Both the position numbers and the translations under genes were made by a program. DNA of 64,000 bases, from the IMG/VR virus record IMGVR_UViG_3300043395_003072, positions 94,463 to 158,462 of that record; one strand, 5' to 3'. Positions 1 to 64,000 of this stretch are shown piece by piece. The notes below the pieces were generated by a model that was given only the letters and a program-made list of their open reading frames with translations, searched no databases and was not told where the DNA came from. This DNA is from a virus. Within the stretch, counting starts at the first letter, position 1; each line of letters opens with the position of its first letter.

Positions 1-1997
1 GCATCAGGTATCGCTGAAAAATTCTTTGCATAGTATTGAGAGTTAGCTCTTCCTTGTTCAAGAAAGCTTATAATATTTAAATCTACTGCAATATTATCTT
101 TTGCTATGATATTGATCTGAAATTCAGGCTCAATAGATCCTAAAAACTGATGTGTTGGGTATTCTTGTCCAAGGATTGGGATAGAACTAATTATATTTCT
201 TAAACTACCTGATACTGCTGTTATTGCATGCCTAGTCGTTTTTAGATCTTCTTCTGCAATTCCGTATTGCAACATCTCCTCATTTAATATCTCCCTACCA
301 ATAATTGCTTCTAAATCTTCTTTACTAAAATCTAAATTCACTTCACTTATAACTTTTTCTAAAACATTTTCTAGACCTTCAACCCCACTGTATATACTAA
401 AGTTATCATCTATATATTTTTTTAATTCTTTAAAATCATTTGCATAAGTTGTTTTTGTTTTCTCTATTCTTGAACTCGAAGTATTAACACCTCGTATATA
501 ATAATCTACAATTTCTTTTGATGTAGTGATTGAGCTTTCTTCTTGATCAATGAAGCCAATTAAAGTTCCTTTTTTTATATTTGCTCTTGCCCATCCATTT
601 TTAACACGCTCAAAAGCACGCAAGTTAAATACTCTATCCAAGATATTCATTGGGCAGTACATACCTTCAACTTTAAACTCAACATCATTCTTAAACTTTG
701 CTACAAAAAGATTTTCGTCCCAAACTAAAATCTTACCATCTTCAGGACAAAATAAAGGAAATATTGCATATCTATCTGAACCTAATTTTCTTTTATTACC
801 AACTATCAAGTTGGTATCACTTGCACGCTTATAGTAAGGAGTATCTGTTATTGGGTAATAGGTATATTTATTTGCTTCTGTTTCTGGAATAATTGGTATT
901 TCAAAATTTCGCTCATTAGGTTTTAAACTTTCAAAAACAACTTCTTTTGAACTGAACATCTCTGGTTTAATTTCTCCAGAAATGCCTTTTAACAAAATCT
1001 CAAAATTCTCTTTTCTTTTTGCTTGTTTCTTTTCTAAAATATCTTCTGGGCTCACTCCTTCATCGATAATACTTCTTAGGTATTTATAAAATTCTGGAGT
1101 GTATTTTAACAACGCAAAACTTCTAAAATAAAAAACAGTAGTAGAAGATTTAAATAACATCTTCTCAATCAATTCATTCCTGAACTTTAATAAAGCATTA
1201 TCTCTTACTGAATGGAAACCTTCAGTGCCTTGCTCGAATTTACTCTTTACTAAAGAGTATTCATTTAAATTTTTAATTACAATCCCAAAATTTTCTTCTA
1301 AAGAAACTGATTGCAAATAATTAGAATATCTTACGTAGGCTTTAGAATCTTTGGGTTCTGTTACTGCAAACGAAACTATCGGATTTAAAGCACCAGCCTC
1401 TGATTTTAGAGAATTCTCTATTTCTCTAATAGACAAGTTCCCTGACTCTTCTTGTTTTGTGATAGAAATTATATTTTCTTCACCTTCGATACAGCTAAAG
1501 CTAACTCTTTGCTTTTGATCATTTTTTACTAAATCGTACCCCCAATCTTCTACATATCTTAAATTTGCATCATATACTTTTTCATTAAAATATCTAAGAT
1601 CTAACTCAACATTATAACTTCCAATTGAGCTTGGATGATTTATAATGTTGAGTCCCATTACTGTAAAATAAAAAACATCACCATTTGATTTTGTATTATC
1701 TATTGTTTTTTGTATCCATGAATTTTTAATAAAAACAAATGGATTATTTTTAATTTGACAAATAAGTCTATGTAATTGAACTAAACCATCTGGTGGAAAG
1801 GTTAAGTTTATTTGCGCATGATATATGCCATTACCCGATAAAACTTTTGTAGACACTCTAGTCCTTAATGACTTGATTGAATAATTTAAACCTTCTTTAT
1901 GCATAGATATACTTGTTGGAGGAACAAATAAACCTATATCGTTTATCCAAAAGTTTGGGTCAATATTCAAATTAATAATATTATCAAGTCCACGCAT
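1..1997 (-). CDS. Tail or baseplate structural protein, C-terminus cut by window edge
   Basis: The gene starts at the ATG complementary to 1995-1997, one base past the stop of the upstream giant gene, and stays open for 665 codons to the left edge. The N-terminus reads MRGLDNIINLNIDPNFW, followed by a segment with VPPTSISM and SLRTRVSTKVLSGNGIYHAQ and then alternating beta-type sequence. There are no signal peptide, membrane segments or catalytic motifs. It follows the sheath, tube, chaperone and giant genes in transcription order, where baseplate or tail-tip genes usually lie in myoviruses. I do not recognise the family; the role is inferred from position only. Confidence 0.5.
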   Translation of the reverse strand, partial: MRGLDNIINLNIDPNFWINDIGLFVPPTSISMHKEGLNYSIKSLRTRVSTKVLSGNGIYHAQINLTFPPDGLVQLHRLICQIKNNPFVFIKNSWIQKTIDNTKSNGDVFYFTVMGLNIINHPSSIGSYNVELDLRYFNEKVYDANLRYVEDWGYDLVKNDQKQRVSFSCIEGEENIISITKQEESGNLSIREIENSLKSEAGALNPIVSFAVTEPKDSKAYVRYSNYLQSVSLEENFGIVIKNLNEYSLVKSKFEQGTEGFHSVRDNALLKFRNELIEKMLFKSSTTVFYFRSFALLKYTPEFYKYLRSIIDEGVSPEDILEKKQAKRKENFEILLKGISGEIKPEMFSSKEVVFESLKPNERNFEIPIIPETEANKYTYYPITDTPYYKRASDTNLIVGNKRKLGSDRYAIFPLFCPEDGKILVWDENLFVAKFKNDVEFKVEGMYCPMNILDRVFNLRAFERVKNGWARANIKKGTLIGFIDQEESSITTSKEIVDYYIRGVNTSSSRIEKTKTTYANDFKELKKYIDDNFSIYSGVEGLENVLEKVISEVNLDFSKEDLEAIIGREILNEEMLQYGIAEEDLKTTRHAITAVSGSLRNIISSIPILGQEYPTHQFLGSIEPEFQINIIAKDNIAVDLNIISFLEQGRANSQYYAKNFSAIPD

Positions 1998-1998
1998 A

Positions 1999-4900
1999 TT
2001 AATCCCTTATGGATTTTGTAATATAAGAATTAGAGATAGGCATTCTTCCATCTTGTATACCAAGAAATGCATTGCCTCCAGCGCCAACTACTTTTCTTGC
2101 AGACATCATCGCTTCTGAATAAGTTGGTGCTTCTCCATACATTCTGATTGAAGAGTTTCTAGTTACCATAGTCTCTCCTAAATTGATAGGTCTATCGTAA
2201 GTATTCATAGGTTCTTCAAATCTACTGGGTGCTACATTAGCATGCTCTTTATGGTTCATATTGTAAAGATGACGACCGCCTAGTGACTCTCTCGCTCTCA
2301 TATCAGAAAACTTATTTTCTGCCTCAAGAACTTCAGGAGAATTTTTTACTCCAACTAAGTATCCTGCTCCCATTGCAGCCGCAGCTAAATACCCACCACC
2401 TCTCTTTGAAATAATATCCATATTCATCGCTACAGTCTCTCTAAGGTTCCTTTGAGCATTCATAATTTCTTCAATTCTATCAACATTAATATCTCCGCTG
2501 AATCCACCTTCCATTGAAGAAGCTAAGAGACTCATTACTTGCCTCATTGAGAAAGCATCTCCAGATTCTAACACTTTATGCAGTCTTGAGTTTGATCCTA
2601 AGTTATGCAAGCCTCTTTCTTTTACAGTTCTTGCCATTACATCAAATGTTTCTCTTAAACTATCTCTGTTTAACTGAACGTTATTTAAAGATTCTCTTAG
2701 AGACTTGCTTGCTTCTCCTTCTGGAATATTTAGAAACTCAATATTTCCTAATGTAACGTTGCCTCCTGTTTCGTAAGCAGTTCCCTTAAAAATATTCTGA
2801 TCAAAGAAATTAAATATAGCTTCTCCACTACCAGAACTATAAGAGGTTTTTAGGGCTGATAAGAATTCCACACCAACGTCTGCTGCTACCTGTAAGTGCT
2901 TAGCTTTAATGATCAAAGATTCCTGAGCAACCGCAACTAAAGATGCGCCAGCTCTTAATCTATTGAAATAGGTTCTCATAGCGTCTTCTCCCCCTGCTCC
3001 ACCTTCATCTACTGCTGCTTGAGCTAAGCCCAACATACCTACTTTTATTTGTACGTCTAAGCCACCTACTGACTTAAGAATTCTTTCTTTTTCATATTGA
3101 TCTAATCTGAAATCCATTATGTTTAATGAGCTAGCCCCCATTCTTTCTCCGTAAACATCCATACCTCGACCTAGCTCTTTCATATTGATCAAGAATTCAG
3201 CACCAGTTCTATATAATCCGTGGAAAGACTCAGCGTTGTTTTTGAAACGCTCTCTCATGACATTAGTGGTGTCATGATAGACTTGATATATATCTGCATC
3301 GAAGTCACCAATTGAAAATCTGCTAAAGTCCATACGTGATTCATATTGTAAAAGTTTACCTTTAGCATCATACATTTGTTTGCCTTCTTTAAGTAGATCA
3401 GCTTTCACATCTATCTGAGGAAAATAAATTATACCTCCACCAACGTCTCCATATGTTTGATGGTAACTAAGTCCTCGCATTAACAGCTTATTTATTCCCT
3501 CCCTTACAGTCGTAGTTTGCTCTCCTTCAGCTGTAGTATATTTTATCTGCTTATCACCAAAAGTTTCGTCTAATTTTTTTAAATCTTCAAGTCGTGCAAT
3601 CCTCTTACTCTCTGTTGCTTCTTGTAAAGCCAAAAACAACGAGTTAACTCCACCAACTTTATTCCCAGTAGTTTCTATAAATTTCCTGCCTTCTTGACCT
3701 ACAGCAGCTCTTACAGCTGCATCTTCTTCTGGAGATATCTCGTATTGCCTATTTTTAAAGATTTGCCTTCCATCTATTACTACGGGTTTTCCAGCCTCAT
3801 CTAGCACTGGTGTTTTTCCTTTATTTACATCAGCCATCAACCTACTTAAGTCAGAATCATATAGTTCTTGCAATTGTGCTTTTATACTTGCAAATTCCGC
3901 CCTACTAGCTTCGTACTCTGCTTTAGATGGGAGCGTATCTAAGGATTCTGTAAGTTGTTGTAGTCTTGCTTCTTTCGCTTTCACAACATCATCATATTCT
4001 GTTTGTACAGCAGCTAGCTGAGCGTTTCTCCCCGCTATTAGCTCTTCACGTTTTGCTTTGTAAGCTGCTTTTGCTTGAGCTTGTTCCTCTTTTAAGCTTT
4101 CAAAATGAGCAAAAGCATCATTAACTTGTCCTCTTGCAGCTTCTATTTCTGGACTAGTCATTACTCTTTTAACACTTCCATCTTTATCAGTAATGTCTTT
4201 AAAACTTATTCCGCCTGACATTACTGAACTTAAACTTCTCCTTAGTTCATCTGCTTGTTCTCCTTGAAGATCTCCTCTCAAGACAAAGAATTCAATTACA
4301 TTATTGCTTTTTATTCCTGAGCTTTTGCTTCCTCTTTCAATACGCTTAGCCATGTTCTCTTTGAATGCATTTATTCTGTAACTTTTATTCCTAATAAAGT
4401 CTCCAACCGTAAAAATACCAGCTTCTTTTAGTCCTGCTTTATTATAAAGTCCGTAAAATGCTCCTAGTTGTTTTTCAAAACTTGTGCCTGATTTAAACCT
4501 CTGAGCAAAATCACCTATCGAAACAAGGTCGTCTGCTCTGGGCAAGTTCCTTCTTTCTAATTCAAATAAATCTTCTACTTGTTTATCTACAAAAGACAAT
4601 CTTGCTCGTTCTCTTGCTCTTCTTTCTAATTTTTCTAGCGCACGTTTCTCTTTTGTAGCAACATTACCTCTTCTTTCTTCACTAGCAGCTTCTCTTTGTT
4701 GAAGGTTTTCTTCTTCAACTCCTTCTAATGAACTTAATCTTTGCGCTGCTCTATTTTCAGCTCTAGTTAAATCTGCAACCTTAGCTGCCTTTGCTTCACT
4801 GTCTTCCTCTTTTGCTAAAGCTGCAAGTCTTGCTCTTATATCTCCTAGGCTGCGTCGTCTTTTTTCGATTTCCGTTTTTACTTTAGGCTTTATCTCTCTT

Positions 4901-7900
4901 GTTACTATTCCTGCTTCTCTTTTTTCAATGATAGCTTTTGTTTTAGCAATAAACTCTTTTTCTTTTTTTGTATAAGGAATAACTCTATCGTCGCGAGTTC
5001 TACTTAAAATATCATTTACTTCTCGAACAATGTTTTGATTTACTCTACCTTCTGTAAAAAAAGAAGATGCCAGTCTATATGCTTTGGCTATTTCATCTGA
5101 TAGTTGATATCTTGTTTTTCCTGAAGTGCCTTGTCCAAGTAAATTTAATCTTAACTCTGAGAAAGTTTTACTTAAAGTATCGATTGTTTCGCCTGCTTGC
5201 GTTTGTGTAGTTTCGGCCACTAACTGTCTGCTTGTTTCTATTACATTCTGAAATAAAGCCCCGGAGATAATAGCATTAGTAATCCCAATCCCCTTATACT
5301 CAATGTGTCCGTAACCTTCTATTTCTTGAAAAAAACGCCTACTTGAATCTTCTGGAGATATTTTCATTTCAAGACCAAGAATGCTTCTTAATGTACTTTC
5401 TACTTGTTCAAGATGCTCTCGATTAGTGTCGTATTCTTTTAATTTATTTTGAGCTTTTCTGACAGTTTTCAAAACATCTAAATCTTGAGAATCTGGACCT
5501 CCAGATAAAGTATATCTATCATTCTCTGGTCCATATCCAAAAATGTACTCACCATCACCATGCCTGACTATTGACTTAGTAAAAAGATCAAATACATCTT
5601 CTCCTCCTTTAAAAGTACCTGGAGATTCAGGGTTGAAAATAGGTTCTCTGGCTAAGCCCCTATGTTCCAAATACGATACTTTACCCTCTCCTTTTCCTAC
5701 ATAATAACCTGTAGGCTTTAAATACCCCTTATCTATTAAAAATTCTTCAAACGTATTTCTATATTTTGAATCCCCACTCAAATCTATATAATCAGTTATT
5801 GCTTGCTTGAATAAGGTTTCATTTCCCTTAAATACATCTTCAAAAACATTAAGTTTATTTTTTGTTTTTCGTAGTATAGGATCACCTTGTTGGATCTCGA
5901 ACTTCTTTAAAGTTAATCTTTGTTTAGCTGATTCAAAAGCTTGATTAACTTGATCAACATAACTGCTTCTAGTACTTTCTCCAATTAGTGGTTCAGAACC
6001 TATAATTCTATTTTCACCTAATAAAATATCAGTATCAGTTTTAACAACTTTTCCTTCTGAAGTTAAAAGCTTAGCATTTGAATCTCCATCACTATCAACT
6101 CCCAAGTGCCTTGCATAAGGTTGATTACTAACGCGTTCTAGCCTTAGGTTAGGGACTTGCTTCATTAACCTCGCTAATCTTTCGCGTTGCCTTGTGATAT
6201 AATCTGTTTGGGAATATTGAAGCTCAAGGATTCCACCCCTAATAAAATCTGGGATGTTTTCTCCAAAGCCACTTGAAAAAGGCATTCTAAAACGAATCGA
6301 ATCTAAAATATCTAGACCTTTATTATACCCCAGAGTAGAATCAGTTGGATTTACTCTATATTTTACAGCTGCTTGTTTAACTAAATTATTCACAATATTT
6401 CTTGCATTAATGCGCTTTTCATAAGCTTCTCTTTGTACCCTTTTAAGGTTATCTTTTGCTTGGTCTATTCTTTGTGATGCGCTAGCAAAACGACCCTGAA
6501 CACTTTCTACGACAGCTTTAGCGGCTTTTAGCTCTGTTTCAAATCGCTTAGCGTAACTACCTGTAGCGATATTCCTCTCTGCTCTAGTTCTTGTAGCTAC
6601 AAAGATACTTTCTCCAGCTTTAGTTTTTAAATCTGATTCTTGAATAGAATCCAAAAGTTTACTTTTCTTTTCTATTTGAAAATCTAAGTTCTTTTTTTGA
6701 GGATCTGTATCTTCTAATGCTTTAGCTTCAGTTCGCAAAGCTGCAATTTCTTCAGTCAGCTTAGTTCTTAAAGCTTCTGCATCGCTAGCAAGTCCAACTC
6801 TATAAGTCTCAGTTACAAGTTTAACCCCACCACTTCCATCATCTACATAACCTCCCATAATATCTGCTCTTCTTGCATGAAGAGTTTCTCTTGCTAATCT
6901 TAGTTCCCCATATATTCTTGCTTTTTCTTGATACACTGCAGTTACGTCTCTTATATAACTGTTTGTACCGTCCGTTCTCGACTCTATTTTGTATTCGAAG
7001 CTATTTTCAATTAGCTCACTCCCAACTACCTCATATCTTCCTGTTATTTTATTAAACTTTCTTTTTTCTCTAGTCCTCTGTCTATCTACAATTCTATTTC
7101 CTTCACTATCAGTTTCAAAAATAGTTTTTCCAAGGATTCCATGTAGCTCTGCTTTTCTCTCTTTTAGAGCTACAATTTGTTCGAAGCGACTAAGTTTTGC
7201 TGCTTCATATTCTTCAAAAGAATTAAATTTAAACTTATCTCCATATAAGGTTTTTAATTTTTCATACTTAAGTTGATTCTTTCTTCTCTTTATTTCTGCT
7301 TTTCCTTCATCTGTAAATTTAGTCTCATCATATTCGGGACCGCCTGAAATTAGCTTAATGAACGGATCGTCCTCTCCTTCTAAGAAATCATAGCGCATGA
7401 TCTCCATGCCAGGCATAAAGTGAGCAAAATAAATATTTGGGTTACGCTGTACTGTTGCAAAGATACCTTTCTTTTCTTTATCGTACATTCCAAAATAAAA
7501 GTTGCGCATAGCTTCTGTAGTTCTGCGTTCAATTTCTGCAGCTATTTCAACTTCGTTACCATTAGCAAACTTATCAAATCTTAGTTGACGAGCTGTAGCT
7601 TCTTTGAAAGTAGTCATACTATCTAAAAAGCCTTGGCTATCTTGAAACAGTACATAGCCTCTTTTCTGGTTGAATGCATCAAGCAAACCCTGTCTTATAG
7701 CTGATTGCTCCCCTCCACCTAGCGTTGGAAGTAAAGAAGAACTAGCTGCATCTTTTCCAAAAACAATTCCTTGCCCCATATAAGTCCCTGATCCACTAAT
7801 CCTCCCAGTCAATGCATCTCTAAGAGCATATCCAGAAACCTTTGCAATCGAACCTCTAGCTGCTTTGAATCCGCTTAAAGCGTATCCAAATTTCACATCG

Positions 7901-10900
7901 TTTCCACTACTATCAAACATTCCTGAAATAGATGCATTTAAGTCTGTAATGTATCGTGTGAATTCATTTTCTATATTTATATTGTCTCCGCTTTTTCCTA
8001 CTACGAATCCTTCCAGATTTTCTAAAGTTGAAGCTCCTGGAAGATATATTTTACTTTTTCCACCTGTAATATCTAATATTCTTTTTAGATCCGTTTGATT
8101 AGTAAAAAGCTCTTCCAAATTTAAAATAGATCCAGATGCTCCACCCCTATTTATCAGGAAGTTTTTAACACCTGCTTCATCAGCTCCAAGCCTTATTAAC
8201 TCTTGAGCTTCAGCTCTACTTAGGGATTTTAAGCTTGAGATACCTTTTATTTGATTTTCAAAATCAACATTTCCCATTTGACTTAAACTAAAACTAGTTA
8301 ATTTCATTCCAAGTAAAGCTTCGGGTCTTCCACCAATATTATCTTGGCGAGCCAAAAATGATCCAAGGAACCTAGTAGCACTAGACTCATCTAGCCCAAA
8401 ATTCATTCTCAATGATGAATACAAGTAATTCATAAAGCGCGGTTCTATCTTTGCAAGATTTCTTGCGTAGTCTGTATGTACGCCACCGCTAGAAACATAA
8501 TGCGCAGTAAAAGTAATACCTCTTTTAATCTCTTGCATAGTTTTATTTGAGTTAAGCCTTGCTCCGCTAGCAAGTCTTTGCTGCACGATAGTTTCAAACT
8601 CGCTAGTAGTTAAAAACTTACCAGACCTATCATAAGCCCCTCCGAGTATTCTCCCCACATCAGCCTCAGTTAAACCGTGAGTTTCTGCAAGATTTAAAAC
8701 AGCTTGTACTGAAGCACCCATATATGCTTTCTTACGACCTAAAGCTCCTGCAGAATCAAGACTGGTGTACGCTTCTCCAGTCATTGAATTGATTGCTTTT
8801 AAATAAGCATCGTCGCTTCCGATTAATTTCTTCATCTCAGCTTCATAAAGATTTCTACCGACTCCAAACAACTCAAGAGACCCAGCTATTTGCGAGCTGA
8901 TAAATTGAGGTCCTTTCTTAAGTTGTTCAGTTGTAGTTAACAATGTTTGATTATGTTTCACATTCAAGTCTGTAAAGAAGCTAGATATTTCACTATCACT
9001 CAAACCAGCCTGCTTTAACTTTTGTTGCATTTGTGCTTCTGTAATACCAAAAGTAGTATCTTTTAAGATTGTAGAGAACATCTTAGTTCTATCTAACCTT
9101 TGGACCATCTCACCGCTTATATGTGATCTGGTTCGACCACTCTCAAAAGAGCTTTCAACAATCCCTAATGTGAAATTCATAATTCCTTTTTTTCTAGAGA
9201 TAGCAGCTACATCTTCATCGCTAAGCCCTAAAATAGCTCGACCTTGCCTATCTCCAAATTCTTTAAAGAATTGGTCAACGCTATAGTCCCCCCCCTCTCC
9301 AATTACCAAGAAGGGGTTCTTGGTGCCAACTCTGCTTTTCAAAGTACTAAATAATTTACTTTCAGTTAATCCATCATCATATACAGTCTGATTAATTGAA
9401 GATTTTACTTCTAGTGTCCCTCCAAAGTAAGACATACCTTCACCAAGACCTAAGCCTTGACTTACATTACTACTTAACATTATTGCTCCAAGATTTACTC
9501 CATGAACTCTCGAGGCTGTCTTATTTATACCAATCAAATCTCCACCACTACCTACGCTTGCTATTGTTCTATTCTTACCAAACCTATAACTTTTATCTAC
9601 TCCCACTACTCCTGCACCTAATTCATAACGTCCAACCATCTGAAAGTCACGTGCAGTTTGCTCGTTGATAACTTCATCTATTCTCCCATAAGGAGCCATT
9701 ACATTAAATGCAGATTCATTTGCTCTTGCCATTGTTACATCAGTAAAAGAAAGCGTTTTATTTCTATTAAATGGATCTTCAACTCTTGTTATTATTGGAT
9801 ACCCTGTTCCTCTCACATCTTCTGGGTACATTTGCATTAAGCGCTTAACTAGGTTTTGTTGCATTTCTCCAGGAAAATCTTCTAACCCTGCTATGAGAAA
9901 TCTAGCACTTTGAACGCTTCTTGCAAACTGCATATTTTCTTGAAATTGCTTACTTATTAAAGATACTCCTCTTTCATTTTGTATCTCACTAAAATTTGTG
10001 AACATTCCTCTTGGAGCATCAAGTCCAGGCATTCTTAAGAATTCGTAAAAGTTTTTAATGTCTCGCCTAGACATATTATTTAAACTACCAAAATCACCAA
10101 ACCCCTTAGATACTCTTTGAAAAATATACTCTTCATAAGAGTAAGAACCCTTCCCTGAGTAAAGATTCCCCCCTCTTGCGGAGGTTAAATCTATATTATT
10201 AAATATTTCAGGAGCATTTAATACTCTTTGTGGAGCAATATATCTTGTGCTTAAATTCTCTGTAGCTCTAACAACTACCATTCCATTTCTATCTCTAGAT
10301 AAATAAAGTGGAACTTTTACTGAAGAAGCTTCGTTACCTACTCTTAAATATAAATTTTTAATTCCTGTCTTGTCAGCATTATCTTCGAATCCAAGCAAAC
10401 TTACATTATCTGCTCCACCTGCCATTTTTACATAATTGGCATATCTTGTACGAACTTCATTAACGTCAGCCCCCATATCCTTCAACGTTGCAGCCAACCT
10501 TGAGTCTCCTAACCCTGAAAACTCTTCCATCTTAACTTGTCTCTCTAAGTTAAGAATCGTAGAGCTATCTCTTCCAGATAGAGTGCTTTTTATTTTATCT
10601 AATTGCGCAAACTTTCTTCTAAATTTAGAAAGAAACTTATCGTTGCTAGCAATGTAAGAATTATAAGAGCTTTCAAGTCTATCAATTTGTTCGCTTGTTA
10701 GATTTCCAGTATTATATCCTGATTTTATGATTTCTTTTAAATCACTTGATCCTAATTCTTTTAAAGAATCATAAAGGCTGCCTAGTAGCGCTCTTTTATC
10801 TTCTATTGAAGCATCTGAACTTTCCAATACAGTTCTTATTTGAAGATCGTTTTTAAAATCAGCTAGAGCTTGTGTTTTTGCTGCGTTTTGCAATTCTTGC

Positions 10901-11139
10901 AAAGCCATTGAATCTCTTCTTAAAGAAGAACCTACTCTATTAAATTCACCAGAACCCGTACTGCGGAAAGATCCTATTTTAGAATTTACTTCTTGAACAA
11001 TATTAGAGCCTTGAAAACTTTTATATCCTGCATACCCAAGCGCCCCAACTGTTAAAGCTTCTTTACCTATAGAAGACATCTTTTCTTTTACTTCGCTATT
11101 ATCTTTATTAAATAAGCTTCTTAAAAGTTCACTCGCCAT
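1999..11139 (-). CDS. Giant 3046-aa virion protein, candidate two-barrel RNA polymerase
   Basis: One open frame of 3046 residues. Around residues 2605-2625 the sequence FSIGDFDADIYQVYHD resembles the metal-binding loop of double-psi beta-barrel RNA polymerases (NADFDGDQMAVH in bacterial beta-prime, DFDxD-type loops in crAss-like phage virion polymerases). A second acidic cluster, GVDSDGDSNAK at about 1681-1690, could be a calcium-binding loop or another barrel motif. The middle third is charged, Ala/Glu/Arg-rich and probably coiled coil. It lies two genes after the tail-assembly-chaperone-like pair, where a tape measure or ejected protein would sit, so packaging in the virion is plausible. 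Polymerase function is inferred from one motif, size and context. A tape-measure or ejection protein without polymerase activity is the alternative. The start follows an AGGAGG-type site only two bases beyond the upstream stop. Confidence 0.5.
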   Translation of the reverse strand: MASELLRSLFNKDNSEVKEKMSSIGKEALTVGALGYAGYKSFQGSNIVQEVNSKIGSFRSTGSGEFNRVGSSLRRDSMALQELQNAAKTQALADFKNDLQIRTVLESSDASIEDKRALLGSLYDSLKELGSSDLKEIIKSGYNTGNLTSEQIDRLESSYNSYIASNDKFLSKFRRKFAQLDKIKSTLSGRDSSTILNLERQVKMEEFSGLGDSRLAATLKDMGADVNEVRTRYANYVKMAGGADNVSLLGFEDNADKTGIKNLYLRVGNEASSVKVPLYLSRDRNGMVVVRATENLSTRYIAPQRVLNAPEIFNNIDLTSARGGNLYSGKGSYSYEEYIFQRVSKGFGDFGSLNNMSRRDIKNFYEFLRMPGLDAPRGMFTNFSEIQNERGVSLISKQFQENMQFARSVQSARFLIAGLEDFPGEMQQNLVKRLMQMYPEDVRGTGYPIITRVEDPFNRNKTLSFTDVTMARANESAFNVMAPYGRIDEVINEQTARDFQMVGRYELGAGVVGVDKSYRFGKNRTIASVGSGGDLIGINKTASRVHGVNLGAIMLSSNVSQGLGLGEGMSYFGGTLEVKSSINQTVYDDGLTESKLFSTLKSRVGTKNPFLVIGEGGDYSVDQFFKEFGDRQGRAILGLSDEDVAAISRKKGIMNFTLGIVESSFESGRTRSHISGEMVQRLDRTKMFSTILKDTTFGITEAQMQQKLKQAGLSDSEISSFFTDLNVKHNQTLLTTTEQLKKGPQFISSQIAGSLELFGVGRNLYEAEMKKLIGSDDAYLKAINSMTGEAYTSLDSAGALGRKKAYMGASVQAVLNLAETHGLTEADVGRILGGAYDRSGKFLTTSEFETIVQQRLASGARLNSNKTMQEIKRGITFTAHYVSSGGVHTDYARNLAKIEPRFMNYLYSSLRMNFGLDESSATRFLGSFLARQDNIGGRPEALLGMKLTSFSLSQMGNVDFENQIKGISSLKSLSRAEAQELIRLGADEAGVKNFLINRGGASGSILNLEELFTNQTDLKRILDITGGKSKIYLPGASTLENLEGFVVGKSGDNINIENEFTRYITDLNASISGMFDSSGNDVKFGYALSGFKAARGSIAKVSGYALRDALTGRISGSGTYMGQGIVFGKDAASSSLLPTLGGGEQSAIRQGLLDAFNQKRGYVLFQDSQGFLDSMTTFKEATARQLRFDKFANGNEVEIAAEIERRTTEAMRNFYFGMYDKEKKGIFATVQRNPNIYFAHFMPGMEIMRYDFLEGEDDPFIKLISGGPEYDETKFTDEGKAEIKRRKNQLKYEKLKTLYGDKFKFNSFEEYEAAKLSRFEQIVALKERKAELHGILGKTIFETDSEGNRIVDRQRTREKRKFNKITGRYEVVGSELIENSFEYKIESRTDGTNSYIRDVTAVYQEKARIYGELRLARETLHARRADIMGGYVDDGSGGVKLVTETYRVGLASDAEALRTKLTEEIAALRTEAKALEDTDPQKKNLDFQIEKKSKLLDSIQESDLKTKAGESIFVATRTRAERNIATGSYAKRFETELKAAKAVVESVQGRFASASQRIDQAKDNLKRVQREAYEKRINARNIVNNLVKQAAVKYRVNPTDSTLGYNKGLDILDSIRFRMPFSSGFGENIPDFIRGGILELQYSQTDYITRQRERLARLMKQVPNLRLERVSNQPYARHLGVDSDGDSNAKLLTSEGKVVKTDTDILLGENRIIGSEPLIGESTRSSYVDQVNQAFESAKQRLTLKKFEIQQGDPILRKTKNKLNVFEDVFKGNETLFKQAITDYIDLSGDSKYRNTFEEFLIDKGYLKPTGYYVGKGEGKVSYLEHRGLAREPIFNPESPGTFKGGEDVFDLFTKSIVRHGDGEYIFGYGPENDRYTLSGGPDSQDLDVLKTVRKAQNKLKEYDTNREHLEQVESTLRSILGLEMKISPEDSSRRFFQEIEGYGHIEYKGIGITNAIISGALFQNVIETSRQLVAETTQTQAGETIDTLSKTFSELRLNLLGQGTSGKTRYQLSDEIAKAYRLASSFFTEGRVNQNIVREVNDILSRTRDDRVIPYTKKEKEFIAKTKAIIEKREAGIVTREIKPKVKTEIEKRRRSLGDIRARLAALAKEEDSEAKAAKVADLTRAENRAAQRLSSLEGVEEENLQQREAASEERRGNVATKEKRALEKLERRARERARLSFVDKQVEDLFELERRNLPRADDLVSIGDFAQRFKSGTSFEKQLGAFYGLYNKAGLKEAGIFTVGDFIRNKSYRINAFKENMAKRIERGSKSSGIKSNNVIEFFVLRGDLQGEQADELRRSLSSVMSGGISFKDITDKDGSVKRVMTSPEIEAARGQVNDAFAHFESLKEEQAQAKAAYKAKREELIAGRNAQLAAVQTEYDDVVKAKEARLQQLTESLDTLPSKAEYEASRAEFASIKAQLQELYDSDLSRLMADVNKGKTPVLDEAGKPVVIDGRQIFKNRQYEISPEEDAAVRAAVGQEGRKFIETTGNKVGGVNSLFLALQEATESKRIARLEDLKKLDETFGDKQIKYTTAEGEQTTTVREGINKLLMRGLSYHQTYGDVGGGIIYFPQIDVKADLLKEGKQMYDAKGKLLQYESRMDFSRFSIGDFDADIYQVYHDTTNVMRERFKNNAESFHGLYRTGAEFLINMKELGRGMDVYGERMGASSLNIMDFRLDQYEKERILKSVGGLDVQIKVGMLGLAQAAVDEGGAGGEDAMRTYFNRLRAGASLVAVAQESLIIKAKHLQVAADVGVEFLSALKTSYSSGSGEAIFNFFDQNIFKGTAYETGGNVTLGNIEFLNIPEGEASKSLRESLNNVQLNRDSLRETFDVMARTVKERGLHNLGSNSRLHKVLESGDAFSMRQVMSLLASSMEGGFSGDINVDRIEEIMNAQRNLRETVAMNMDIISKRGGGYLAAAAMGAGYLVGVKNSPEVLEAENKFSDMRARESLGGRHLYNMNHKEHANVAPSRFEEPMNTYDRPINLGETMVTRNSSIRMYGEAPTYSEAMMSARKVVGAGGNAFLGIQDGRMPISNSYITKSIRD

Positions 11140-11140
11140 A

Positions 11141-14100
11141 TTATCCTCCTAGTGCTCTTGCAATTAACATTTGCATTTCAGGCATTCTATCATCAGTGTA
11201 ATGTATCTCTGCTCTAGATTGTTCTCCAGTACTAATTCTATTTAATACAATTTTACTTGAATCTAAATCTGATACATAATTGCTATTTCTAATTAAAGCA
11301 TTACGAGTCGCATTTCTATGCATACCACCAGGCTGATACATAAAAAGATCAGCCCCTTCAAGATAAGGTTTTCTTGATACGTTTCTCACTTGAGATTCCC
11401 ACATGTCGTAATCGTGTATTTCTTGACCTGAATTATCTACATATTTGACTTTAATATCTTCTATATCCACATCCTTATGCCAGCCTATCCAATCTACACT
11501 AGGCATTGGTTTATTTCTAAAATACTCTTCCATAAGGTACATTTTCTCTCTCATATACTCTTCATCAATTACTGCCTTATCACTAGATAATAAAGAAACA
11601 TTCTCACCAGAATCTATCCTTGACCATATATTCTGATATAAATGCTTTTGATCTTCAGGTACTAGCTCAAGGATTCTTTCTCTTTCATCTTTTTGAGCAT
11701 TAGCAAAAGCATCAAAAAATCTCTTATCTGCATTTGGTAACGCCAAATAAACAGAAAGTGCATCTCCATTAGGATTCACTCCTGTTCTAGTTCTAGCTGC
11801 TAAACTTATATATCTATTTCTATCTTTTTGGTTTTCAGCTTGCTCTGCTAATTGCATGTATTTCATAAATTGAAGTTTATCAAAATGCTCATTGATTTCT
11901 TCTTTTTTCGTAACATGCATAGGTTTGCTATCAACGCCCATTATTCTCGCTGCTGAATACATTGCTGGCCTGAACCAGTCCCTTATAGGAGAATCCCAGA
12001 AAGGGTTAGCTGTACCGTAAATTCTTTCTGTTTCATAGACTTCTATAGCATCTCTAGTGTGTCCTAGAAGTTTAGAAGCAGGTCTAAAACCACCAGGAAC
12101 TAAATACTCTGCAGCAGATAATCCAGTACGTATTGCACTAGTGCCTTTTTCGTACATATATTGAGTTATATCGGAAGCTATAGGGATTCTAATAGCGTTA
12201 GGGTGTGGCTCATAGTCTCTTGTAGCAGCAAGTCTTTTTTGATGGTTCTCTACAATGTTATCGAGCATTTTAGATTCATGCTCTGTTAAAATTCCAGCAG
12301 CTTTTCTTTCGTAAAGCTCTTGTTGCATTTTAATTGTTTGTCTGCTTTGCGGAGCTACATCAGCTAATATCTTATACTTATGAATTAATGGATAGTCTTC
12401 AGGGTCTAGTCCAGCTACATCAGGATTTAATGCTTCGTACCCTTTACCAGGTAATCTTGCTGAGCCATTAGCTATTGCTCTATAAGGGTCTCCTCGTTTT
12501 AACTTCTCCGGGATATAAGAAGGCATTGAGTTTATTAATGGGTTATAAGCCTCTATTTCTGCTCTTGGTCTTGGGAATAAACGTCTAATTGGCTCTGACA
12601 TAAAACCAAAGCCACCAAGTTCTTTTTCCCAATAATCTCCAATAGAAGAATCCATTGCAGTAGAAGTTGCATACACCGGACTCATCGTTCCTAATACTTC
12701 TCTACCAGTAAAAACTTTTTGTATTATATTTTTTGTATAACCAGTCAAACCTTCTATTTCTCTAAATGCATACTGAATTCTACCAAGTGCAGGCATTCCT
12801 TGATACGGAGAAACTGGTGATCCTGGAGGTATCTCTCCTAACTCAGGAGAAGAACCGTAGCCTTTAATATAAGCTTGCTCCACTTCTCCACTCTCTTGAT
12901 TCAATCTAAAGAGCTCATCTTCATGCATCAGTTTAGGTGGTTTTAATATCTGCCCAATTGTTGATGATAGTAAAGGCCCAAGCACTGGCATATCTTCAAA
13001 AGCTGCACCTGTCATTGGGTAGGGTCTATCTTGATAGTTCTTTTCCTCTAAGTAATAGGTGAAGTTCTTAAGCATGAATCTTGTTATTGGGTTAAAGTTC
13101 TCATAATCTTCCCCCCAAACAGATTTCTCATCAGACTTAGTCATTAACATCTTATAAGCGTGGGGTCTAAAATATGAAGTCTCCCCGCCTTCATAAGGAG
13201 TACCTCCAGCTTCCCACCATCGACCTTTCTTTATCTCTACAAGCTTCTCTCCTTCATATACTGCTTTAAGCTCATCAGGATCCTCCATCATTCCAAAGAA
13301 TGCGCCAGTCATCATTTGGTGTATAAAGGCAGTACCTAATACTAATGCTCCAAATCTTTTAACAATTGGAGCTGCGCTTAATGATTCTGCTACTTCTTCA
13401 TAAGTTTTATTTCTAACAAAACTTCCATCTTTAGCTCTTACATCTTGCTGAACTCCCCCTAGCTTGATATCTACTTCACCTTCAAGGGTAGCTCCAAAAA
13501 AAGAATGCACCATTTCTGCACCAAATATTTCAGTGCGCCTCATCATATTATTAATGAATCCAGATCCTGTTGAATATCTATTATTAATTTCTACGATTTT
13601 ATTTAATAAAGATTTATTTAAATCATTATCTTTATAATACCTTGTGTGAACTTCAGATCTTGTTGCGTGTGTTAATTTATAGTTCGTATCAAGTATTATT
13701 GATTTCAACCTTCCGCTATCTTGCTCATTTAACATTTCCCTTAAAAGCACTTCATTGTCTGAAAAGAAGCTTCTTAACTTTGATCTGGATTCTTTATCTA
13801 GATTATCTAAACTAACATTCTTTATTATAGAATCTAGCGAAGACTGATACCTTTCTAGAAGTTCTGTTTTTATCTGACCTTTCTGTAGTCTTTCTGCAAT
13901 TGGATTATACTTTAAGAATTCTTCTGTATGTTTATCTGCAATTTTCCCAAAACTAATAGCATTAAAAAGTGTTCGCATTTGGATATCTTGTCTTGATCCA
14001 GGCAAAGTCACGGATCCGACGATCCCAAGCCTATTTTCTATTGCTCCATAAACTCCTCTAAAAGCATTATCAAAAGAAGATGAAATTCCTTGCTTTGGTA

Positions 14101-15577
14101 CAGGTTTTCCTTCGGCTCTAGCTTGTTCTCTTAAAAGAAAGTCTTGGCCATAGTTGGTATAAGATAAAGCAGCTGCTCCAAGTCCTAAAAATAATCCAGT
14201 CGTAGTTTCTGTAAATCCAGGGAATAATCCTTCTATTCCCCTCCTGATATAAGACAATCCTGTATATTTTCCAATATAAGAACGCGCTATATCTAAATTT
14301 ACTGCTGTTGTTGCAATACCTTCTTTAATACCTTCATTAAATCCAGGAAGCAACATCTGTACTGCAAATGCTGCAGCCCCTAACTTGGCTGTTCCTTTTA
14401 AATCTTTAGTTGCATTGAAATACATTCCAGCAAGACCAAGGCTTATTCCTGTAGAAGCAACAAGATTTCCAGCAACTCCAAACTTTCTTCTATAGTGATC
14501 TACCGTTTCGAGCCCCATATAAACTGCACCTATTTTAGATGCTTTTAATCCTAACGAAAGAAACTGTTTATAGAATGGTCCTGGCTCTGTTTTTAAAGAT
14601 AAACCCGTATACTCACTAAACCTACCTAGCAGTTTTCCAACTACAGGCATTTGATTAAGCGTAGCATCTATTAATCTATTGTAACGTTGTATACCCGCAG
14701 TCAGTTGGGCTGCAGGTATAGCGGTTCTTCTTTTTAAATCACTTAAACTCTCGAGTTTTCCTCTCACTGATGGAACTAAAGCTAACCTGCTAGAATCTTC
14801 TGTGACCGAATCCACATACATGTTTGCATAGTTAATATCTTTTACATCCAAGTTTTGTAATATAGCTTGAGTTACAGGATTTAATTTAGTACGTGAGCTT
14901 GATGCTTCTAATGCATCAAGAGGTTCGTATGCATAACCTCTGAGCTGTACTGCTACATCATTAGATATTAAAGTTGGCTTTTTTGTTTTAGATGGTTCTA
15001 ACTTTATTTTCTTTTCAATGACTTTTCCTGAATCATCTTCAATTTTTTCAACTGTTTCATCTAGTTCTTCAAAAAATAAACTCCCCCTACCTCTTGCCTC
15101 TATGTCTTGCTCATAAACAAGCCTGTATCTATCTGTATTTATTCTATGACTTATTTGAGCATAAGCTTCATCTCCAATAGTTGCTCTTAAAATATTTTGA
15201 CTATCTTTGTTATTCTTTATAAATCTTGATTCAAATACATATCTCCCAACTTCTTTATTTGGATCTTGTAAAGAAGCAGCTTTTTCTAATTCTAATGCTG
15301 CTGGACTTAATCCTATTGAAGCATACTCTGGAATTCTTAAAGTGTTTAATAGCCCACCAAGCTTTTCATTAAGAATATTTCTTACTTGTTTTTGACCTAT
15401 ATCATATACACTATATTCGCTTCCTTGCGAATAAGCTTTAGAAGCTAAATAGCGCCCACCAAAGTACAAACCACCATAAGGCAACAAGGACATTCCAGCT
15501 TCTACTAAAGGGTGCATTTCTGGCTCTTGTTGAAGTGCAGAGTAGTATACCCCGCCTTGTCCTTGCTGAGTATACAT
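11141..15577 (-). CDS. 1478-aa virion protein, tape-measure or ejection-protein candidate
   Basis: Large protein with several hydrophobic Gly/Ala segments, including LLPYGGLYFGGRYLAS near the N-terminus, a run near residues 370-420 with ISLGLAGMYFNAT and LGAAAFAVQMLLPGF, GLFLGLGAAALSY near 460, and FGALVLGTAFIHQMMTGAFF near 740. The rest is charged and Tyr/Arg-rich. Such segments suit a protein that enters the host envelope during DNA ejection or that fills the tail tube. It lies directly downstream of the two chaperone-like genes and one base from the giant gene, so the two giants are probably co-expressed. I recognise no enzymatic motif. The assignment rests on composition and gene order. 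Confidence 0.45.
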   Translation of the reverse strand: MYTQQGQGGVYYSALQQEPEMHPLVEAGMSLLPYGGLYFGGRYLASKAYSQGSEYSVYDIGQKQVRNILNEKLGGLLNTLRIPEYASIGLSPAALELEKAASLQDPNKEVGRYVFESRFIKNNKDSQNILRATIGDEAYAQISHRINTDRYRLVYEQDIEARGRGSLFFEELDETVEKIEDDSGKVIEKKIKLEPSKTKKPTLISNDVAVQLRGYAYEPLDALEASSSRTKLNPVTQAILQNLDVKDINYANMYVDSVTEDSSRLALVPSVRGKLESLSDLKRRTAIPAAQLTAGIQRYNRLIDATLNQMPVVGKLLGRFSEYTGLSLKTEPGPFYKQFLSLGLKASKIGAVYMGLETVDHYRRKFGVAGNLVASTGISLGLAGMYFNATKDLKGTAKLGAAAFAVQMLLPGFNEGIKEGIATTAVNLDIARSYIGKYTGLSYIRRGIEGLFPGFTETTTGLFLGLGAAALSYTNYGQDFLLREQARAEGKPVPKQGISSSFDNAFRGVYGAIENRLGIVGSVTLPGSRQDIQMRTLFNAISFGKIADKHTEEFLKYNPIAERLQKGQIKTELLERYQSSLDSIIKNVSLDNLDKESRSKLRSFFSDNEVLLREMLNEQDSGRLKSIILDTNYKLTHATRSEVHTRYYKDNDLNKSLLNKIVEINNRYSTGSGFINNMMRRTEIFGAEMVHSFFGATLEGEVDIKLGGVQQDVRAKDGSFVRNKTYEEVAESLSAAPIVKRFGALVLGTAFIHQMMTGAFFGMMEDPDELKAVYEGEKLVEIKKGRWWEAGGTPYEGGETSYFRPHAYKMLMTKSDEKSVWGEDYENFNPITRFMLKNFTYYLEEKNYQDRPYPMTGAAFEDMPVLGPLLSSTIGQILKPPKLMHEDELFRLNQESGEVEQAYIKGYGSSPELGEIPPGSPVSPYQGMPALGRIQYAFREIEGLTGYTKNIIQKVFTGREVLGTMSPVYATSTAMDSSIGDYWEKELGGFGFMSEPIRRLFPRPRAEIEAYNPLINSMPSYIPEKLKRGDPYRAIANGSARLPGKGYEALNPDVAGLDPEDYPLIHKYKILADVAPQSRQTIKMQQELYERKAAGILTEHESKMLDNIVENHQKRLAATRDYEPHPNAIRIPIASDITQYMYEKGTSAIRTGLSAAEYLVPGGFRPASKLLGHTRDAIEVYETERIYGTANPFWDSPIRDWFRPAMYSAARIMGVDSKPMHVTKKEEINEHFDKLQFMKYMQLAEQAENQKDRNRYISLAARTRTGVNPNGDALSVYLALPNADKRFFDAFANAQKDERERILELVPEDQKHLYQNIWSRIDSGENVSLLSSDKAVIDEEYMREKMYLMEEYFRNKPMPSVDWIGWHKDVDIEDIKVKYVDNSGQEIHDYDMWESQVRNVSRKPYLEGADLFMYQPGGMHRNATRNALIRNSNYVSDLDSSKIVLNRISTGEQSRAEIHYTDDRMPEMQMLIARALGG

Positions 15578-15580
15578 TTA

Positions 15581-16294
15581 TTAACCTTTCTTTCTTGCGT
15601 CTAGCTTTCTCGCCATTGCTTCTTTAGATAACCTAGCTCGCTCTTCTTCTATGAATCTTTGCTGAGCTTCTTGCACTTCCCAATATCCGAGCTGCTGTTC
15701 TTCATACATAGGATTAAAAGCTACTTCTTGTTGAGGCTTTTCTTTTTTCTTTTCCTCAACAACTGCAGTTTCTTCTATCTTTCCGTAAAGCTCTTCATAA
15801 ATCTTTTTAAGATCCATTCTTTGGTAACCAGGTACACTTTTACTTAACTTGTTCTCAGCTGATACAAAGTTAGATATAAACTGTTTCTCGGTCATCTCTT
15901 CTATATCTTTAGGAACCATAGAGGAGAAGGCATAGAATATAGTGCTTTTCATATGTTCGTATAGAGAGTCCGGAGACTTCTCTTGTCTTTCTTTTGCTAT
16001 TTCTAGTAAGAATTCTTCACCACTTTTAGCTCCTGATAATTCAAATATTAAACCACCAGTAGATATGATATATCCAGCTGGGATATTTTTATTTAAAAGC
16101 TCTACTTCACCAAGAAAACAAATATTAAAAACTTCTTCATAAATAAAAAAAGGCGGGATCTTGCCTGCCTTAATTAACTTATTAAAGAAGTTAAACTCTT
16201 TTATTTTTAAGAGTTTAAAATCAAAACTTAAATAATCATCAAATACTATTCTATAGAGCTCAGAATTTAATTCTAAAGCTCTTGTTAATTTCAT
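15581..16294 (-). CDS. Tail-assembly-chaperone-like protein (237 aa)
   Basis: Small acidic protein with an alpha-helical N-terminal domain (residues 1-170, with IPAGYIISTGGLIFELSG near 75) and a charged C-terminal tail rich in Glu, Lys and Gln. Its ATG overlaps the end of the upstream 296-residue gene by four bases, indicating translational coupling. Two consecutive small genes between the tube genes and the very large tail genes match the usual place of tail assembly chaperones. No slippery sequence is needed because the frames overlap conventionally. Function is inferred from position and size. Confidence 0.4.
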   Translation of the reverse strand: MKLTRALELNSELYRIVFDDYLSFDFKLLKIKEFNFFNKLIKAGKIPPFFIYEEVFNICFLGEVELLNKNIPAGYIISTGGLIFELSGAKSGEEFLLEIAKERQEKSPDSLYEHMKSTIFYAFSSMVPKDIEEMTEKQFISNFVSAENKLSKSVPGYQRMDLKKIYEELYGKIEETAVVEEKKKEKPQQEVAFNPMYEEQQLGYWEVQEAQQRFIEEERARLSKEAMARKLDARKKG

Positions 16295-17181
16295 AGCTGA
16301 GTCGTTAATAGCATCGCTTGTTGAGGTGTTAAGAAGCCGCTATTAAGTAGTATCATCTGATACAGAGAATCTAGCACTCCAGCCTTACAATACTCAAGCC
16401 AGTTATTATTGAGGCTAGGATAGAGTACGCAATACATTACCACTTTCTCTTTAAGCTTCTCCTCTACTTCATCAGCATCCTCGCTTTCACGAAGCTTATT
16501 CATTAGCTCTTTAATCTTCTTCCATTCGCTTCTAGTGAGATGGTGATATACATATACTTCGCCTTCTCCAAAAGCCATTACATGAATACCTGTCCTCCCA
16601 TAACGATCTTTCCACGCTTGGATAGTATCGTATGAAGGAGGATTAGGTTCTTGAGCAAGTAGCTCCATAATTTGGTCTCTAACTACAAATGGCTCTTGTC
16701 TTGGAGTTTCTTGAACTACTGGAGCTGGGGGAGGAGCTGGAGGAGCTTTCTTTCTTTCAATTTCATTAGAAAGTTTATTAAGCTCTGCATCTAAATCAAT
16801 CATAGGTTCTACCTTTTCAATAGGTTTAATTAGCTGCTCAATTATAGTCTTGGGCTCTTCAACTATAGGAGCCTCAATAGGCTTTAGCAACTCTTTTTTT
16901 GCTTCTAAAGCTTGTTGCCTTTTTCTTTCTCTGCGATACTTTGGAGCGTTTAATAACTCTTCAGTTTCTCTTTTTTTTTGAGCCTCAAGTTCTATTGCCC
17001 TTACTTCTTCTTCAATAGCTTTTACTTCTTGATCCATAGGAATAAAAGCAGAAGGAGGCAATGACTTGATAATAGAATCTGCACTAGGAGATTTTCTTTT
17101 AAGTGCATTAAGAGCTTTTTCTGAAACAGGGCTTCCAAACATTACTAAGTTGTCATCTAGTTTTCTGCCTTCAAATCCCAT
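16291..17181 (-). CDS. Tail-assembly-chaperone-like protein (296 aa)
   Basis: The N-terminal half is a charged, Glu/Lys/Pro-rich linker with coiled-coil character. The C-terminal domain (about 170-296) contains VYVYHHLTRSEWKKIKEL, KVVMYCVLYPSLNN and a final LLNSGFLTPQQAM. This order of elements (aromatic strand, TRSEW helix, VLYP, then helix ending in SGF) is one I associate with tail-assembly-chaperone proteins of large phages. It lies between the smallest tube-like gene and the 237-residue gene, overlapping the latter by four bases. I am moderately confident of the class; there is no enzymatic motif. Confidence 0.5.
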   Translation of the reverse strand: MGFEGRKLDDNLVMFGSPVSEKALNALKRKSPSADSIIKSLPPSAFIPMDQEVKAIEEEVRAIELEAQKKRETEELLNAPKYRRERKRQQALEAKKELLKPIEAPIVEEPKTIIEQLIKPIEKVEPMIDLDAELNKLSNEIERKKAPPAPPPAPVVQETPRQEPFVVRDQIMELLAQEPNPPSYDTIQAWKDRYGRTGIHVMAFGEGEVYVYHHLTRSEWKKIKELMNKLRESEDADEVEEKLKEKVVMYCVLYPSLNNNWLEYCKAGVLDSLYQMILLNSGFLTPQQAMLLTTQL

Positions 17182-17182
17182 A

Positions 17183-17611
17183 TTATCTTACTCCATTTAT
17201 TAAGTTTCTTCCAATAAAAGAATATTCCTCAAGAATTACCTGCTCGCTTATTTGAATAGTTTGACCCATTGATACAAGAAAGCAACTTTGAATTATTCTG
17301 CTTTTTGATTTATCATTTCCAAATATTATACTTATATCAAATTTTGGCAATAAAAAATTGCTATTAGCACTATTGTCACCACCTAAAAGATTAATTATAT
17401 AGTTTGGCTCAGTATAGTTGATTACAAAATTTCCTTGAATTATTTCTCTTCCAGGAAGCATAGCGTCAAAACTAGTCGAGCCATAACCATATATTGGTTG
17501 CTGACTATTCTGAAGAGAATAAGATATACCCGCGCACTCTATCAATTTATTATTATTGACTTCTATATAAGTATTGGCACCTGAAAAATATTGATAGTTG
17601 CTAAAATTCAT
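17183..17611 (-). CDS. Small tail-tube-like protein (142 aa)
   Basis: Contains QPIYGYGSTSFDAMLPGREI followed by IQGNFVINY, the same arrangement (P-I-Y-x-x-G-S, charged turn, then I-x-G-x-hydrophobic strand) seen in the two adjacent larger genes at 17608-19161 and 19234-20193. The fold is therefore probably that of the tail-tube family. At 142 residues it is close to a minimal tube subunit. It overlaps the upstream 517-residue gene by four bases. Whether it is the tube, a tube initiator or a terminator cannot be decided from sequence. Confidence 0.5.
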   Translation of the reverse strand: MNFSNYQYFSGANTYIEVNNNKLIECAGISYSLQNSQQPIYGYGSTSFDAMLPGREIIQGNFVINYTEPNYIINLLGGDNSANSNFLLPKFDISIIFGNDKSKSRIIQSCFLVSMGQTIQISEQVILEEYSFIGRNLINGVR

Positions 17612-19161
17612 TTACTTTCTCCAAATAAGTAATCTGTTAAACCACGGCGTTTTCCAACATTTATCTCTTCTTCAACGTTTCCAACATTTATTCTTTCTAC
17701 AATATTTTCTGCTCCACTTGATATTGTGTACGCTTCTTTTATTGTTTCTTCAGTGTCTGTTTTTGACGCCCTAAACATTGCTACATCTTCCGCTACAAAC
17801 TGAATTACAACTTCCGTTACCATGTCGTTTACCGAAGTAACAATACTTTCTCCAGTTATCTCAATACCCTTAATGATCATAGAAGCTCCACCGAAGTTAT
17901 TTTCTTTCTCGTTATAAACTTCTGTTTGATATCTTAACATCAAATTAAATTTGCTTATCAAACTGCTTAGTTTTGAAGTACCAAAAAAAGATGTGTTAAT
18001 TTTTCCTGTCAAACTCCCTCTTCCTTTTTCTTGATCTAATGAATAGTAATAGTAATTCAAATCAATATTTGACGGATCTTTTGCTATTAAACTTCTTAAT
18101 GGATGATCTTCAATAATTAAAAATACCATAGTTCCAGCAATAGTTCTTATTGCTTTTGTAAAGCCTGAAACCCCTACATGCCCAAGTCTTCTAACTGGAG
18201 CCTTTGCATCATGTATTGATACTGAGATTGTTGCTAAAGAACTTAAGCGCACAGGACTATTTAACCATTTAAATAAAATTTCGTCTTTATAACTCTCGTC
18301 AACTATATCACTTTTTATCAATTTTTCTTCTTTTATTTCTTTCATTTCCATAAATTTTCCATACTGTGTTTTATAAACTTTAAGTTTATAATCGTAAACT
18401 TTAATGTCACTATCATACTTTTCTTTATCTATTTTATATTTTTCTAAATTAGCTAAATGGTTAGCTAGTAATATATTATATGCTATAACCTCTGCATCAT
18501 AAAGAAGTTGCATGTCTAGATTGTAAACGAGTATTAAATCATTTGCACTTTCAAAAAGAAAAGATCGAATATCACCTTCTAGTAAACTCTTACTTTGATC
18601 AACAAAATCTTTTCCTTCTGGACCTAAAGATTCTCGAGCTGCTATTAATAAATTCAAAAATTGATCTATAATGTTTACATAATCATTTAACTCAGTATCA
18701 TCTGCCAACCCATCAACTTCACTAAAATATGTATTTTTTATATAATCTGGTTTAAAACTACTTAAAGTTAAACTAATTAAATCTTCTATTTGTTCTTTTT
18801 GTGCCTGGCTAAGACTTCCATCATTATTAGGATCAGAGGGTAAATTTAATATTTCATCTATTTTATTTAAAATAGTATTAGATATATTATTTAACTCATC
18901 ATTATTAGGGAGGTAATTTAATGCTTTTAAAACCGGTGGATCTTTTCCTAACTCCCCTGGATCTAAAGGTTCTGTTGGTGGCGCTGGCTTTATAGGCTCT
19001 TCCATGTTAGGATATCTTTTTTCATATCTTGTTACAGTTTCAAAATATTCAATAGTTTTAGTTTTTTTTCTTTTACTCGCTTCTTCGTATATCTTGTCTG
19101 TACCTTCAAACCAAGCATACGCTTTGCAGTCAGCTCCTGAGTATGAATAAGTATATGTCAT
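17608..19161 (-). CDS. Tail-tube-related protein with long N-terminal extension (517 aa)
   Basis: The first ~300 residues are charged and helical with no recognised domain. The C-terminal part holds a tube-like segment, APVRRLGHVGVSGFTKAIR then TIAGTMVFLIIEDHPL at about residues 325-360, matching the motif of the two neighbouring tube-like genes. It is preceded by a clear ribosome binding site (TAGGAGG before the ATG at 19161) and by a terminator hairpin separating it from the 319-residue tube-like gene. The extension suggests a specialised tube element such as a tail-tip or baseplate adaptor. Confidence 0.45.
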   Translation of the reverse strand: MTYTYSYSGADCKAYAWFEGTDKIYEEASKRKKTKTIEYFETVTRYEKRYPNMEEPIKPAPPTEPLDPGELGKDPPVLKALNYLPNNDELNNISNTILNKIDEILNLPSDPNNDGSLSQAQKEQIEDLISLTLSSFKPDYIKNTYFSEVDGLADDTELNDYVNIIDQFLNLLIAARESLGPEGKDFVDQSKSLLEGDIRSFLFESANDLILVYNLDMQLLYDAEVIAYNILLANHLANLEKYKIDKEKYDSDIKVYDYKLKVYKTQYGKFMEMKEIKEEKLIKSDIVDESYKDEILFKWLNSPVRLSSLATISVSIHDAKAPVRRLGHVGVSGFTKAIRTIAGTMVFLIIEDHPLRSLIAKDPSNIDLNYYYYSLDQEKGRGSLTGKINTSFFGTSKLSSLISKFNLMLRYQTEVYNEKENNFGGASMIIKGIEITGESIVTSVNDMVTEVVIQFVAEDVAMFRASKTDTEETIKEAYTISSGAENIVERINVGNVEEEINVGKRRGLTDYLFGESK

Positions 19162-19179
19162 TTTGCTTTCCTCCTAATG

Positions 19180-19200
19180 AAAAAGGGGCTTACGCCCCTT
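19180..19200 (-). terminator. Rho-independent terminator downstream of the 319-aa tube-like gene
   Basis: Read on the minus strand, AAGGGGC-GTAA-GCCCC is followed directly by TTTTT. The hairpin lies in the 72-base gap between the 319-residue gene and the 517-residue gene, so it probably reduces read-through from the highly expressed sheath/tube genes into the lower-copy tail genes. Confidence 0.85.
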
Positions 19201-19233
19201 CAATTACATTTTATATTTTATATAACTTATTAA

Positions 19234-20193
19234 TCAAATTCTTTGACGAACCCAATCAACCGCCCCATCGATAGCAATGCTTGCGGCATCAATTGCACTG
19301 TCTACGCGTCCGCCTATAGTTTGTTGAGCAGAGCTCGGTTGTGTTTCTACTTGTGCTTGCTGAACTTCAGAGTAGCCACTAGCGCCCTTTAAACCACTTC
19401 CATTTCTATTGCTACTACCATTATTCCAATTATAAAGCTGTTCACGTGCTGAATGGCCACCAATTTGCATATCAAAAGTTCTCCAAGGAAGAATTGTGCG
19501 GCACACATAAGTCATTTGGTTTTCAATTACGATATCATCAATCGAGAAACCAGAACCCTCATTAAGAATCTCACAACCATATAAACGCATTTGAGCCGAT
19601 TGGCCATATTCATTAACTGCAAGAATTGTTATATCAAAAGGAAGTATTTGATCTACATAAAATACAGGGGCAATAGCATAGTTATTACCAACCTGGTTAA
19701 CATCATATGTTCCTCCAACTTGTAATCTCTGATACGCTCCGCTTGCAGTTGCACCACTTTCTCCAATTTTACCCTCGTTATTATTTAAAGTAGATCCAAA
19801 CTGAGCGCCTCCAACATTTACTAATGCTACTGAAGTGTCGGTCTCGTTGTTAACATTTCCAAGTGCTTTTGTATCAGCTGCTCTATCTTTTCCATTTCCA
19901 ACTTGAGCAAACACTTCATCCTTGTCTCCCAGGTATTTCTCTCCAGTAAATACTGGAGACATTAAGATGTGAGTATCAAGCATTAGTGAAATCATAGTAC
20001 CAGCAATACCACGCTTACCGCGAGAGTAAGAGATTGGATCTACTGAGCCCATGACGTAGATAGGAGCTTTCTCACGCTGAATAGCATAAGACAAAGCTTG
20101 CATTGATCCAGCTTGCTTGCCGTTGATAATTACACGAATATCAACGCCAGAATAAGATGTATAAGTTCTAGAAAGATCTAGTGAAGTTGCCAT
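19234..20193 (-). CDS. Probable major tail tube protein (319 aa)
   Basis: Carries APIYVMGSVDPISYSRGKRG followed by IAGTMISLMLDTH near residues 35-70, a motif typical of tail-tube-type proteins in large myoviruses. A second beta-rich stretch (around 195-250) contains LPFDITILAVNEYGQSAQM and IDDIVIENQMTYVCRTI. It lies directly downstream of the sheath gene, the usual sheath-tube order, and ends in a Gln/Ser-rich tail. Codon choice is closer to that of the sheath and capsid genes than to flanking genes, consistent with high expression. Start is supported by AAAGGATAAAG upstream of the ATG. Confidence 0.6.
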   Translation of the reverse strand: MATSLDLSRTYTSYSGVDIRVIINGKQAGSMQALSYAIQREKAPIYVMGSVDPISYSRGKRGIAGTMISLMLDTHILMSPVFTGEKYLGDKDEVFAQVGNGKDRAADTKALGNVNNETDTSVALVNVGGAQFGSTLNNNEGKIGESGATASGAYQRLQVGGTYDVNQVGNNYAIAPVFYVDQILPFDITILAVNEYGQSAQMRLYGCEILNEGSGFSIDDIVIENQMTYVCRTILPWRTFDMQIGGHSAREQLYNWNNGSSNRNGSGLKGASGYSEVQQAQVETQPSSAQQTIGGRVDSAIDAASIAIDGAVDWVRQRI

Positions 20194-20222
20194 GTTTCTT
20201 TATCCTTTATAATTAGCGTTGA

Positions 20223-22766
20223 TTAAGCTGCAGGAGGTGCAAGAGTAATATCGATTGTAACAGCCTCGATGGAGAGAGGAGGTACAAAAGTAACCGATGC
20301 ACGAAGCACGCCGTTAATACGATCAAGCTGAGATGCCGTCAGGTTCACTGTGATTGACTGTGCATATCCAGCAATAACCATAGCTCTCATCTGACCATCA
20401 ATGCTTGAACGCAATGAAGCGATTTGCTCATCACGATAAGCAGTACCAATTACGCTATTGCAAAGCCCTCTCAGGCGAGCGATGATTGCGTTTGCAGATA
20501 GAATTGAAGATACCTTTGAGTAATCGGAAGTGCGTAGCGCTGCAGTGTAAATTGAAGAGATCACGCCAGTCTGATCAACCATACAAACTCTTAGAGCTGC
20601 AAGGTTATCAAGTACTGCGCGAGGTGTACGCTGCTGAGGAGTGAAGCCTGTGATTCTGCCTCTTACTGGGCCTATAGGCTCTGTTCCAGGAGCAAGGTTG
20701 GCAAGGATAGCGGCGATAAGAGGTCCAGCTGAACCAAACTTAGAACCTTGCTGAGTTGGGATTAGCTGCCTGCCACGCTGGCCAGGGAATAGAGTCTTGG
20801 GATCAGGAGTAAATCCATAAGCTCCTACGACGACTACATGCTTGCCAAGATCGATAGGATTGCCTGAACGATCAAGTGCTTCATCTTGGTCATCAATGCC
20901 GTAAGGAGTTTGGTTAGGGAGACTATCGCCATTGGTGAGGATGATACCACCGAAAGCAGCACCATCACGATAATCAACTGCGCCAGCAAGTAACTTGGTT
21001 CCAAGCACCCCAGTACCATTTTTAGTTACCTTAATAGCGCCATCTGCCTGAACAGTGTAAGTTGCAGGATCTCCAGCCCAAGTAGCAACACCGCTAGCAG
21101 AAGCAGGTGCGGGGCTTGTAGGAACGATAGCGATAGTCTGAGAATAGTTTGTTGAAGCGCGATAAGCAGCAGTGGCAGCCTGGTGCAAGAATGACACTTC
21201 GCGAACTTCCTCAGCAGAAGCAACTAGCTCGACAGAGCTCTCGGCTCCATCAGAAGGGAAGCTCATTAGGCGTAGTGTTACAGCCTCAGGTACGAGCTCG
21301 CCAGTTAAAGCAAAGTGACCATAAACAAAAGGATCATTGTTTACGCGCTCTGGGCTGGCAAGTAGATAATCAGAAACAGCTCTGCTTGCGCCAATTAGTG
21401 AGGGGCGAAGGCGAACGGTAGAATCTAGGCCATTAGTAAGCACTCCTCCGATGATGCTCATTGAGCAGAAAGGGGTCTCTACAAGAAGCGCATCCTCACC
21501 TTCAGAAGGAGCGTTCAAAGTTACGTGACACTCAATCATACCCTTGTCATTAGGGAAGCACTCGATTGCAGTCTCAGCTCCAGCAACAGCATGGAAGTGA
21601 ATCTCAACCATGTTGAGTAGATCGCCTACGAGCTTCTGGTCAGCGCTAAAGCTATAAGAGATTCCATCATGGGTATAGTTGCCTACGTTAGCTGCTGCAA
21701 AAGGATCTTTGCGACCAAACATATACATGTAAGGGAGTCCATTAAATTGAAACTTCCAGAAATAACCAAGTTTATGCTTAGCCCAATCTAGAACTTCCTG
21801 AAGGCTGCTTGAAGCACTAAGCTCTACAGCAGCTGTATCAGCATAGCACTTCTCACAATAAATGAAATCTACATTCTCAAACTCAAGCTTCTCATAACCA
21901 GCTTCATTCGCAGCATAACGCTCGCAATGATCAAGATACTCTTTGGCAGAACCATCAATCTTGCTAACTGTAATTGCTGGATCTGCATCTGCGAGGCTTA
22001 CGACTGTTCTGCTAAACATATCAACTAGCTCTAGTTGGCTAGCCAGGCTAGTTGTGCTATTGAGATTTCCAACGTTAGAAAGTAAGAAAGACGACTGACT
22101 TGATAATACGCTAAGATCAGAGTCAGAGAATCCATCAGAAAGTCTATCGGCTACTGCGAAAGCATCCTTAGTATAAAGAACGTAACCAGTAGGAACATTT
22201 AGCTCTACGCTGAATACTGAGTCGCCATCAATCCTGATTAGTCTCTCAGAGTCAAAAACTACGAAAGGTCTCTCTCCCTTACGATTGCCAGAGTAAATAA
22301 TTACGCGCTGACGGACCAGGTTACCTTCTTCGAAAGGAAGAAATACCGCCTTAAGTCCTTCAAGAGTATTGATGATACCCCTGGCACTATCAGCCTCTTG
22401 TACTGGAAGAGGTTGAATATTAACAAGAGTATCAAGTTCAAAAGAGCCAGGGATAGCTTGTTTAATTTGAACATGGAAAGGCTTTGCGCCAATGCGAGAA
22501 ACTGAAATGTTTGCAAAAGGATTGCTTTGCTTTGCAGCAGTAACCACTTGCATGATTTCTGAACGGCTATCAAACTCTTCTACTGTCGAAGTAGCGTTTG
22601 TTACGCGGAAAACTTCTTTAGCCAAACCGCTTAAAGCAGTTGCTTGAGCATGAATGCGTAATCCAACTGCAGGATCTGCAGGTAGATTTCTACGCATGTT
22701 GTTATCATTGTAGGTGGTAGTGATTTCACCAGCAATGTTACTCAACGTAAGGTTTGTATATGGCAT
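20223..22766 (-). CDS. Contractile tail sheath protein (847 aa)
   Basis: The C-terminal ~150 residues match tail sheath proteins: a helical segment with SANAIIARLRGLCNSVIG, then SIDGQMRAMVIAGYAQSITV and a final strand pair with FVPPLSIEAVTIDITL, where a hydrophobic strand following P-P-L-S-I-E-A-V completes the sheath handshake domain. Upstream beta-rich insertions (roughly residues 80-560) make it longer than simple sheaths, probably as surface-exposed domains. It precedes the tube gene. Codon use is noticeably richer in G and C than in neighbouring genes, as for the capsid protein, fitting a very abundant product. A contractile sheath makes this a myovirus. Confidence 0.75.
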   Translation of the reverse strand: MPYTNLTLSNIAGEITTTYNDNNMRRNLPADPAVGLRIHAQATALSGLAKEVFRVTNATSTVEEFDSRSEIMQVVTAAKQSNPFANISVSRIGAKPFHVQIKQAIPGSFELDTLVNIQPLPVQEADSARGIINTLEGLKAVFLPFEEGNLVRQRVIIYSGNRKGERPFVVFDSERLIRIDGDSVFSVELNVPTGYVLYTKDAFAVADRLSDGFSDSDLSVLSSQSSFLLSNVGNLNSTTSLASQLELVDMFSRTVVSLADADPAITVSKIDGSAKEYLDHCERYAANEAGYEKLEFENVDFIYCEKCYADTAAVELSASSSLQEVLDWAKHKLGYFWKFQFNGLPYMYMFGRKDPFAAANVGNYTHDGISYSFSADQKLVGDLLNMVEIHFHAVAGAETAIECFPNDKGMIECHVTLNAPSEGEDALLVETPFCSMSIIGGVLTNGLDSTVRLRPSLIGASRAVSDYLLASPERVNNDPFVYGHFALTGELVPEAVTLRLMSFPSDGAESSVELVASAEEVREVSFLHQAATAAYRASTNYSQTIAIVPTSPAPASASGVATWAGDPATYTVQADGAIKVTKNGTGVLGTKLLAGAVDYRDGAAFGGIILTNGDSLPNQTPYGIDDQDEALDRSGNPIDLGKHVVVVGAYGFTPDPKTLFPGQRGRQLIPTQQGSKFGSAGPLIAAILANLAPGTEPIGPVRGRITGFTPQQRTPRAVLDNLAALRVCMVDQTGVISSIYTAALRTSDYSKVSSILSANAIIARLRGLCNSVIGTAYRDEQIASLRSSIDGQMRAMVIAGYAQSITVNLTASQLDRINGVLRASVTFVPPLSIEAVTIDITLAPPAA

Positions 22767-22785
22767 TTAAATCTCCTATTAAGGA

Positions 22786-23505
22786 TTAAGAATTAGGTAA
22801 TATTCCGATATCAACTAGGATTGTTCTAATGATTGAATCTGCTTTTGCATCAAACTCTCTGAATCTTAAAAAGAATCTGAGAGGTCTACTAAATAGTCTT
22901 TGTCCGCTAATTGTTTCAAATTTATCTTCCATTCTTTCTTTAAAGAAAAAACGTTCAGCTCCACGTACTTCATATGCAAATGCAGAATTTATTAATAACT
23001 TTTCTAACCATATTGCACGTTTATTTGCAAGTTTATTAGACAAAGCCCAACAATTTAATTCTATTACATGATCAACAGGTCTACTTTCAACTGTTATTAC
23101 TTTATTAGGTAAACCAGGGCGCATTTCTTGATGTGAATAAGTTGCTTTCCTATGGGGTCTTGAAACACCTTTAGTATCCATCATACCAGGTTTTCTCTCT
23201 ACTACTTTGAATGATATAACTTCATTTCCATAAATAGAGATATCTTCTGGTGGGTACTCCTCTACTACTTTAATTAAAGCTGTTTCATCAACACCTTCTC
23301 TTAATTGAGCATCTTGTACTAGCTTTTGAGTTATTGAGAAAAACAAATCTAATGTCATTGGCTCCGTATTAGGAAGGAATGTACTAGCTATATTTACATT
23401 GTATGGATTGCCTATAGTGAATTCATTTAATACTAAATTGTTTAGTATCTCCCCATTACTATCTACTACATTGATAATTACAGTTTCTTGTAAATTTCTA
23501 GCCAT
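22786..23505 (-). CDS. Neck or tail-terminator-like protein (239 aa)
   Basis: Located between the connector genes and the sheath gene, the usual place of neck or tail-completion proteins. The central part reads VERKPGMMDTKGVSRPHRKA then MRPGLPNKVITVESRPVDHV, followed by a helical domain with KLANKRAIWLEKLLINSAFA. I associate this arrangement with tail terminator or neck proteins of large phages, but no catalytic or diagnostic motif confirms it. Nineteen bases separate it from the sheath start. Confidence 0.4.
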   Translation of the reverse strand: MARNLQETVIINVVDSNGEILNNLVLNEFTIGNPYNVNIASTFLPNTEPMTLDLFFSITQKLVQDAQLREGVDETALIKVVEEYPPEDISIYGNEVISFKVVERKPGMMDTKGVSRPHRKATYSHQEMRPGLPNKVITVESRPVDHVIELNCWALSNKLANKRAIWLEKLLINSAFAYEVRGAERFFFKERMEDKFETISGQRLFSRPLRFFLRFREFDAKADSIIRTILVDIGILPNS

Positions 23506-23507
23506 CT

Positions 23508-24062
23508 TTATCTTCTCTCTCTAATAGAATTAAACTCTTTACAATATACAGCAATATACTCAACACGACCATTATCTGCTCTATATTTTTGTATACTTTC
23601 TGGTCTATAGATCTTTTCTCTTTTATAAGGTATTATAAGATTTCCTTCTAAATCAAGACTCAATTCTACGATTTTATCATTATATGATATTTTTTCGTCA
23701 TATCTTAGATAAAAGATCTTATAGTCAGTAGCAAGATTACCAGGTCTATAATCCTCAATCTTATCAGCTTTACCTCCTACTGATCCGCTAAGAGTAGAAT
23801 AACATCTAGTAAATCTCTCGTTCCAAATGAAACCTTCTCCTAGACAATATTTGCATTGGTTTTCTTGGTCAGGCTCATCAGTTAACTTTGAACTACAAGC
23901 GCATTTTATTTTCTTTCCAGAAACATCAATAGCTGTTTCTCTTATTAAAGCTAAATGATTATGAGGCATATTATTATTCGCCCCATAAACTAGCTCATCA
24001 AATTCTTTTCTAAGATCAAGCTCTCTAGTCCCAGGGCGTTGTCTTCGAATAGGAGGGATCAT
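23508..24062 (-). CDS. Cys-cluster head-closure-like protein (184 aa)
   Basis: Residues around 55-80 contain two CxC/CxxC pairs (KCACSSK and QCKYCLGEGF) that probably bind zinc. The remainder is beta-rich with FYLRYDEKISYNDKIVEL, a pattern compatible with small barrel head-closure (stopper) proteins. It overlaps the upstream connector gene by one base and is two bases from the neck-like gene, so head-to-tail joining is the likely role. Confidence 0.4.
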   Translation of the reverse strand: MIPPIRRQRPGTRELDLRKEFDELVYGANNNMPHNHLALIRETAIDVSGKKIKCACSSKLTDEPDQENQCKYCLGEGFIWNERFTRCYSTLSGSVGGKADKIEDYRPGNLATDYKIFYLRYDEKISYNDKIVELSLDLEGNLIIPYKREKIYRPESIQKYRADNGRVEYIAVYCKEFNSIRERR

Positions 24063-25135
24063 TATCTGCCTCCTCTTTGAACTCTAGTAACTGAGGAATA
24101 ATAGTATTCATTCCATCCAGAGTATCCATGCTTGTACTTCTTCTCTCCATGAGCTCTATACATAGAGTTTTGAGTAGGTTGCAAGAATGGTTCGTTCCAT
24201 GGGTCGTGCCATTCTCTTGAGCGTTGATTCTTATCAGCTCGCTTATCTCCTTTAAGGGCTGAAGTGGGACCGAGCCCTTGACCAGGTACAATACAACCAC
24301 CTGCATTGACCACTCTCCACCACTCATCTCTCTCTGCTTTTAACTCATCTATTAGTTGCTTAAGATTAAAATCTAAGCTTCCTCCATTTTGAATTAATAA
24401 ATCTCCAAGTTGCTTTTGCTTTCCTGAACTTGGAGATGATGCTCCTACTGGCATGCTAAATAACTTGATAGCCGCGTCAAACATTACAAATCTTGTTCTA
24501 GCAAAGAGATATCTCTCTGATGTTGGGCGTACCCCAGTTATATTATCAGCTTCTAAAGAGGACCAATGTATTGCTAGAGCGAGAGTATCATCACGTACTA
24601 AATCTACCCAATTACCCATTTCCATACGAAGCATTTCTGTTGAACAATAAAAAGGATTATATTCCGTTGAAAATGAATAAAAGAGATCACTATTTAAAGA
24701 AATTCCATCTTCGCTTGATATTTCTTTAAACAATTTAACCACTATTAATGAATTAAAATCTAAACCACAATCAGCTGCACTAATTACCGGATTATTAATT
24801 ACTTTTATATCTTTTTCAAAAACAATTGCTTCACCATTAATTGATACAAGCCAACTCTCTTTCCAATCACCAAGTATCGGAAAGCTAGTTTCATAATAAT
24901 AGAAACCTAAATCTACTCTTACAGGATCAATGTCTAAGATTACTGTTCCATCAGGTCTTGTTAGAAAAACATTTAATTCTGCTGGGTCAATTAGTTCTCC
25001 ACAAGAATCTTTAAATAACATCTTTGATTTATATGTTTTGTTTAAAACATAACAATCGCATTTTACTTTTGTTGTTTTTCTAGGTACTTGTGTTGGATTT
25101 GCACAAGAGCTATTTCCATTTGAGCAATTTGACAT
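24062..25135 (-). CDS. Head-tail connector-region protein with N-terminal Ig-like domain (357 aa)
   Basis: The N-terminus is Cys/Ser/Asn-rich, then residues 25-125 form a beta-sandwich-like stretch (LFKDSCGELIDPAELNVFL, TRPDGTVILDIDPV). The central part is helical (WVDLVRDDTLALAIHWSS and RTRFVMFDAAIKLF), as in head-tail adaptors, and the C-terminal ~80 residues are basic, Trp/Tyr-rich and probably disordered. It lies between the capsid-associated genes and the head-closure-like gene. Adaptor function is inferred from position. A decoration role is possible because of the Ig-like domain. Confidence 0.35.
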   Translation of the reverse strand: MSNCSNGNSSCANPTQVPRKTTKVKCDCYVLNKTYKSKMLFKDSCGELIDPAELNVFLTRPDGTVILDIDPVRVDLGFYYYETSFPILGDWKESWLVSINGEAIVFEKDIKVINNPVISAADCGLDFNSLIVVKLFKEISSEDGISLNSDLFYSFSTEYNPFYCSTEMLRMEMGNWVDLVRDDTLALAIHWSSLEADNITGVRPTSERYLFARTRFVMFDAAIKLFSMPVGASSPSSGKQKQLGDLLIQNGGSLDFNLKQLIDELKAERDEWWRVVNAGGCIVPGQGLGPTSALKGDKRADKNQRSREWHDPWNEPFLQPTQNSMYRAHGEKKYKHGYSGWNEYYYSSVTRVQRGGR

Positions 25136-25146
25136 CTTATTTCTCC

Positions 25147-26325
25147 TTATAGCTCTAATATTATTTTGTTATCTTCTACTGATATTATTTTAAATACTTT
25201 ACGCTCTCTATCAGATCTAGTTCCATTTGGACCATCAAAGGTTCCGCTAACTGGATAAGATAATAACTCAACGCTCGACTGAGTTATTGTAGATGCATCT
25301 AGATTTTTGTTAAACTCAATAACTATTTGTTTCAAACCAAGATCAACATTAATTGCGCCATCATAAGGGGTGATTGATACTACTCTTAATTCTTCTGGAT
25401 TTACTACGCCTCCAGGTAATTGAGGAATCAGGCTTTCATCTACTCCTATTGGACTTGTAGAAGTATACTCTGGATACACATAAATTGAATCTGTACCAGT
25501 TTTAAAATTAATCAAATAAGAATTAACAAGCTTAACCTTACTGTAGCATTTAATAGTAAAGCTTTCATTTAAACTAAAACTTGATTGCTCAAACTTTACC
25601 ATCACTCCTCTATCGCAACTTCTCCACCTTTGTACGCATCTACTTAATCTCTGAGAGTAATACGCTTGGGCAGGTGCAGGTTCCACCTCATCACTAAACC
25701 ACCAAACATATTTAGCTTCAGAGCCAACTCCTGCTGTAACTATCTTTATATTTAAAGTAGCTAGTTGCTCATTGTTTTTAGGCTCGTAACTTCCATAACT
25801 AGATACTCTTGTCTCTAAGACTCCAAGCTTACTAGGTGAATAAATGGTTCTTTCAGTTATGCATTTGTTCTTTGATATAGGCACTAGTACGTCTGGAAGA
25901 CCATCTATATTCTCAATATTTGAACCAACCAAGAATAATGAATAGCTTGTATTTTCTTTTAAAGGCTCCTTAGGAGTTACCTTTATAAGAGTTCTTATCT
26001 CGCTTCTATCTATTAGATTGACTCCTTCTTCAAAAGATACAGGTGTAGTGTCTAGTACTGTAAGCTCTTCAAACTCACACTCTACAAAACCTTTAAATCC
26101 TGGAGATCTAAGAAAATAAGGATTCTCTCCACTAGAAGCGTTAATCCATAAAGAGTTATTGGGCCCCGAAGTTCTATCAAAGTCAGGCCCATATACAATT
26201 ACAGATTCTTTTACCGACTTTAAATCTACTGCATTATCAAATGCTAAATAGAACTGCTGCCCAATAGGAAATTGAGTTTCATTGTTCTGAGGGAAGCTCA
26301 GGTCTGCTAGTAGTTGTATCGCCAT
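25147..26325 (-). CDS. Virion protein with bacterial Ig-like (Big_5-type) domain
   Basis: The final ~100 residues read VVSITPYDGAINVDLGLKQI followed by VIEFNKNLDASTITQSSVEL, which matches the SbsA/Big_5 Ig-like domain pattern (P-x-D-G-A, then V-I-E-F-N). An earlier domain (residues 90-150) has a similar beta pattern (VTPKEPLKENTSYSLFLVG). I chose ATG at 26325 rather than the GTG three bases earlier; both are preceded by GAAGAGGAC. The start overlaps the small upstream gene by 47 bases. The product is probably a surface or head-decoration protein. Confidence 0.55.
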   Translation of the reverse strand: MAIQLLADLSFPQNNETQFPIGQQFYLAFDNAVDLKSVKESVIVYGPDFDRTSGPNNSLWINASSGENPYFLRSPGFKGFVECEFEELTVLDTTPVSFEEGVNLIDRSEIRTLIKVTPKEPLKENTSYSLFLVGSNIENIDGLPDVLVPISKNKCITERTIYSPSKLGVLETRVSSYGSYEPKNNEQLATLNIKIVTAGVGSEAKYVWWFSDEVEPAPAQAYYSQRLSRCVQRWRSCDRGVMVKFEQSSFSLNESFTIKCYSKVKLVNSYLINFKTGTDSIYVYPEYTSTSPIGVDESLIPQLPGGVVNPEELRVVSITPYDGAINVDLGLKQIVIEFNKNLDASTITQSSVELLSYPVSGTFDGPNGTRSDRERKVFKIISVEDNKIILEL

Positions 26326-26470
26326 CACTGTCCTCTTCGTTTCGTTTTATTTTGATGAATTCGCCTTCATCTTCTATAGTAAATTTATTATAAATTTCAT
26401 CATCTGCATATTTAAAGTTTTCTTTGATATAAATCTCTAAATCAGTTGGTTCTGTTTTAAAAAATCCCAT
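26279..26470 (-). CDS. Small acidic protein (63 aa)
   Basis: I place the start at the ATG complementary to 26468-26470 because AAGGAGC lies seven bases upstream; longer readings would run into the terminator after the capsid gene. The product begins MGFFKTEPTDLEIYIKENF and ends in an acidic, Ser/Pro-rich tail. It overlaps the Ig-like gene by 47 bases. Function unknown. Confidence 0.55.
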   Translation of the reverse strand: MGFFKTEPTDLEIYIKENFKYADDEIYNKFTIEDEGEFIKIKRNEEDSDGDTTTSRPELPSEQ

Positions 26471-26480
26471 AAATAGCTCC

Positions 26481-26518
26481 TTAAAATAATAAAGGCAGAT
26501 ATTGCTACCTGCCTTTAT
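26481..26518 (-). terminator. Terminator after the major capsid gene
   Basis: On the minus strand ATAAAGGCAG pairs with CTGCCTTTAT around a ten-base loop and is followed by TATTTTAA. A second hairpin (GACCTTC-GCAAG-GAAGGTC on the plus reading, 26532-26550) lies just before it, immediately after the capsid stop codon. Together they probably set the level of transcript passing from the capsid gene into the connector genes. Confidence 0.75.
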
Positions 26519-26560
26519 ATTATATTTTGTTGACCTTCGCAAGGAAGGTCTTGCTAATTA

Positions 26561-27898
26561 TCAGAGGTTAGCGCGAACAGCAGCCTCAGTGAGATCAGCA
26601 ATATCGCTAGGAGCAGCATCGATTGAGCCATCCCAGCGGTTCTCAGCGCGCTTGACGTTCTTGAAGACGCCAACGCCTTGACCCTCATGAGCAACAGCAA
26701 AGCCGTAACGCTCACGGATCTTGACCTTGACAGTCTCAGTGTTCTCATCGCGCCACTCAACAGTAGTAGCCTCCTCGTCAACGAGGTGGAAACCAACGTT
26801 ACCTGAAGAGAGAAGGAAGATATCGCCAGTCTCTGACTCAGGATCGTAGGGGCAGAGAGGAGATACAATGATACGGAAGTTAAAGGGGAAGTAGCTGGGG
26901 AGCTTAGGAGCAGAGGTCATCATCTGACTACGCTCAAGGTTACCAGTTACAGACTCACCTGAAGCTCCAACACCAGAAGTACCAATGCCGCGAGGGTTGA
27001 CAACGCGAGTGCCCATTGTAGGACCGCGTGAACCCATTGAGCCATTGCTGTAAGGAGCAAGAGGACCGGGATCGCCAGTGTAGGGATTGAAGATTGAGCC
27101 GCCACCATGAGCAAGCATCATTGTACGGAGTACAGGATCTTGAACAAAGGTGTAGTAGAAGAGGGGGTGCATAAGTAGGGTGTCAGGAGTGAAACCCTCC
27201 TCGCTCATGTGAGCCATTGCACGCATGAGGTTCTCCATGGTTAGAGAGCCATTAGCGACAAGCTGACCACCAACAAGGCCACGACCGCTGCAAACGCCAT
27301 AGATTGACTGCGCAGGATTGAGGTTGTCAAAGAGTGAAGTGCCGAGTTGCTTGAGGAAAGCAACAGCCTTCTGCTCCTTGTGACGAACGAGAGCAGCGCC
27401 CATGAGCTCGAGGTTCTTGGCCATGATATCGAAAGTGCTGTAACGGAGAGCCTCATCGGTGAAGCTTGCAGCGATACCGCTCTTACCGATATAAGCAGTG
27501 CTTACAGCGCCACCCATCTGGAAGCTTACCTCAGGGTAAGTACCAGACTCTTGCACGTCGCCAGCGTAAACAGCGCCCATTGCGCCAGCAAGGATCTGAG
27601 TATTGAGACCCTTAGCAGCTACGCGAGTAAAGAGGGGTGTGATGGTGAGCATAGGCTCTACGGGCTCACGAATAAGGATCTCCATTGACTCCTGAAGGAA
27701 AGGAGTAATCTCTGAAGAAGAGATTGCATCACGATTCTTGGGAGAGATGGTATTCGCAAAAGACTCCCAACTTACAGATTGCTCTGAGTCAGGAAGCTCA
27801 CCGCGATTACGAATCATGTCTGCGAGATAACGAGCAGCAGCCTTGCGTGAACTAGGAAGCTGAAGCTCCATGCCGTCAGTTAGCTTTAATGTAGCCAT
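26561..27898 (-). CDS. Major capsid protein, HK97 fold (445 aa)
   Basis: The N-terminal ~80 residues are helical and charged and could be a scaffold-like delta domain. Then come typical HK97-type elements: a P-type stretch with EPVEPMLTITPLFTRVAAKG, the FTDEALRYSTFDIMAKNLEL spine helix, LTMENLMRAMAHMSEEGF, and a C-terminal region with FNFRIIVSPLCPYD and a V-E-W-R strand pair. It lies downstream of the portal and protease-like genes in the usual order. Codon use is enriched in GAG, AAG and CGC compared with flanking genes, as expected for the most abundant virion protein, and terminators follow the gene. Confidence 0.8.
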   Translation of the reverse strand: MATLKLTDGMELQLPSSRKAAARYLADMIRNRGELPDSEQSVSWESFANTISPKNRDAISSSEITPFLQESMEILIREPVEPMLTITPLFTRVAAKGLNTQILAGAMGAVYAGDVQESGTYPEVSFQMGGAVSTAYIGKSGIAASFTDEALRYSTFDIMAKNLELMGAALVRHKEQKAVAFLKQLGTSLFDNLNPAQSIYGVCSGRGLVGGQLVANGSLTMENLMRAMAHMSEEGFTPDTLLMHPLFYYTFVQDPVLRTMMLAHGGGSIFNPYTGDPGPLAPYSNGSMGSRGPTMGTRVVNPRGIGTSGVGASGESVTGNLERSQMMTSAPKLPSYFPFNFRIIVSPLCPYDPESETGDIFLLSSGNVGFHLVDEEATTVEWRDENTETVKVKIRERYGFAVAHEGQGVGVFKNVKRAENRWDGSIDAAPSDIADLTEAAVRANL

Positions 27899-27932
27899 AT
27901 TATATTAATCCTTTTTGTATAATTCTAATATA

Positions 27933-29201
27933 TTATTGGAGCTTGACGTTGATGACAGCGATCTCGTCAGCAACGGTCTCACCAAAGTGAGCAGGGAAAG
28001 TGATGAGGTCAGAGAAGCCACCAGTTGCGCTACCAGGCATCTTGGCAGTAGCATCGAACTCATCGCCATCCCAACCAGTACGAACGCGCTCAAGGTGACC
28101 ACGAGGCTCCTTGAACATTGCAAGCAGACGACCCACTACGAGGTGATCAGCATGATCCTCATCGCTAGCAACTACGAAGTTGCTCATCGCGTCGAAGCTT
28201 ACGAAATCGCCAGGACGACCATCGCCAACGAACATCACCATACGCTCCTGAGAAGAAGCTGCAAGGGTATAATCAAACACTGAGAAGCCAGTGAGTCCAG
28301 TAGGAAGCCCATTGCCACCTTGCTCCCAAAGGAGAATGATTCCAGCGTCAGCATCAAGAGTCCAATCGCCAAGCTTAGCAAGTAAACTAACATCTGCACG
28401 ATGACGAGTAGAAGCCATTCCGCTCACAGTCACAGGGGTGCGTGAAGTGTGTGAAGCGACCTTGCCAAGTCTGAGATCATAACCAACAACATTGTCGCCA
28501 GAAGCAATGAGTCCAGCATAGCGAGGCATTGCTGAGAGCTCCGCTGAGGTAAGAAGTGTTGCTGCGCCAACAAGTACAGTAGTAGCTTCCTCAGCACAAA
28601 CGTGAGCAGCCTTCATCTGGATATCAGTGAAGAACTGAATTAGATGCTGCTTCTGATAGTTGGTGAAGTGAAGGTTTGCAGGATCGTCACCAGCCCAGAC
28701 AAATACGTCATAGGCAAGGATACCTACAGGAGCAGAAATGAATGCGCGAGCAATTGCCTTTGCGCCAGCAAGATCATCAGCAGCCTCATCAAAAGAAGTA
28801 CCTGCCCAACCAGAAGCCTTCACTGCAGTTGCAAAGTCCTCAAGGCTTACAGTGTCAGCAGCTGTAACGAATGCGCCAGTACGAATATCAATTACGCGAG
28901 CAGCAACATCGTTAGCAGTATACTCAAGAATTGTGTCCGCAAGTGCGCCAGCATCAAGGCAACGACGGAGAAGCCCTGAAGGAACAACTCTGCCAGCGCC
29001 GTCAAGGCTTACAACCTTGCCAGAAGACATAACAAAGTAATCCTTGCTACGCTCATTCTGCCAAAGTACGGGAAGCCAAGCAGCAGGCTTCCACTCGCCG
29101 TGAGGAACTGAAGCGTTCATCTGCACGACGTTATTGGGTGTTAAGTGATCCATTAGATCAGTACGGGTCTTGAAACGACTCTGGAAGCGACTAATAGCCA
29201 T
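27933..29201 (-). CDS. Abundant head-associated virion protein (422 aa)
   Basis: The first ~60 residues contain SRFKTRTDLMDHLTPNNV, then WLPVLWQNERSKDYFVMSSG with GKVVSLDGAGRVVPSGLLRR. I have seen this pattern in structural proteins encoded next to capsid genes. The rest is Ala-rich and mixed alpha/beta. It shares the G/C-shifted codon use of the adjacent capsid gene, implying similar expression, and is separated from it by only 34 bases with an AAAGGAT ribosome binding site for the capsid gene in the gap. Decoration protein or head fibre is likely but not shown. Confidence 0.45.
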   Translation of the reverse strand: MAISRFQSRFKTRTDLMDHLTPNNVVQMNASVPHGEWKPAAWLPVLWQNERSKDYFVMSSGKVVSLDGAGRVVPSGLLRRCLDAGALADTILEYTANDVAARVIDIRTGAFVTAADTVSLEDFATAVKASGWAGTSFDEAADDLAGAKAIARAFISAPVGILAYDVFVWAGDDPANLHFTNYQKQHLIQFFTDIQMKAAHVCAEEATTVLVGAATLLTSAELSAMPRYAGLIASGDNVVGYDLRLGKVASHTSRTPVTVSGMASTRHRADVSLLAKLGDWTLDADAGIILLWEQGGNGLPTGLTGFSVFDYTLAASSQERMVMFVGDGRPGDFVSFDAMSNFVVASDEDHADHLVVGRLLAMFKEPRGHLERVRTGWDGDEFDATAKMPGSATGGFSDLITFPAHFGETVADEIAVINVKLQ

Positions 29202-29235
29202 ATTTATTCTCCTAAAAGATTAAATCTTTTTTCTA

Positions 29236-31920
29236 TTAAAAATTCTTAGGATTAAAGCCACGGGGTAGGTATTTGGCTTGAGTTGAGAACCAATTGTCTG
29301 CGAACTCTTCACCATCTTTATTTAGGATATTTCTATAAGTATCTAGAACTTTTTTCTCATAAGCTCCCAGATTATCATCTAGGCTCTTAGTTGTAATAAC
29401 AGTTGTATCTTCAGTAACTACTTTTTCTTCTTGTGCATGATTAGAAGGATTCTCTACTTTTTTGTCAAGAATATTATTAGATACAGGATTATTGTTAATT
29501 TCAAGTTCATTTACAATATTATTATCTACAATATCAATTTTTTCTTCTGTTTTATTATCAGAAGCCTTAACAAGATGATTTAGCAGTTCTTTGAATTGAT
29601 TTGCAAGATTATCATACTTAGCTTGCAATTCTTCGAAACGAACATCAAGTGAATCCTTACTCTCAGAAGACTCACAGCTCATTCTAGAAGCCTTCTTATT
29701 TACGCAAGCCATGATCTTAGCTTTGGTTGCATCAGAAGCCTTAGCTCTGCCAATCAAACGCTTAGCTGCAGTTACATGTGCGCAATCAGGGATGGGGAAG
29801 CTTCTGTTGGGTCCGCAGAAGGAAGACTCAGGTAATGAGTTGCGCTTCTCTGCCGAGAGCATTGCATCCATCTCAATTGTTAAGGCTTGTAATGCAAGAT
29901 CAAGAATTTCCCAATCGATATCATCATCGACAACAACTTCAGAATCTTCCATATCAGGAGCTTCATCGAATTGAGCTTGCTGAGCCTCTGTAGGCTCATC
30001 AGCTACTTCAAGAAGATCCTCATTACCTTCTACTTGAATATCTAGCTCTTCGTTATCCATGTTCTTCTCCTTCTTCGCAGAACTCTTTTTAGGATGCCCT
30101 GCTGGTAATAGATCATTATCTACGGTGTATTTAGGGTTAGATGGTCTTCCACTAGCTACTAGCTTCAAGAACGCATTTACTCTAGCTACACCCCAACCAG
30201 AACGAGACATTCCAGGTCTATGTGTACTTGAGAATGCGCCGGCTCCTCTACGATATACAGCCTTGAGCATACCGAGAGAAACCTTCTTGCCTTTCTCACT
30301 GCCATGCTTTTCATTGTGAGCTTTAGCTTTCTCTTTCAGAGAGTTAAGCACAGAGCCAACTTCGATCTTTCCAGAAGCTTTAGAAGCAGAGCCTTCAGCA
30401 TTAACCTTAGAGCCTTTGATTCTCTCGGAGGGCTTAGCTGGAGTCTTAGCTCCTTTCCCTTCAGGGGAGGAGCGAGAAGCGTCTTGGCTTAATGACTCAG
30501 TTTGGGCTGAGTCATTTGCGGCGCTGATCTTGATTGCCCAGTCAACTCCGGTAGTTCCTCCCCAGCCGAGCCAAGCTACGTAGCCTCTATCCTTCCAAGG
30601 CTCACTCTTGTACTCAGGAGCGACTACAGCGTTCTTCCTGTGCCTGTTAAACGCTGCCATGCGTTTAACTGTCGACAAGCCAATCTCAGCTTTGCTAGCC
30701 AGTTGTCTGGCTCGGGCCCAGCCAACCGGCGTCATTCCCTTAACTTCGGAGCCGTACTTAGCTTTCCAGTCGAGTACCTGTTGAGCATTCCCTTTTGCCC
30801 CGGCGGGGACTTTAAAGGTTTTCTCATCTTCGATCAGCCCTGTCAAGGAAAAAATCTCTTCCGTCTCCAGAAAATCTTTTTCCATGCTTCCAGAGTAAGT
30901 TACTTTAATAACCATTCTCTCTTTGCCTGAGCTTTGTTGAACATATGTCTCTCCATTCTCATGGAGCTCCATCATGTTTTGATCACTCAGAGCCATAGAG
31001 TGGTCATACTTTACTTCATCTTCTTTTTCTTCGCTGGAGCTTTCTTCTTCTTTGGTGGCATCATGGGTGCGTTCTTGGTTTGCTTGTAAGCCATTTTGAT
31101 CTCCTGTATCAAATAGTGAATCGGTTAGAATGATTTCTTGTAGATTATCTCTCTTGGTATCTTGAGTATTATCAAGAGAGTCTGTGATTTCCATTGCTAG
31201 GACTTGTGATAGATCATCAGCAGGGGTATTAACAATACTACCCTCAAGAACAATGAAGTCTCCTGTAATGAATACACAGGTTTCTCCATCGTATTGTTCG
31301 CCATGTCTATGCTCACAAATTCCGTCTGTAGCCCAGTCGTTGTCACAAATAGAGCATACGTGGCGGTTAGTAGTGCTGCCTGCGCTAAAAGTAAGATAGC
31401 GACCATCAAGAAACTTTTTAATCGCGTCTTCATCTGTGATATTTGCCTGCACTCTCATGCGACCTAAGCCGGGCCACTTCTTATCATTTAAAAGGTTATT
31501 CTTCTTTAAAGACTGATAGATCCTCTTAGGATTGTCTTCAATAAAAGCGTTCCTAAAATCAACAAAAGAATCTTGGCTACTAAAGAACTGCTCTAACCCG
31601 TCAGTAGTCTCTTGCCAAACACCAGATACAAAACGACCTACAGGCTCGCTATGTTGATCATGGTTCTTTAAGATTGGCTTTGGATAGGGGTTAGTAAGAG
31701 AGTCAATACCTCTCTGTTGTCCTTGAGTAGAATAAACTCTGTTATTGATCTTTCTACCTGAATGAGAGAGATCATAAGTTACAAGCAAACCTTTTCCTTG
31801 AGTATAAGCTCTAGTAAGAAGAGAATCCGTTAAGACAATCTTCTGCTCTTTATCTAAAGTTAAAATTCGTTCATCTGGATTGATTTGAATGTAATCATTA
31901 TATTTAATAATTTTAGACAT
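29236..31920 (-). CDS. Prohead-protease-like fusion protein (894 aa)
   Basis: Residues 40-110 contain LSHSGRKINNRVYSTQG and YPKPILKNHDQHSEPVGRFV, typical of phage head-maturation protease/core proteins. A Cys/His cluster (CSICDNDW then CEHRHGEQYDG, about 185-205) and a VNTPADD sequence follow, as in that family. Downstream are three further modules: MTPVGWARARQLASKAEIGL near 395, RRGAGAFSSTHRPGMSRSGW near 560-580, and LPESSFCGPNRSFPIPDCAH near 695-715, each a small domain found in phage head-region polyproteins. The C-terminus is a coiled-coil, Asn/Glu-rich stretch that may serve as scaffold. It lies between portal and capsid genes. Confidence 0.6.
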   Translation of the reverse strand: MSKIIKYNDYIQINPDERILTLDKEQKIVLTDSLLTRAYTQGKGLLVTYDLSHSGRKINNRVYSTQGQQRGIDSLTNPYPKPILKNHDQHSEPVGRFVSGVWQETTDGLEQFFSSQDSFVDFRNAFIEDNPKRIYQSLKKNNLLNDKKWPGLGRMRVQANITDEDAIKKFLDGRYLTFSAGSTTNRHVCSICDNDWATDGICEHRHGEQYDGETCVFITGDFIVLEGSIVNTPADDLSQVLAMEITDSLDNTQDTKRDNLQEIILTDSLFDTGDQNGLQANQERTHDATKEEESSSEEKEDEVKYDHSMALSDQNMMELHENGETYVQQSSGKERMVIKVTYSGSMEKDFLETEEIFSLTGLIEDEKTFKVPAGAKGNAQQVLDWKAKYGSEVKGMTPVGWARARQLASKAEIGLSTVKRMAAFNRHRKNAVVAPEYKSEPWKDRGYVAWLGWGGTTGVDWAIKISAANDSAQTESLSQDASRSSPEGKGAKTPAKPSERIKGSKVNAEGSASKASGKIEVGSVLNSLKEKAKAHNEKHGSEKGKKVSLGMLKAVYRRGAGAFSSTHRPGMSRSGWGVARVNAFLKLVASGRPSNPKYTVDNDLLPAGHPKKSSAKKEKNMDNEELDIQVEGNEDLLEVADEPTEAQQAQFDEAPDMEDSEVVVDDDIDWEILDLALQALTIEMDAMLSAEKRNSLPESSFCGPNRSFPIPDCAHVTAAKRLIGRAKASDATKAKIMACVNKKASRMSCESSESKDSLDVRFEELQAKYDNLANQFKELLNHLVKASDNKTEEKIDIVDNNIVNELEINNNPVSNNILDKKVENPSNHAQEEKVVTEDTTVITTKSLDDNLGAYEKKVLDTYRNILNKDGEEFADNWFSTQAKYLPRGFNPKNF

Positions 31921-31953
31921 GAATTAACCTCTTTTGTATTTAAAATAAATTAT

Positions 31954-33612
31954 TTATTTATTTATTTCAAGATTATGCAAAAGATCAAGTATATTTTTTC
32001 CAGATTCAATTTCTTTAAATAAAGATTCAACATCTGAGTTATATTTTGGAGCTAATCTCTCTCCATTTTGATTAGCAGGTCTTGATCTATTATTAGATAA
32101 GTTCCTAGCCCCTTGAGGCTCTCCAGGTTTAGCTCCTCTAGTCTCTCTAGAAACATTCATTGCTTGAGCCTCTTCTTTAGCAACACCTTCCTTAGTAATA
32201 GCTGAGGTTGGTGATTCTGCTAAGGCTTGTGAGCTTGCTGTGAATGCGCCCATAGTTTTTAATAAAGCTAATGGCTCCTGATAAAGCTTAAAGTAAGTTA
32301 AGTCTCTATCTGCATCCTCTACTGGTTGTTCTCCTAAACGCTTACGAGCTTCTTTCTCACCAATGAGATTGTTAAGCCAAAGCTGAATAGTCTGGTTCTC
32401 ATCTTTAGCGCGCTCTTCTTTATCTACAGTACCAAATCTAATATAAACCATCTTCTCTGGATTGGTTAAAGCATCATCATAACCGCCTTCTAGCAAAAGC
32501 TCATTAACCACGTAAGTCTCAATAAAAGTCTTAACATTCTTCTGTAAAGCTTCTACATCTTGAGTTGCTATCTTAGATAAAGTATTTGCAGTGCTTCTAT
32601 TAGCCATATCACCTTCGCCCATATCTATAGGCGATACTCCAAGCCCTGCATAAACTCTCTTCTTAAAGTAATCTAAGTAATCTTTGATATCTAATGCTTT
32701 ACCCTGTGCACCTACTACTTCAATATTATGTCTATGGTCAGATACAAATACGCCTCCAGAAGGCATATACTCGATTGTCTGCTTAACTAAGTCAGACTCC
32801 TTAATACCATCAGGACTATAACGCTCAGGCATATTATCGTTACCAACCTTGTAATGAAACAAAGGATGCAAGTTACTATCAATCATATTCTCAATAGACT
32901 CTTCCATCCTTCTAAGCAAAGCTAAATCTTCTAGTACTGGAAGTATCTCTGGAGTCCCCATAGTGAACCCAGGTTTTCTATTAGTATAGAAGTGAATAAC
33001 ATCTTCAGGAGAGAACTCTTTCCACTCACCAGTATTAGGTTGCTCTTGCATTACTTTCTTGATCTCGCCATTCCTCTTAATCTTAAACCAAAGATTCTCA
33101 AATGGCAGAATATAGTAACCTGCAACTGGATCTAAAGCAGCCCCATCTAGCTGTCTAATTTTGCCTGTAGATGCATCTTTACTACGCACCTTTACCCAGG
33201 CACAGTTAGAGTATCTAATGAGATCGTGGGCCAAATCAGACATCAATAAATCAAAGGGCTGACCAGAGACCAACTCGATCTCTTTAATCCTGCGCTTAAT
33301 ATAATCAACAGTCTCTCTGTCATTACCTACGAACTCCCAACCTGCTAAAACAAAGCGCTGTACTTTCTTTTGAATAGCTTTGAACAAGAAAGCATCAGTA
33401 TCTTGAGCTATTTGAATTTCAGTTAAGTCGTACTCAGGCTTGAACCAATTACCTCTATGTCTATCTGCATAAGGCATAGACCTAGCATTGATTCGCTTGA
33501 CGCGCACCCCAGAGATTCTTTCTGCATTAATAGGCTTGTTTCTATCCTGGAGTATAATCTCTCTACTATCTGATAGAACCTTTAAAGCTTCACTAATTAA
33601 TAAATTGTTCAT
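31954..33612 (-). CDS. Portal protein (552 aa)
   Basis: Portal-type features include AIQKKVQRFVLAGWEFVG near residue 75, a helix DFLIY-like stretch with MSDLAHDLIRYSNCAWVKV, and VIHFYTNRKPGFTMGTPEIL, the H-F-x-x-x-R-x-P-G-x-x-x-G-x-P motif of many portals, followed by a long helical stem/crown region (RRMEESIENMIDSNLHPLF onward). An A/P/Q-rich tail ends the protein. It lies between the terminase and protease-like genes. The gene overlaps its upstream neighbour by four bases. Confidence 0.7.
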   Translation of the reverse strand: MNNLLISEALKVLSDSREIILQDRNKPINAERISGVRVKRINARSMPYADRHRGNWFKPEYDLTEIQIAQDTDAFLFKAIQKKVQRFVLAGWEFVGNDRETVDYIKRRIKEIELVSGQPFDLLMSDLAHDLIRYSNCAWVKVRSKDASTGKIRQLDGAALDPVAGYYILPFENLWFKIKRNGEIKKVMQEQPNTGEWKEFSPEDVIHFYTNRKPGFTMGTPEILPVLEDLALLRRMEESIENMIDSNLHPLFHYKVGNDNMPERYSPDGIKESDLVKQTIEYMPSGGVFVSDHRHNIEVVGAQGKALDIKDYLDYFKKRVYAGLGVSPIDMGEGDMANRSTANTLSKIATQDVEALQKNVKTFIETYVVNELLLEGGYDDALTNPEKMVYIRFGTVDKEERAKDENQTIQLWLNNLIGEKEARKRLGEQPVEDADRDLTYFKLYQEPLALLKTMGAFTASSQALAESPTSAITKEGVAKEEAQAMNVSRETRGAKPGEPQGARNLSNNRSRPANQNGERLAPKYNSDVESLFKEIESGKNILDLLHNLEINK

Positions 33613-36600
33613 CTAGTTCCCCCATTGATAGCTTCTGATGTTTCTTGCCTAACTTGATTACCATCCCTAGATACTTGATCATTTAATTGATTTAACTCTC
33701 CACCTAATCTTTGAGTTTGCAATATAGTTTCAAGTATTCTTGGATCTTCTCTTTGTATTTGAGTTTGATTTCTTCTAGGTTGATCAGTTGGTGGATTGGC
33801 TGCTCTCTGTATACTTGGTGTAGGACTTACAGATTTATAAGTAATTCTGAAGTTATTTGCAGTGTTATTTGTCATTTCTTCATCATAAAACAAATTAAAT
33901 CTATCATTATTACTAAATACTACTTTAAAAGCAGGTATTTCACTATAAATATAAAAAATATTTTTATGTCTTATGCCGTCGTCTATAACTTCTTCTTTTT
34001 TAAAGAAATCATCTTTTATATAACTACTAAAATTTATATCTGAAAATATATCAATTATATTTTTAAAATTAACATTAAGTTCAATAGATGCTAAAGTATC
34101 CAATCTTTTAATAATCCTAATGTAATTTGCATACTTTCTGTTGCTTACTAAGAAATACAAATGAGATGCATTGTCTAGTATGTCTAGTTTAAAAGACTGA
34201 TTCTTCTCTCTAAATACAACTTCAGTTAAATAACTAGCCAAACCTTCAGTTATTACTCGTAAGCTACCTACAGTAAAAGCTTTCTCTACAAGCAGTGATT
34301 GTAGAAAAGCCCCAATGTAAGAACTTCCTTCTGCAAAGAAAATACCTTTATAATTTTTATAAAAGTCATAAAGCTCTAAAACAAAATTATTTATAAATGT
34401 TGGATAGTCTACTTCGTCTGCAATATTTATTTGAGGTTTTAACTCATAAAATTCAATATGCTCTTTGTAATTTTTACCTCCAGTAAAAACCCCAGACTCA
34501 TAAAAAGTAGCAATATCTTCGTAATCTAATAATGTTAATATCCATCTAGCTAAATAGAAAAAACGATATTGATCAGCATCTAAACTAGTTAGGCTTTTAC
34601 TAGTAAGTAATGCATGATCTATTGATTCTGAATCTTCAAATAAAGCTTCTTTGTCTGGAAAGTTCCTATTTCTCACAAAGAAGTTCGTACCCATAGATTG
34701 CAAAACATGTATATGCTCATGAAACAGCGTAGAGAAAAGCTTATTGAATGTGAATTGATAGTTCTCATTATATGAATCTATTTGTTCGAATTGCATTACA
34801 AACTGACTCGGATTAATTCTGTCAGTAATTATTTTCTCAGTATATAGCTGAGTATCTTCAAATTCTCTATTTGTAATGTAGCCTATACAGTGGAAATCAG
34901 AATCTAACCAATTCTCATTCTTATTGTTAAATTGAACCTCTATTACTGATTCTTCGTCTTGTCCCCTTTTTACTCTTGCTGCTACATTGTCTTCTATTGG
35001 ATCACTATCAGTAGAATCTTCTCTTGTTTTTATTATTAAATTTCTAGGTAATTTAAAATCTACTTCGTATTTATTTGAAATTTGGTTTTCATAATCATCC
35101 AAAACATAATTGTAATAATACTTTAAAAAGAAATCTTTATTCTTAAATCTTTTTAAAATAAAACTGTCTAGAGAATAACCAAAGAAAGCTGATACGAAGA
35201 AATGCCTTAATCCTTCAAGTGGTAATGTTACTACTCCATCGCTTAAAGATATTTGTTTAAATGATATTGAATGCTTTTTTAAATAATCATCCATCACAGT
35301 TCTAGAGTTTGGAATTAACTCTCCAGCTTCTTCATCTTTTATATAAAAGACCCTAACTCTAGATTCCTCATTAGTAATCAAATTTTCTTCTTCAAGTTTT
35401 TTAAATATACCTTTTTCTAATTTTAAACTTGTTCTTGGTGTTTCTTGTTTAAGAACATTTTGTAGCTTTTTAGCTAATTTATATTTTATAAAAGGAATTG
35501 CTGAATTTAATAAACTTTGTGGAGAAAAATTACCAATAACAAAATTATTACCTTCTATTTTATAAAAGTTATTTATGTTTTTTAATAAATTGATTAAGTC
35601 TAAAGCTTTTAATTTATTAAAGAAGTTATCTATAACAAAGTTGCCTTGATCCTCTTTTAAGAAATTACTAAAGTTTAAATCATAAAAAGGTGAGTTGGGA
35701 TTGAACAAAACAAACTCACTATCTGGATCATTATTAAGCTTACTAGCTTTTGGCCAGTACTCTGAGTTTGGTTTATTTTCTTCTGACTCCTCTTTGTAGA
35801 AGTTTAATGGATAATTTAGCTGCCTCTCATTTACTTCTGAGATTGCATCTAAGTTTATAAAATCAATAGATACTTCTTCTTCTTTTTCTCTTAAGAAGAT
35901 TTCGTTTTCTATATTTTGAAATAAAGGGTAATCATTCCAAGTCAAAGAGTCATAGTTAAAATTATTAATAATAATATCTTCTGGTGACTCTTTCTTAATA
36001 GTCTTCCAGTGTATTGCTGAATATTCTTTCTCTATGTAAACCCTTACTTCTTCATTTGGTTTTACAGTTCCTAAAATATTTTTTATTTCACTACTATTAT
36101 TTATTCCAAATATCTTATCTCTAGTAAGTACTGAAATTAAGTTTTCAAACCAAGCTTTTGCTGAATCTGATTGGCTTTTTGGAACCTTTAAAACTATAAC
36201 AGTAACGTTAGTCTTAATAGGTTGTAGCGGTTTCCTATCTCCGCCGACTAAATTGTCTACTTTTATTTCAGTAATAGTTTCTACTTTAGGAATCTGTTCT
36301 GTCACGTAAAGAACTCTAGCTCTTTCTGCTAACTCTTTTGCTTTTTTATTTTTATATTCATCATCTAATCGGAAATAAGCTTCTTCTACAAAGCGCTCTA
36401 CATTTGCCATTTCATTGGCAGTCATAATACCATTAAGTCTCTCTTCTTGATCTGCTCTATAGATTCTATCTATCTCCCTACCTCTTTCTTTCCACTCGCT
36501 TACTTGCCCTACTAGACCTGTTGCAGCAGGGGTTAATTTCTCCATATATGTTTTTACATTCCCTGGACTATAAGGGTTTATTTGGGCTCCTATACTTTGA

Positions 36601-36641
36601 ATGTTTTCAAATGTATTACTAATTCGACGTATAGATGCCAT
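33609..36641 (-). CDS. Virion-operon protein with HEXXH zinc-peptidase motif (1010 aa)
   Basis: Residues 641-645 read HEHIH within KLFSTLFHEHIHVLQSMGTN, a classical zincin active-site helix. A plausible third ligand lies downstream in acidic segments such as DKEALFEDSESIDHAL, but I cannot assign it. The first ~130 residues are helical and charged, and the C-terminal ~70 residues are Gln/Asn/Arg-rich. It overlaps the portal gene by four bases and the 942-residue gene by 23 bases, so it belongs to the head-gene operon. It could be an injected or structural peptidase. Substrate unknown. Confidence 0.5.
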   Translation of the reverse strand: MASIRRISNTFENIQSIGAQINPYSPGNVKTYMEKLTPAATGLVGQVSEWKERGREIDRIYRADQEERLNGIMTANEMANVERFVEEAYFRLDDEYKNKKAKELAERARVLYVTEQIPKVETITEIKVDNLVGGDRKPLQPIKTNVTVIVLKVPKSQSDSAKAWFENLISVLTRDKIFGINNSSEIKNILGTVKPNEEVRVYIEKEYSAIHWKTIKKESPEDIIINNFNYDSLTWNDYPLFQNIENEIFLREKEEEVSIDFINLDAISEVNERQLNYPLNFYKEESEENKPNSEYWPKASKLNNDPDSEFVLFNPNSPFYDLNFSNFLKEDQGNFVIDNFFNKLKALDLINLLKNINNFYKIEGNNFVIGNFSPQSLLNSAIPFIKYKLAKKLQNVLKQETPRTSLKLEKGIFKKLEEENLITNEESRVRVFYIKDEEAGELIPNSRTVMDDYLKKHSISFKQISLSDGVVTLPLEGLRHFFVSAFFGYSLDSFILKRFKNKDFFLKYYYNYVLDDYENQISNKYEVDFKLPRNLIIKTREDSTDSDPIEDNVAARVKRGQDEESVIEVQFNNKNENWLDSDFHCIGYITNREFEDTQLYTEKIITDRINPSQFVMQFEQIDSYNENYQFTFNKLFSTLFHEHIHVLQSMGTNFFVRNRNFPDKEALFEDSESIDHALLTSKSLTSLDADQYRFFYLARWILTLLDYEDIATFYESGVFTGGKNYKEHIEFYELKPQINIADEVDYPTFINNFVLELYDFYKNYKGIFFAEGSSYIGAFLQSLLVEKAFTVGSLRVITEGLASYLTEVVFREKNQSFKLDILDNASHLYFLVSNRKYANYIRIIKRLDTLASIELNVNFKNIIDIFSDINFSSYIKDDFFKKEEVIDDGIRHKNIFYIYSEIPAFKVVFSNNDRFNLFYDEEMTNNTANNFRITYKSVSPTPSIQRAANPPTDQPRRNQTQIQREDPRILETILQTQRLGGELNQLNDQVSRDGNQVRQETSEAINGGTR

Positions 36642-39447
36642 TCAATATCCCCTCATAAATTGAATCTAGATTCGTATCATTAACTACCAGGTGATTAGCT
36701 ACATCCTGGCAATCGTTTAAATCTATCTTAATTAAGTTATTAGCATCTATAATAGCTACTTCATCCGGATTTAAAGTAAATACAGAGCCATTTGAATTAT
36801 CAAAAGATAGTGTGTCTTTTGATTGATTCAATTTAACTTCAGTACCAGGCTTTGTTTTCTCAATAATAGATTTAAATACTTCTTGGTTTTCTTTAATCTT
36901 TTTACAATTCGAAAGCCCATTAGTTATTAATTCCCAAACAGCTCTTAATAATCTAATTAGATGCAAGAGATTCTTTATTTCTCCAAGCAAAGAGATCTCA
37001 AGATTAGCGAACTCTCCCAAGAAAGCTTCGAAGCCTTTAAATGTAGCAATGATGTTATTTACCTGAGATTGTATATAGTTCTTTAATTCATCAAGCTTAG
37101 TAACTACTACTTTCTCTATGTTACTAAAAAACTGAGTTACTTGAGCGTCTGACTTTCTTAAAGCTGCGATAATATCACTACTCTTCTGACCTCCAAAGAT
37201 TTTATAATCTCCTTCTACGTAATTAGAAGAGATATCTAAGCCATATTTACCTAGTAAGAAATCAGCAAGATTCCAGCGATCACCTTCAGCAGTGCTTTGA
37301 AGATTTAAGTTAGCAGGATTTCTATTTAGTCCTAGGCGTTCTCTACGATAATACTCGTCTATTAGTGGGCCTCCATAAACACGCTCACCCATCATAAAGT
37401 CTCTATCTACAGTTCTAGGCGTTTGATTTGCTGCGTTCTGAGCAGTGCCAAGTATAGAAGCCGCCTGTCCTCTATCACCATAATCTCTTGGGTTTACACT
37501 TAGTCTTAAATCTGCCTTCTTAACTGTACTTCTATAAATCATTGGTCTAACTTTTATCTTCATCTGTTCGGAGATAACTTGTTTCTTTCTCTTCTCTGCC
37601 AGATCTAATAAAGATTGCTTTGCTGTTGAATCTGTAACTAAGCCAGCCTGCCTTACATATGCTAAATAAAGTGCGTCCTTTTCAGCTATAGCTATCGCTC
37701 CTTGCTTATAAGCATCATAGTCAGGAACTTTTCTGACTGTATCTTCAGCAACTAACTCTATTTTAGCTTTATTCTGAACTACTGGGTCGCTAAGAGTTTC
37801 TATTAATTCAGATTCTCTTCCAGCTAATTCATGTAATCTTTTCTCAGCATCATACACTCTCTTTGCTGCAGCTTCTCTAGCGCTATACATTACTTCTAAA
37901 TCATTCAGCTCTCTCTCTATCTCCGCTGGAGGAAGTCCTGCATTCAAGATAGTATTGAGAGTCTCTCCACTCTGTTCAGCTAACCAGCTTAGAAATAATA
38001 ATTTAAAATTCTCAAAGCTAATATACTTCAACTCATCATAGCTTAAACTATTAAGCACTGTTGCTACGTTAACAGCAGGCGTTGGGTTTGAAGCCATGTC
38101 TAAAAATTCACTACTACTCATGTAATTTAACAAGCCTACTTCGCTTCTCCCAATACGTCCGACTACTTGCTCTCCTGACTGTCCAGCATATATATTCCTG
38201 TCAATAAGGTCTTTTACCCAAATAATAAAATCAACTAAAAGTTTGACCCATTGATTATCTACTTCAACCTTTTGGTTCTCCGTATAATCTTTTAAGAAAT
38301 TATAATCGTTCGTAGCAGTTATTAATTCCTTAAGAGCTTCATAGATTTTTGCATCTAAAGATTTCAATTCAGACTCATAGGAATCTACTACTCCTAAGGT
38401 CTCAAATAATCTTCTACCAGCTAAGAATGCTTTATAACCTGCATCTGTAATCTTATTAATTAGCTTAGTGCCTTCTTCTAGTATCTTCAGTTGACTTCTA
38501 TAAAGAGAAGCCAACGCTTGAAGCGTTGTAGATACGGCGTTTCTTATACAATCAATAAAGGGGAATATTAATCTAGGAATATTCTCTACAAAAGAAACAA
38601 GACTACCTACTATTGTTTTAATAATAGGTCCAAGTACTATGCTAGGATCTAATCTAAACTTTAATAGATCTGCAGAGTATTTAATAAATAGTGTCGGTAA
38701 CAGTAGGTTCAAGCCTTTTAAGTTTGCTGGACAAAGCAAATTCTCTCCAAAAGAAATTGCAAAGTTACAAACGTATTTCATTAGCTCAAGAGGATTCATA
38801 TCTAAATCTATTTGCTTAAGAAGATCTTTGATTTTATTAATCATCTTCCCAAGATCAAATAAAAACTCTAATGCTGGAGATATGAACTCTAGCTTGATAT
38901 CAATAAAACAATTGAAACATTTCTCTAAGCCAAAGTTTTGATTTCCAAATACTTTTCCATCTTCACCAAACAACCAAGTATCTAAAGTCTTACTTACTTT
39001 TAAACCTGCATTTGCATTAACACCATTAGTAAATCTTTTCTTATAAAATACTTCTGCTGGCTTATCATTAAATAAATTAAAATCTGATTTAGATCTTTCT
39101 TCATTAACAAAAAAATCTACTTCTTCTTGACGCTTGCCATCTATGTCTGTGATTGAGCAATCAGCATAGCTATTGTTAATAAATATCTCTTTAAATGTTT
39201 TTTCTTTTTTATTGTCTACTTCGTTTTTTATTTCAGCTAAAGGTTGAACTAAGTTTTCTAGAGTATTGTTACTAGCAACTACTGCCGCGCTCAATCCTCT
39301 TTGTAATTCTATAAGTACAGGCAAATAACTAATAGATGAGTTAATATCAATTTCATCTAATGAAGAGTTACTTAAAGACTTAATCAAGCCTTCTTCATAA
39401 GCTCTAATTAGCTGATCAATATCAATTAACAATAGATCTTCGTTCAT
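36619..39447 (-). CDS. Large virion-operon protein of unknown function (942 aa)
   Basis: Helix-rich protein. Residues ~230-330 form a hydrophobic region (LLLPTLFIKYSADLLKF, GPIIKTIVGSLVSFVENIPR), and long coiled-coil segments lie around 340-420 and 530-640. A C-terminal domain (from ~800) has further amphipathic helices ending in NDTNLDSIYEGILNGIYTSN. I recognise no family. Its end overlaps the start of the HEXXH gene by 23 bases, and its start overlaps the 97-residue gene by four bases. Confidence 0.5.
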   Translation of the reverse strand: MNEDLLLIDIDQLIRAYEEGLIKSLSNSSLDEIDINSSISYLPVLIELQRGLSAAVVASNNTLENLVQPLAEIKNEVDNKKEKTFKEIFINNSYADCSITDIDGKRQEEVDFFVNEERSKSDFNLFNDKPAEVFYKKRFTNGVNANAGLKVSKTLDTWLFGEDGKVFGNQNFGLEKCFNCFIDIKLEFISPALEFLFDLGKMINKIKDLLKQIDLDMNPLELMKYVCNFAISFGENLLCPANLKGLNLLLPTLFIKYSADLLKFRLDPSIVLGPIIKTIVGSLVSFVENIPRLIFPFIDCIRNAVSTTLQALASLYRSQLKILEEGTKLINKITDAGYKAFLAGRRLFETLGVVDSYESELKSLDAKIYEALKELITATNDYNFLKDYTENQKVEVDNQWVKLLVDFIIWVKDLIDRNIYAGQSGEQVVGRIGRSEVGLLNYMSSSEFLDMASNPTPAVNVATVLNSLSYDELKYISFENFKLLFLSWLAEQSGETLNTILNAGLPPAEIERELNDLEVMYSAREAAAKRVYDAEKRLHELAGRESELIETLSDPVVQNKAKIELVAEDTVRKVPDYDAYKQGAIAIAEKDALYLAYVRQAGLVTDSTAKQSLLDLAEKRKKQVISEQMKIKVRPMIYRSTVKKADLRLSVNPRDYGDRGQAASILGTAQNAANQTPRTVDRDFMMGERVYGGPLIDEYYRRERLGLNRNPANLNLQSTAEGDRWNLADFLLGKYGLDISSNYVEGDYKIFGGQKSSDIIAALRKSDAQVTQFFSNIEKVVVTKLDELKNYIQSQVNNIIATFKGFEAFLGEFANLEISLLGEIKNLLHLIRLLRAVWELITNGLSNCKKIKENQEVFKSIIEKTKPGTEVKLNQSKDTLSFDNSNGSVFTLNPDEVAIIDANNLIKIDLNDCQDVANHLVVNDTNLDSIYEGILNGIYTSN

Positions 39448-39737
39448 TGGCCCACATCTTTGTATTTATTGCGTTTATTTCTAGGCTTACTTAGATTCTC
39501 TTTATACTCTATTGCTTGATTGATAGCTTCTTCTGAGAAGGTATCAATGCTAGTCTCATCTATAGGTATCCCTAATGCTTTAAAGAGTAAGAAGGTTTGT
39601 ACTAGTGATTCTCTTAAATCATTCCTGTGCACAAAGTCTCTAGCAATCTTTTTATATAATCTTTCATATAATTCTTCTAGTTCATTATCATCTTTTTCAT
39701 AATCATTATCTTCTCTATTTAAAAGATTCTTTAACAT
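39444..39737 (-). CDS. Small hypothetical protein (97 aa)
   Basis: Acidic N-terminal helix (NREDNDYEKDDNELEELYER) followed by a helix-rich body and a basic tail (KPRNKRNKYKDVGQ). It sits in an overlapping chain of small genes between terminase and portal (one base shared with the upstream gene, four with the downstream gene). No recognised motif. A connector or assembly factor is possible. Confidence 0.5.
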   Translation of the reverse strand: MLKNLLNREDNDYEKDDNELEELYERLYKKIARDFVHRNDLRESLVQTFLLFKALGIPIDETSIDTFSEEAINQAIEYKENLSKPRNKRNKYKDVGQ

Positions 39738-40225
39738 TATTTATAAAGCTCCGAGATAAGATCGTTTGCTTCTTTATACTGAATTTCTTTTCGCATTTCT
39801 AAAAGCATTATGTAGTCTTCATAAGTGATACTAGTTTTATTACCACCAAAAACTGCATTAGCATGTCTTTTTAGCGCAGTGTTTTTACTAATGTCGTGAG
39901 TATACTTATGTGGAGACTTTGTTGCTAAGTTATCAATTTCATCTTTTTTATTCTTCAGCTGATTAATTATATCAACAGCTTCTTTTTTCAAAGACTCTAA
40001 TTTCTTTTTAACTGCATTTACCTCCGCCTTGGTAAAAGCAATACTAGGGTTCTCTCTAGCTTTCTTTAATAATAAAGCTAATTCTAAATCAGTATATTCA
40101 ATATTTTCTTCAATAGAATCTTTTACACTTTGCATTTCTTCTTTAGAAGAAGAGATGCTTTTGAATAGATTTCTATTTTCTCTATTTAATTTATTTAAAT
40201 AAAGATCATCAAAGAATTTACTCAT
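39737..40225 (-). CDS. Coiled-coil hypothetical protein (162 aa)
   Basis: Residues 20-100 are strongly predicted by eye as coiled coil (KSISSSKEEMQSVKDSIEEN, VNAVKKKLESLKKEAVDIIN). The rest is basic, with a segment HDISKNTALKRHANAVFGGN. It overlaps both neighbours by one base, which indicates coupled translation. Unknown function; a scaffold or small-terminase-like role would fit the location but is not shown. Confidence 0.45.
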   Translation of the reverse strand: MSKFFDDLYLNKLNRENRNLFKSISSSKEEMQSVKDSIEENIEYTDLELALLLKKARENPSIAFTKAEVNAVKKKLESLKKEAVDIINQLKNKKDEIDNLATKSPHKYTHDISKNTALKRHANAVFGGNKTSITYEDYIMLLEMRKEIQYKEANDLISELYK

Positions 40226-40653
40226 TAAATATCACCTATAACTCTTTTAACAAAAGTTAGTTTAAGGTTTATATCGTTTTTAACTTTGGGGCTTTCATGT
40301 CCAGGGCAATATATCCTTACCCATATAGGTATAGCTGTCTCTGTATTAGCTACTAAGTTATTACCTAGCCCTGGTAAATCACAAGCCGAATTAATTAAAA
40401 CTTCTCCCCACTCTTTATCAGTAGGCTGCTCCTCGCCGTATCTTAGCTTAACTGACCAGCCTGTGCTTGAGAATAAATCTCCTTCAATAAGCTCAGGCAT
40501 CTCAGGTTTAATTTTAAGATTCGTATAGTAGAACTCAGAAGAGTAATTTCTTATATAGATTTTCTCTTCATGAGCGCCGCCAGTAAAACCATTATGAGAA
40601 CTCATTAATTCAGTTAATGGCTCTAGTTCTGAATTCAAAATAACTAAGCTCAT
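40225..40653 (-). CDS. Beta-rich small virion protein (142 aa)
   Basis: All-beta composition with Trp/Pro turns (SELEPLTELMSSHNGFTGG, IYIRNYSSEFYYTNLKIKPE, AIPIWVRIYCPGHESPK), suggesting an Ig-like or jelly-roll decoration or fibre-associated protein. It overlaps the upstream 408-residue gene by four bases. Family not recognised. Confidence 0.45.
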   Translation of the reverse strand: MSLVILNSELEPLTELMSSHNGFTGGAHEEKIYIRNYSSEFYYTNLKIKPEMPELIEGDLFSSTGWSVKLRYGEEQPTDKEWGEVLINSACDLPGLGNNLVANTETAIPIWVRIYCPGHESPKVKNDINLKLTFVKRVIGDI

Positions 40654-41876
40654 ATCTTGTTTCCTCTGTTTTTATTAAACCCACTACTATGGTCATTTCT
40701 TCTACCAGTAAATGGAACTCCAGCTAACGCCGCACCAGATACGGTCATTATTCTCATATTTGTTCCCATATTACCTTTATCTTTACTAGTCAACATTTTT
40801 TGCGCATAACTTGCTCCGATACCTCTCCCTTTTACTTCATCTGGTGTCATTTTTCCAATTGCATTTAAAGCTTGAGTTCTCACTGATTCGGCTGCTTGTC
40901 CCAGCACTGCAGATCTATGCTGTTGAAGTACTAGGTCTTCATTACCTGCTTTAACGGAGAGTGATAAACTATCATCGGATCCAGCAAAATAATCTTTAAG
41001 TTTCGGTTGGTTTATATCTCCTCCTGCATGTAATTCTCCGTATTCGCCAGTTCTAATTTCTCCAATTGTCTTTCCATCAAGCTCTCCAAGTTTTATTTCT
41101 CTTAATTCTGCTTGTGCTGCAACTGCTGGTTTATTAACTAAAGCACCATAAGCGTCTTCTCCCATAAGCTTTTTCATCATTCCTACTTCAATATCTCCCA
41201 TTGATTGCTGAACCATCCTTCCCGCTCCTCTTAATCCTACTGCAGCTAAAGCTCCAACTCCAGCACCAGATTCAAACTCTCCTCCTGCTGCGTAGTTAAC
41301 TAATCCACCTAAAGCCCCAGCAGTAGCTAACATCCCTACTTCTTGGCCTAAAGTTTTATCTTCTAAACTAAAAAGATTAGTTAATGGTGAAGTTGCTCTT
41401 GTTTGACCAGCTCTACTGTATCCTGAAAATAACTCTCCAGTCTCATTAAGATTTCTTGCCATATCTTCGAAAGAACCAAGAGTCCCGTAATTCCCTTCTT
41501 TTTGAGAAGCTAAAAAATTATCTCTAGCTTTAGTAATATTTGCAAATTCAACATCAGATAAATCTCTTCCTGCAGCAGTATTTAGTTCAGATCTGAGATT
41601 TGTCGCATCGTACCCACTCCCAAGACTATTTTTAAGTGCCGCATTAGTTGCATTTTGTTGCGCATCACTTAATCCCGAAATCAATCTTCCACCCATTACA
41701 CTTGTGAAATCATCCATAGCTCTTGTAACATTTTCGCTACCCGCTCTTATTGCTGCACCTGATCCAAGAACAGCATTACCAATAACATCTGGAGTTATTG
41801 AAGTTACAGCATTGTAACCAGATTCTATTGCAGCTTTAGCTCCACTCATTTTAGCTAAAAGTTTTGCTATACTCAT
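40650..41876 (-). CDS. Gly/Ala-rich virion protein (408 aa)
   Basis: Repeated small-residue hydrophobic stretches (GMLATAGALGGLVNYAAGG, AGVGALAAVGLRGAGRM, MTVSGAALAGVPFTGR) alternate with polar Ser/Asn segments. The C-terminus is basic. It resembles the 361-residue product encoded on the other side of the terminase gene in composition. Proteins of this type are often internal head proteins ejected with DNA, which is an inference. It starts four bases before the terminase stop region. Confidence 0.4.
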   Translation of the reverse strand: MSIAKLLAKMSGAKAAIESGYNAVTSITPDVIGNAVLGSGAAIRAGSENVTRAMDDFTSVMGGRLISGLSDAQQNATNAALKNSLGSGYDATNLRSELNTAAGRDLSDVEFANITKARDNFLASQKEGNYGTLGSFEDMARNLNETGELFSGYSRAGQTRATSPLTNLFSLEDKTLGQEVGMLATAGALGGLVNYAAGGEFESGAGVGALAAVGLRGAGRMVQQSMGDIEVGMMKKLMGEDAYGALVNKPAVAAQAELREIKLGELDGKTIGEIRTGEYGELHAGGDINQPKLKDYFAGSDDSLSLSVKAGNEDLVLQQHRSAVLGQAAESVRTQALNAIGKMTPDEVKGRGIGASYAQKMLTSKDKGNMGTNMRIMTVSGAALAGVPFTGRRNDHSSGFNKNRGNKI

Positions 41877-41879
41877 GTG

Positions 41880-43997
41880 TTATTTCCAACTTCTAGAAGC
41901 GCGTTTTCCAAAATGGCCTCTTTTTTGTGCGTGTTGAATTTCACTTATAGGAGTCATTCCTCTACTAGTATTATGATACTTATTGATTCCATCTAATATA
42001 ATGCTTTTGGATTTTTCAGGATCTTTTTCTACGTTTTGTCTACTAATCTCTAATAAGTGATATAAACCAGGAACGCCTTCTTTTTTATTCTTATCAAATA
42101 AAGCGGAGGCTTCATCTTGCTTTGCTAGTTTATTAATAGCCTCTAACTTATGAAATGTAGGTACTGAAGGAAACATATGCTTACCTGAGTAAACTGATTC
42201 TTCTAGTACTAAGGCTCCTAAAGCTAACATAAATGCGTCAAGCCTGTGGTCTCCTACAAGTTCGTTTTGCTTACCATATATAGGCTTATTATTTTGGGCG
42301 TTATATTTCTCTATTACATAATTAAAGAACTGGTCTGTTAATGTCTTGTCAGTTACAGGATATTTAAACAAATTCTCTTGTAAAATTCTAGTAGCGTTCT
42401 CTACTAAGAAATGTTTCCCTGTTTTCTTTATATCTTCGTTAGTTACAGGATCTTTTAGAATTACATTCGATGAGAAGTTAAAAGCTTTTAATCTATCGTA
42501 GATCTTAACAGCTTCTTCCTCCATAGGAGTTTTGTTCTGCTTGCTTCTAAGAGCATAAGACTCCCATTTAATATCTTCTATAATAGTATGCCCATAGCCC
42601 TCGTCAGCATATATATAATCTGGCCGCCATTTATAATTGAGATTCATTAACTCTTTAATCCATCTCTTAGCAGAGAACTCAGAAGATGGAACGTTTACAG
42701 CATCTAAGCCAATCCAAACTTTATCTTGTGGAAAATATCCAACAACATAAAACTCAGTACCTGCGTTTTTATTCCAGTCTATACCTATAGCCTTGATACA
42801 GTCGTTAACAGAGCGCAGCCCTAACTTCTTTTGCAGAACATTTAACTCTGCAGCATCATCATAGCTGTAATCTAGCCTTGCATGGTTTATCCAATTCTTC
42901 TTGAAAACACCTTTCTCATCATCAGTAAATACAGCCATATATTCTGACATAAAAGACTCAGGTGTAGAATCTCTTATAATATCAGCTTTGATCTGCTCCC
43001 AGAAAGGCAAGATAGAAGTAGGTAAATGATCTGATTTGAAATCAGAACGCTTTTGAGTCCACTCGTGAAACTTGCCTTTCTCTCCGATAGGCGTAGAGGT
43101 GGCAATTAATATCGTATCTGGAGTAGTAGCAAGTATAGGGTTAATCACCTTAGTTAATACTTCTTCTGGAATCATATCCATCTCGTCTAGATAAACTACA
43201 TTCGCAGAGAAACCACGCATAGTACCACCACCAGAACCATCTTGCCTTACACCTATACCTGATACGAATCCTTGAATTAAACCGCCATTCTTAAACTCCA
43301 TCTTAAATGTAGGAGTCTTAATATATAAACTGTCTCCAGTACCAGAAATTACTTCTTGTCTAAGCTCTACATTTCTTTTTAGAAGCTTTTCCATTTCTTC
43401 AAAGATGTTAGTTAGCTGAGCCTGATAAGGAGTAACTACCATTATAGAAGGCCCAAGATAAACAATATTACCTTGCGAGTCACGACCTCTATCTAGCTTC
43501 ATGTTAAACGCGTAATAAATAAGCTTTAGAGCCATGGCAAAGCTCTTACCTGCACGACGCCCTTCAAGTATAGCAATACGCTTACTAGTGCACCTTATTT
43601 GCTCTTTCTGATAGCTTCTAATAAACCACTTAGAGTCTTCATCGCTAAAACCAAACATGAGCTCGCACCAAGTAACAGGATCGATAGAAGCTTTTAGCAA
43701 CTTAGTGGCGTGCTCTTGAGTCATGCCTGTTTTTTCAGACAGCTCTTCTATCTTAGAAGCAGCCCCATCAGGCAATTTCCTAGCAACAAAATTACATTTA
43801 ATAGTATTTTCGCCATATTTATAATGTTGCCTAATCTGGCAATTGATACAACCTCTAGTTGTATCCATATTTATCTTATCTTTAAAGTAATCCAATATTT
43901 CTTCAGAAGCTTTTGCATCTGGATTTTGATGCTCAACTCCATACTCATTTACAGTGTAAAGTTCTTCTTGAATTAAAGCTCTAATCTTTGGGTGCAT
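41880..43997 (-). CDS. terL: Terminase large subunit (705 aa)
   Basis: The ATPase domain shows a Walker A-like LEGRRAGKSFAM (Lys151) and a Walker B YLDEMD (Asp271, Glu272). The C-terminal nuclease domain starts near IGIDWNKNAGTEFYVVGY (Asp407) and includes YADEGYGH and DHRLDAFMLALG, giving the acidic residues expected for the RNase H-fold headful nuclease. The first ~100 residues form a Cys-containing N-terminal extension (CINCQIRQHYKYGENTIKC) that may bind zinc. It packages DNA into proheads through the portal. Confidence 0.85.
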   Translation of the reverse strand: MHPKIRALIQEELYTVNEYGVEHQNPDAKASEEILDYFKDKINMDTTRGCINCQIRQHYKYGENTIKCNFVARKLPDGAASKIEELSEKTGMTQEHATKLLKASIDPVTWCELMFGFSDEDSKWFIRSYQKEQIRCTSKRIAILEGRRAGKSFAMALKLIYYAFNMKLDRGRDSQGNIVYLGPSIMVVTPYQAQLTNIFEEMEKLLKRNVELRQEVISGTGDSLYIKTPTFKMEFKNGGLIQGFVSGIGVRQDGSGGGTMRGFSANVVYLDEMDMIPEEVLTKVINPILATTPDTILIATSTPIGEKGKFHEWTQKRSDFKSDHLPTSILPFWEQIKADIIRDSTPESFMSEYMAVFTDDEKGVFKKNWINHARLDYSYDDAAELNVLQKKLGLRSVNDCIKAIGIDWNKNAGTEFYVVGYFPQDKVWIGLDAVNVPSSEFSAKRWIKELMNLNYKWRPDYIYADEGYGHTIIEDIKWESYALRSKQNKTPMEEEAVKIYDRLKAFNFSSNVILKDPVTNEDIKKTGKHFLVENATRILQENLFKYPVTDKTLTDQFFNYVIEKYNAQNNKPIYGKQNELVGDHRLDAFMLALGALVLEESVYSGKHMFPSVPTFHKLEAINKLAKQDEASALFDKNKKEGVPGLYHLLEISRQNVEKDPEKSKSIILDGINKYHNTSRGMTPISEIQHAQKRGHFGKRASRSWK

Positions 43998-43998
43998 A

Positions 43999-45084
43999 TT
44001 AGTATCTCTTATAGTGGCTAAACATATCTCTATTCATATGTACTATATTAGCTTCTTGACCAAAAGCACTTCTTGCATTCATATGAGACTTATTCATTGC
44101 TTGTAGTGCGCGCTCTCTCATTGTTACTGCATTCTGAGTAAAGAATGCAGCAGTATCTCCTGCATAATTTAAACCCTTATTTCTTTGAGCCCTAGCGAAT
44201 CCACCTTCCACCATTGCATAAGTGCTCGAAACTACTTCTTTCATTGCATAAATTCCCGCACCCGCTATTGCTAAACCTGCTAAGCTTGAACCAATATTTG
44301 CACCTACCGCAGCACCCCCAGCAGCACCAAAAATATAACCGAACATTCCAGTTATATTTTCATTTAAAATTTCCATTCCTACATAGTTATTTACTACTGA
44401 AGCAGCGCCACTCAAAAAAGCCGATCCAGCAGTAGCGCCAATACTTGCTGCTGTATGAGCAACCATTATACTCGATGCTCTAGCAAGCAAAGGCATTCTT
44501 GCATACGGTCCAGTTAAACCAGCTGCATATTGATAAGACATAGCTGTTCCAGTATTAACTTTTAAAAACTTATCAGCTTTTGCTCTATCAATAATATCTC
44601 CACCAACTACAGTCGCATTCATTGCAGAATAGTTTGCGAAAGCATCTCTTACTAAATATCCCGGAAGCCCTTGTACGCCTTCTTCTGCAACAGCTTGAAT
44701 TCCAAAGACAGCAGATAATGCTAAAGGAAGCGCTACGCTTAGTTTGCTACCCTGAATAATTCCTCCAGGAATTAAATTAGAGCCTACTGCCGTAGAGTAA
44801 TTTCCTGGCAAATTAGCTTCAAATTTTAAAGGGTTACTAAATAATCCGGTGCCATTTGACGGCATTATATTTGTAACACCAAACTTCGCTTGTCTAGATA
44901 AATTGGAAAAATTTTGATCACTAAATACAGCGCCAAAACCTAAGTTTCCAACAATTTTTTCAGCACCTACCGCATAAAAAGCGCCAGATAGAGCTCGCTC
45001 TCCAAGCATCTTTCTAGTAAGCATTGCCGCTCCAGTACCTTCTGCAACAGCAGCTCCATTCTCAAGTAAAGATATCATATCCAT
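43999..45084 (-). CDS. Glycine-zipper membrane-active virion protein (361 aa)
   Basis: Several hydrophobic helices rich in Gly, Ala and Ser occur: LPLALSAVFGIQAVAE, SSIMVAHTAASIGATAGSAF, and a glycine zipper FGAAGGAAVGANIGSSLAGL followed by AIAGAGIYAM near residues 255-290. This is expected of a pore-forming or ejected protein. It is one base from the terminase gene and two bases from the nuclease fusion. Function is inferred from composition. Confidence 0.45.
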   Translation of the reverse strand: MDMISLLENGAAVAEGTGAAMLTRKMLGERALSGAFYAVGAEKIVGNLGFGAVFSDQNFSNLSRQAKFGVTNIMPSNGTGLFSNPLKFEANLPGNYSTAVGSNLIPGGIIQGSKLSVALPLALSAVFGIQAVAEEGVQGLPGYLVRDAFANYSAMNATVVGGDIIDRAKADKFLKVNTGTAMSYQYAAGLTGPYARMPLLARASSIMVAHTAASIGATAGSAFLSGAASVVNNYVGMEILNENITGMFGYIFGAAGGAAVGANIGSSLAGLAIAGAGIYAMKEVVSSTYAMVEGGFARAQRNKGLNYAGDTAAFFTQNAVTMRERALQAMNKSHMNARSAFGQEANIVHMNRDMFSHYKRY

Positions 45085-45086
45085 AA

Positions 45087-48000
45087 TTACATCCTATGAT
45101 GGCCAATTGGAGAGTTAAATTGATTACGCAATGCGCTTTGCTGCATAGCCGCCATTGTTTGTTTTCTTTTAAAAGATTCAATTTCTCTTATTTTAGCTTC
45201 TGTAGACTTTTGATTCATTTCTGACTCATATACAGAATCAGAAGTAATCAACTTAGCCATCTCTACATTGTTTTGATTTACATTTCCAACCTTCATCTTC
45301 TCAGTTAATCTATCGGAACCTCGAGTCCTCATAAGTCTGCCGATCTCATACTTTTGCTGATCAAGTACACTTGTTATAGAATTGCTAGGTTGTCCGTAAG
45401 TCTCCAGATTCATTGCTGAGAATTTAGGATCGTCTGCAAATGGCTTCTCAAGACTACCTATCTTCTTACCTAGAATCTCTAATTCTTCTTTATTTATATA
45501 GCCTTGTCTTTGAGCTTTGTTCATTTCTGCAAACATGCTCATCATATTACTACTATTAACTACTTTAGCGGGATCATTTAACATGTTAAAGGTTACTGTT
45601 TGTCCACTAACTTTTGTTATCTCTTTATAAGCTTGGAAATAAGCCTCTGACCACATTCCCTTCTTAGCTTCATAAGCTTGCTCTTCAGCTATTTCAAAAG
45701 CTTTTTGGTCATATATAGGCTGCTTACCTTTACCCTTATAAGGAAGATAAGCAGCAGCGCCTCTCTTTAATAATTCTAAGTTCAAGTTTTTACCATCTAC
45801 ATAAACAACACCTACTTGACGACCATAAGTCATATCTCCCGGCTCAGTTACTACTTTCACTTCCTTAGCGTTGGCTAATAATTCTTGAGCTATCTGCTTC
45901 GCAGCTTCTGCATATGGCTGAGCAGCTCTATATTCGTGAGCAGTTTCTGGAGCATCTATACCTGCTAAGCGGAACTTAGCTTGACCAGTAGTACCCATAA
46001 ATTTATTCAATGGATCAATAATTCCACCATCTCTATTCACAGTAATAGTGTCTGCATCTTCTACTGTGATTTGTGTAGGATCAATACTATACTCTATTAA
46101 GTTTTTACCTTTAAGAGATGAATACCTTTCTGGATTAACTGGATTTCCCATAGTTACTAGGCTTGGTTGTTCTATAGAGAATCCATATTGTTTTCTAAAA
46201 GCAGAGTCTATGTGTTTCTTAAAGAAAAGCCCTATATCTCCTTCTTCAGAAAAGTGCCTTAACATAAACTGTCTATTAATATAATTCTGACGCTCTCTCC
46301 TTAAATTATGATCTTCAAGTACAGAGGAAGAATAACCCATACCTTGGTAAGGGGAACCGAAGTCTGTATTCAGTTTACGCATGAAAGCAGCCACACCAGA
46401 TTCTGACATACCTTCTATAGTGTTTCCATATTTTATATTTAAGTCTGCTTTATAGGCTTCTTCGCTTCCGTACTCTTGAGCCTTAACATTCAAGAATTGC
46501 TCATAAGTAGGAGTTAGCAAACTTTTACTAGCTTGTCTTTCTGGAGTAGCTGCCCCAAAACCAGCTAAACCTAAAACAAGCCCGACATAACCTCTCTTTG
46601 GAATACTACTTATAATCTCTCCTAAGTTTCTAATACTTGGCGCTTCGGGCATTGAAATAGCTTGCGCTGGATTAGTTCTTGGTACTAGTGGCACTTCTGC
46701 TTGCGCTATAACAGTAGGACTTGTTGTCGGCGTTACGGTTGGTATTGTTTCTGGTACTGGAGCTTCTGGTTCACCAAAGCTAACTCTTATTGCATTTTTA
46801 AGAAAATCACTTAAAGAACGACCTCTCCTCTGTCTTTGATTTAATTTCGCGCCTCTAGTTATTCTTCCACTTCCAGTTTTTAAAACTACTGCTTGAGCTT
46901 TAATAGTAGCGTCAAACTCTGCTTGATAAGTTCCAGCAGCACCAAATCTTCTTTCAAATACTTCAATCTGTTTACTTGCAGATTCTGAATACTCGCTACC
47001 TATCCTGCTTAGCTCGCCTCGGTTCTCTGGAAGCAACTCTCCGCTACTACCAAAAAGCCCTGAGATTCTTGGTATTATCTCGTCAAGTATTCTTCCCCTA
47101 TCAGCGCTGGCATAATCATCTAACCCTCTCATATTTTCAATAAACTTATCTAAAGTAAATATCTTAGTACTTTGAGAAGCGGCTATAGGTGTTGCTTCTG
47201 TAACTGCAAGCCCACCAACTTCTCTTGCTTGCTGTACTACCCCCAATCCAGGCTTATATTCTTTTACATTAAAGAATCCACGCTCTGCTAAATCTACTAA
47301 GTCACGACCAGCTCGTTGCCTATACAAGACATCTATTAAAGAATCATCTGAACCTGAAACTCGTTTAGTTAAAGCTTGAAAGGCTCCTGCATATTGTTGC
47401 GCTTCGTAGTAAGCCCCTCGACCTTGAGTCGCCTCATCTATCAACCTTCTCCCAACTTCTGTATCTTTGCTTACTTCGTCTATGGCCTGCAAGTGCTTTA
47501 AACCTTCAGATAATACAATCTTTTCAGAAATAGCTGTATCTGCAAAGCCTGCGTGAAGCTCTTTTGTGTCTGTTAAGTATTTAAACGCATCTTTTTCACC
47601 ACGTCCCACAGCTGCTGCATACGAATAAAGTCTAGCCTGAACTTCTACACCAAGCGCTGCTGGCTTAGAAACATTAGTAATCAATCCTTGTTTAATAAGC
47701 ATAGACTGTTGAGTTCTGGCTATATCTAATACGTCTCTTACATCGCCTTCTTTTGTATGCTTAATTAAAGCTTCATACATCCCAGACCAATCACCACTCT
47801 TTTGGGCCAATGCTCTTGCTCTTGAAAACTCTACTCCAGTAACGAAGAATGGTTTACCTGTACTAACTGAAATACCTCCAGTAGTTCCGAAGAATGGGTT
47901 CTTTGTTTGAAGCTTCTCAGTTCTGCCTGCATTCAGTGCTTCTATTTCTTTTTCATAGCGCCCATACTGATAGCCTCTAACAAAGTCTGACTCATCAATA

Positions 48001-49034
48001 GCTTCTAAGTTTTTACTTGCTCTATCTGCATTTAAAGCTTCAAATGCTTCTTTTGAGTAAGCATCTATATGCCCGCCAAACTCACCTGATTCGAAGCTAG
48101 CGTTAGCAATCCAAGTAACCTTACCTCTTAATAACTTAGGTAACTCATCCTGCAATATCTTTCTGATACTAAACCCCTGTTTTAATTCTAAGTTTTCTCC
48201 TTGTTTTCCAAAATAAGTTTCTGAATCATAACCCGCTGCTTCTACTTGAGCTATAAGTTGTTGCTTACTAACGTTTTGTAAATTTATAGCATTAAATAAT
48301 GCTCTTTTATGAATTACATCTTGGCTCAAAGCTTCACCACTACTATCTACTCCTACTTTCGCTTTTATAAGCTTAGCTTCATCTTCTACCATTTGGACAG
48401 CTTGGAACTTATCAGTACGAATCATCTCGTCTTCAATAGCTGATTTTAACACCGGATCTTTTCTAATAGCTTCTACCAGCTTGTCAGTATTCCCCCCTGC
48501 ATAACTTCCATAAACTGTAGGATTCCTTAAAGCCATTTGTCTTAAAGTATCACTATATTTTATTTCTCTAAAAGTAGCATCCCCGAGATTACTATCTAAA
48601 ACCGAACCTCTAGATTTATAAGCAGCCTCACCTAACTTAGGTTCTACACCTAACAAAGCATTAGACGTCGGTACAAACATTGTAGTTTTAGCAGATTGAT
48701 AATCGTGCACAGCAATCTGTGTAATACTATCTCTACCCAACCTACCTGTAGTTTCAATATCTAATAATACTGAATTCTTCAATATCTCTGCTGCATTACC
48801 AAAAGCAGAACCAGATATTGGAGTTCTAGTATTAGTTTTAGGATCAAATACAGTTACAGATTGTACTTCTCTACCTTGTCTTAGATACAAATTATATACA
48901 GTATCATCTGCAATTTCTTTTGGAGCTAATCTAAAAGTCTCAGTAACCGTTTGCCCATTTGGCAACTTAACTACATATTCTATTTCTTTATACGTATCTC
49001 CAGTATTTATAAAAGTAAAATGCTTATTCTTCAT
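45087..49034 (-). CDS. DEDD exonuclease / SNase fusion, probable virion protein (1315 aa)
   Basis: Residues ~85-330 look like a DEDDh exonuclease: VLLDIETTGRLGRDSITQIA provides Exo I (Asp92, Glu94) and IANASFESGEFG supplies an Exo II-like segment. Residues ~985-1140 form a staphylococcal nuclease domain with VEDADTITV, FRLAGIDAPE (Asp1027) and TYGRQVGVVYVDGKNLNLEL, the SNase catalytic arrangement. The rest is helical with an Ala/Thr/Pro linker near 780-830. Fusion of two nucleases in the virion operon suggests host-genome or competitor-DNA degradation, or DNA processing at ejection. The start is supported by an overlap of 11 bases with the upstream gene. Confidence 0.65.
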   Translation of the reverse strand: MKNKHFTFINTGDTYKEIEYVVKLPNGQTVTETFRLAPKEIADDTVYNLYLRQGREVQSVTVFDPKTNTRTPISGSAFGNAAEILKNSVLLDIETTGRLGRDSITQIAVHDYQSAKTTMFVPTSNALLGVEPKLGEAAYKSRGSVLDSNLGDATFREIKYSDTLRQMALRNPTVYGSYAGGNTDKLVEAIRKDPVLKSAIEDEMIRTDKFQAVQMVEDEAKLIKAKVGVDSSGEALSQDVIHKRALFNAINLQNVSKQQLIAQVEAAGYDSETYFGKQGENLELKQGFSIRKILQDELPKLLRGKVTWIANASFESGEFGGHIDAYSKEAFEALNADRASKNLEAIDESDFVRGYQYGRYEKEIEALNAGRTEKLQTKNPFFGTTGGISVSTGKPFFVTGVEFSRARALAQKSGDWSGMYEALIKHTKEGDVRDVLDIARTQQSMLIKQGLITNVSKPAALGVEVQARLYSYAAAVGRGEKDAFKYLTDTKELHAGFADTAISEKIVLSEGLKHLQAIDEVSKDTEVGRRLIDEATQGRGAYYEAQQYAGAFQALTKRVSGSDDSLIDVLYRQRAGRDLVDLAERGFFNVKEYKPGLGVVQQAREVGGLAVTEATPIAASQSTKIFTLDKFIENMRGLDDYASADRGRILDEIIPRISGLFGSSGELLPENRGELSRIGSEYSESASKQIEVFERRFGAAGTYQAEFDATIKAQAVVLKTGSGRITRGAKLNQRQRRGRSLSDFLKNAIRVSFGEPEAPVPETIPTVTPTTSPTVIAQAEVPLVPRTNPAQAISMPEAPSIRNLGEIISSIPKRGYVGLVLGLAGFGAATPERQASKSLLTPTYEQFLNVKAQEYGSEEAYKADLNIKYGNTIEGMSESGVAAFMRKLNTDFGSPYQGMGYSSSVLEDHNLRRERQNYINRQFMLRHFSEEGDIGLFFKKHIDSAFRKQYGFSIEQPSLVTMGNPVNPERYSSLKGKNLIEYSIDPTQITVEDADTITVNRDGGIIDPLNKFMGTTGQAKFRLAGIDAPETAHEYRAAQPYAEAAKQIAQELLANAKEVKVVTEPGDMTYGRQVGVVYVDGKNLNLELLKRGAAAYLPYKGKGKQPIYDQKAFEIAEEQAYEAKKGMWSEAYFQAYKEITKVSGQTVTFNMLNDPAKVVNSSNMMSMFAEMNKAQRQGYINKEELEILGKKIGSLEKPFADDPKFSAMNLETYGQPSNSITSVLDQQKYEIGRLMRTRGSDRLTEKMKVGNVNQNNVEMAKLITSDSVYESEMNQKSTEAKIREIESFKRKQTMAAMQQSALRNQFNSPIGHHRM

Positions 49035-49731
49035 CTATCAAAATCTCTTTTGGTAATAACTTCTTTGAGTCAACCTCGTATAAAGCCTGCCTCAACATAG
49101 ATATTTCCTCCAGAACTCTAGAGTTGTTATTATTCTCTTGAATCTTGGCCATCATCTTAGCCTTAGATTCTCTAGTCTCCACTAACTTCTCTAACCAGCG
49201 TTCCCTGCGGCGCTCTAATTTATCAATCATATCTACTACAGGGTGCAACTTAGTAGTCTCAGCTTTCTCACCATTCTCATTAAAAGCTACCACATCACTA
49301 ATAAGAAAATCTCTACCTTCTCCTTTTTTATCTCCATTAGATAAAATCAAAACGCATCTATTCTTATACAAATCAATTAAAGATAATTCATTAACAATAC
49401 TCATCTCTACAGGATTACTAGGGTCTACATTTAAATAACTAATATAGTCTATTAATTTTTGTTCAACAAAAACAGTCTCCATAATACATTCTCTACCAAT
49501 AGGATAATCACTCTCTTCTCCTAATACTAAAGCGCCATTTACATCTCTCTCTGGTATAGGACATTTATTAATAAAAGGACACTTCTTACATCCCATACAC
49601 ATAATAGGAGAAGAAGTATAAACTCCATTCTTATAGTGATTAGACTTAGCTACAATCCTAGCTGCTTTCTCTGGAGGTAGAGAGTTCAAGTATTCATTAT
49701 GAGTGCCGCCGAAGAATTTAATAAGATCCAT
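49024..49731 (-). CDS. Cys-rich protein, first gene of the leftward operon (235 aa)
   Basis: I start it at the ATG complementary to 49729-49731, since CAGGAG lies seven bases upstream; the longer reading adds a hydrophobic artefact from AT-rich DNA. Residues around 40-85 contain CMGCKKCPFINKCP and, later, PIGREC, a cluster that probably binds zinc or an iron-sulfur centre. The second half is helical and charged. Position at the head of the operon could suit a regulator or small-terminase function. Neither is shown. Confidence 0.5.
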   Translation of the reverse strand: MDLIKFFGGTHNEYLNSLPPEKAARIVAKSNHYKNGVYTSSPIMCMGCKKCPFINKCPIPERDVNGALVLGEESDYPIGRECIMETVFVEQKLIDYISYLNVDPSNPVEMSIVNELSLIDLYKNRCVLILSNGDKKGEGRDFLISDVVAFNENGEKAETTKLHPVVDMIDKLERRRERWLEKLVETRESKAKMMAKIQENNNNSRVLEEISMLRQALYEVDSKKLLPKEILIDEE

Positions 49732-49823
49732 ATATAACTCCTGAAAATATATAATAAAAAATTTAAAATAAATAATAACATAAATCAATAATTAAATTTC
49801 TAAAAAGACCCCGGGGGTGAATT

Positions 49824-49924
49824 GAAAATATTTGGGAGTAAGAGAGCGCGAGAAAGTATAAAAAATATTTGGGAAAAAGCTGTTACCTATGACGGCAATT
49901 AGAAAAATATAAAAAATATTTGGG
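49824..49924. promoter_or_regulatory. Three direct repeats ending ATATTTGGG in the divergent intergenic region
   Basis: An exact 17-bp sequence, TATAAAAAATATTTGGG, occurs at 49857-49873 and 49908-49924, and a shorter related copy (GAAAATATTTGGG) at 49824-49836. All three face right and lie between the divergent operons, 37 and 51 bases apart (end to end). They are good candidates for promoters or operators of the rightward module, possibly recognised by a phage polymerase. The rest of 49,732-49,823 is AT-rich with a CCCCGGGGG inverted repeat near 49,809 and no clear -35/-10 pair. Confidence 0.5.
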
Positions 49925-49945
49925 GGTGTTATTTTTATAGTGGTT

Positions 49946-50027
49946 GGCACGATCCAAAAGATCCGTGCCCACCCGGGGGGAGTAAGCCCCTGGCCGCTGT
50001 GGCCTATAGCTTGAACACACCGTGGGT
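49946..50027 (+). promoter_or_regulatory. Structured leader before gene A
   Basis: Just after the last direct repeat the sequence turns GC-rich and forms hairpins: GGCACG (49946-49951) pairs with CGTGCC (49964-49969), followed by GGGG-AGTAA-GCCCC and GGCC-GCTGT-GGCC. It lacks GAAA and CUGAYGA cores, so it is not a member of the hammerhead-like family found downstream. It is probably the primary 5' leader of the rightward transcript. Confidence 0.4.
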
Positions 50028-50387
50028 ATGCCCCACAGAAAGTTCTGTGATCACATCATGATCAAGAACAAGCTCGAGAGTATTAACAACAATCCCTGGA
50101 ACTTCCGCAAGGTCTTCAAGATCGAGTGGTGTAACCGCAATGAGGGCGTCTCTGGTTGGGCTTCGGCCCCTGCCAACATCCCTGACTTCAACGGCAGCAC
50201 CGACGACCATGAGGACTTGGGTATCATCCTCGCCCTCCAGCGCCACTATGGCACTGCGCAGGTCGACGGGATGTATGTCTCGCCTATGACGGCCCGTTGG
50301 GCCGAGGCGTGCACGGTGGGTTTCGTGGTGGATGGGTGGCGCTACGGGCAGGCCTTCGGGCTCGCCTGGCGCGTCCGCGTCCGCTGA
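50028..50387 (+). CDS. Gene A: small protein of unknown function (119 aa)
   Basis: I annotate ATG at 50028, which lies in a GTGGG-loop-CCCAC hairpin; GTG at 50022 and ATG at 50058 are in-frame alternatives, and none has a clear ribosome binding site. The product contains NRNEGVSGWASAPANIPDFN and ends in GMYVSPMTARWAEACTVGF and a short basic tail WRVRVR. The ending vaguely resembles the terminus of gene C (FRVVRSR), and the DNA from its last codons through the following RNA element is nearly identical to that after gene C, so the two may be distant duplicates. First gene of the GC-rich module. Confidence 0.5.
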   Translation: MPHRKFCDHIMIKNKLESINNNPWNFRKVFKIEWCNRNEGVSGWASAPANIPDFNGSTDDHEDLGIILALQRHYGTAQVDGMYVSPMTARWAEACTVGFVVDGWRYGQAFGLAWRVRVR

Positions 50388-50407
50388 GTCGCTGTTGTCT
50401 GATCTCT

Positions 50408-50423
50408 AGCCGCTTAGGCGGCT
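50408..50423 (+). other. 3' hairpin after gene A
   Basis: AGCCGC-TTAG-GCGGCT forms a six-pair hairpin 20 bases after the stop. It is followed by CAAAAATAAAG rather than a U-run, so it looks more like an mRNA 3'-end stabiliser than an intrinsic terminator. Confidence 0.6.
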
Positions 50424-50435
50424 CAAAAATAAAGT

Positions 50436-50498
50436 CCTAGGGTCACCATACCTAGGCCGAAACGCCGTGAGGCGTCCGGGGAAAGCCCCGCTGATGAG
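50436..50498 (+). ncRNA. Hammerhead-ribozyme-like element 1 (between genes A and B)
   Basis: Order of elements: hairpin CCUAGG/CCUAGG (50436-50456), C, GAAA (50459-50462), stem III ACGCC-GUGA-GGCGU, C at 50476, stem I CGGGG-AAAG-CCCCG, then CUGAUGAG (50491-50498). This is the complete hammerhead core in the type II order with a GUC cleavage triplet; predicted cleavage is after 50476. The strand that should close stem II after CUGAUGA pairs with the 5' side by only G-C, and the CCUAGG hairpin occupies that place instead. Activity is not shown. Confidence 0.75.
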
Positions 50499-50620
50499 AA
50501 TTCACTTGTCAGAATGCCCTTTGCAACAGGACACACACGACCATCATAGCAGCTATCAAGCTGTGTCGTGCAGTGTATGAGACTGGGCTCACCTCCCTCC
50601 CGTGCAAAAAGGAGAATCCA

Positions 50621-50881
50621 ATGCACAATCAGTTTGATCCAGAGAATCGCCAGTGGTGCGGGGAGTGGCCCATCGTGGCCATCCCCGCACCTGAGCCTGA
50701 GCCCACCCCCGAGCCCACGCCTGACCCTGAGCCTGGTATGGTCACGCGTGTTGAGCGCGTGGCCCAGGAAGGGCTTTCTATTGGTGAGATGATTGCTGAG
50801 GGGGTCTCCCTATGGACGCTTGCGTCTTGGGGGATTGCCATCATTGCGAACCTCGCTCGAAAGTTCCGTAAGAAGAACTAA
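50621..50881 (+). CDS. Gene B: small Pro/Glu-repeat protein with C-terminal membrane helix (86 aa)
   Basis: Start at ATG 50621 after AAAAAGGAGAATCCA. Residues ~20-38 are a Pro-Glu-Pro-Thr repeat (APEPEPTPEPTPDPEPG), a rigid spacer like those of TonB or spanins. Residues ~60-78 (VSLWTLASWGIAIIANLA) form a single hydrophobic helix followed by a basic tail RKFRKKN. A small inner-membrane protein with the tail in the cytoplasm is likely; a lysis or membrane-anchoring role is possible but unproven. A hammerhead-like element lies on each side of it. Confidence 0.6.
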   Translation: MHNQFDPENRQWCGEWPIVAIPAPEPEPTPEPTPDPEPGMVTRVERVAQEGLSIGEMIAEGVSLWTLASWGIAIIANLARKFRKKN

Positions 50882-51224
50882 GAGCACCGCTGCCAGGTGT
50901 AACTCCTGGCGAAACGACTTCCTCTCGCTTCAAGTGAGAGGTTTGCTGTGAGGTGGAATCACAGCTGTAATAGTTGTCAGGGCTTAGCCCTCTGACGATC
51001 CAGCGGGGTCCAATCAGCATTCTTTGCTCCAAATACCTGCGTTTGTTTGCTTTTCGTTAAAAGCAGGGATATGGGAGTCACACCCATTGCAAGTGGCCAC
51101 TCCTTTCTGAGTCGTAGTCCAGTCGCTACTTATGCGGCGGTACAGTTGATGCCTCAATCAACCCTGTTACTCTGAAATCAGGTTAAAATTCAGAATCTAC
51201 TAATACGCATAAAAGGAGTATCCT
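50882..51224 (+). other. Structured intergenic region between genes B and C
   Basis: 343 bases without a gene. The first 120 hold hammerhead-like element 5. The rest includes GUUGAU-GCCUC-AUCAAC and smaller hairpins, a weak purine-rich stretch, and the ribosome binding site AAAAGGAG eight bases before gene C. No promoter is obvious. Confidence 0.5.
50887..51006 (+). ncRNA. Hammerhead-ribozyme-like element 5, expanded stem III (between genes B and C)
   Basis: Hairpin CCAGG/CCUGG (50893-50909), GAAA (50911-50914), stem III ACGACU (50914-50919) with AGUUGU (50972-50977), C at 50978, stem I AGGGC-UUA-GCCCU, CUGACGA (50992-50998). Stem III carries two inserted hairpins (CUCUCGCUU/AAGUGAGAG and GCUGUGA/UCACAGC). 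An outer helix CCGCUG (50887-50892) with CAGCGG (51001-51006) closes the whole, serving as a stem II. Core position 7 is C rather than U, the most tolerant core position in hammerheads. Predicted cleavage after 50978. Confidence 0.7.
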
Positions 51225-51764
51225 ATGCGTAATCTTGTGAAGATGATCCTCGTGAACAACCTCCTCGTCTCTGAGACCCAGGTCACCCAGGGGCTCTTCG
51301 AGGAGGTGATGGGGTGGAACCCCACTCGCAAGGTCAGCCGCTTCTCGCCCCCCACGCCTCACCGCTGTGTAAGGGACGTGTCGTGGTTTCAGTGCGTACG
51401 CTTCTGCAACAAGCTGAGCGACCTTGAGGGGTTGCAGCGAGCTTATTTGCTTGATGAGACTGCAGAGGTAGCCTTTACAATTGAGGGTGCCAATGGCTAC
51501 AGGTTGCCCACAGCAGCCGAGGCCAAGGTCTTCGCCAACAAACTCCTCGTAGCAGTTGCCAATAGGAACTCAGAGTTCCTTCTGGATGTGCATAATCACC
51601 GCCTCAATGACCTTGGCCTCAAGGGCGTGGGTAGTTCATGGGAGTGGACTATCCAAGATGCGGATAGAAAGTTAGATAAAATTGCCACCTGCGACTCTGA
51701 GGCCAGAGGGTGGTTTATGGGTGGTTCAGTGGCGGTGACCTTCCGGGTCGTCCGCTCCCGCTGA
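51225..51764 (+). CDS. Gene C: degenerate formylglycine-generating-enzyme / C-type-lectin-fold protein (179 aa)
   Basis: Start at ATG 51225 after AAAAGGAG. Segments follow the FGE-sulfatase domain order: NNLLVSETQVTQGLFEEVMG, VRDVSWFQCVRFCNKLSDLE, GYRLPTAAEAKVFANKL, GSSWEWTIQD, and the end GWFMGGSVAVTFRVVRSR (compare R-L-P-T-E-A-E-W, G-N-V-W-E-W and R-G-G-S-W...F-R in the family). It is shorter than true FGEs, and I do not see the paired active-site cysteines in the expected place, so binding rather than catalysis is likely. FGE/lectin-fold proteins are common phage receptor-binding or DGR-diversified proteins. The gene end is inside the 115-bp direct repeat. Confidence 0.6.
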   Translation: MRNLVKMILVNNLLVSETQVTQGLFEEVMGWNPTRKVSRFSPPTPHRCVRDVSWFQCVRFCNKLSDLEGLQRAYLLDETAEVAFTIEGANGYRLPTAAEAKVFANKLLVAVANRNSEFLLDVHNHRLNDLGLKGVGSSWEWTIQDADRKLDKIATCDSEARGWFMGGSVAVTFRVVRSR

Positions 51765-51782
51765 GTCGTTGTTGTCTGGTCT

Positions 51783-51798
51783 AGCCGCTTAGGCGGCT
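51783..51798 (+). other. 3' hairpin after gene C
   Basis: AGCCGC-TTAG-GCGGCT, identical to the hairpin after gene A and likewise followed by CAAAAATAAAG. It probably stabilises the 3' end of the processed gene C mRNA. Confidence 0.6.
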
Positions 51799-51810
51799 CA
51801 AAAATAAAGT

Positions 51811-51872
51811 CCTAGGGTCACCATACCTAGGCCGAAACGCCGTGAGGCGTCCGGGGAAGCCCTGCTGATGAG
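51811..51872 (+). ncRNA. Hammerhead-ribozyme-like element 2 (between genes C and D)
   Basis: CCUAGG hairpin (51811-51831), GAAA (51834-51837), stem III ACGCC-GUGA-GGCGU, C at 51851, stem I CGGGG-AAG-CCCUG (one G-U pair), CUGAUGAG (51865-51872). Predicted cleavage after 51851. Stem II lacks a closing strand beyond one G-C pair, as in copy 1. Confidence 0.75.
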
Positions 51873-51945
51873 CACCCGCACATAAACGTTACAGGCTGCG
51901 TTTACTGTGAACCTTCCAAGCCTAAAGAGGAGGAGTTCCTCAAAA

Positions 51946-52626
51946 GTGAAAGGCTGCGACTTTACTGCAGCCGAGAAGTGTCCCGTGTTCGTGGGAGACA
52001 TCCACGCTCGTCCAGAGCTGTTGGAAGCCGTCCTCCGCGATTACGGGGATTTGAGGGTCATCCTGCTAGGTGATATCCTCGACGGCCCCGGTGGGGCTCG
52101 TGGCTCTGCTGAGCTTGTCAAGATGGCGCGTAAAAACGCCGTTGAGATGGTGCTCGGCAACCATGAGCTGTATCCGATCTTCGCCACAAGCCGGCAACAG
52201 CTGGCCCAGTGGTGGGGTGAGGATCCTCATGGGAAGACCGCCGAGAGGATCTGGCAGGAGTGGATGGCGATCCACTCTCTCCTTGATGATGAGGACATGG
52301 CATGGCTTCGGTCGTGCCCCCTCTATCTGAGAGGCGAGGGCTGGATTGCCGTTCACGCAAAGACCCTTCCCATCCTTCCTGCCCAGTACGTGACTGGTGC
52401 TCCGACCCAAGCTCAGATCGAGCTTGTGGATCACACGGAGAGCACCCCGTTCTGGGCTGAGGCGTACGATGGCCGTTTCGGCCATGCGTACTTTGGGCAT
52501 ACCCGCCTTTCCAAGGTGGGGCGCGCCCAGTGGCCTCATGCGACCCTGCTCGACTGGGACGCAAAGAAGGATGGTACCTGTGGGGTGTGTGTGCTCGGCG
52601 GCACACCCCACGCGCTTCTCGGCTAA
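51946..52626 (+). CDS. Gene D: calcineurin-like metallophosphatase (226 aa)
   Basis: I start at GTG 51946 because AGAGGAGGAG lies ten bases upstream; an in-frame GTG at 51907 lacks a site. Motifs of the two-metal phosphoesterase fold are present: GDIHA (Asp18, His20), GDILD (Asp43), GNHE (Asn72, His73), VHAK (His137) and FGHT (His185), the standard lambda-PPase/ApaH-type set. Such enzymes cleave phosphomonoesters, diadenosine polyphosphates or 2',3'-cyclic phosphates. The location in an operon whose RNA would be cut by hammerheads, producing 2',3'-cyclic phosphate ends, makes an RNA-end role worth testing, but lambda-type protein phosphatase activity is equally possible. Confidence 0.8.
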   Translation: MKGCDFTAAEKCPVFVGDIHARPELLEAVLRDYGDLRVILLGDILDGPGGARGSAELVKMARKNAVEMVLGNHELYPIFATSRQQLAQWWGEDPHGKTAERIWQEWMAIHSLLDDEDMAWLRSCPLYLRGEGWIAVHAKTLPILPAQYVTGAPTQAQIELVDHTESTPFWAEAYDGRFGHAYFGHTRLSKVGRAQWPHATLLDWDAKKDGTCGVCVLGGTPHALLG

Positions 52627-52639
52627 CGCCGAGTTCCCG

Positions 52640-52659
52640 AACCCTTAAGCTTTTGGGTT
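52640..52659 (+). other. 3' hairpin after gene D
   Basis: AACCC pairs with GGGTT across an AAGCTT-containing loop, 14 bases after the stop and followed by AATAAAG. It occupies the same position as the AGCCGC hairpins after genes A and C. Confidence 0.5.
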
Positions 52660-52729
52660 AATAAAGCAACAGCCCGACCCCCTAGAGTGGTCACTTCCTG
52701 AGCATGAAGGAAAAAACTGCTCACCAAAC

Positions 52730-52812
52730 CCTAGGGTTCACCATACCTAGGTCGAAACCATGCTGGGGGGGTTACACCCCCAGGCATGGTCCGGGGAAGC
52801 CCCGCTGATGAG
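52730..52812 (+). ncRNA. Hammerhead-ribozyme-like element 3, long stem III (between genes D and E)
   Basis: CCUAGG hairpin with a ten-base loop (52730-52751), C, GAAA (52754-52757), a long stem III starting ACCAUGC and ending GCAUGGU with an inner G-rich/C-rich extension, C at 52791, stem I CGGGG-AAG-CCCCG, CUGAUGAG (52805-52812). Stem III differs completely in sequence from copies 1 and 2 but keeps pairing, while the core is unchanged. Predicted cleavage after 52791. Confidence 0.75.
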
Positions 52813-52860
52813 TCAAGCTCACAGATTAAAAAACAAACCGCGCACACAAGGAGAATTCCA

Positions 52861-53556
52861 ATGCGCAACCTCATCGTCACCGCCCTCGCGATCCGCGAGT
52901 TCACCCCCACCGCCCCCATTGCTTGCTCCCTCGCCCTCCCTGCCCACACCGATACCACCACCATCGTGGAGCCCCCTGCCCCCGACATGGCGCCCATCTC
53001 TACCCCGCCGCTCATCGACATCTCGATGGGCAACATCGTAGAGCAGATGCGGGCCTTTGACCCGCCGCTCTGGGTGCGTCCCGGGGTGGCGGGGTTTAGG
53101 GTGGTGTGGGGTGAGGTCACGCCCCCAGTCCCCCTCGAGGTGGAGGTCGGGGGTGTTGGGGGTTGCCTCCCTCACGTGGCGGGGGTGTGGGACGGGAAGC
53201 GGATCAGGGTAGCCACGTGGGGGAAGAAGGGGAACAAACAGTTCCACCGCGGCGGACTGGAGGGCACGATAGTGCATGAATTTGCCCACGTACTTCAATG
53301 GTATGGGGCCGGCAACAGCATCGGTGATTGGTACTATACCAACCACCACGATGAGCAATCCCACTTGTTCAAGAAGTGGGAAAGTGTCTTGTCCCCGTTC
53401 TACGCGGGGTCGCACGAGGCGGAAAGCACCGCCGAAGTGTTCAGGGTGTTAAAGGGGTACCGTTCCGATGAGGAGTGGGAGAACAACTCCCAACTCCTGA
53501 AGGAATGGGAAGGTTTCCTTAGGGGGAACGAAGTGTTCAAGCACTTCTTCCCCTAG
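52861..53556 (+). CDS. Gene E: HEXXH zinc metallopeptidase-like protein (231 aa)
   Basis: Start at ATG 52861 after AAGGAGAATTCCA. HEFAH at residues 139-143 within GTIVHEFAHVLQWYG is the zincin active site. SHEAESTAEVF (about 185-194) supplies Glu residues placed to be the third ligand, as in gluzincins and lethal-factor-like enzymes. The first ~60 residues are Pro/Ala/Thr-rich and probably disordered; I see no convincing signal peptide. The N-terminus MRNL matches that of gene C. Substrate unknown; wall or host-protein cleavage are both possible. Confidence 0.7.
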   Translation: MRNLIVTALAIREFTPTAPIACSLALPAHTDTTTIVEPPAPDMAPISTPPLIDISMGNIVEQMRAFDPPLWVRPGVAGFRVVWGEVTPPVPLEVEVGGVGGCLPHVAGVWDGKRIRVATWGKKGNKQFHRGGLEGTIVHEFAHVLQWYGAGNSIGDWYYTNHHDEQSHLFKKWESVLSPFYAGSHEAESTAEVFRVLKGYRSDEEWENNSQLLKEWEGFLRGNEVFKHFFP

Positions 53557-53562
53557 TCTTCC

Positions 53563-53576
53563 GACCTGAAGAGGTC
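53563..53576 (+). other. 3' hairpin after gene E
   Basis: GACCT-GAAG-AGGTC, five pairs, seven bases after the stop and followed by an AT-rich linker to element 4. It is equivalent in place to the hairpins after genes A, C and D. Confidence 0.5.
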
Positions 53577-53591
53577 ATTAAATATACTAGT

Positions 53592-53660
53592 CCTGGGGTC
53601 ACCATACCCAGGCCGAAACGCCTCCCTTTTGGGGGCGTCCCGGGAAGCCCGGCTGATGAG
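53592..53660 (+). ncRNA. Hammerhead-ribozyme-like element 4 (between genes E and F)
   Basis: Hairpin CCUGGG/CCCAGG (53592-53612), C, GAAA (53615-53618), stem III ACGCCUCC...GGGGGCGU, C at 53639, stem I CCGGG-AAG-CCCGG, CUGAUGAG (53653-53660). Against copy 1 the 5' hairpin changes from CCUAGG/CCUAGG to CCUGGG/CCCAGG, and stem I from CGGGG/CCCCG to CCGGG/CCCGG, both keeping pairing. Predicted cleavage after 53639. Confidence 0.75.
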
Positions 53661-53714
53661 AGTTGTAATTCAGCACTCCTTCAGATTCAACCCACCTGCA
53701 TACAGGAGAATCCT

Positions 53715-55007
53715 ATGCAGACTAAGTCCTCGGCGGCTACCACCGCCCGCCCTAACACCCCCACCCTCCGCGACGCGGAGCAGGCCGCGCTCGCCCGGTG
53801 GAGGGCGCTGCCCACCACCACCGCCACCACCCCCACCACCCCCACCCAGGCCGCCGCGCTGCCCCCCGCTGCGCCGTCCACGGAGACCACCATGACCATG
53901 GCACAGATCGTTGGTCGCATCACCCTCAAGGTGAGCGCCAAGGAGCGCCCCGCCCGCCTCGCCCCGCCCCAGCGTGCCACCCGCCGCACCCCCCTCACCC
54001 GCGCCGCCCTCGCCACCACTCTCCCCATGCTCGAGACGCGCTACGAGCGCGTTGCGGGCACCCTGCGCCTCAACGACAAAGGGGGTGTCGTTTCGCGCCA
54101 CCCCGCTCTCACCCCCTGGGTGACTTTCGACCCGCAGTCGCGGGATTACAGCATCGATCGCTACATCGACGGCCCCGGGCTCCTCGCCCTCAGCCGCAAG
54201 GTGGGCGCCAAGGTGGTGTTCGCCAACGCCACCTTTACCGCCCTCGCCGCCCTTACCCCTGAGCAGCGCGCCCTGCGCCGCGCCGCCCGCCGCGTCGCCC
54301 GCCGCACCGAGGCCGAGCGCCTCGACGCCGAGCGCACCGCCCACGCCCTCGCCGCCGCCCACGCCCGCGCCGCCGCCCTCGAGGAGGAGGCCCAGCGCCG
54401 CGCCGAGCGCGCCCTGGCCCGCAACACCCTCAAGGCGGAGCGCACCGCCCTCGCCCTCGACCTCGCCGGCGAGATGGGCGTGACCACCGCCGCCGCCCGC
54501 CGCGCCCTCCTCGACGCGGACTGGAGCATAGAGGACGCGCGCAACGCCCTTGAGCTCGCCGCCATGAAGGCCGAGGAGCGCAAGGAGCGCAAGGAGGAGC
54601 GCAAGGAGGCCGCCGACGCCCTCGCCGCGGCCCCCGCGAAGGTAAAGACCGCCCTGAAGGGCATCGCGAATCAGGCCCTCAAGGGCCGCATCGCCCTGGT
54701 CCTCGACAGCCTCAAGGGCCGCCTGCTCGGGGTGGCCCTCAAGGCAGCCCTCGCCGCCGCCGCCACCACCCCCGACGCCAACACCACCCTCACCACCGAC
54801 CGCCTCCAGTGCATCATCGCCAGCGCTGTCGACGAGGAGCGCATCCGCCGCGATCTCGCGGTGGAGCGCAAGCTCAAGATGAAGGCGGCCATCAAGGCGC
54901 GCAGCGAGGAGGTCACCAACCTCTTCGCCCGCGCCAAGGGGGGCGACAAGGGTGTGCCTCAGGCACTCACCCTCGCCATCACCCTCGCCCGCAAGGTGCG
55001 TGGCTAA
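53715..55007 (+). CDS. Gene F: Ala-rich protein with UBA/TS-N-like segment (430 aa)
   Basis: Start at ATG 53715 after ACAGGAGAATCCT. Extremely Ala/Arg/Thr-rich, with codons dominated by GCC and CGC. A Thr/Pro-rich N-terminus (1-60) precedes a mixed domain (70-180, with SRHPALTPWVTFDPQSRDYS). Charged Ala/Glu/Arg helices run from ~185 to 245. A segment near 249-282 (GEMGVTTAAARRALLDADWS then IEDARNALEL) resembles UBA/EF-Ts N-terminal domains. It lies directly before the polymerase-like gene G, whose start is two bases past its stop, so translation is probably coupled and the two products may act together, for example as a polymerase partner. Function otherwise unknown. Confidence 0.6.
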   Translation: MQTKSSAATTARPNTPTLRDAEQAALARWRALPTTTATTPTTPTQAAALPPAAPSTETTMTMAQIVGRITLKVSAKERPARLAPPQRATRRTPLTRAALATTLPMLETRYERVAGTLRLNDKGGVVSRHPALTPWVTFDPQSRDYSIDRYIDGPGLLALSRKVGAKVVFANATFTALAALTPEQRALRRAARRVARRTEAERLDAERTAHALAAAHARAAALEEEAQRRAERALARNTLKAERTALALDLAGEMGVTTAAARRALLDADWSIEDARNALELAAMKAEERKERKEERKEAADALAAAPAKVKTALKGIANQALKGRIALVLDSLKGRLLGVALKAALAAAATTPDANTTLTTDRLQCIIASAVDEERIRRDLAVERKLKMKAAIKARSEEVTNLFARAKGGDKGVPQALTLAITLARKVRG

Positions 55008-55008
55008 G

Positions 55009-58000
55009 ATGTCTGCTGAGAACAACAGCAACATCACCGCCACCCCCGCCAACGAGCAGGAGAGCACGATGACCACCACCACCACCACCACTACCGCCGC
55101 CCCGGCCACTCCCGCCACCGAGCAGGAGCAGGTTGTGCACACGGACAACGTCACCCTCCCCAAGGCCACCCCGTGGGATGCTTCCTTCCTTGAGGCTATC
55201 AAGGACCGGGACTTCCCTGAGGCGTTTAAGACCTTGGTGCTGGCGCACTTCAAGGAGCGCCAGCTGCACCCCATGTTGTGCTGGGGCCACCATTCCACCA
55301 AGCAGCTTGAGGAGTTCATCTCCAACCAGTTGCCCTTGGACAGCGCCTTGCGCGCGTTCCAGCTGGACACCTGGGGCAGCCGCAGCTTCATTGGGCGGCA
55401 CTTTTCGCCGCTCTTCAAGGCTCGCTGGGAGTCCCTCAAGAAGAGCCAGGAGGAGGAGGAGATGGCTGAGATCGAGCGCCTCAACAAGCTGGAGGAGGTT
55501 AAGCAGGCCGAGCGTGACGCCGATAAGGCCCAGCGCAAGGCTGAGCGTGAGGCTCAGCGTGAGGCCGAGAAGGCTCAGCGCAAGGCTCAGCGTGAGGCTC
55601 AGCGTGAGGCCGAGAAGGCTCCCAAGAAGCCTTGGAGGAATGTGCCAAACCTCCACCTCGACCGCACCGAGCTGTCCACCTACACGGTGGAGCAGCTCAA
55701 GGCTCTGGCGGTCATCAACGCGACCGCCCTCCTTGTGCAGATCGACAGCACCCTCAGCCTCAAGCTTGTGCAGACTGAGGATGGCTTGGTCATGCCCGAG
55801 AGTCCTGCGAAGCCCACGCAGATCATGAAGGGCTTCGGGACCGCCAAGAAGGCGGACCTCATCAAGCTCCTCAACTGGATGGGCTCAGGCGACATGAGCA
55901 TGCGCCCGGCAGGAGCCACCAGTGACCTCGTCAAGGCGGTTGCCCAAAACTACCGCCCTGAGGAGGAGAAGCCGGAGGAGTCCCTCGCTGAGGTGATGGT
56001 GATCGGGAAGGCCGAGAGGCAGGAGAGCGCGAAGGCCAAGAGGCGTCGCCGCGAAAGCATTGTGCAGCTTGAGGAGGCCATCAAGGCTTTCCCCGCGCAG
56101 GCTGACGCCATCAAGCCCATCAAGGAGATGGTCTCGGCGGGCGGGGATACCCCGACCCACATTGACCTCGAGCAGGTTGACCGCGCCAGCAAGGCGTTGG
56201 AGGGTAACACCCTGGAGCAGGTCAGCTCTCAGGTGGGAGCCACCTACTGCCTGACGCTCCAGGTCTACCCGACCAACGAGCGCACCGCTCATGGCGATGG
56301 CAACCATGCCCAGGTCATGAAGGTGGCCTTGGTGCCCAGTGTCGCCTGGCGCCAAGGTGCCAGCTTCTTGGTCAACCAGTTTAACAACTGGATTGGCCTT
56401 GAGCAGAACCAGGACTTGGCGAAGAAGCTCAATGCCAAGCCGTTTAAGGTCGAGGTGGACGATTTCATTTTCGTCCAAAACAAGACCGACGAGAACGGCA
56501 ACGAGTCCGCCATCCCTGAGCTCAACAGGGTATTGACGAAGCTCGGGTATTTGGCGGTCACGCCGGGCTTCTGGCTCAAGAAGAACCACCCCTACTGCGC
56601 GTGGATCAAGAGCGTTTTCAAGACGAACTTGGTTGTGCGTGGGCGTGCCCGCAGCATCGCTACCACCCCGTATCAGGCTCAGCTGTCTTTCCAGCTTGAG
56701 CGTGATGCCGAGGGCAATGTCATTGGTGTGAGCAACACCCCGGTGTTCGTCGCCGACCTCACGAAGTACGGCCATGTGGGTCTTGATGGTAGCAATATCA
56801 TCAGCAAGAACCTCATGGGTACGGGGTGGACGCCGGGGGTTGTCGCGCAGATTCGCCTGCACACCAACCCCTACATCGCCCAGTCGTACGGCGTGCAGGG
56901 CAAGGGGCTGGCTCGCGCCCACAATGCCTGGGCGGTGCACACCCAGAGCGGGTGGGTCATTAAGACCGACTTCTATGCGAAGAAGTCGATCATTGACCAG
57001 GACGACAACCTCTCCCCCGCCGAGAAGGAGAGCGCCATCAAGGCGTTGAAGGCAGAGTACCTGCCCGCAATCATCCTTCACTATGACAACGTGAAGGGCG
57101 CGGGCTCGAAGGAGCTCGAGAAGGCGGTCAAGGGCAAGACCACCCTCTTGAACCTCAACCAGTGGGGCATGGAGGATGGTTATGAGTCTGCCCTCTTCGG
57201 TGGGGTGATCGCCGAGGATTACCGCGGTCAGAGCACCACGAGCTGGCAGAACGGCCAGCTCTACAGCCCCGAGGTGCTCGACGCCAACAAGGCCTACATC
57301 CACAAGCTCCTCGACACTGCCTTCAAGAAGCTGGCGGTTTCGGGAGAGAGTGCACTCTCCGATGTTGAGGGGTTTGATGTTGGCCTGCGGCAGCTTATCG
57401 CTGCCCAGCAGGCTAGCAACCACAAGTGGGTGACGTCGGTTGCTTTTGGTGCAAACCAGAAGTGGCCCACGTTCTACTGCGAGCAGATGGATATGCCCGC
57501 AGGCTTTGTGGTCGCAGGCTCCAAGATCGGTGGGAAGGCTGACAAGCTGGCAATCACTGGCCAGCCTCAGCTCTACCACCAGTGCTTGGTGGTCGCCAAC
57601 CGTCTCAGCTGGGACGATGTCAACGCCGTCATCGAGCACCTTGATGGCGAAAAGGTCACCCTCACTGAGCTCCAGGTTAAGTGGCTGGCAGCTTGGGGTA
57701 AGATGGGGGTGTCCGATGATGATATCCTCCATCGCCTTCGCTGGATGGCTGGTGGCTTCGTGCCCAATGGCACTGAGTCGCTGATCTGGGTCTCTACTGT
57801 AGACCAGAAAACCATGCAGCGAGATTCGGACGGTGACCGCCTCTTGGTGCTTTGGGATAAGGATATGATTAAGCTTGTTGAGGATCACAACAAGTCGATC
57901 GAGGCCCTCCTTAAGCCCCACCTGGAGGTGGACAGGAAGACCGCTCTGGATGGCGACCAGAAGTACAAGGACTTGGCCAATGGCGATTGGGGCAACCCAG

Positions 58001-61000
58001 ATATCGCTGAGGAGGCCAATGAGTACATCTGCGCGCCAAACGCAGGTCAGGGGCCCACGGGCGAGTTGGTTAACGCCAACAGCGCTGTGTTGAACCACTT
58101 TGTGTGGCAGCAGGTCAACGGCACCTGGCAGCCCGAGTCAGACAAGATGCACCACATCTTGAAGCTTTACGGTTTCATGTGCCTCTTGATCCAATGCTCC
58201 ATTGACCGCCAGAAAAAGGTCTGGGCGGTCCCGGCTCTGTGCCAGTGGCTGGCGCTGGACTTATATAGTGGAGAGATCACGTCCTACGAAACCCTTGCTC
58301 CTGGTGTGGAGAAGTACAGCTTCTTCATTCAGACTAAGAGCGGCGACAAGTCCATCCGCGAGATCCCTGTGCGTACCGGCTACGCCGATATGTTCAACAG
58401 GAGCATCATCAAGCCTTGGTTGGCAATGATGATCAACTTGGTGAATGCCAAGAGCACCTGTTTGAACGACACCACTGGGGCTTCTTTCCAGAAGGTGTTT
58501 AAGGATGTCGCTCAGGCGTTCTTGGACTCCTCGAACAACCCTGGCGGGTTTGACTGGGCGGCGATCGCTCAGGCAATCGGTGCGCAGGTCTCGGCCGAGG
58601 AGCTCAAGAGCAAGTGGGTTTTCCCCGACGAGCTCTACAGCTTTAAGGATCAGGCCTCGCTCTACGTGCCTGTTCCCAAGGCTGCCCCGGGGATCAAGTG
58701 GCTCACCACCAAGGCCACCGAGGTCTACTCGGGCTGGCGGAAGGAGAAGGGTATTTCCAACTACCCCTCCAGGCAGCTCTTCTTGAAGTTGAGCGGCCTG
58801 ACTGCCGACTGGATGGCAAAGCCCAATGCCCACTTTGGCGACGATTCCAGCGCGCTGGACTTCGTCAGGGAGTTCTCGAGCATGATGGCCCGTTCTGTCG
58901 CACAGAACCTGGCTAGCGTCGCCAACAGCGAGATCAAGCAGGGGCGCGGCGGCGACACCGCCCGAGAGGCGTTGAAGGAGATCCGTGCCGCGTTGACTGT
59001 CTTTGATGTGTACCACCCCGTCAGCAAGCTTATCAAGTATGCTGTGGGGAGGGACGCCAAGCCGGCCAACGTGAGCATGGCCTGTCTCGGTCTCATCCGT
59101 ATGTGGACCAAGTCTTGGTTGACCTCAGCGGCGACAAACTCCCTGATCGAGTACTTCTCTGTACTTAATCTTTACGGGCAGATCGACGCCAACTTCGACT
59201 GGTCTGTCCAGGAGGAGACTGAAGCGACTCGGTCCGTGAAGGAGGAGGTCACCCCCATTGAGGTCGCGAAGAACGTTCTTCGCAACTTGGAGGTGGTCTG
59301 CAACGAGGAGAATAAAACCCTCCTCATGCAGATGATCGATGACGTCAATAGCGACGTCAGCCTTGCCACCCTTGTGGAGAAGAACCGCCTTGCCGCTCAG
59401 CTTCACGAGTACAGCATCGCGGCTGAGCCCACTGGTGCCGAGCGCATCCTCACCGAGTGGTTGCCTGCGCTGGAGCTGGCCCAGGACAACATCGATATGG
59501 CCACAGAGAGGCGTGAGCTTTTCCTGGATGATAGCATATTCCAGGACTTCTGTGGTCTTGTCGGGGATCCCAGCATCGTCACCGAGAGGGCGTTCCTGGA
59601 TTTTGCCCAGAGGAAGATCCTTCCCGTGTTGAGCAGGAAGCTGCTCAGCCTGACGAAGAGCCAGGCCAACCTGGCGAACCAGGCTGACACCTGCATGCTC
59701 AACTGGTACCGCCTTGTGGCGAACCAGGCGGGGTGGGACGCCACGAAGCTTGTGAATAATCTCGCAGGCTTCACCAAGCTGTACCTGCCGCACATGCTCC
59801 CTCGCACCCGCGAGATTGTGGATCTCATGACCCCCTTTGTGCAGGCCTATCGCACGAAGGTGTGGATCCTTGACATGTACGGCAAGGTCGGGTCTCTTGG
59901 TACGAGCGATCCGCAGGTCCACAATCAGCGGATGGTGACCATGGTCGAGGAGGCGGTCTTCAACATGAAGCACGTCTTCGACCCCACCAGTGGCACTCTC
60001 CGCAAGGAGAAGACGATCAAGAGTCGTCCCGAGGTGGCAGTGAGCCCGGCGCTTCGTGCCAAGTTCACCTGGGAGCTCCTTTCTGAGGGGCTTAGCCATT
60101 ACGGTCTCCACACCACTCGGCGCCCGGCGTTCATCGATACCAAGGATGGTAAGAAGATGATCGTCACTCGCACCGACCGGTGGGTTTACATGGACTCCAA
60201 GATGCCCCGCAACTTGGACATCCTGAATAAGGCCTGCGAGCAGGGTCTGGTCATCGGCCACATCTTCAACCCTGACTGGTTGAAGGTGATGTTGGAGTCG
60301 GTCAAAAACCAGCTCAATGTCCCGGAGCTCTCGGCTGATGAGAAGGTGAACCTCGAGGCGAAGAAAGACGTGCTTGAGTACGCTCTCGCAGACGTGCTTA
60401 GCATGTACGTCATTGAGGACACCTCCCCTCGCACCCACGAGAGGCAGCTACTCGGCTCGCTGGCCTTCCCTGCCTGGTACGGTGGTCGGGATAAGTGCTT
60501 CCAGCACACCCCCTTTGACAGCTACCGCACCAGCGCTCACCGCTCGGTGTGGCGCTTCATCATGAGCGTCATGCCCTTGCAGGCTGAGTTTCAGGACAAG
60601 GCAGAGCTCTACGACCGCCTGACTGGCTGCCAGACGCTTAACGCGTCGAACAGACGTGGGTTTGCGGTCAGTGAGAACACTGACTGGGTGAACGCCCTCA
60701 GCACCAGCTCTTGGGGTACGAGCACGGCCAACTCGGGCTACTCCCGGGCTCCTCGGGACTTCAACACCACCCCCGGCGACATGTTCATCAATGGAACTTG
60801 GTCGAAGCCCAATCGCAGCCCTGCTGCGGAGAACCTCGGGATGCTCGACATCCAGGTCGGGAACATCTCGTTCCAGATGAGGACCGACGCTTACGTCTCT
60901 AATGCGGGCTGCACCTTCCAGGTCAGCTCTCGCTCCAGGGAAGATTCGGAGAACTGGGTCGAGAATGCCCCCTCCGGGTTTGGGGAGTCCAAGGGAATCC

Positions 61001-61368
61001 GCGAGATGACCATCATGGCGATGAGGTCGAATGTGGTGACTGGCCGCATCAACGGCCTTGAGGTGAGCAACATTGTTGCTCAGCGCATCGCGGAGCTCCG
61101 TTACCAGGACATCAAGGGCTGCGTGGTCTCCGAGGTGGACTTCGAGAAGTTCAAGACGGAGGCGATCATCGGCTGCTGGGGTGCCACAAACGCCCTCGAC
61201 AGCATCGTCGTCTCCAAGATGTCTGACGACAGCACCTGGGGTCGCTTCAGCGCTAAGACGAGCACGGCCTGGCGCGACTTTGCCAAGGGCAACAATAGGA
61301 GCTTCAAGATCCTGCCCCCGGTGAGCTCGCGCTTTTACCAGCTCCTCTTCGCCGCGAAGGGTAACTGA
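55009..61368 (+). CDS. Gene G: giant two-barrel (RDR/QDE-1/YonO-like) RNA polymerase (2119 aa)
   Basis: I start at ATG 55009, one base after the gene F stop; an in-frame upstream start inside gene F is unlikely. The N-terminus is Thr-rich, followed by a coiled-coil repeat of EREAQREAEKAQRKAQ type (about 165-207). QSYGVQGKGLARAH (Lys632) is placed like the first-barrel G-x-KG lysine motif. TGQPQLYHQCLVVAN (about 850-864) resembles the R-x-P-x-L-H motif of RDRs. RDSDGDRLLVLWDKDMI (DSDGD at 939-943) matches the second-barrel D-x-D-G-D-x-Y-F-V-x-W-D signature of eukaryotic RDRs, QDE-1 and phage YonO-type polymerases. The 1100-residue C-terminal part is unassigned. DNA- or RNA-templated transcription is implied; which one is unknown. 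Confidence 0.65.
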   Translation: MSAENNSNITATPANEQESTMTTTTTTTTAAPATPATEQEQVVHTDNVTLPKATPWDASFLEAIKDRDFPEAFKTLVLAHFKERQLHPMLCWGHHSTKQLEEFISNQLPLDSALRAFQLDTWGSRSFIGRHFSPLFKARWESLKKSQEEEEMAEIERLNKLEEVKQAERDADKAQRKAEREAQREAEKAQRKAQREAQREAEKAPKKPWRNVPNLHLDRTELSTYTVEQLKALAVINATALLVQIDSTLSLKLVQTEDGLVMPESPAKPTQIMKGFGTAKKADLIKLLNWMGSGDMSMRPAGATSDLVKAVAQNYRPEEEKPEESLAEVMVIGKAERQESAKAKRRRRESIVQLEEAIKAFPAQADAIKPIKEMVSAGGDTPTHIDLEQVDRASKALEGNTLEQVSSQVGATYCLTLQVYPTNERTAHGDGNHAQVMKVALVPSVAWRQGASFLVNQFNNWIGLEQNQDLAKKLNAKPFKVEVDDFIFVQNKTDENGNESAIPELNRVLTKLGYLAVTPGFWLKKNHPYCAWIKSVFKTNLVVRGRARSIATTPYQAQLSFQLERDAEGNVIGVSNTPVFVADLTKYGHVGLDGSNIISKNLMGTGWTPGVVAQIRLHTNPYIAQSYGVQGKGLARAHNAWAVHTQSGWVIKTDFYAKKSIIDQDDNLSPAEKESAIKALKAEYLPAIILHYDNVKGAGSKELEKAVKGKTTLLNLNQWGMEDGYESALFGGVIAEDYRGQSTTSWQNGQLYSPEVLDANKAYIHKLLDTAFKKLAVSGESALSDVEGFDVGLRQLIAAQQASNHKWVTSVAFGANQKWPTFYCEQMDMPAGFVVAGSKIGGKADKLAITGQPQLYHQCLVVANRLSWDDVNAVIEHLDGEKVTLTELQVKWLAAWGKMGVSDDDILHRLRWMAGGFVPNGTESLIWVSTVDQKTMQRDSDGDRLLVLWDKDMIKLVEDHNKSIEALLKPHLEVDRKTALDGDQKYKDLANGDWGNPDIAEEANEYICAPNAGQGPTGELVNANSAVLNHFVWQQVNGTWQPESDKMHHILKLYGFMCLLIQCSIDRQKKVWAVPALCQWLALDLYSGEITSYETLAPGVEKYSFFIQTKSGDKSIREIPVRTGYADMFNRSIIKPWLAMMINLVNAKSTCLNDTTGASFQKVFKDVAQAFLDSSNNPGGFDWAAIAQAIGAQVSAEELKSKWVFPDELYSFKDQASLYVPVPKAAPGIKWLTTKATEVYSGWRKEKGISNYPSRQLFLKLSGLTADWMAKPNAHFGDDSSALDFVREFSSMMARSVAQNLASVANSEIKQGRGGDTAREALKEIRAALTVFDVYHPVSKLIKYAVGRDAKPANVSMACLGLIRMWTKSWLTSAATNSLIEYFSVLNLYGQIDANFDWSVQEETEATRSVKEEVTPIEVAKNVLRNLEVVCNEENKTLLMQMIDDVNSDVSLATLVEKNRLAAQLHEYSIAAEPTGAERILTEWLPALELAQDNIDMATERRELFLDDSIFQDFCGLVGDPSIVTERAFLDFAQRKILPVLSRKLLSLTKSQANLANQADTCMLNWYRLVANQAGWDATKLVNNLAGFTKLYLPHMLPRTREIVDLMTPFVQAYRTKVWILDMYGKVGSLGTSDPQVHNQRMVTMVEEAVFNMKHVFDPTSGTLRKEKTIKSRPEVAVSPALRAKFTWELLSEGLSHYGLHTTRRPAFIDTKDGKKMIVTRTDRWVYMDSKMPRNLDILNKACEQGLVIGHIFNPDWLKVMLESVKNQLNVPELSADEKVNLEAKKDVLEYALADVLSMYVIEDTSPRTHERQLLGSLAFPAWYGGRDKCFQHTPFDSYRTSAHRSVWRFIMSVMPLQAEFQDKAELYDRLTGCQTLNASNRRGFAVSENTDWVNALSTSSWGTSTANSGYSRAPRDFNTTPGDMFINGTWSKPNRSPAAENLGMLDIQVGNISFQMRTDAYVSNAGCTFQVSSRSREDSENWVENAPSGFGESKGIREMTIMAMRSNVVTGRINGLEVSNIVAQRIAELRYQDIKGCVVSEVDFEKFKTEAIIGCWGATNALDSIVVSKMSDDSTWGRFSAKTSTAWRDFAKGNNRSFKILPPVSSRFYQLLFAAKGN

Positions 61369-61370
61369 GC

Positions 61371-62150
61371 ATGGAGATCAAGAGCATGAACTCTGTCCTG
61401 GCCCTCCTCCCGGCCTCTGACCGGAAGAACTTCGTCGCGAAGCTGATGAAGCTTAGCGTCGATGCGACGGAGCTGTGCAACTTCCTCAACCTCTTTCCTG
61501 AGGATGAGCGCGTCGAGGCTCTGAGCAGCTTCCTTGACGGGCAGGTGGAGAAGCCCGCTTCGGCTGGCAACACCACCTACAACGGCACCGTTAACCGGTA
61601 CGAGATCTCTGGCGGTAGCAATAACCGTATCGAGATCTCGTACGCTGGTGGCGGGTATGCCCGGCAGAGCTCCTCCACCTCAACGCCCAAGCAGGCTGCT
61701 GACCGCAGCGCTTGGAACGTCAAGGGTGAGCTCGTCTACCTCAAGGATGAGTGGGTGAGCGTCATCAAGAGCCTCATCGGCGACGGGAAGGCTCTCAACC
61801 TCTCCGCCGTTGAGGGCCTGAAGTTCTTGGCCGCCCACAAGGGTGAGGTCTGGGGTTCGATCAACCCGAGCAACTTCATGTATGTGTCGCAGGCCGCTAC
61901 CAGCATTGATGGCTTGGTTTGCGTTCCTCACACGGATGTGAAGTACGCTTCCGGTCCCGCCTGCTTCCTCACCATGAAGGCGGAGCTCTATGATGCTGCC
62001 AAGGCTGCTGGCTTGATCGTGGGCGGGGACAGCGTTGCTTCTCCGGCTGCGCCGGCCCCCAGCGCTGCTGCTCCCGCAACCAAGCCCGCCTCCGATCCCG
62101 TAGCTTCGGTGCAGAACTCTCAGGACCTCAACCTCGGTACTGCCTGGTAG
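61371..62150 (+). CDS. Gene H: protein of unknown function with C-terminal disordered tail (259 aa)
   Basis: ATG at 61371 lies two bases after the polymerase stop with no separate ribosome binding site, so it is probably translated by coupling. A helical N-terminus (LPASDRKNFVAKLMKLSVD, then CNFLNLFPEDERVEALSSFL) precedes a Gly/Ser/Tyr linker, a globular part (residues 115-215, WNVKGELVYLKDEWVSVIKS) and an Ala/Pro/Ser tail. No known domain. Coupling to gene G suggests a polymerase- or RNA-associated role. Confidence 0.55.
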   Translation: MEIKSMNSVLALLPASDRKNFVAKLMKLSVDATELCNFLNLFPEDERVEALSSFLDGQVEKPASAGNTTYNGTVNRYEISGGSNNRIEISYAGGGYARQSSSTSTPKQAADRSAWNVKGELVYLKDEWVSVIKSLIGDGKALNLSAVEGLKFLAAHKGEVWGSINPSNFMYVSQAATSIDGLVCVPHTDVKYASGPACFLTMKAELYDAAKAAGLIVGGDSVASPAAPAPSAAAPATKPASDPVASVQNSQDLNLGTAW

Positions 62151-62156
62151 ATCTAA

Positions 62157-62268
62157 ACTGAGCTGACTCGGCACTCCTTTCGAGGGGTGCCGAAATGGCC
62201 TCAGCTTCGGCTGAGGCCATCGGGGACTAAGTCCCCCTGACGACCCGCTTGCGGGGAGTCAGCTCAGT
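62157..62268 (+). ncRNA. Hammerhead-ribozyme-like element 6, fully closed (between genes H and I)
   Basis: An outer 13-pair helix (ACUGAGCUGACUC 62157-62169 with GAGUCAGCUCAGU 62256-62268) encloses hairpin GGCACUCC/GGGGUGCC, GAAA (62192-62195), stem III AUGGCCUCAGC-UUCG-GCUGAGGCCAU, C at 62221, stem I GGGGAC-UAA-GUCCCC, CUGACGA (62237-62243), and a hairpin CCCGC-UU-GCGGG. The cleavage triplet is AUC, predicted cut after 62221. It is the clearest copy: the outer helix supplies the missing stem II as a multibranched version. Confidence 0.8.
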
Positions 62269-62281
62269 CTTCTTTTAACTT

Positions 62282-62525
62282 ATGGCTTTTCTGATTCGAA
62301 GCACAAAATGCAGCATCGACACTCCGCCACCGCTCCGCGGTGAGAGTGTTGCTACGCAACACTCCGCCACAGCCTCCGGCCGTGGCGTGCGTAGCGCCAC
62401 GGGCGCTACGGCAGCTGTGCCACAGGCAACAGACATACATTGTATGTCGATGGCGTCGTTGATGACAGAACGGCGCCACTGCAAGGACTCTCCTTGTAGT
62501 GCCAAGTCTCTTGAAAGGAGCACCT
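62282..62525 (+). promoter_or_regulatory. Structured leader of gene I with alternative pairings
   Basis: ACACTCCGCCAC occurs twice (62319-62330 and 62359-62370). GAGTGT at 62344-62349 can pair with the upstream ACACTC, or, extended as GAGTGTTGC, with GCAACACTC at 62356-62364; both cannot form at once. Further hairpins are GTAGCGCC-ACG-GGCGCTAC and GACATAC-ATT-GTATGTC, and CACTGCAAGG (62477-62486) pairs with CCTTGTAGTG (62492-62501) just before the AAAGGAG ribosome binding site. No protein gene fits here. Confidence 0.5.
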
Positions 62526-62849
62526 ATGTCAAACTCAGCTAACACCCCCGCAACTGCCGAGGACCTCCTGAAGGCCAAGGTGCTCTCCGCCGCGGCGACG
62601 CTCACCCAGATGGGCGCCAAGGTGAACACTAGGATGGACGAGCGTGAGACCGCTAACGGCTTGACTCGGTACTTCCAGTTCGAGACTAGCCTCGCCTCAA
62701 TCGCCACCCTGGATGCGGCCCTCCTTGAGGGTTTGCTGGTCACCGTGACCGTAGCGGCCTACCAAGGCAGCTACACCGGCAAGGAGGCCCTTGAGAAGAC
62801 AGCGGCTACCTCCGCTGCAAACGCGTTTGCCAATTTTGGCAAGCGCTAA
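62526..62849 (+). CDS. Gene I: small Ala/Thr-rich protein (107 aa)
   Basis: ATG at 62526 follows GAAAGGAGCACCT. A helical N-terminus (TAEDLLKAKVLSAAATLTQ) precedes a short beta-rich body (TRYFQFETSLASIATLDAAL, LVTVTVAAYQGSYTGKEALE), ending in AANAFANFGKR. No recognised family; small size and abundance-type codons could suit a structural or RNA-binding protein. It is the last clear gene before the long structured region. Confidence 0.5.
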   Translation: MSNSANTPATAEDLLKAKVLSAAATLTQMGAKVNTRMDERETANGLTRYFQFETSLASIATLDAALLEGLLVTVTVAAYQGSYTGKEALEKTAATSAANAFANFGKR

Positions 62850-63149
62850 GAAGCGGCCGTCCCACCACCATGGGGACGTTAATTGTCATGGTTTTCTCGT
62901 TTTGTTTCCTTTTAAGGAGACGAGACGAGACGAGGAAAGCGTGCAATGCACACCTCGTAAAAAAAGTGGAATACCGTCGTGACGGAAGCCGTAAGGCTCG
63001 AGTCGCCTGTCGAGCTGTCTCCTGGGCAGCGAAACGGAAATGCCCACCAGTGGCAGGCCGAAGCGTGCTCCCGCTTCGGTCAATCTGGCCTCCTGCTCGC
63101 CGTGCAGGAGGGTCATCTGGCTAGACTATAGCCAGCATGATTAACCAAG

Positions 63150-63193
63150 GAGGCCCACCGAGTGGGACTTCGGCGAACCACTTAGTGGGCCTC
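63150..63193 (+). repeat. Duplicated hairpin, copy A
   Basis: GAGGCCCAC pairs with GTGGGCCTC around an inner AGTGG...CCACT stem with the loop segment GACTTCGGCGAA. It shares fold and loop sequence with 63280-63326, and is followed directly by GAAA. Confidence 0.65.
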
Positions 63194-63279
63194 GAAACCC
63201 TTTACCAGGAGGGGAGACTTCGGTCTGAATCCTGGTCCTCTGTAGCCGTGCAGGGGAGTCACTTCATCAGTGATCGAAC

Positions 63280-63326
63280 GAGGGCCCACTTAAGTGGGAC
63301 TACGGCAACCACCTCGGTGGGCCCTC
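63280..63326 (+). repeat. Duplicated hairpin, copy B
   Basis: GAGGGCCCAC pairs with GTGGGCCCTC around an inner GTGG...CCAC stem with GACTACGGCAA. The extra pair and compensatory changes relative to copy A keep the fold while the loop GAC(T/A)CGGC core is retained, as expected for a selected RNA module. Confidence 0.65.
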
Positions 63327-64000
63327 AGCTGTGCTGTCACACAGGATAAAAAACGGCAGGGTCCCCTCCAGGGGGACTTAAATAAAAACTGGCGGTGGTC
63401 TACCTGTATCGGTAGAGAAGCTGATTGCGCACCTAAGGGAACGAAAGGTGTGCGCCCAACAAGTGGGTACTCTCAACGCAAGTTGAGAGGGAACTGAATC
63501 AACGACTATACTAGTTATGTCGCTGATTGAAAGGATCGAGGGAGCTAAAGCTGTGCACAGCTATGCCCTGATGAACGAGGAGTAATTAACCTCAAGTAGT
63601 CGAAGTTGAGAGCCGCGCTGATGAGCGGCGAGACAACAGTCTGGAAAACTGTTGTCTTATACCCGTGGTTGATGGGCATCAAGTGGGGAGGATTTCTAAG
63701 TGCATGCTACTCCAAAGCATTGCTTAGTGAATATCTCCCTGCTGGAGGTGGGGTGTTTTGACACCTCACCTTTGGGCTCGCCAGTATCTAAACTGGCTGA
63801 GACTTGTGGCAGCGCGAACGCGAGCCCAAGCTAACCAAATCAACCTGGATGGAGACCTAAAAATCTCCTGTCGACGCCCTCATTGAGACGCCTCCACGTG
63901 GCGAGGGTGGAGCCCAGCGAAAGCTGCGGTACTAAGTCTCTGCATCGGGTGATCTTCGCAGAAGGTCATCTAGGTGCAACCGCGCAGGACGGATTTCCTG

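Follow-up and report, generated by a model that had tools for sequence, protein, structure and literature searches.

Hammerhead-type elements with a proposed detached stem II at the gene junctions of a phage operon encoding a probable RNA polymerase, and their counterparts in related phages

Analysis of 64 kb of phage DNA (hereafter "the window"), the final part of a 158,462-base IMG/VR record, reveals six intergenic sites in a single operon that carry an intact hammerhead core and lack a canonical stem II. Judging from the sequences, it is likely that these sites are self-cleaving elements that would divide the operon transcript into segments with one gene or a few genes each. Related phages punctuate the operon in the same manner, in part with hammerheads of other types. 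The new features are the scale of the arrangement, its conservation across phages, the turnover of the permutation, the link to a probable polymerase gene, and a stem II that is apparently detached.

Results

The operon and its genomic setting

A terminase (41880-43997, minus strand) and a portal protein (31954-33612, minus strand) identify the source of the window as a tailed phage. An AT-rich block on the minus strand gives way, around 49.9 kb, to a plus-strand, GC-rich (0.53-0.73) island; the change is sharp at ~50 kb, with 60% GC in the island and 36% in the record. Misassembly of the island was considered and ruled out, because the identical junction recurs in a separate contig (L004) and the corresponding island of the related phage G001 is embedded in AT-rich phage DNA on both sides. 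The opening 4 kb of the record are likewise comparatively GC-rich.

The operon comprises genes B to I (Table 1). The AAATATTTGGG repeats precede it, do not occur inside it and have a single further exact copy in the 158-kb record; we regard the repeat region as a candidate promoter. Neither intrinsic terminators nor sigma-70 promoters are found above chance between the operon genes. The restriction of the repeats to the leader and the chance level of terminators are consistent with, though no proof of, a single transcript, and we infer that the operon is transcribed as one unit. The gaps between genes F and G and between G and H contain no hammerhead site. Single-protein queries with the giant ORF (gene G) and gene C found nothing new, and the query with gene H matched no phage record. 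A long structured noncoding stretch (62850-64000) lies 3' of site 6, and has a counterpart in the related contig L070 (10700-12490).

Table 1. Features of the operon and its leader in the window. Site coordinates run from GAAA to CUGANGA; the predicted cut is after C17.
Feature	Coordinates	Strand	Remarks
Three AAATATTTGGG repeats, operon leader	49826..49924	+	exact copies at 49826, 49863, 49914
Hairpin CCUAGG-GUCACCAUA-CCUAGG before site 1	50436..50456	+	proposed stand-in for stem II; MFE, complementarity, pair counts
Site 1, hammerhead core	50459..50497	+	predicted cut 50476/50477; precedes gene at 50621
Gene B, 86 aa	50621..50881	+	hydrophobic stretch, no family
Hairpin GCCAGG-UGUAACU-CCUGGC abutting GAAA of site 2 (MFE, pair counts)	50892..50910	+	
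Site 2, hammerhead core	50911..50998	+	predicted cut 50978/50979; precedes gene at 51225
Gene C, 179 aa, FGE-sulfatase-like	51225..51764	+	22.0 bits, under Pfam cut-off 23.3
Hairpin before site 3	51811..51831	+	complementarity, pair counts
Site 3, hammerhead core	51834..51871	+	predicted cut 51851/51852; precedes gene at 51946
Gene D, calcineurin-like phosphoesterase	51946..52626	+	Pfam Metallophos
Hairpin before site 4	52730..52751	+	complementarity, pair counts
Site 4, hammerhead core	52754..52811	+	predicted cut 52791/52792; precedes gene at 52861
Gene E, 231 aa	52861..53556	+	HEFAH zinc-protease-like motif, no family match
Hairpin CCUGGG-GUCACCAUA-CCCAGG before site 5	53592..53612	+	compensatory change relative to sites 1 and 3
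Site 5, hammerhead core	53615..53659	+	predicted cut 53639/53640; precedes gene at 53715
Gene F, 430 aa, Ala-rich	53715..55007	+	no family
Gene G, giant protein, 2099 aa	55069..61368	+	DxDGD, KG, QxxIDxxK; probable two-barrel RNA polymerase
Gene H, 254 aa	61386..62150	+	no family; ORF opens at 61371
Outer helix of site 6, 12 bp	62158..62169 (5' strand), 62256..62267 (3' strand)	+	MFE
Hairpin abutting GAAA of site 6	62170..62191	+	MFE, pair counts
Site 6, hammerhead core	62192..62243	+	predicted cut 62221/62222; precedes gene at 62526
Second hairpin of site 6, CCCGC-UU-GCGGG, adjoining CUGACGA on its 3' side	62244..62255	+	MFE
Gene I, 107 aa	62526..62849	+	no family

Six hammerhead-core sites

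The whole record was scanned with a descriptor composed of GAAA, a stem III opening with A15.1-U16.1, H17, stem I and CUGANGA, and the six sites of the island were the only convincing matches. When stems I and III were each required to have 5 bp or more, the six matches on the plus strand of the island were retained, and its minus strand, the other 144,262 bases of the record and 1,000 dinucleotide-shuffled versions of the island gave none. The descriptor also gave 15 matches in 2.39 Mb of related phage DNA, against 1 in the reversed-sequence control. Matches judged to be due to chance or overlap were CUGAUGAG at 63617, an R3 match in L070 (10863), and type II matches in L096 (11330) and L092 (3597).

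This independent scan recovers exactly the sites that a preliminary description, made from the sequence alone, had listed before genes B, C, D, E, F and I; each RNA end predicted there is the first base after C17. In every one of them GAAA is followed by a closed stem III, the U-C step, a closed stem I and finally CUGANGA. The description was also right that the core changes only at position 7, which is U, C, U, U, U and C in sites 1 to 6. The CUGANGA, GAAA and UH elements are complete in all six and in five type-II-like copies from relatives, and stem I and a stem III with A15.1-U16.1 are present. Sites 1, 3, 4 and 5 are paralogous copies, sites 1 and 3 having an identical 79-bp block in common, and these four are therefore not independent.

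The description of the sites as complete type II hammerheads has to be revised. The canonical stem II (10.x/11.x), which should lie between CUGANGA and GAAA, amounts to 1 bp (G10.1-C11.1) in sites 1, 3, 4 and 5 and to 0 bp in sites 2 and 6, so we file the window sites as a hammerhead variant and not as canonical members; in relatives it reaches 4 bp (L070 1729) or 2 bp (L070 12493). With the Rfam Hammerhead_II model (RF02276), to which the preliminary description had looked for confirmation, site 5 alone gives a match, and its 25.8 bits fall short of the gathering score of 37. In MFE folding the intended stems are clear only in sites 1, 4 and 6, and competing folds appear in sites 2, 3 and 5.

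Conservation of base pairing

The stem I and III sequences differ among the copies and yet stay paired, as had been noted before. Cognate arms form 56/56 pairs in stem I (a fraction of 0.56 for non-cognate arms), 54/55 in stem III (0.59 for non-cognate arms) and 66/67 in the hairpin upstream of GAAA (0.44 for non-cognate arms). A custom covariance model built from five copies recovers two held-out copies of relatives, L070 1706 (E 5e-5) and the copy of L014 (E 0.019), and matches the held-out site 6 weakly (E 0.74).

Covariation above background, another of the checks named in the preliminary description, is found in the hammerheads of the relatives. Among their type III copies 98.9% of cells are paired, with a covariation of 0.783 as compared to 0.318 +/- 0.049 after shuffling (0/500), and among the type I copies 100% are paired, with a covariation of 0.623 as compared to 0.218 +/- 0.051 (0/500). 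A held-out type I copy (L184 13212) is recovered by the covariance model with an E-value of 5e-14.

Arrays in related phages

Fifty-five relatives were collected by a terminase search and more by an alignment search. The giant-DxDGD operon of G001 (TerL identity to the window phage 74%) contains five hammerheads, namely four elements of the window kind and one type III hammerhead in the syntenic island; that of G007 (58%) contains six (four type III and two type I), and that of G038 (59%) seven (three type III and four type I). One element was found in G002 (L014), and type III and type I forms likewise occur in G037 and G040, on shorter contigs. The type III copies of G007, G038, G037 and G040 possess all three stems and a full core, and show covariation; one of the copies found (L092 10790) scores 36 bits with Rfam Hammerhead_3, under the cut-off of 48.5.

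All 24 elements of the window phage, G001, G007 and G038, for which genes were mapped, are intergenic and in sense orientation, and several type I copies start at, or immediately after, a stop codon. The arrays thus consist of multiple same-strand hammerheads flanking genes, as in the clustered hammerheads of phages. The genes neighboring the giant ORF vary between phages. Comparison of the sequences suggests that the cleavage position is kept across the relatives while the topology of the ribozyme changes, which supports selection for the cut and not for a particular RNA.

The isolate phages ME3, MTATph1 and KLEB27-3, whose TerL is distant, yielded nothing convincing (best E-values 0.34-0.9). 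Searches of viral contigs with DNA patterns of the upstream hairpin led back to the near-identical contig and to G001, all other matches being false. The sequences in alignment A1 had diverged too far for use in a collection scan.

The hairpin abutting GAAA

A separate hairpin is located 0-2 nt 5' of GAAA in every copy. Its arms covary (CCUAGG/CCUAGG, CCUGGG/CCCAGG, GCCAGG/CCUGGC, GGCACUCC/GGGGUGCC, GGCUCC/GGAGCC and ACCCC/GGGGU). In six of the 11 copies a hairpin loop of the GUCnCnnUA type (GUUCACCAUA in site 4) is accompanied by the stem I loop AAG (AAAG in site 1), and the remaining five have neither; this co-occurrence may reflect a loop-loop contact. We suggest that the upstream hairpin replaces the normal stem II, in which case it would probably stack on the G12/A9 platform and, through its loop, make the contact to stem I on which fast hammerheads depend. 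The 4-bp pseudoknot between loop I and the 3' tail, which occurs in the majority of type II consensus members (PMC3088659), is rejected for the window because its loops I have only 3-4 nt, so that the pseudoknot could not form without opening stem I.

These features can be combined into a model that we put forward tentatively, holding it to be possible but somewhat short of probable. The element would comprise three stems, all closed hairpins, in the order stem II hairpin-GAAA-stem III hairpin-UC-stem I hairpin-CUGANGA, with the chain break between A9 and 10.1, i.e. in the core junction; the co-occurring loops would form a tertiary contact, both new RNA ends would bear hairpins, and the whole would act as a reusable cassette for cutting phage operons. 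If true, this closed-hairpin chain order would not be among the six block permutations that a survey of 2023 lists.

The giant DxDGD protein

Wherever the operon was mapped (4/4 phages), the arrays flank one giant DxDGD ORF of 1829-2099 aa. The metal-binding motif DxDGD is invariant across 12 homologs, as are KG and QxxIDxxK, and the two profile groups of the family are linked at 98.5%. A family member from a relative (L158) matches Pfam RdRP, a two-barrel polymerase family (1.9e-12), and the sole PDB match of the family profile is the non-virion RNA polymerase gp64 of P23-45, which is weak (E 1.5). The AlphaFold model of the polymerase-like region from the window (pLDDT 46) was too poor for a fold search. 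The giant ORF has DxDGD and further motifs in common with the two-barrel phage RNA polymerases (P23-45 gp64, YonO, QDE-1; PMC10770324, PMC5467207), but with 1800-2100 aa it is mostly unrelated to them outside ~400 aa. On the strength of the motifs and profile matches it is a probable two-barrel RNA polymerase.

Discussion

If the sites cleave, the cut after C17 would fall between two genes and break the long operon RNA into segments with one gene or a few genes each. The upstream product would terminate in hairpin III and bear a 2',3'-cyclic phosphate, and the downstream product would open with hairpin I, carrying a 5'-OH and lying next to the ribosome binding site of the gene that follows; each new mRNA end would carry a hairpin because stems III and I are closed. 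Hairpin ends with 5'-OH or cyclic phosphate resist the 5'-monophosphate-dependent RNase E and 3' exonucleases. A likely benefit would be that hairpin-capped, non-phosphorylated ends withstand host exonucleases and RNase E, and a likely effect the production of separate protected mRNAs, with a stability adjustable for each gene. The claim of the preliminary description that hammerhead-core elements at six junctions would cut a polycistronic RNA gains support from the covariation, from conservation in the relatives and from the textbook type III and type I forms found there.

Self-cleavage could be real and serve something other than mRNA punctuation, e.g. the operon RNA or its pieces might be released or circularised, such as the structured noncoding RNA beside site 6 or an RNA copied by the giant polymerase-like protein. 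Same-strand repeated hammerheads are a hallmark of RNA-circle elements, and both the structured stretch with its counterpart in L070 and the Pfam RdRP match of the giant-ORF family would fit; that match, however, does not imply an RNA template, because the family includes two-barrel enzymes. We find this reading unlikely, since the sites lie at gene junctions adjoining ribosome binding sites, the pieces would be different single genes and not repeated monomers, and a search for ligated or circular products of other phage clusters had a negative outcome (PMC3088659). The absence of stem II and the sub-threshold Rfam scores might instead indicate degenerate or protein-assisted hammerheads, retained as structured RNA punctuation (entry points for RNase III/E or stability hairpins) without self-cleavage. 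This, too, appears improbable: the catalytic core bases are intact in all copies, with variation only at the free position 7 while the stems drift, the relatives substitute type III or type I forms with intact cores, and plain hairpins would not keep CUGANGA, GAAA and UH. As to an artefact of chance or repetition, i.e. GC-rich hairpins duplicated in a misassembled foreign stretch, the sharp GC change and the 79-bp block of sites 1 and 3 could be taken in its favor, but it has hardly any probability left, as no shuffled island gave a match, and comparison with the relatives already refutes it: L004 has the identical junction, the G001 island lies within an AT-rich phage, and diverged relatives retain the pairing by compensatory changes.

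Punctuation of the operon transcript by self-cleavage, which we favor, bears on the role of bacterial and phage hammerheads, an open question ever since they were found there. The same operon would be cut at its junctions across 58-74% TerL identity by type-II-like, type III or type I ribozymes, so the cut appears to be a selected trait separable from the RNA fold. This argues that gene-by-gene self-processing of an operon is itself useful, here in an operon with a probable phage RNA polymerase. The old proposal of mRNA processing becomes directly testable, and the elements provide natural sequences for self-separating multi-gene transcripts.

The sites resemble type II hammerheads (order GSC; RF02276; PMC3088659) in the order GAAA-stem III-UH-stem I-CUGANGA and in the intact core, but differ in a stem II of 0-1 bp, the lack of the pseudoknot, the separate hairpin abutting GAAA and the sub-gathering Rfam score; activity is documented for a natural hammerhead whose stem II is 1 bp long (PMC3088659). 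The 2023 survey of the six permutations takes stems I and II to adjoin CUGAnGA directly in every case (PMC10085705), an assumption that copies described here break. The non-circularly permuted SGC and CSG hammerheads (PMC10085705) are, like our elements, natural rewirings with the core retained. They keep whole, however, the block of CUGAnGA with stems I and II and that of GAAA with stems II and III, whereas here the classic GSC order is combined with a stem II strand after CUGANGA that is lost or 1 nt long, stem II apparently being supplied by the 5' hairpin. Small ribozymes for RNA processing, as proposed here, also occur in gut phages in the form of theta (HDV-like) ribozymes (PMC10879173), but these have another fold and trim tRNA 3' ends instead of acting at operon junctions.

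Phage hammerhead clusters of up to three members flanking genes were described in 2011, with a proposed role in processing of gene-length mRNAs, and tandem clusters of the phage type cleave ~2-kb polycistronic RNAs in vitro (PMC3088659). The prophage clusters of C. scindens, A. caulinodans and A. tumefaciens (a triple), in which in vitro cleavage was shown for all copies, likewise have several hammerheads per transcript flanking genes or short blocks (PMC3088659, Figure 3); the arrays reported here differ in having 5-7 hammerheads per operon, in being conserved within a clade in one operon, and in the exchange of permutation between relatives. In the freely accessible journal literature, our search brought up neither a conserved operon with a comparable hammerhead series nor a case in which the permutation changes while the sites stay in place. 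The statement of the preliminary description that it knew of no operon with such a series is too strong, given the clusters of 2011 and the longer arrays of apparently unrelated IMG/VR contigs. Long arrays are indeed not unique to this clade, because two apparently unrelated viral contigs carry them: L215 has an array of four hammerheads, and L211 has seven type I hammerheads between genes within 4 kb.

The giant ORF and organization of the hammerhead operons

In the window as well as in loci L070, L092 and L184, each hammerhead operon has the giant ORF at its centre, and the members of this family share the DxDGD, KG and QxxIDxxK motifs; they are probably two-barrel phage RNA polymerases of the RdRP/YonO/gp64-like type. 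Directly ahead of the window operon we found three copies of AAATATTTGGG, a candidate phage promoter motif, of which only one further exact copy occurs in the 158 kb record. A 79-bp block comprising a hairpin, a spacer and the 5' part of the ribozyme is identical after genes A and C (50405-50483 and 51780-51858), which suggests that duplication spread the ribozyme cassette.

Coordinates of features in the window and in related loci
Feature	Location
Giant ORF family	window 55069-61368; L070 3327-9428; L092 4741-10230; L184 5537-11068
AAATATTTGGG repeat	window 49826, 49863, 49914
GACGAGACG/GAGACGAGAC motif	L184 3570, 4595, 5465, 13360; window 62920-62935; L005 270 and 585
Candidate type II-order hammerhead	L098 4913 (- strand); L093 14303; L094 13859
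Adenylosuccinate synthetase-like gene	L005 6127-7227
Adenylosuccinate lyase-like gene	L005 7202-8323

Genomic context and other hammerheads

Against an AT-rich background (GC about 0.35 in the rest of the phage), window positions ~49900-64000 and the first ~4 kb of the record (locus L005) form a plus-strand GC-rich island (GC 0.53-0.73), which is present in weaker form in relatives. Long, hairpin-rich noncoding stretches, perhaps large structured RNAs, occupy equivalent places near the last hammerhead (window 62850-64000, L070 10700-12490). Neither has an Rfam match at the gathering level, the sole hit being a sub-threshold HDV-F-prausnitzii at L070 11640. The GACGAGACG/GAGACGAGAC motif recurs in noncoding stretches of this phage and its relatives.

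Phages with a 66% identical terminase carry a candidate hammerhead of type II order ~7 kb past the giant ORF, in which CUGAUGA directly adjoins a following hairpin; compensatory changes distinguish G004 from G006, two related phages. Two viral contigs apparently without kinship to the window phage contain type I hammerheads: seven on the - strand of L211 (IMGVR_UViG_3300031366_000001; positions 4550 to 596), each in a gene junction with the next start codon ~20-90 nt downstream, and four in L215, all on the + strand (8206-9723).

Judging by sequence, L005 also encodes adenylosuccinate synthetase-like and lyase-like proteins, for which a PurZ-type modified-base genome would be a candidate reading worth testing.
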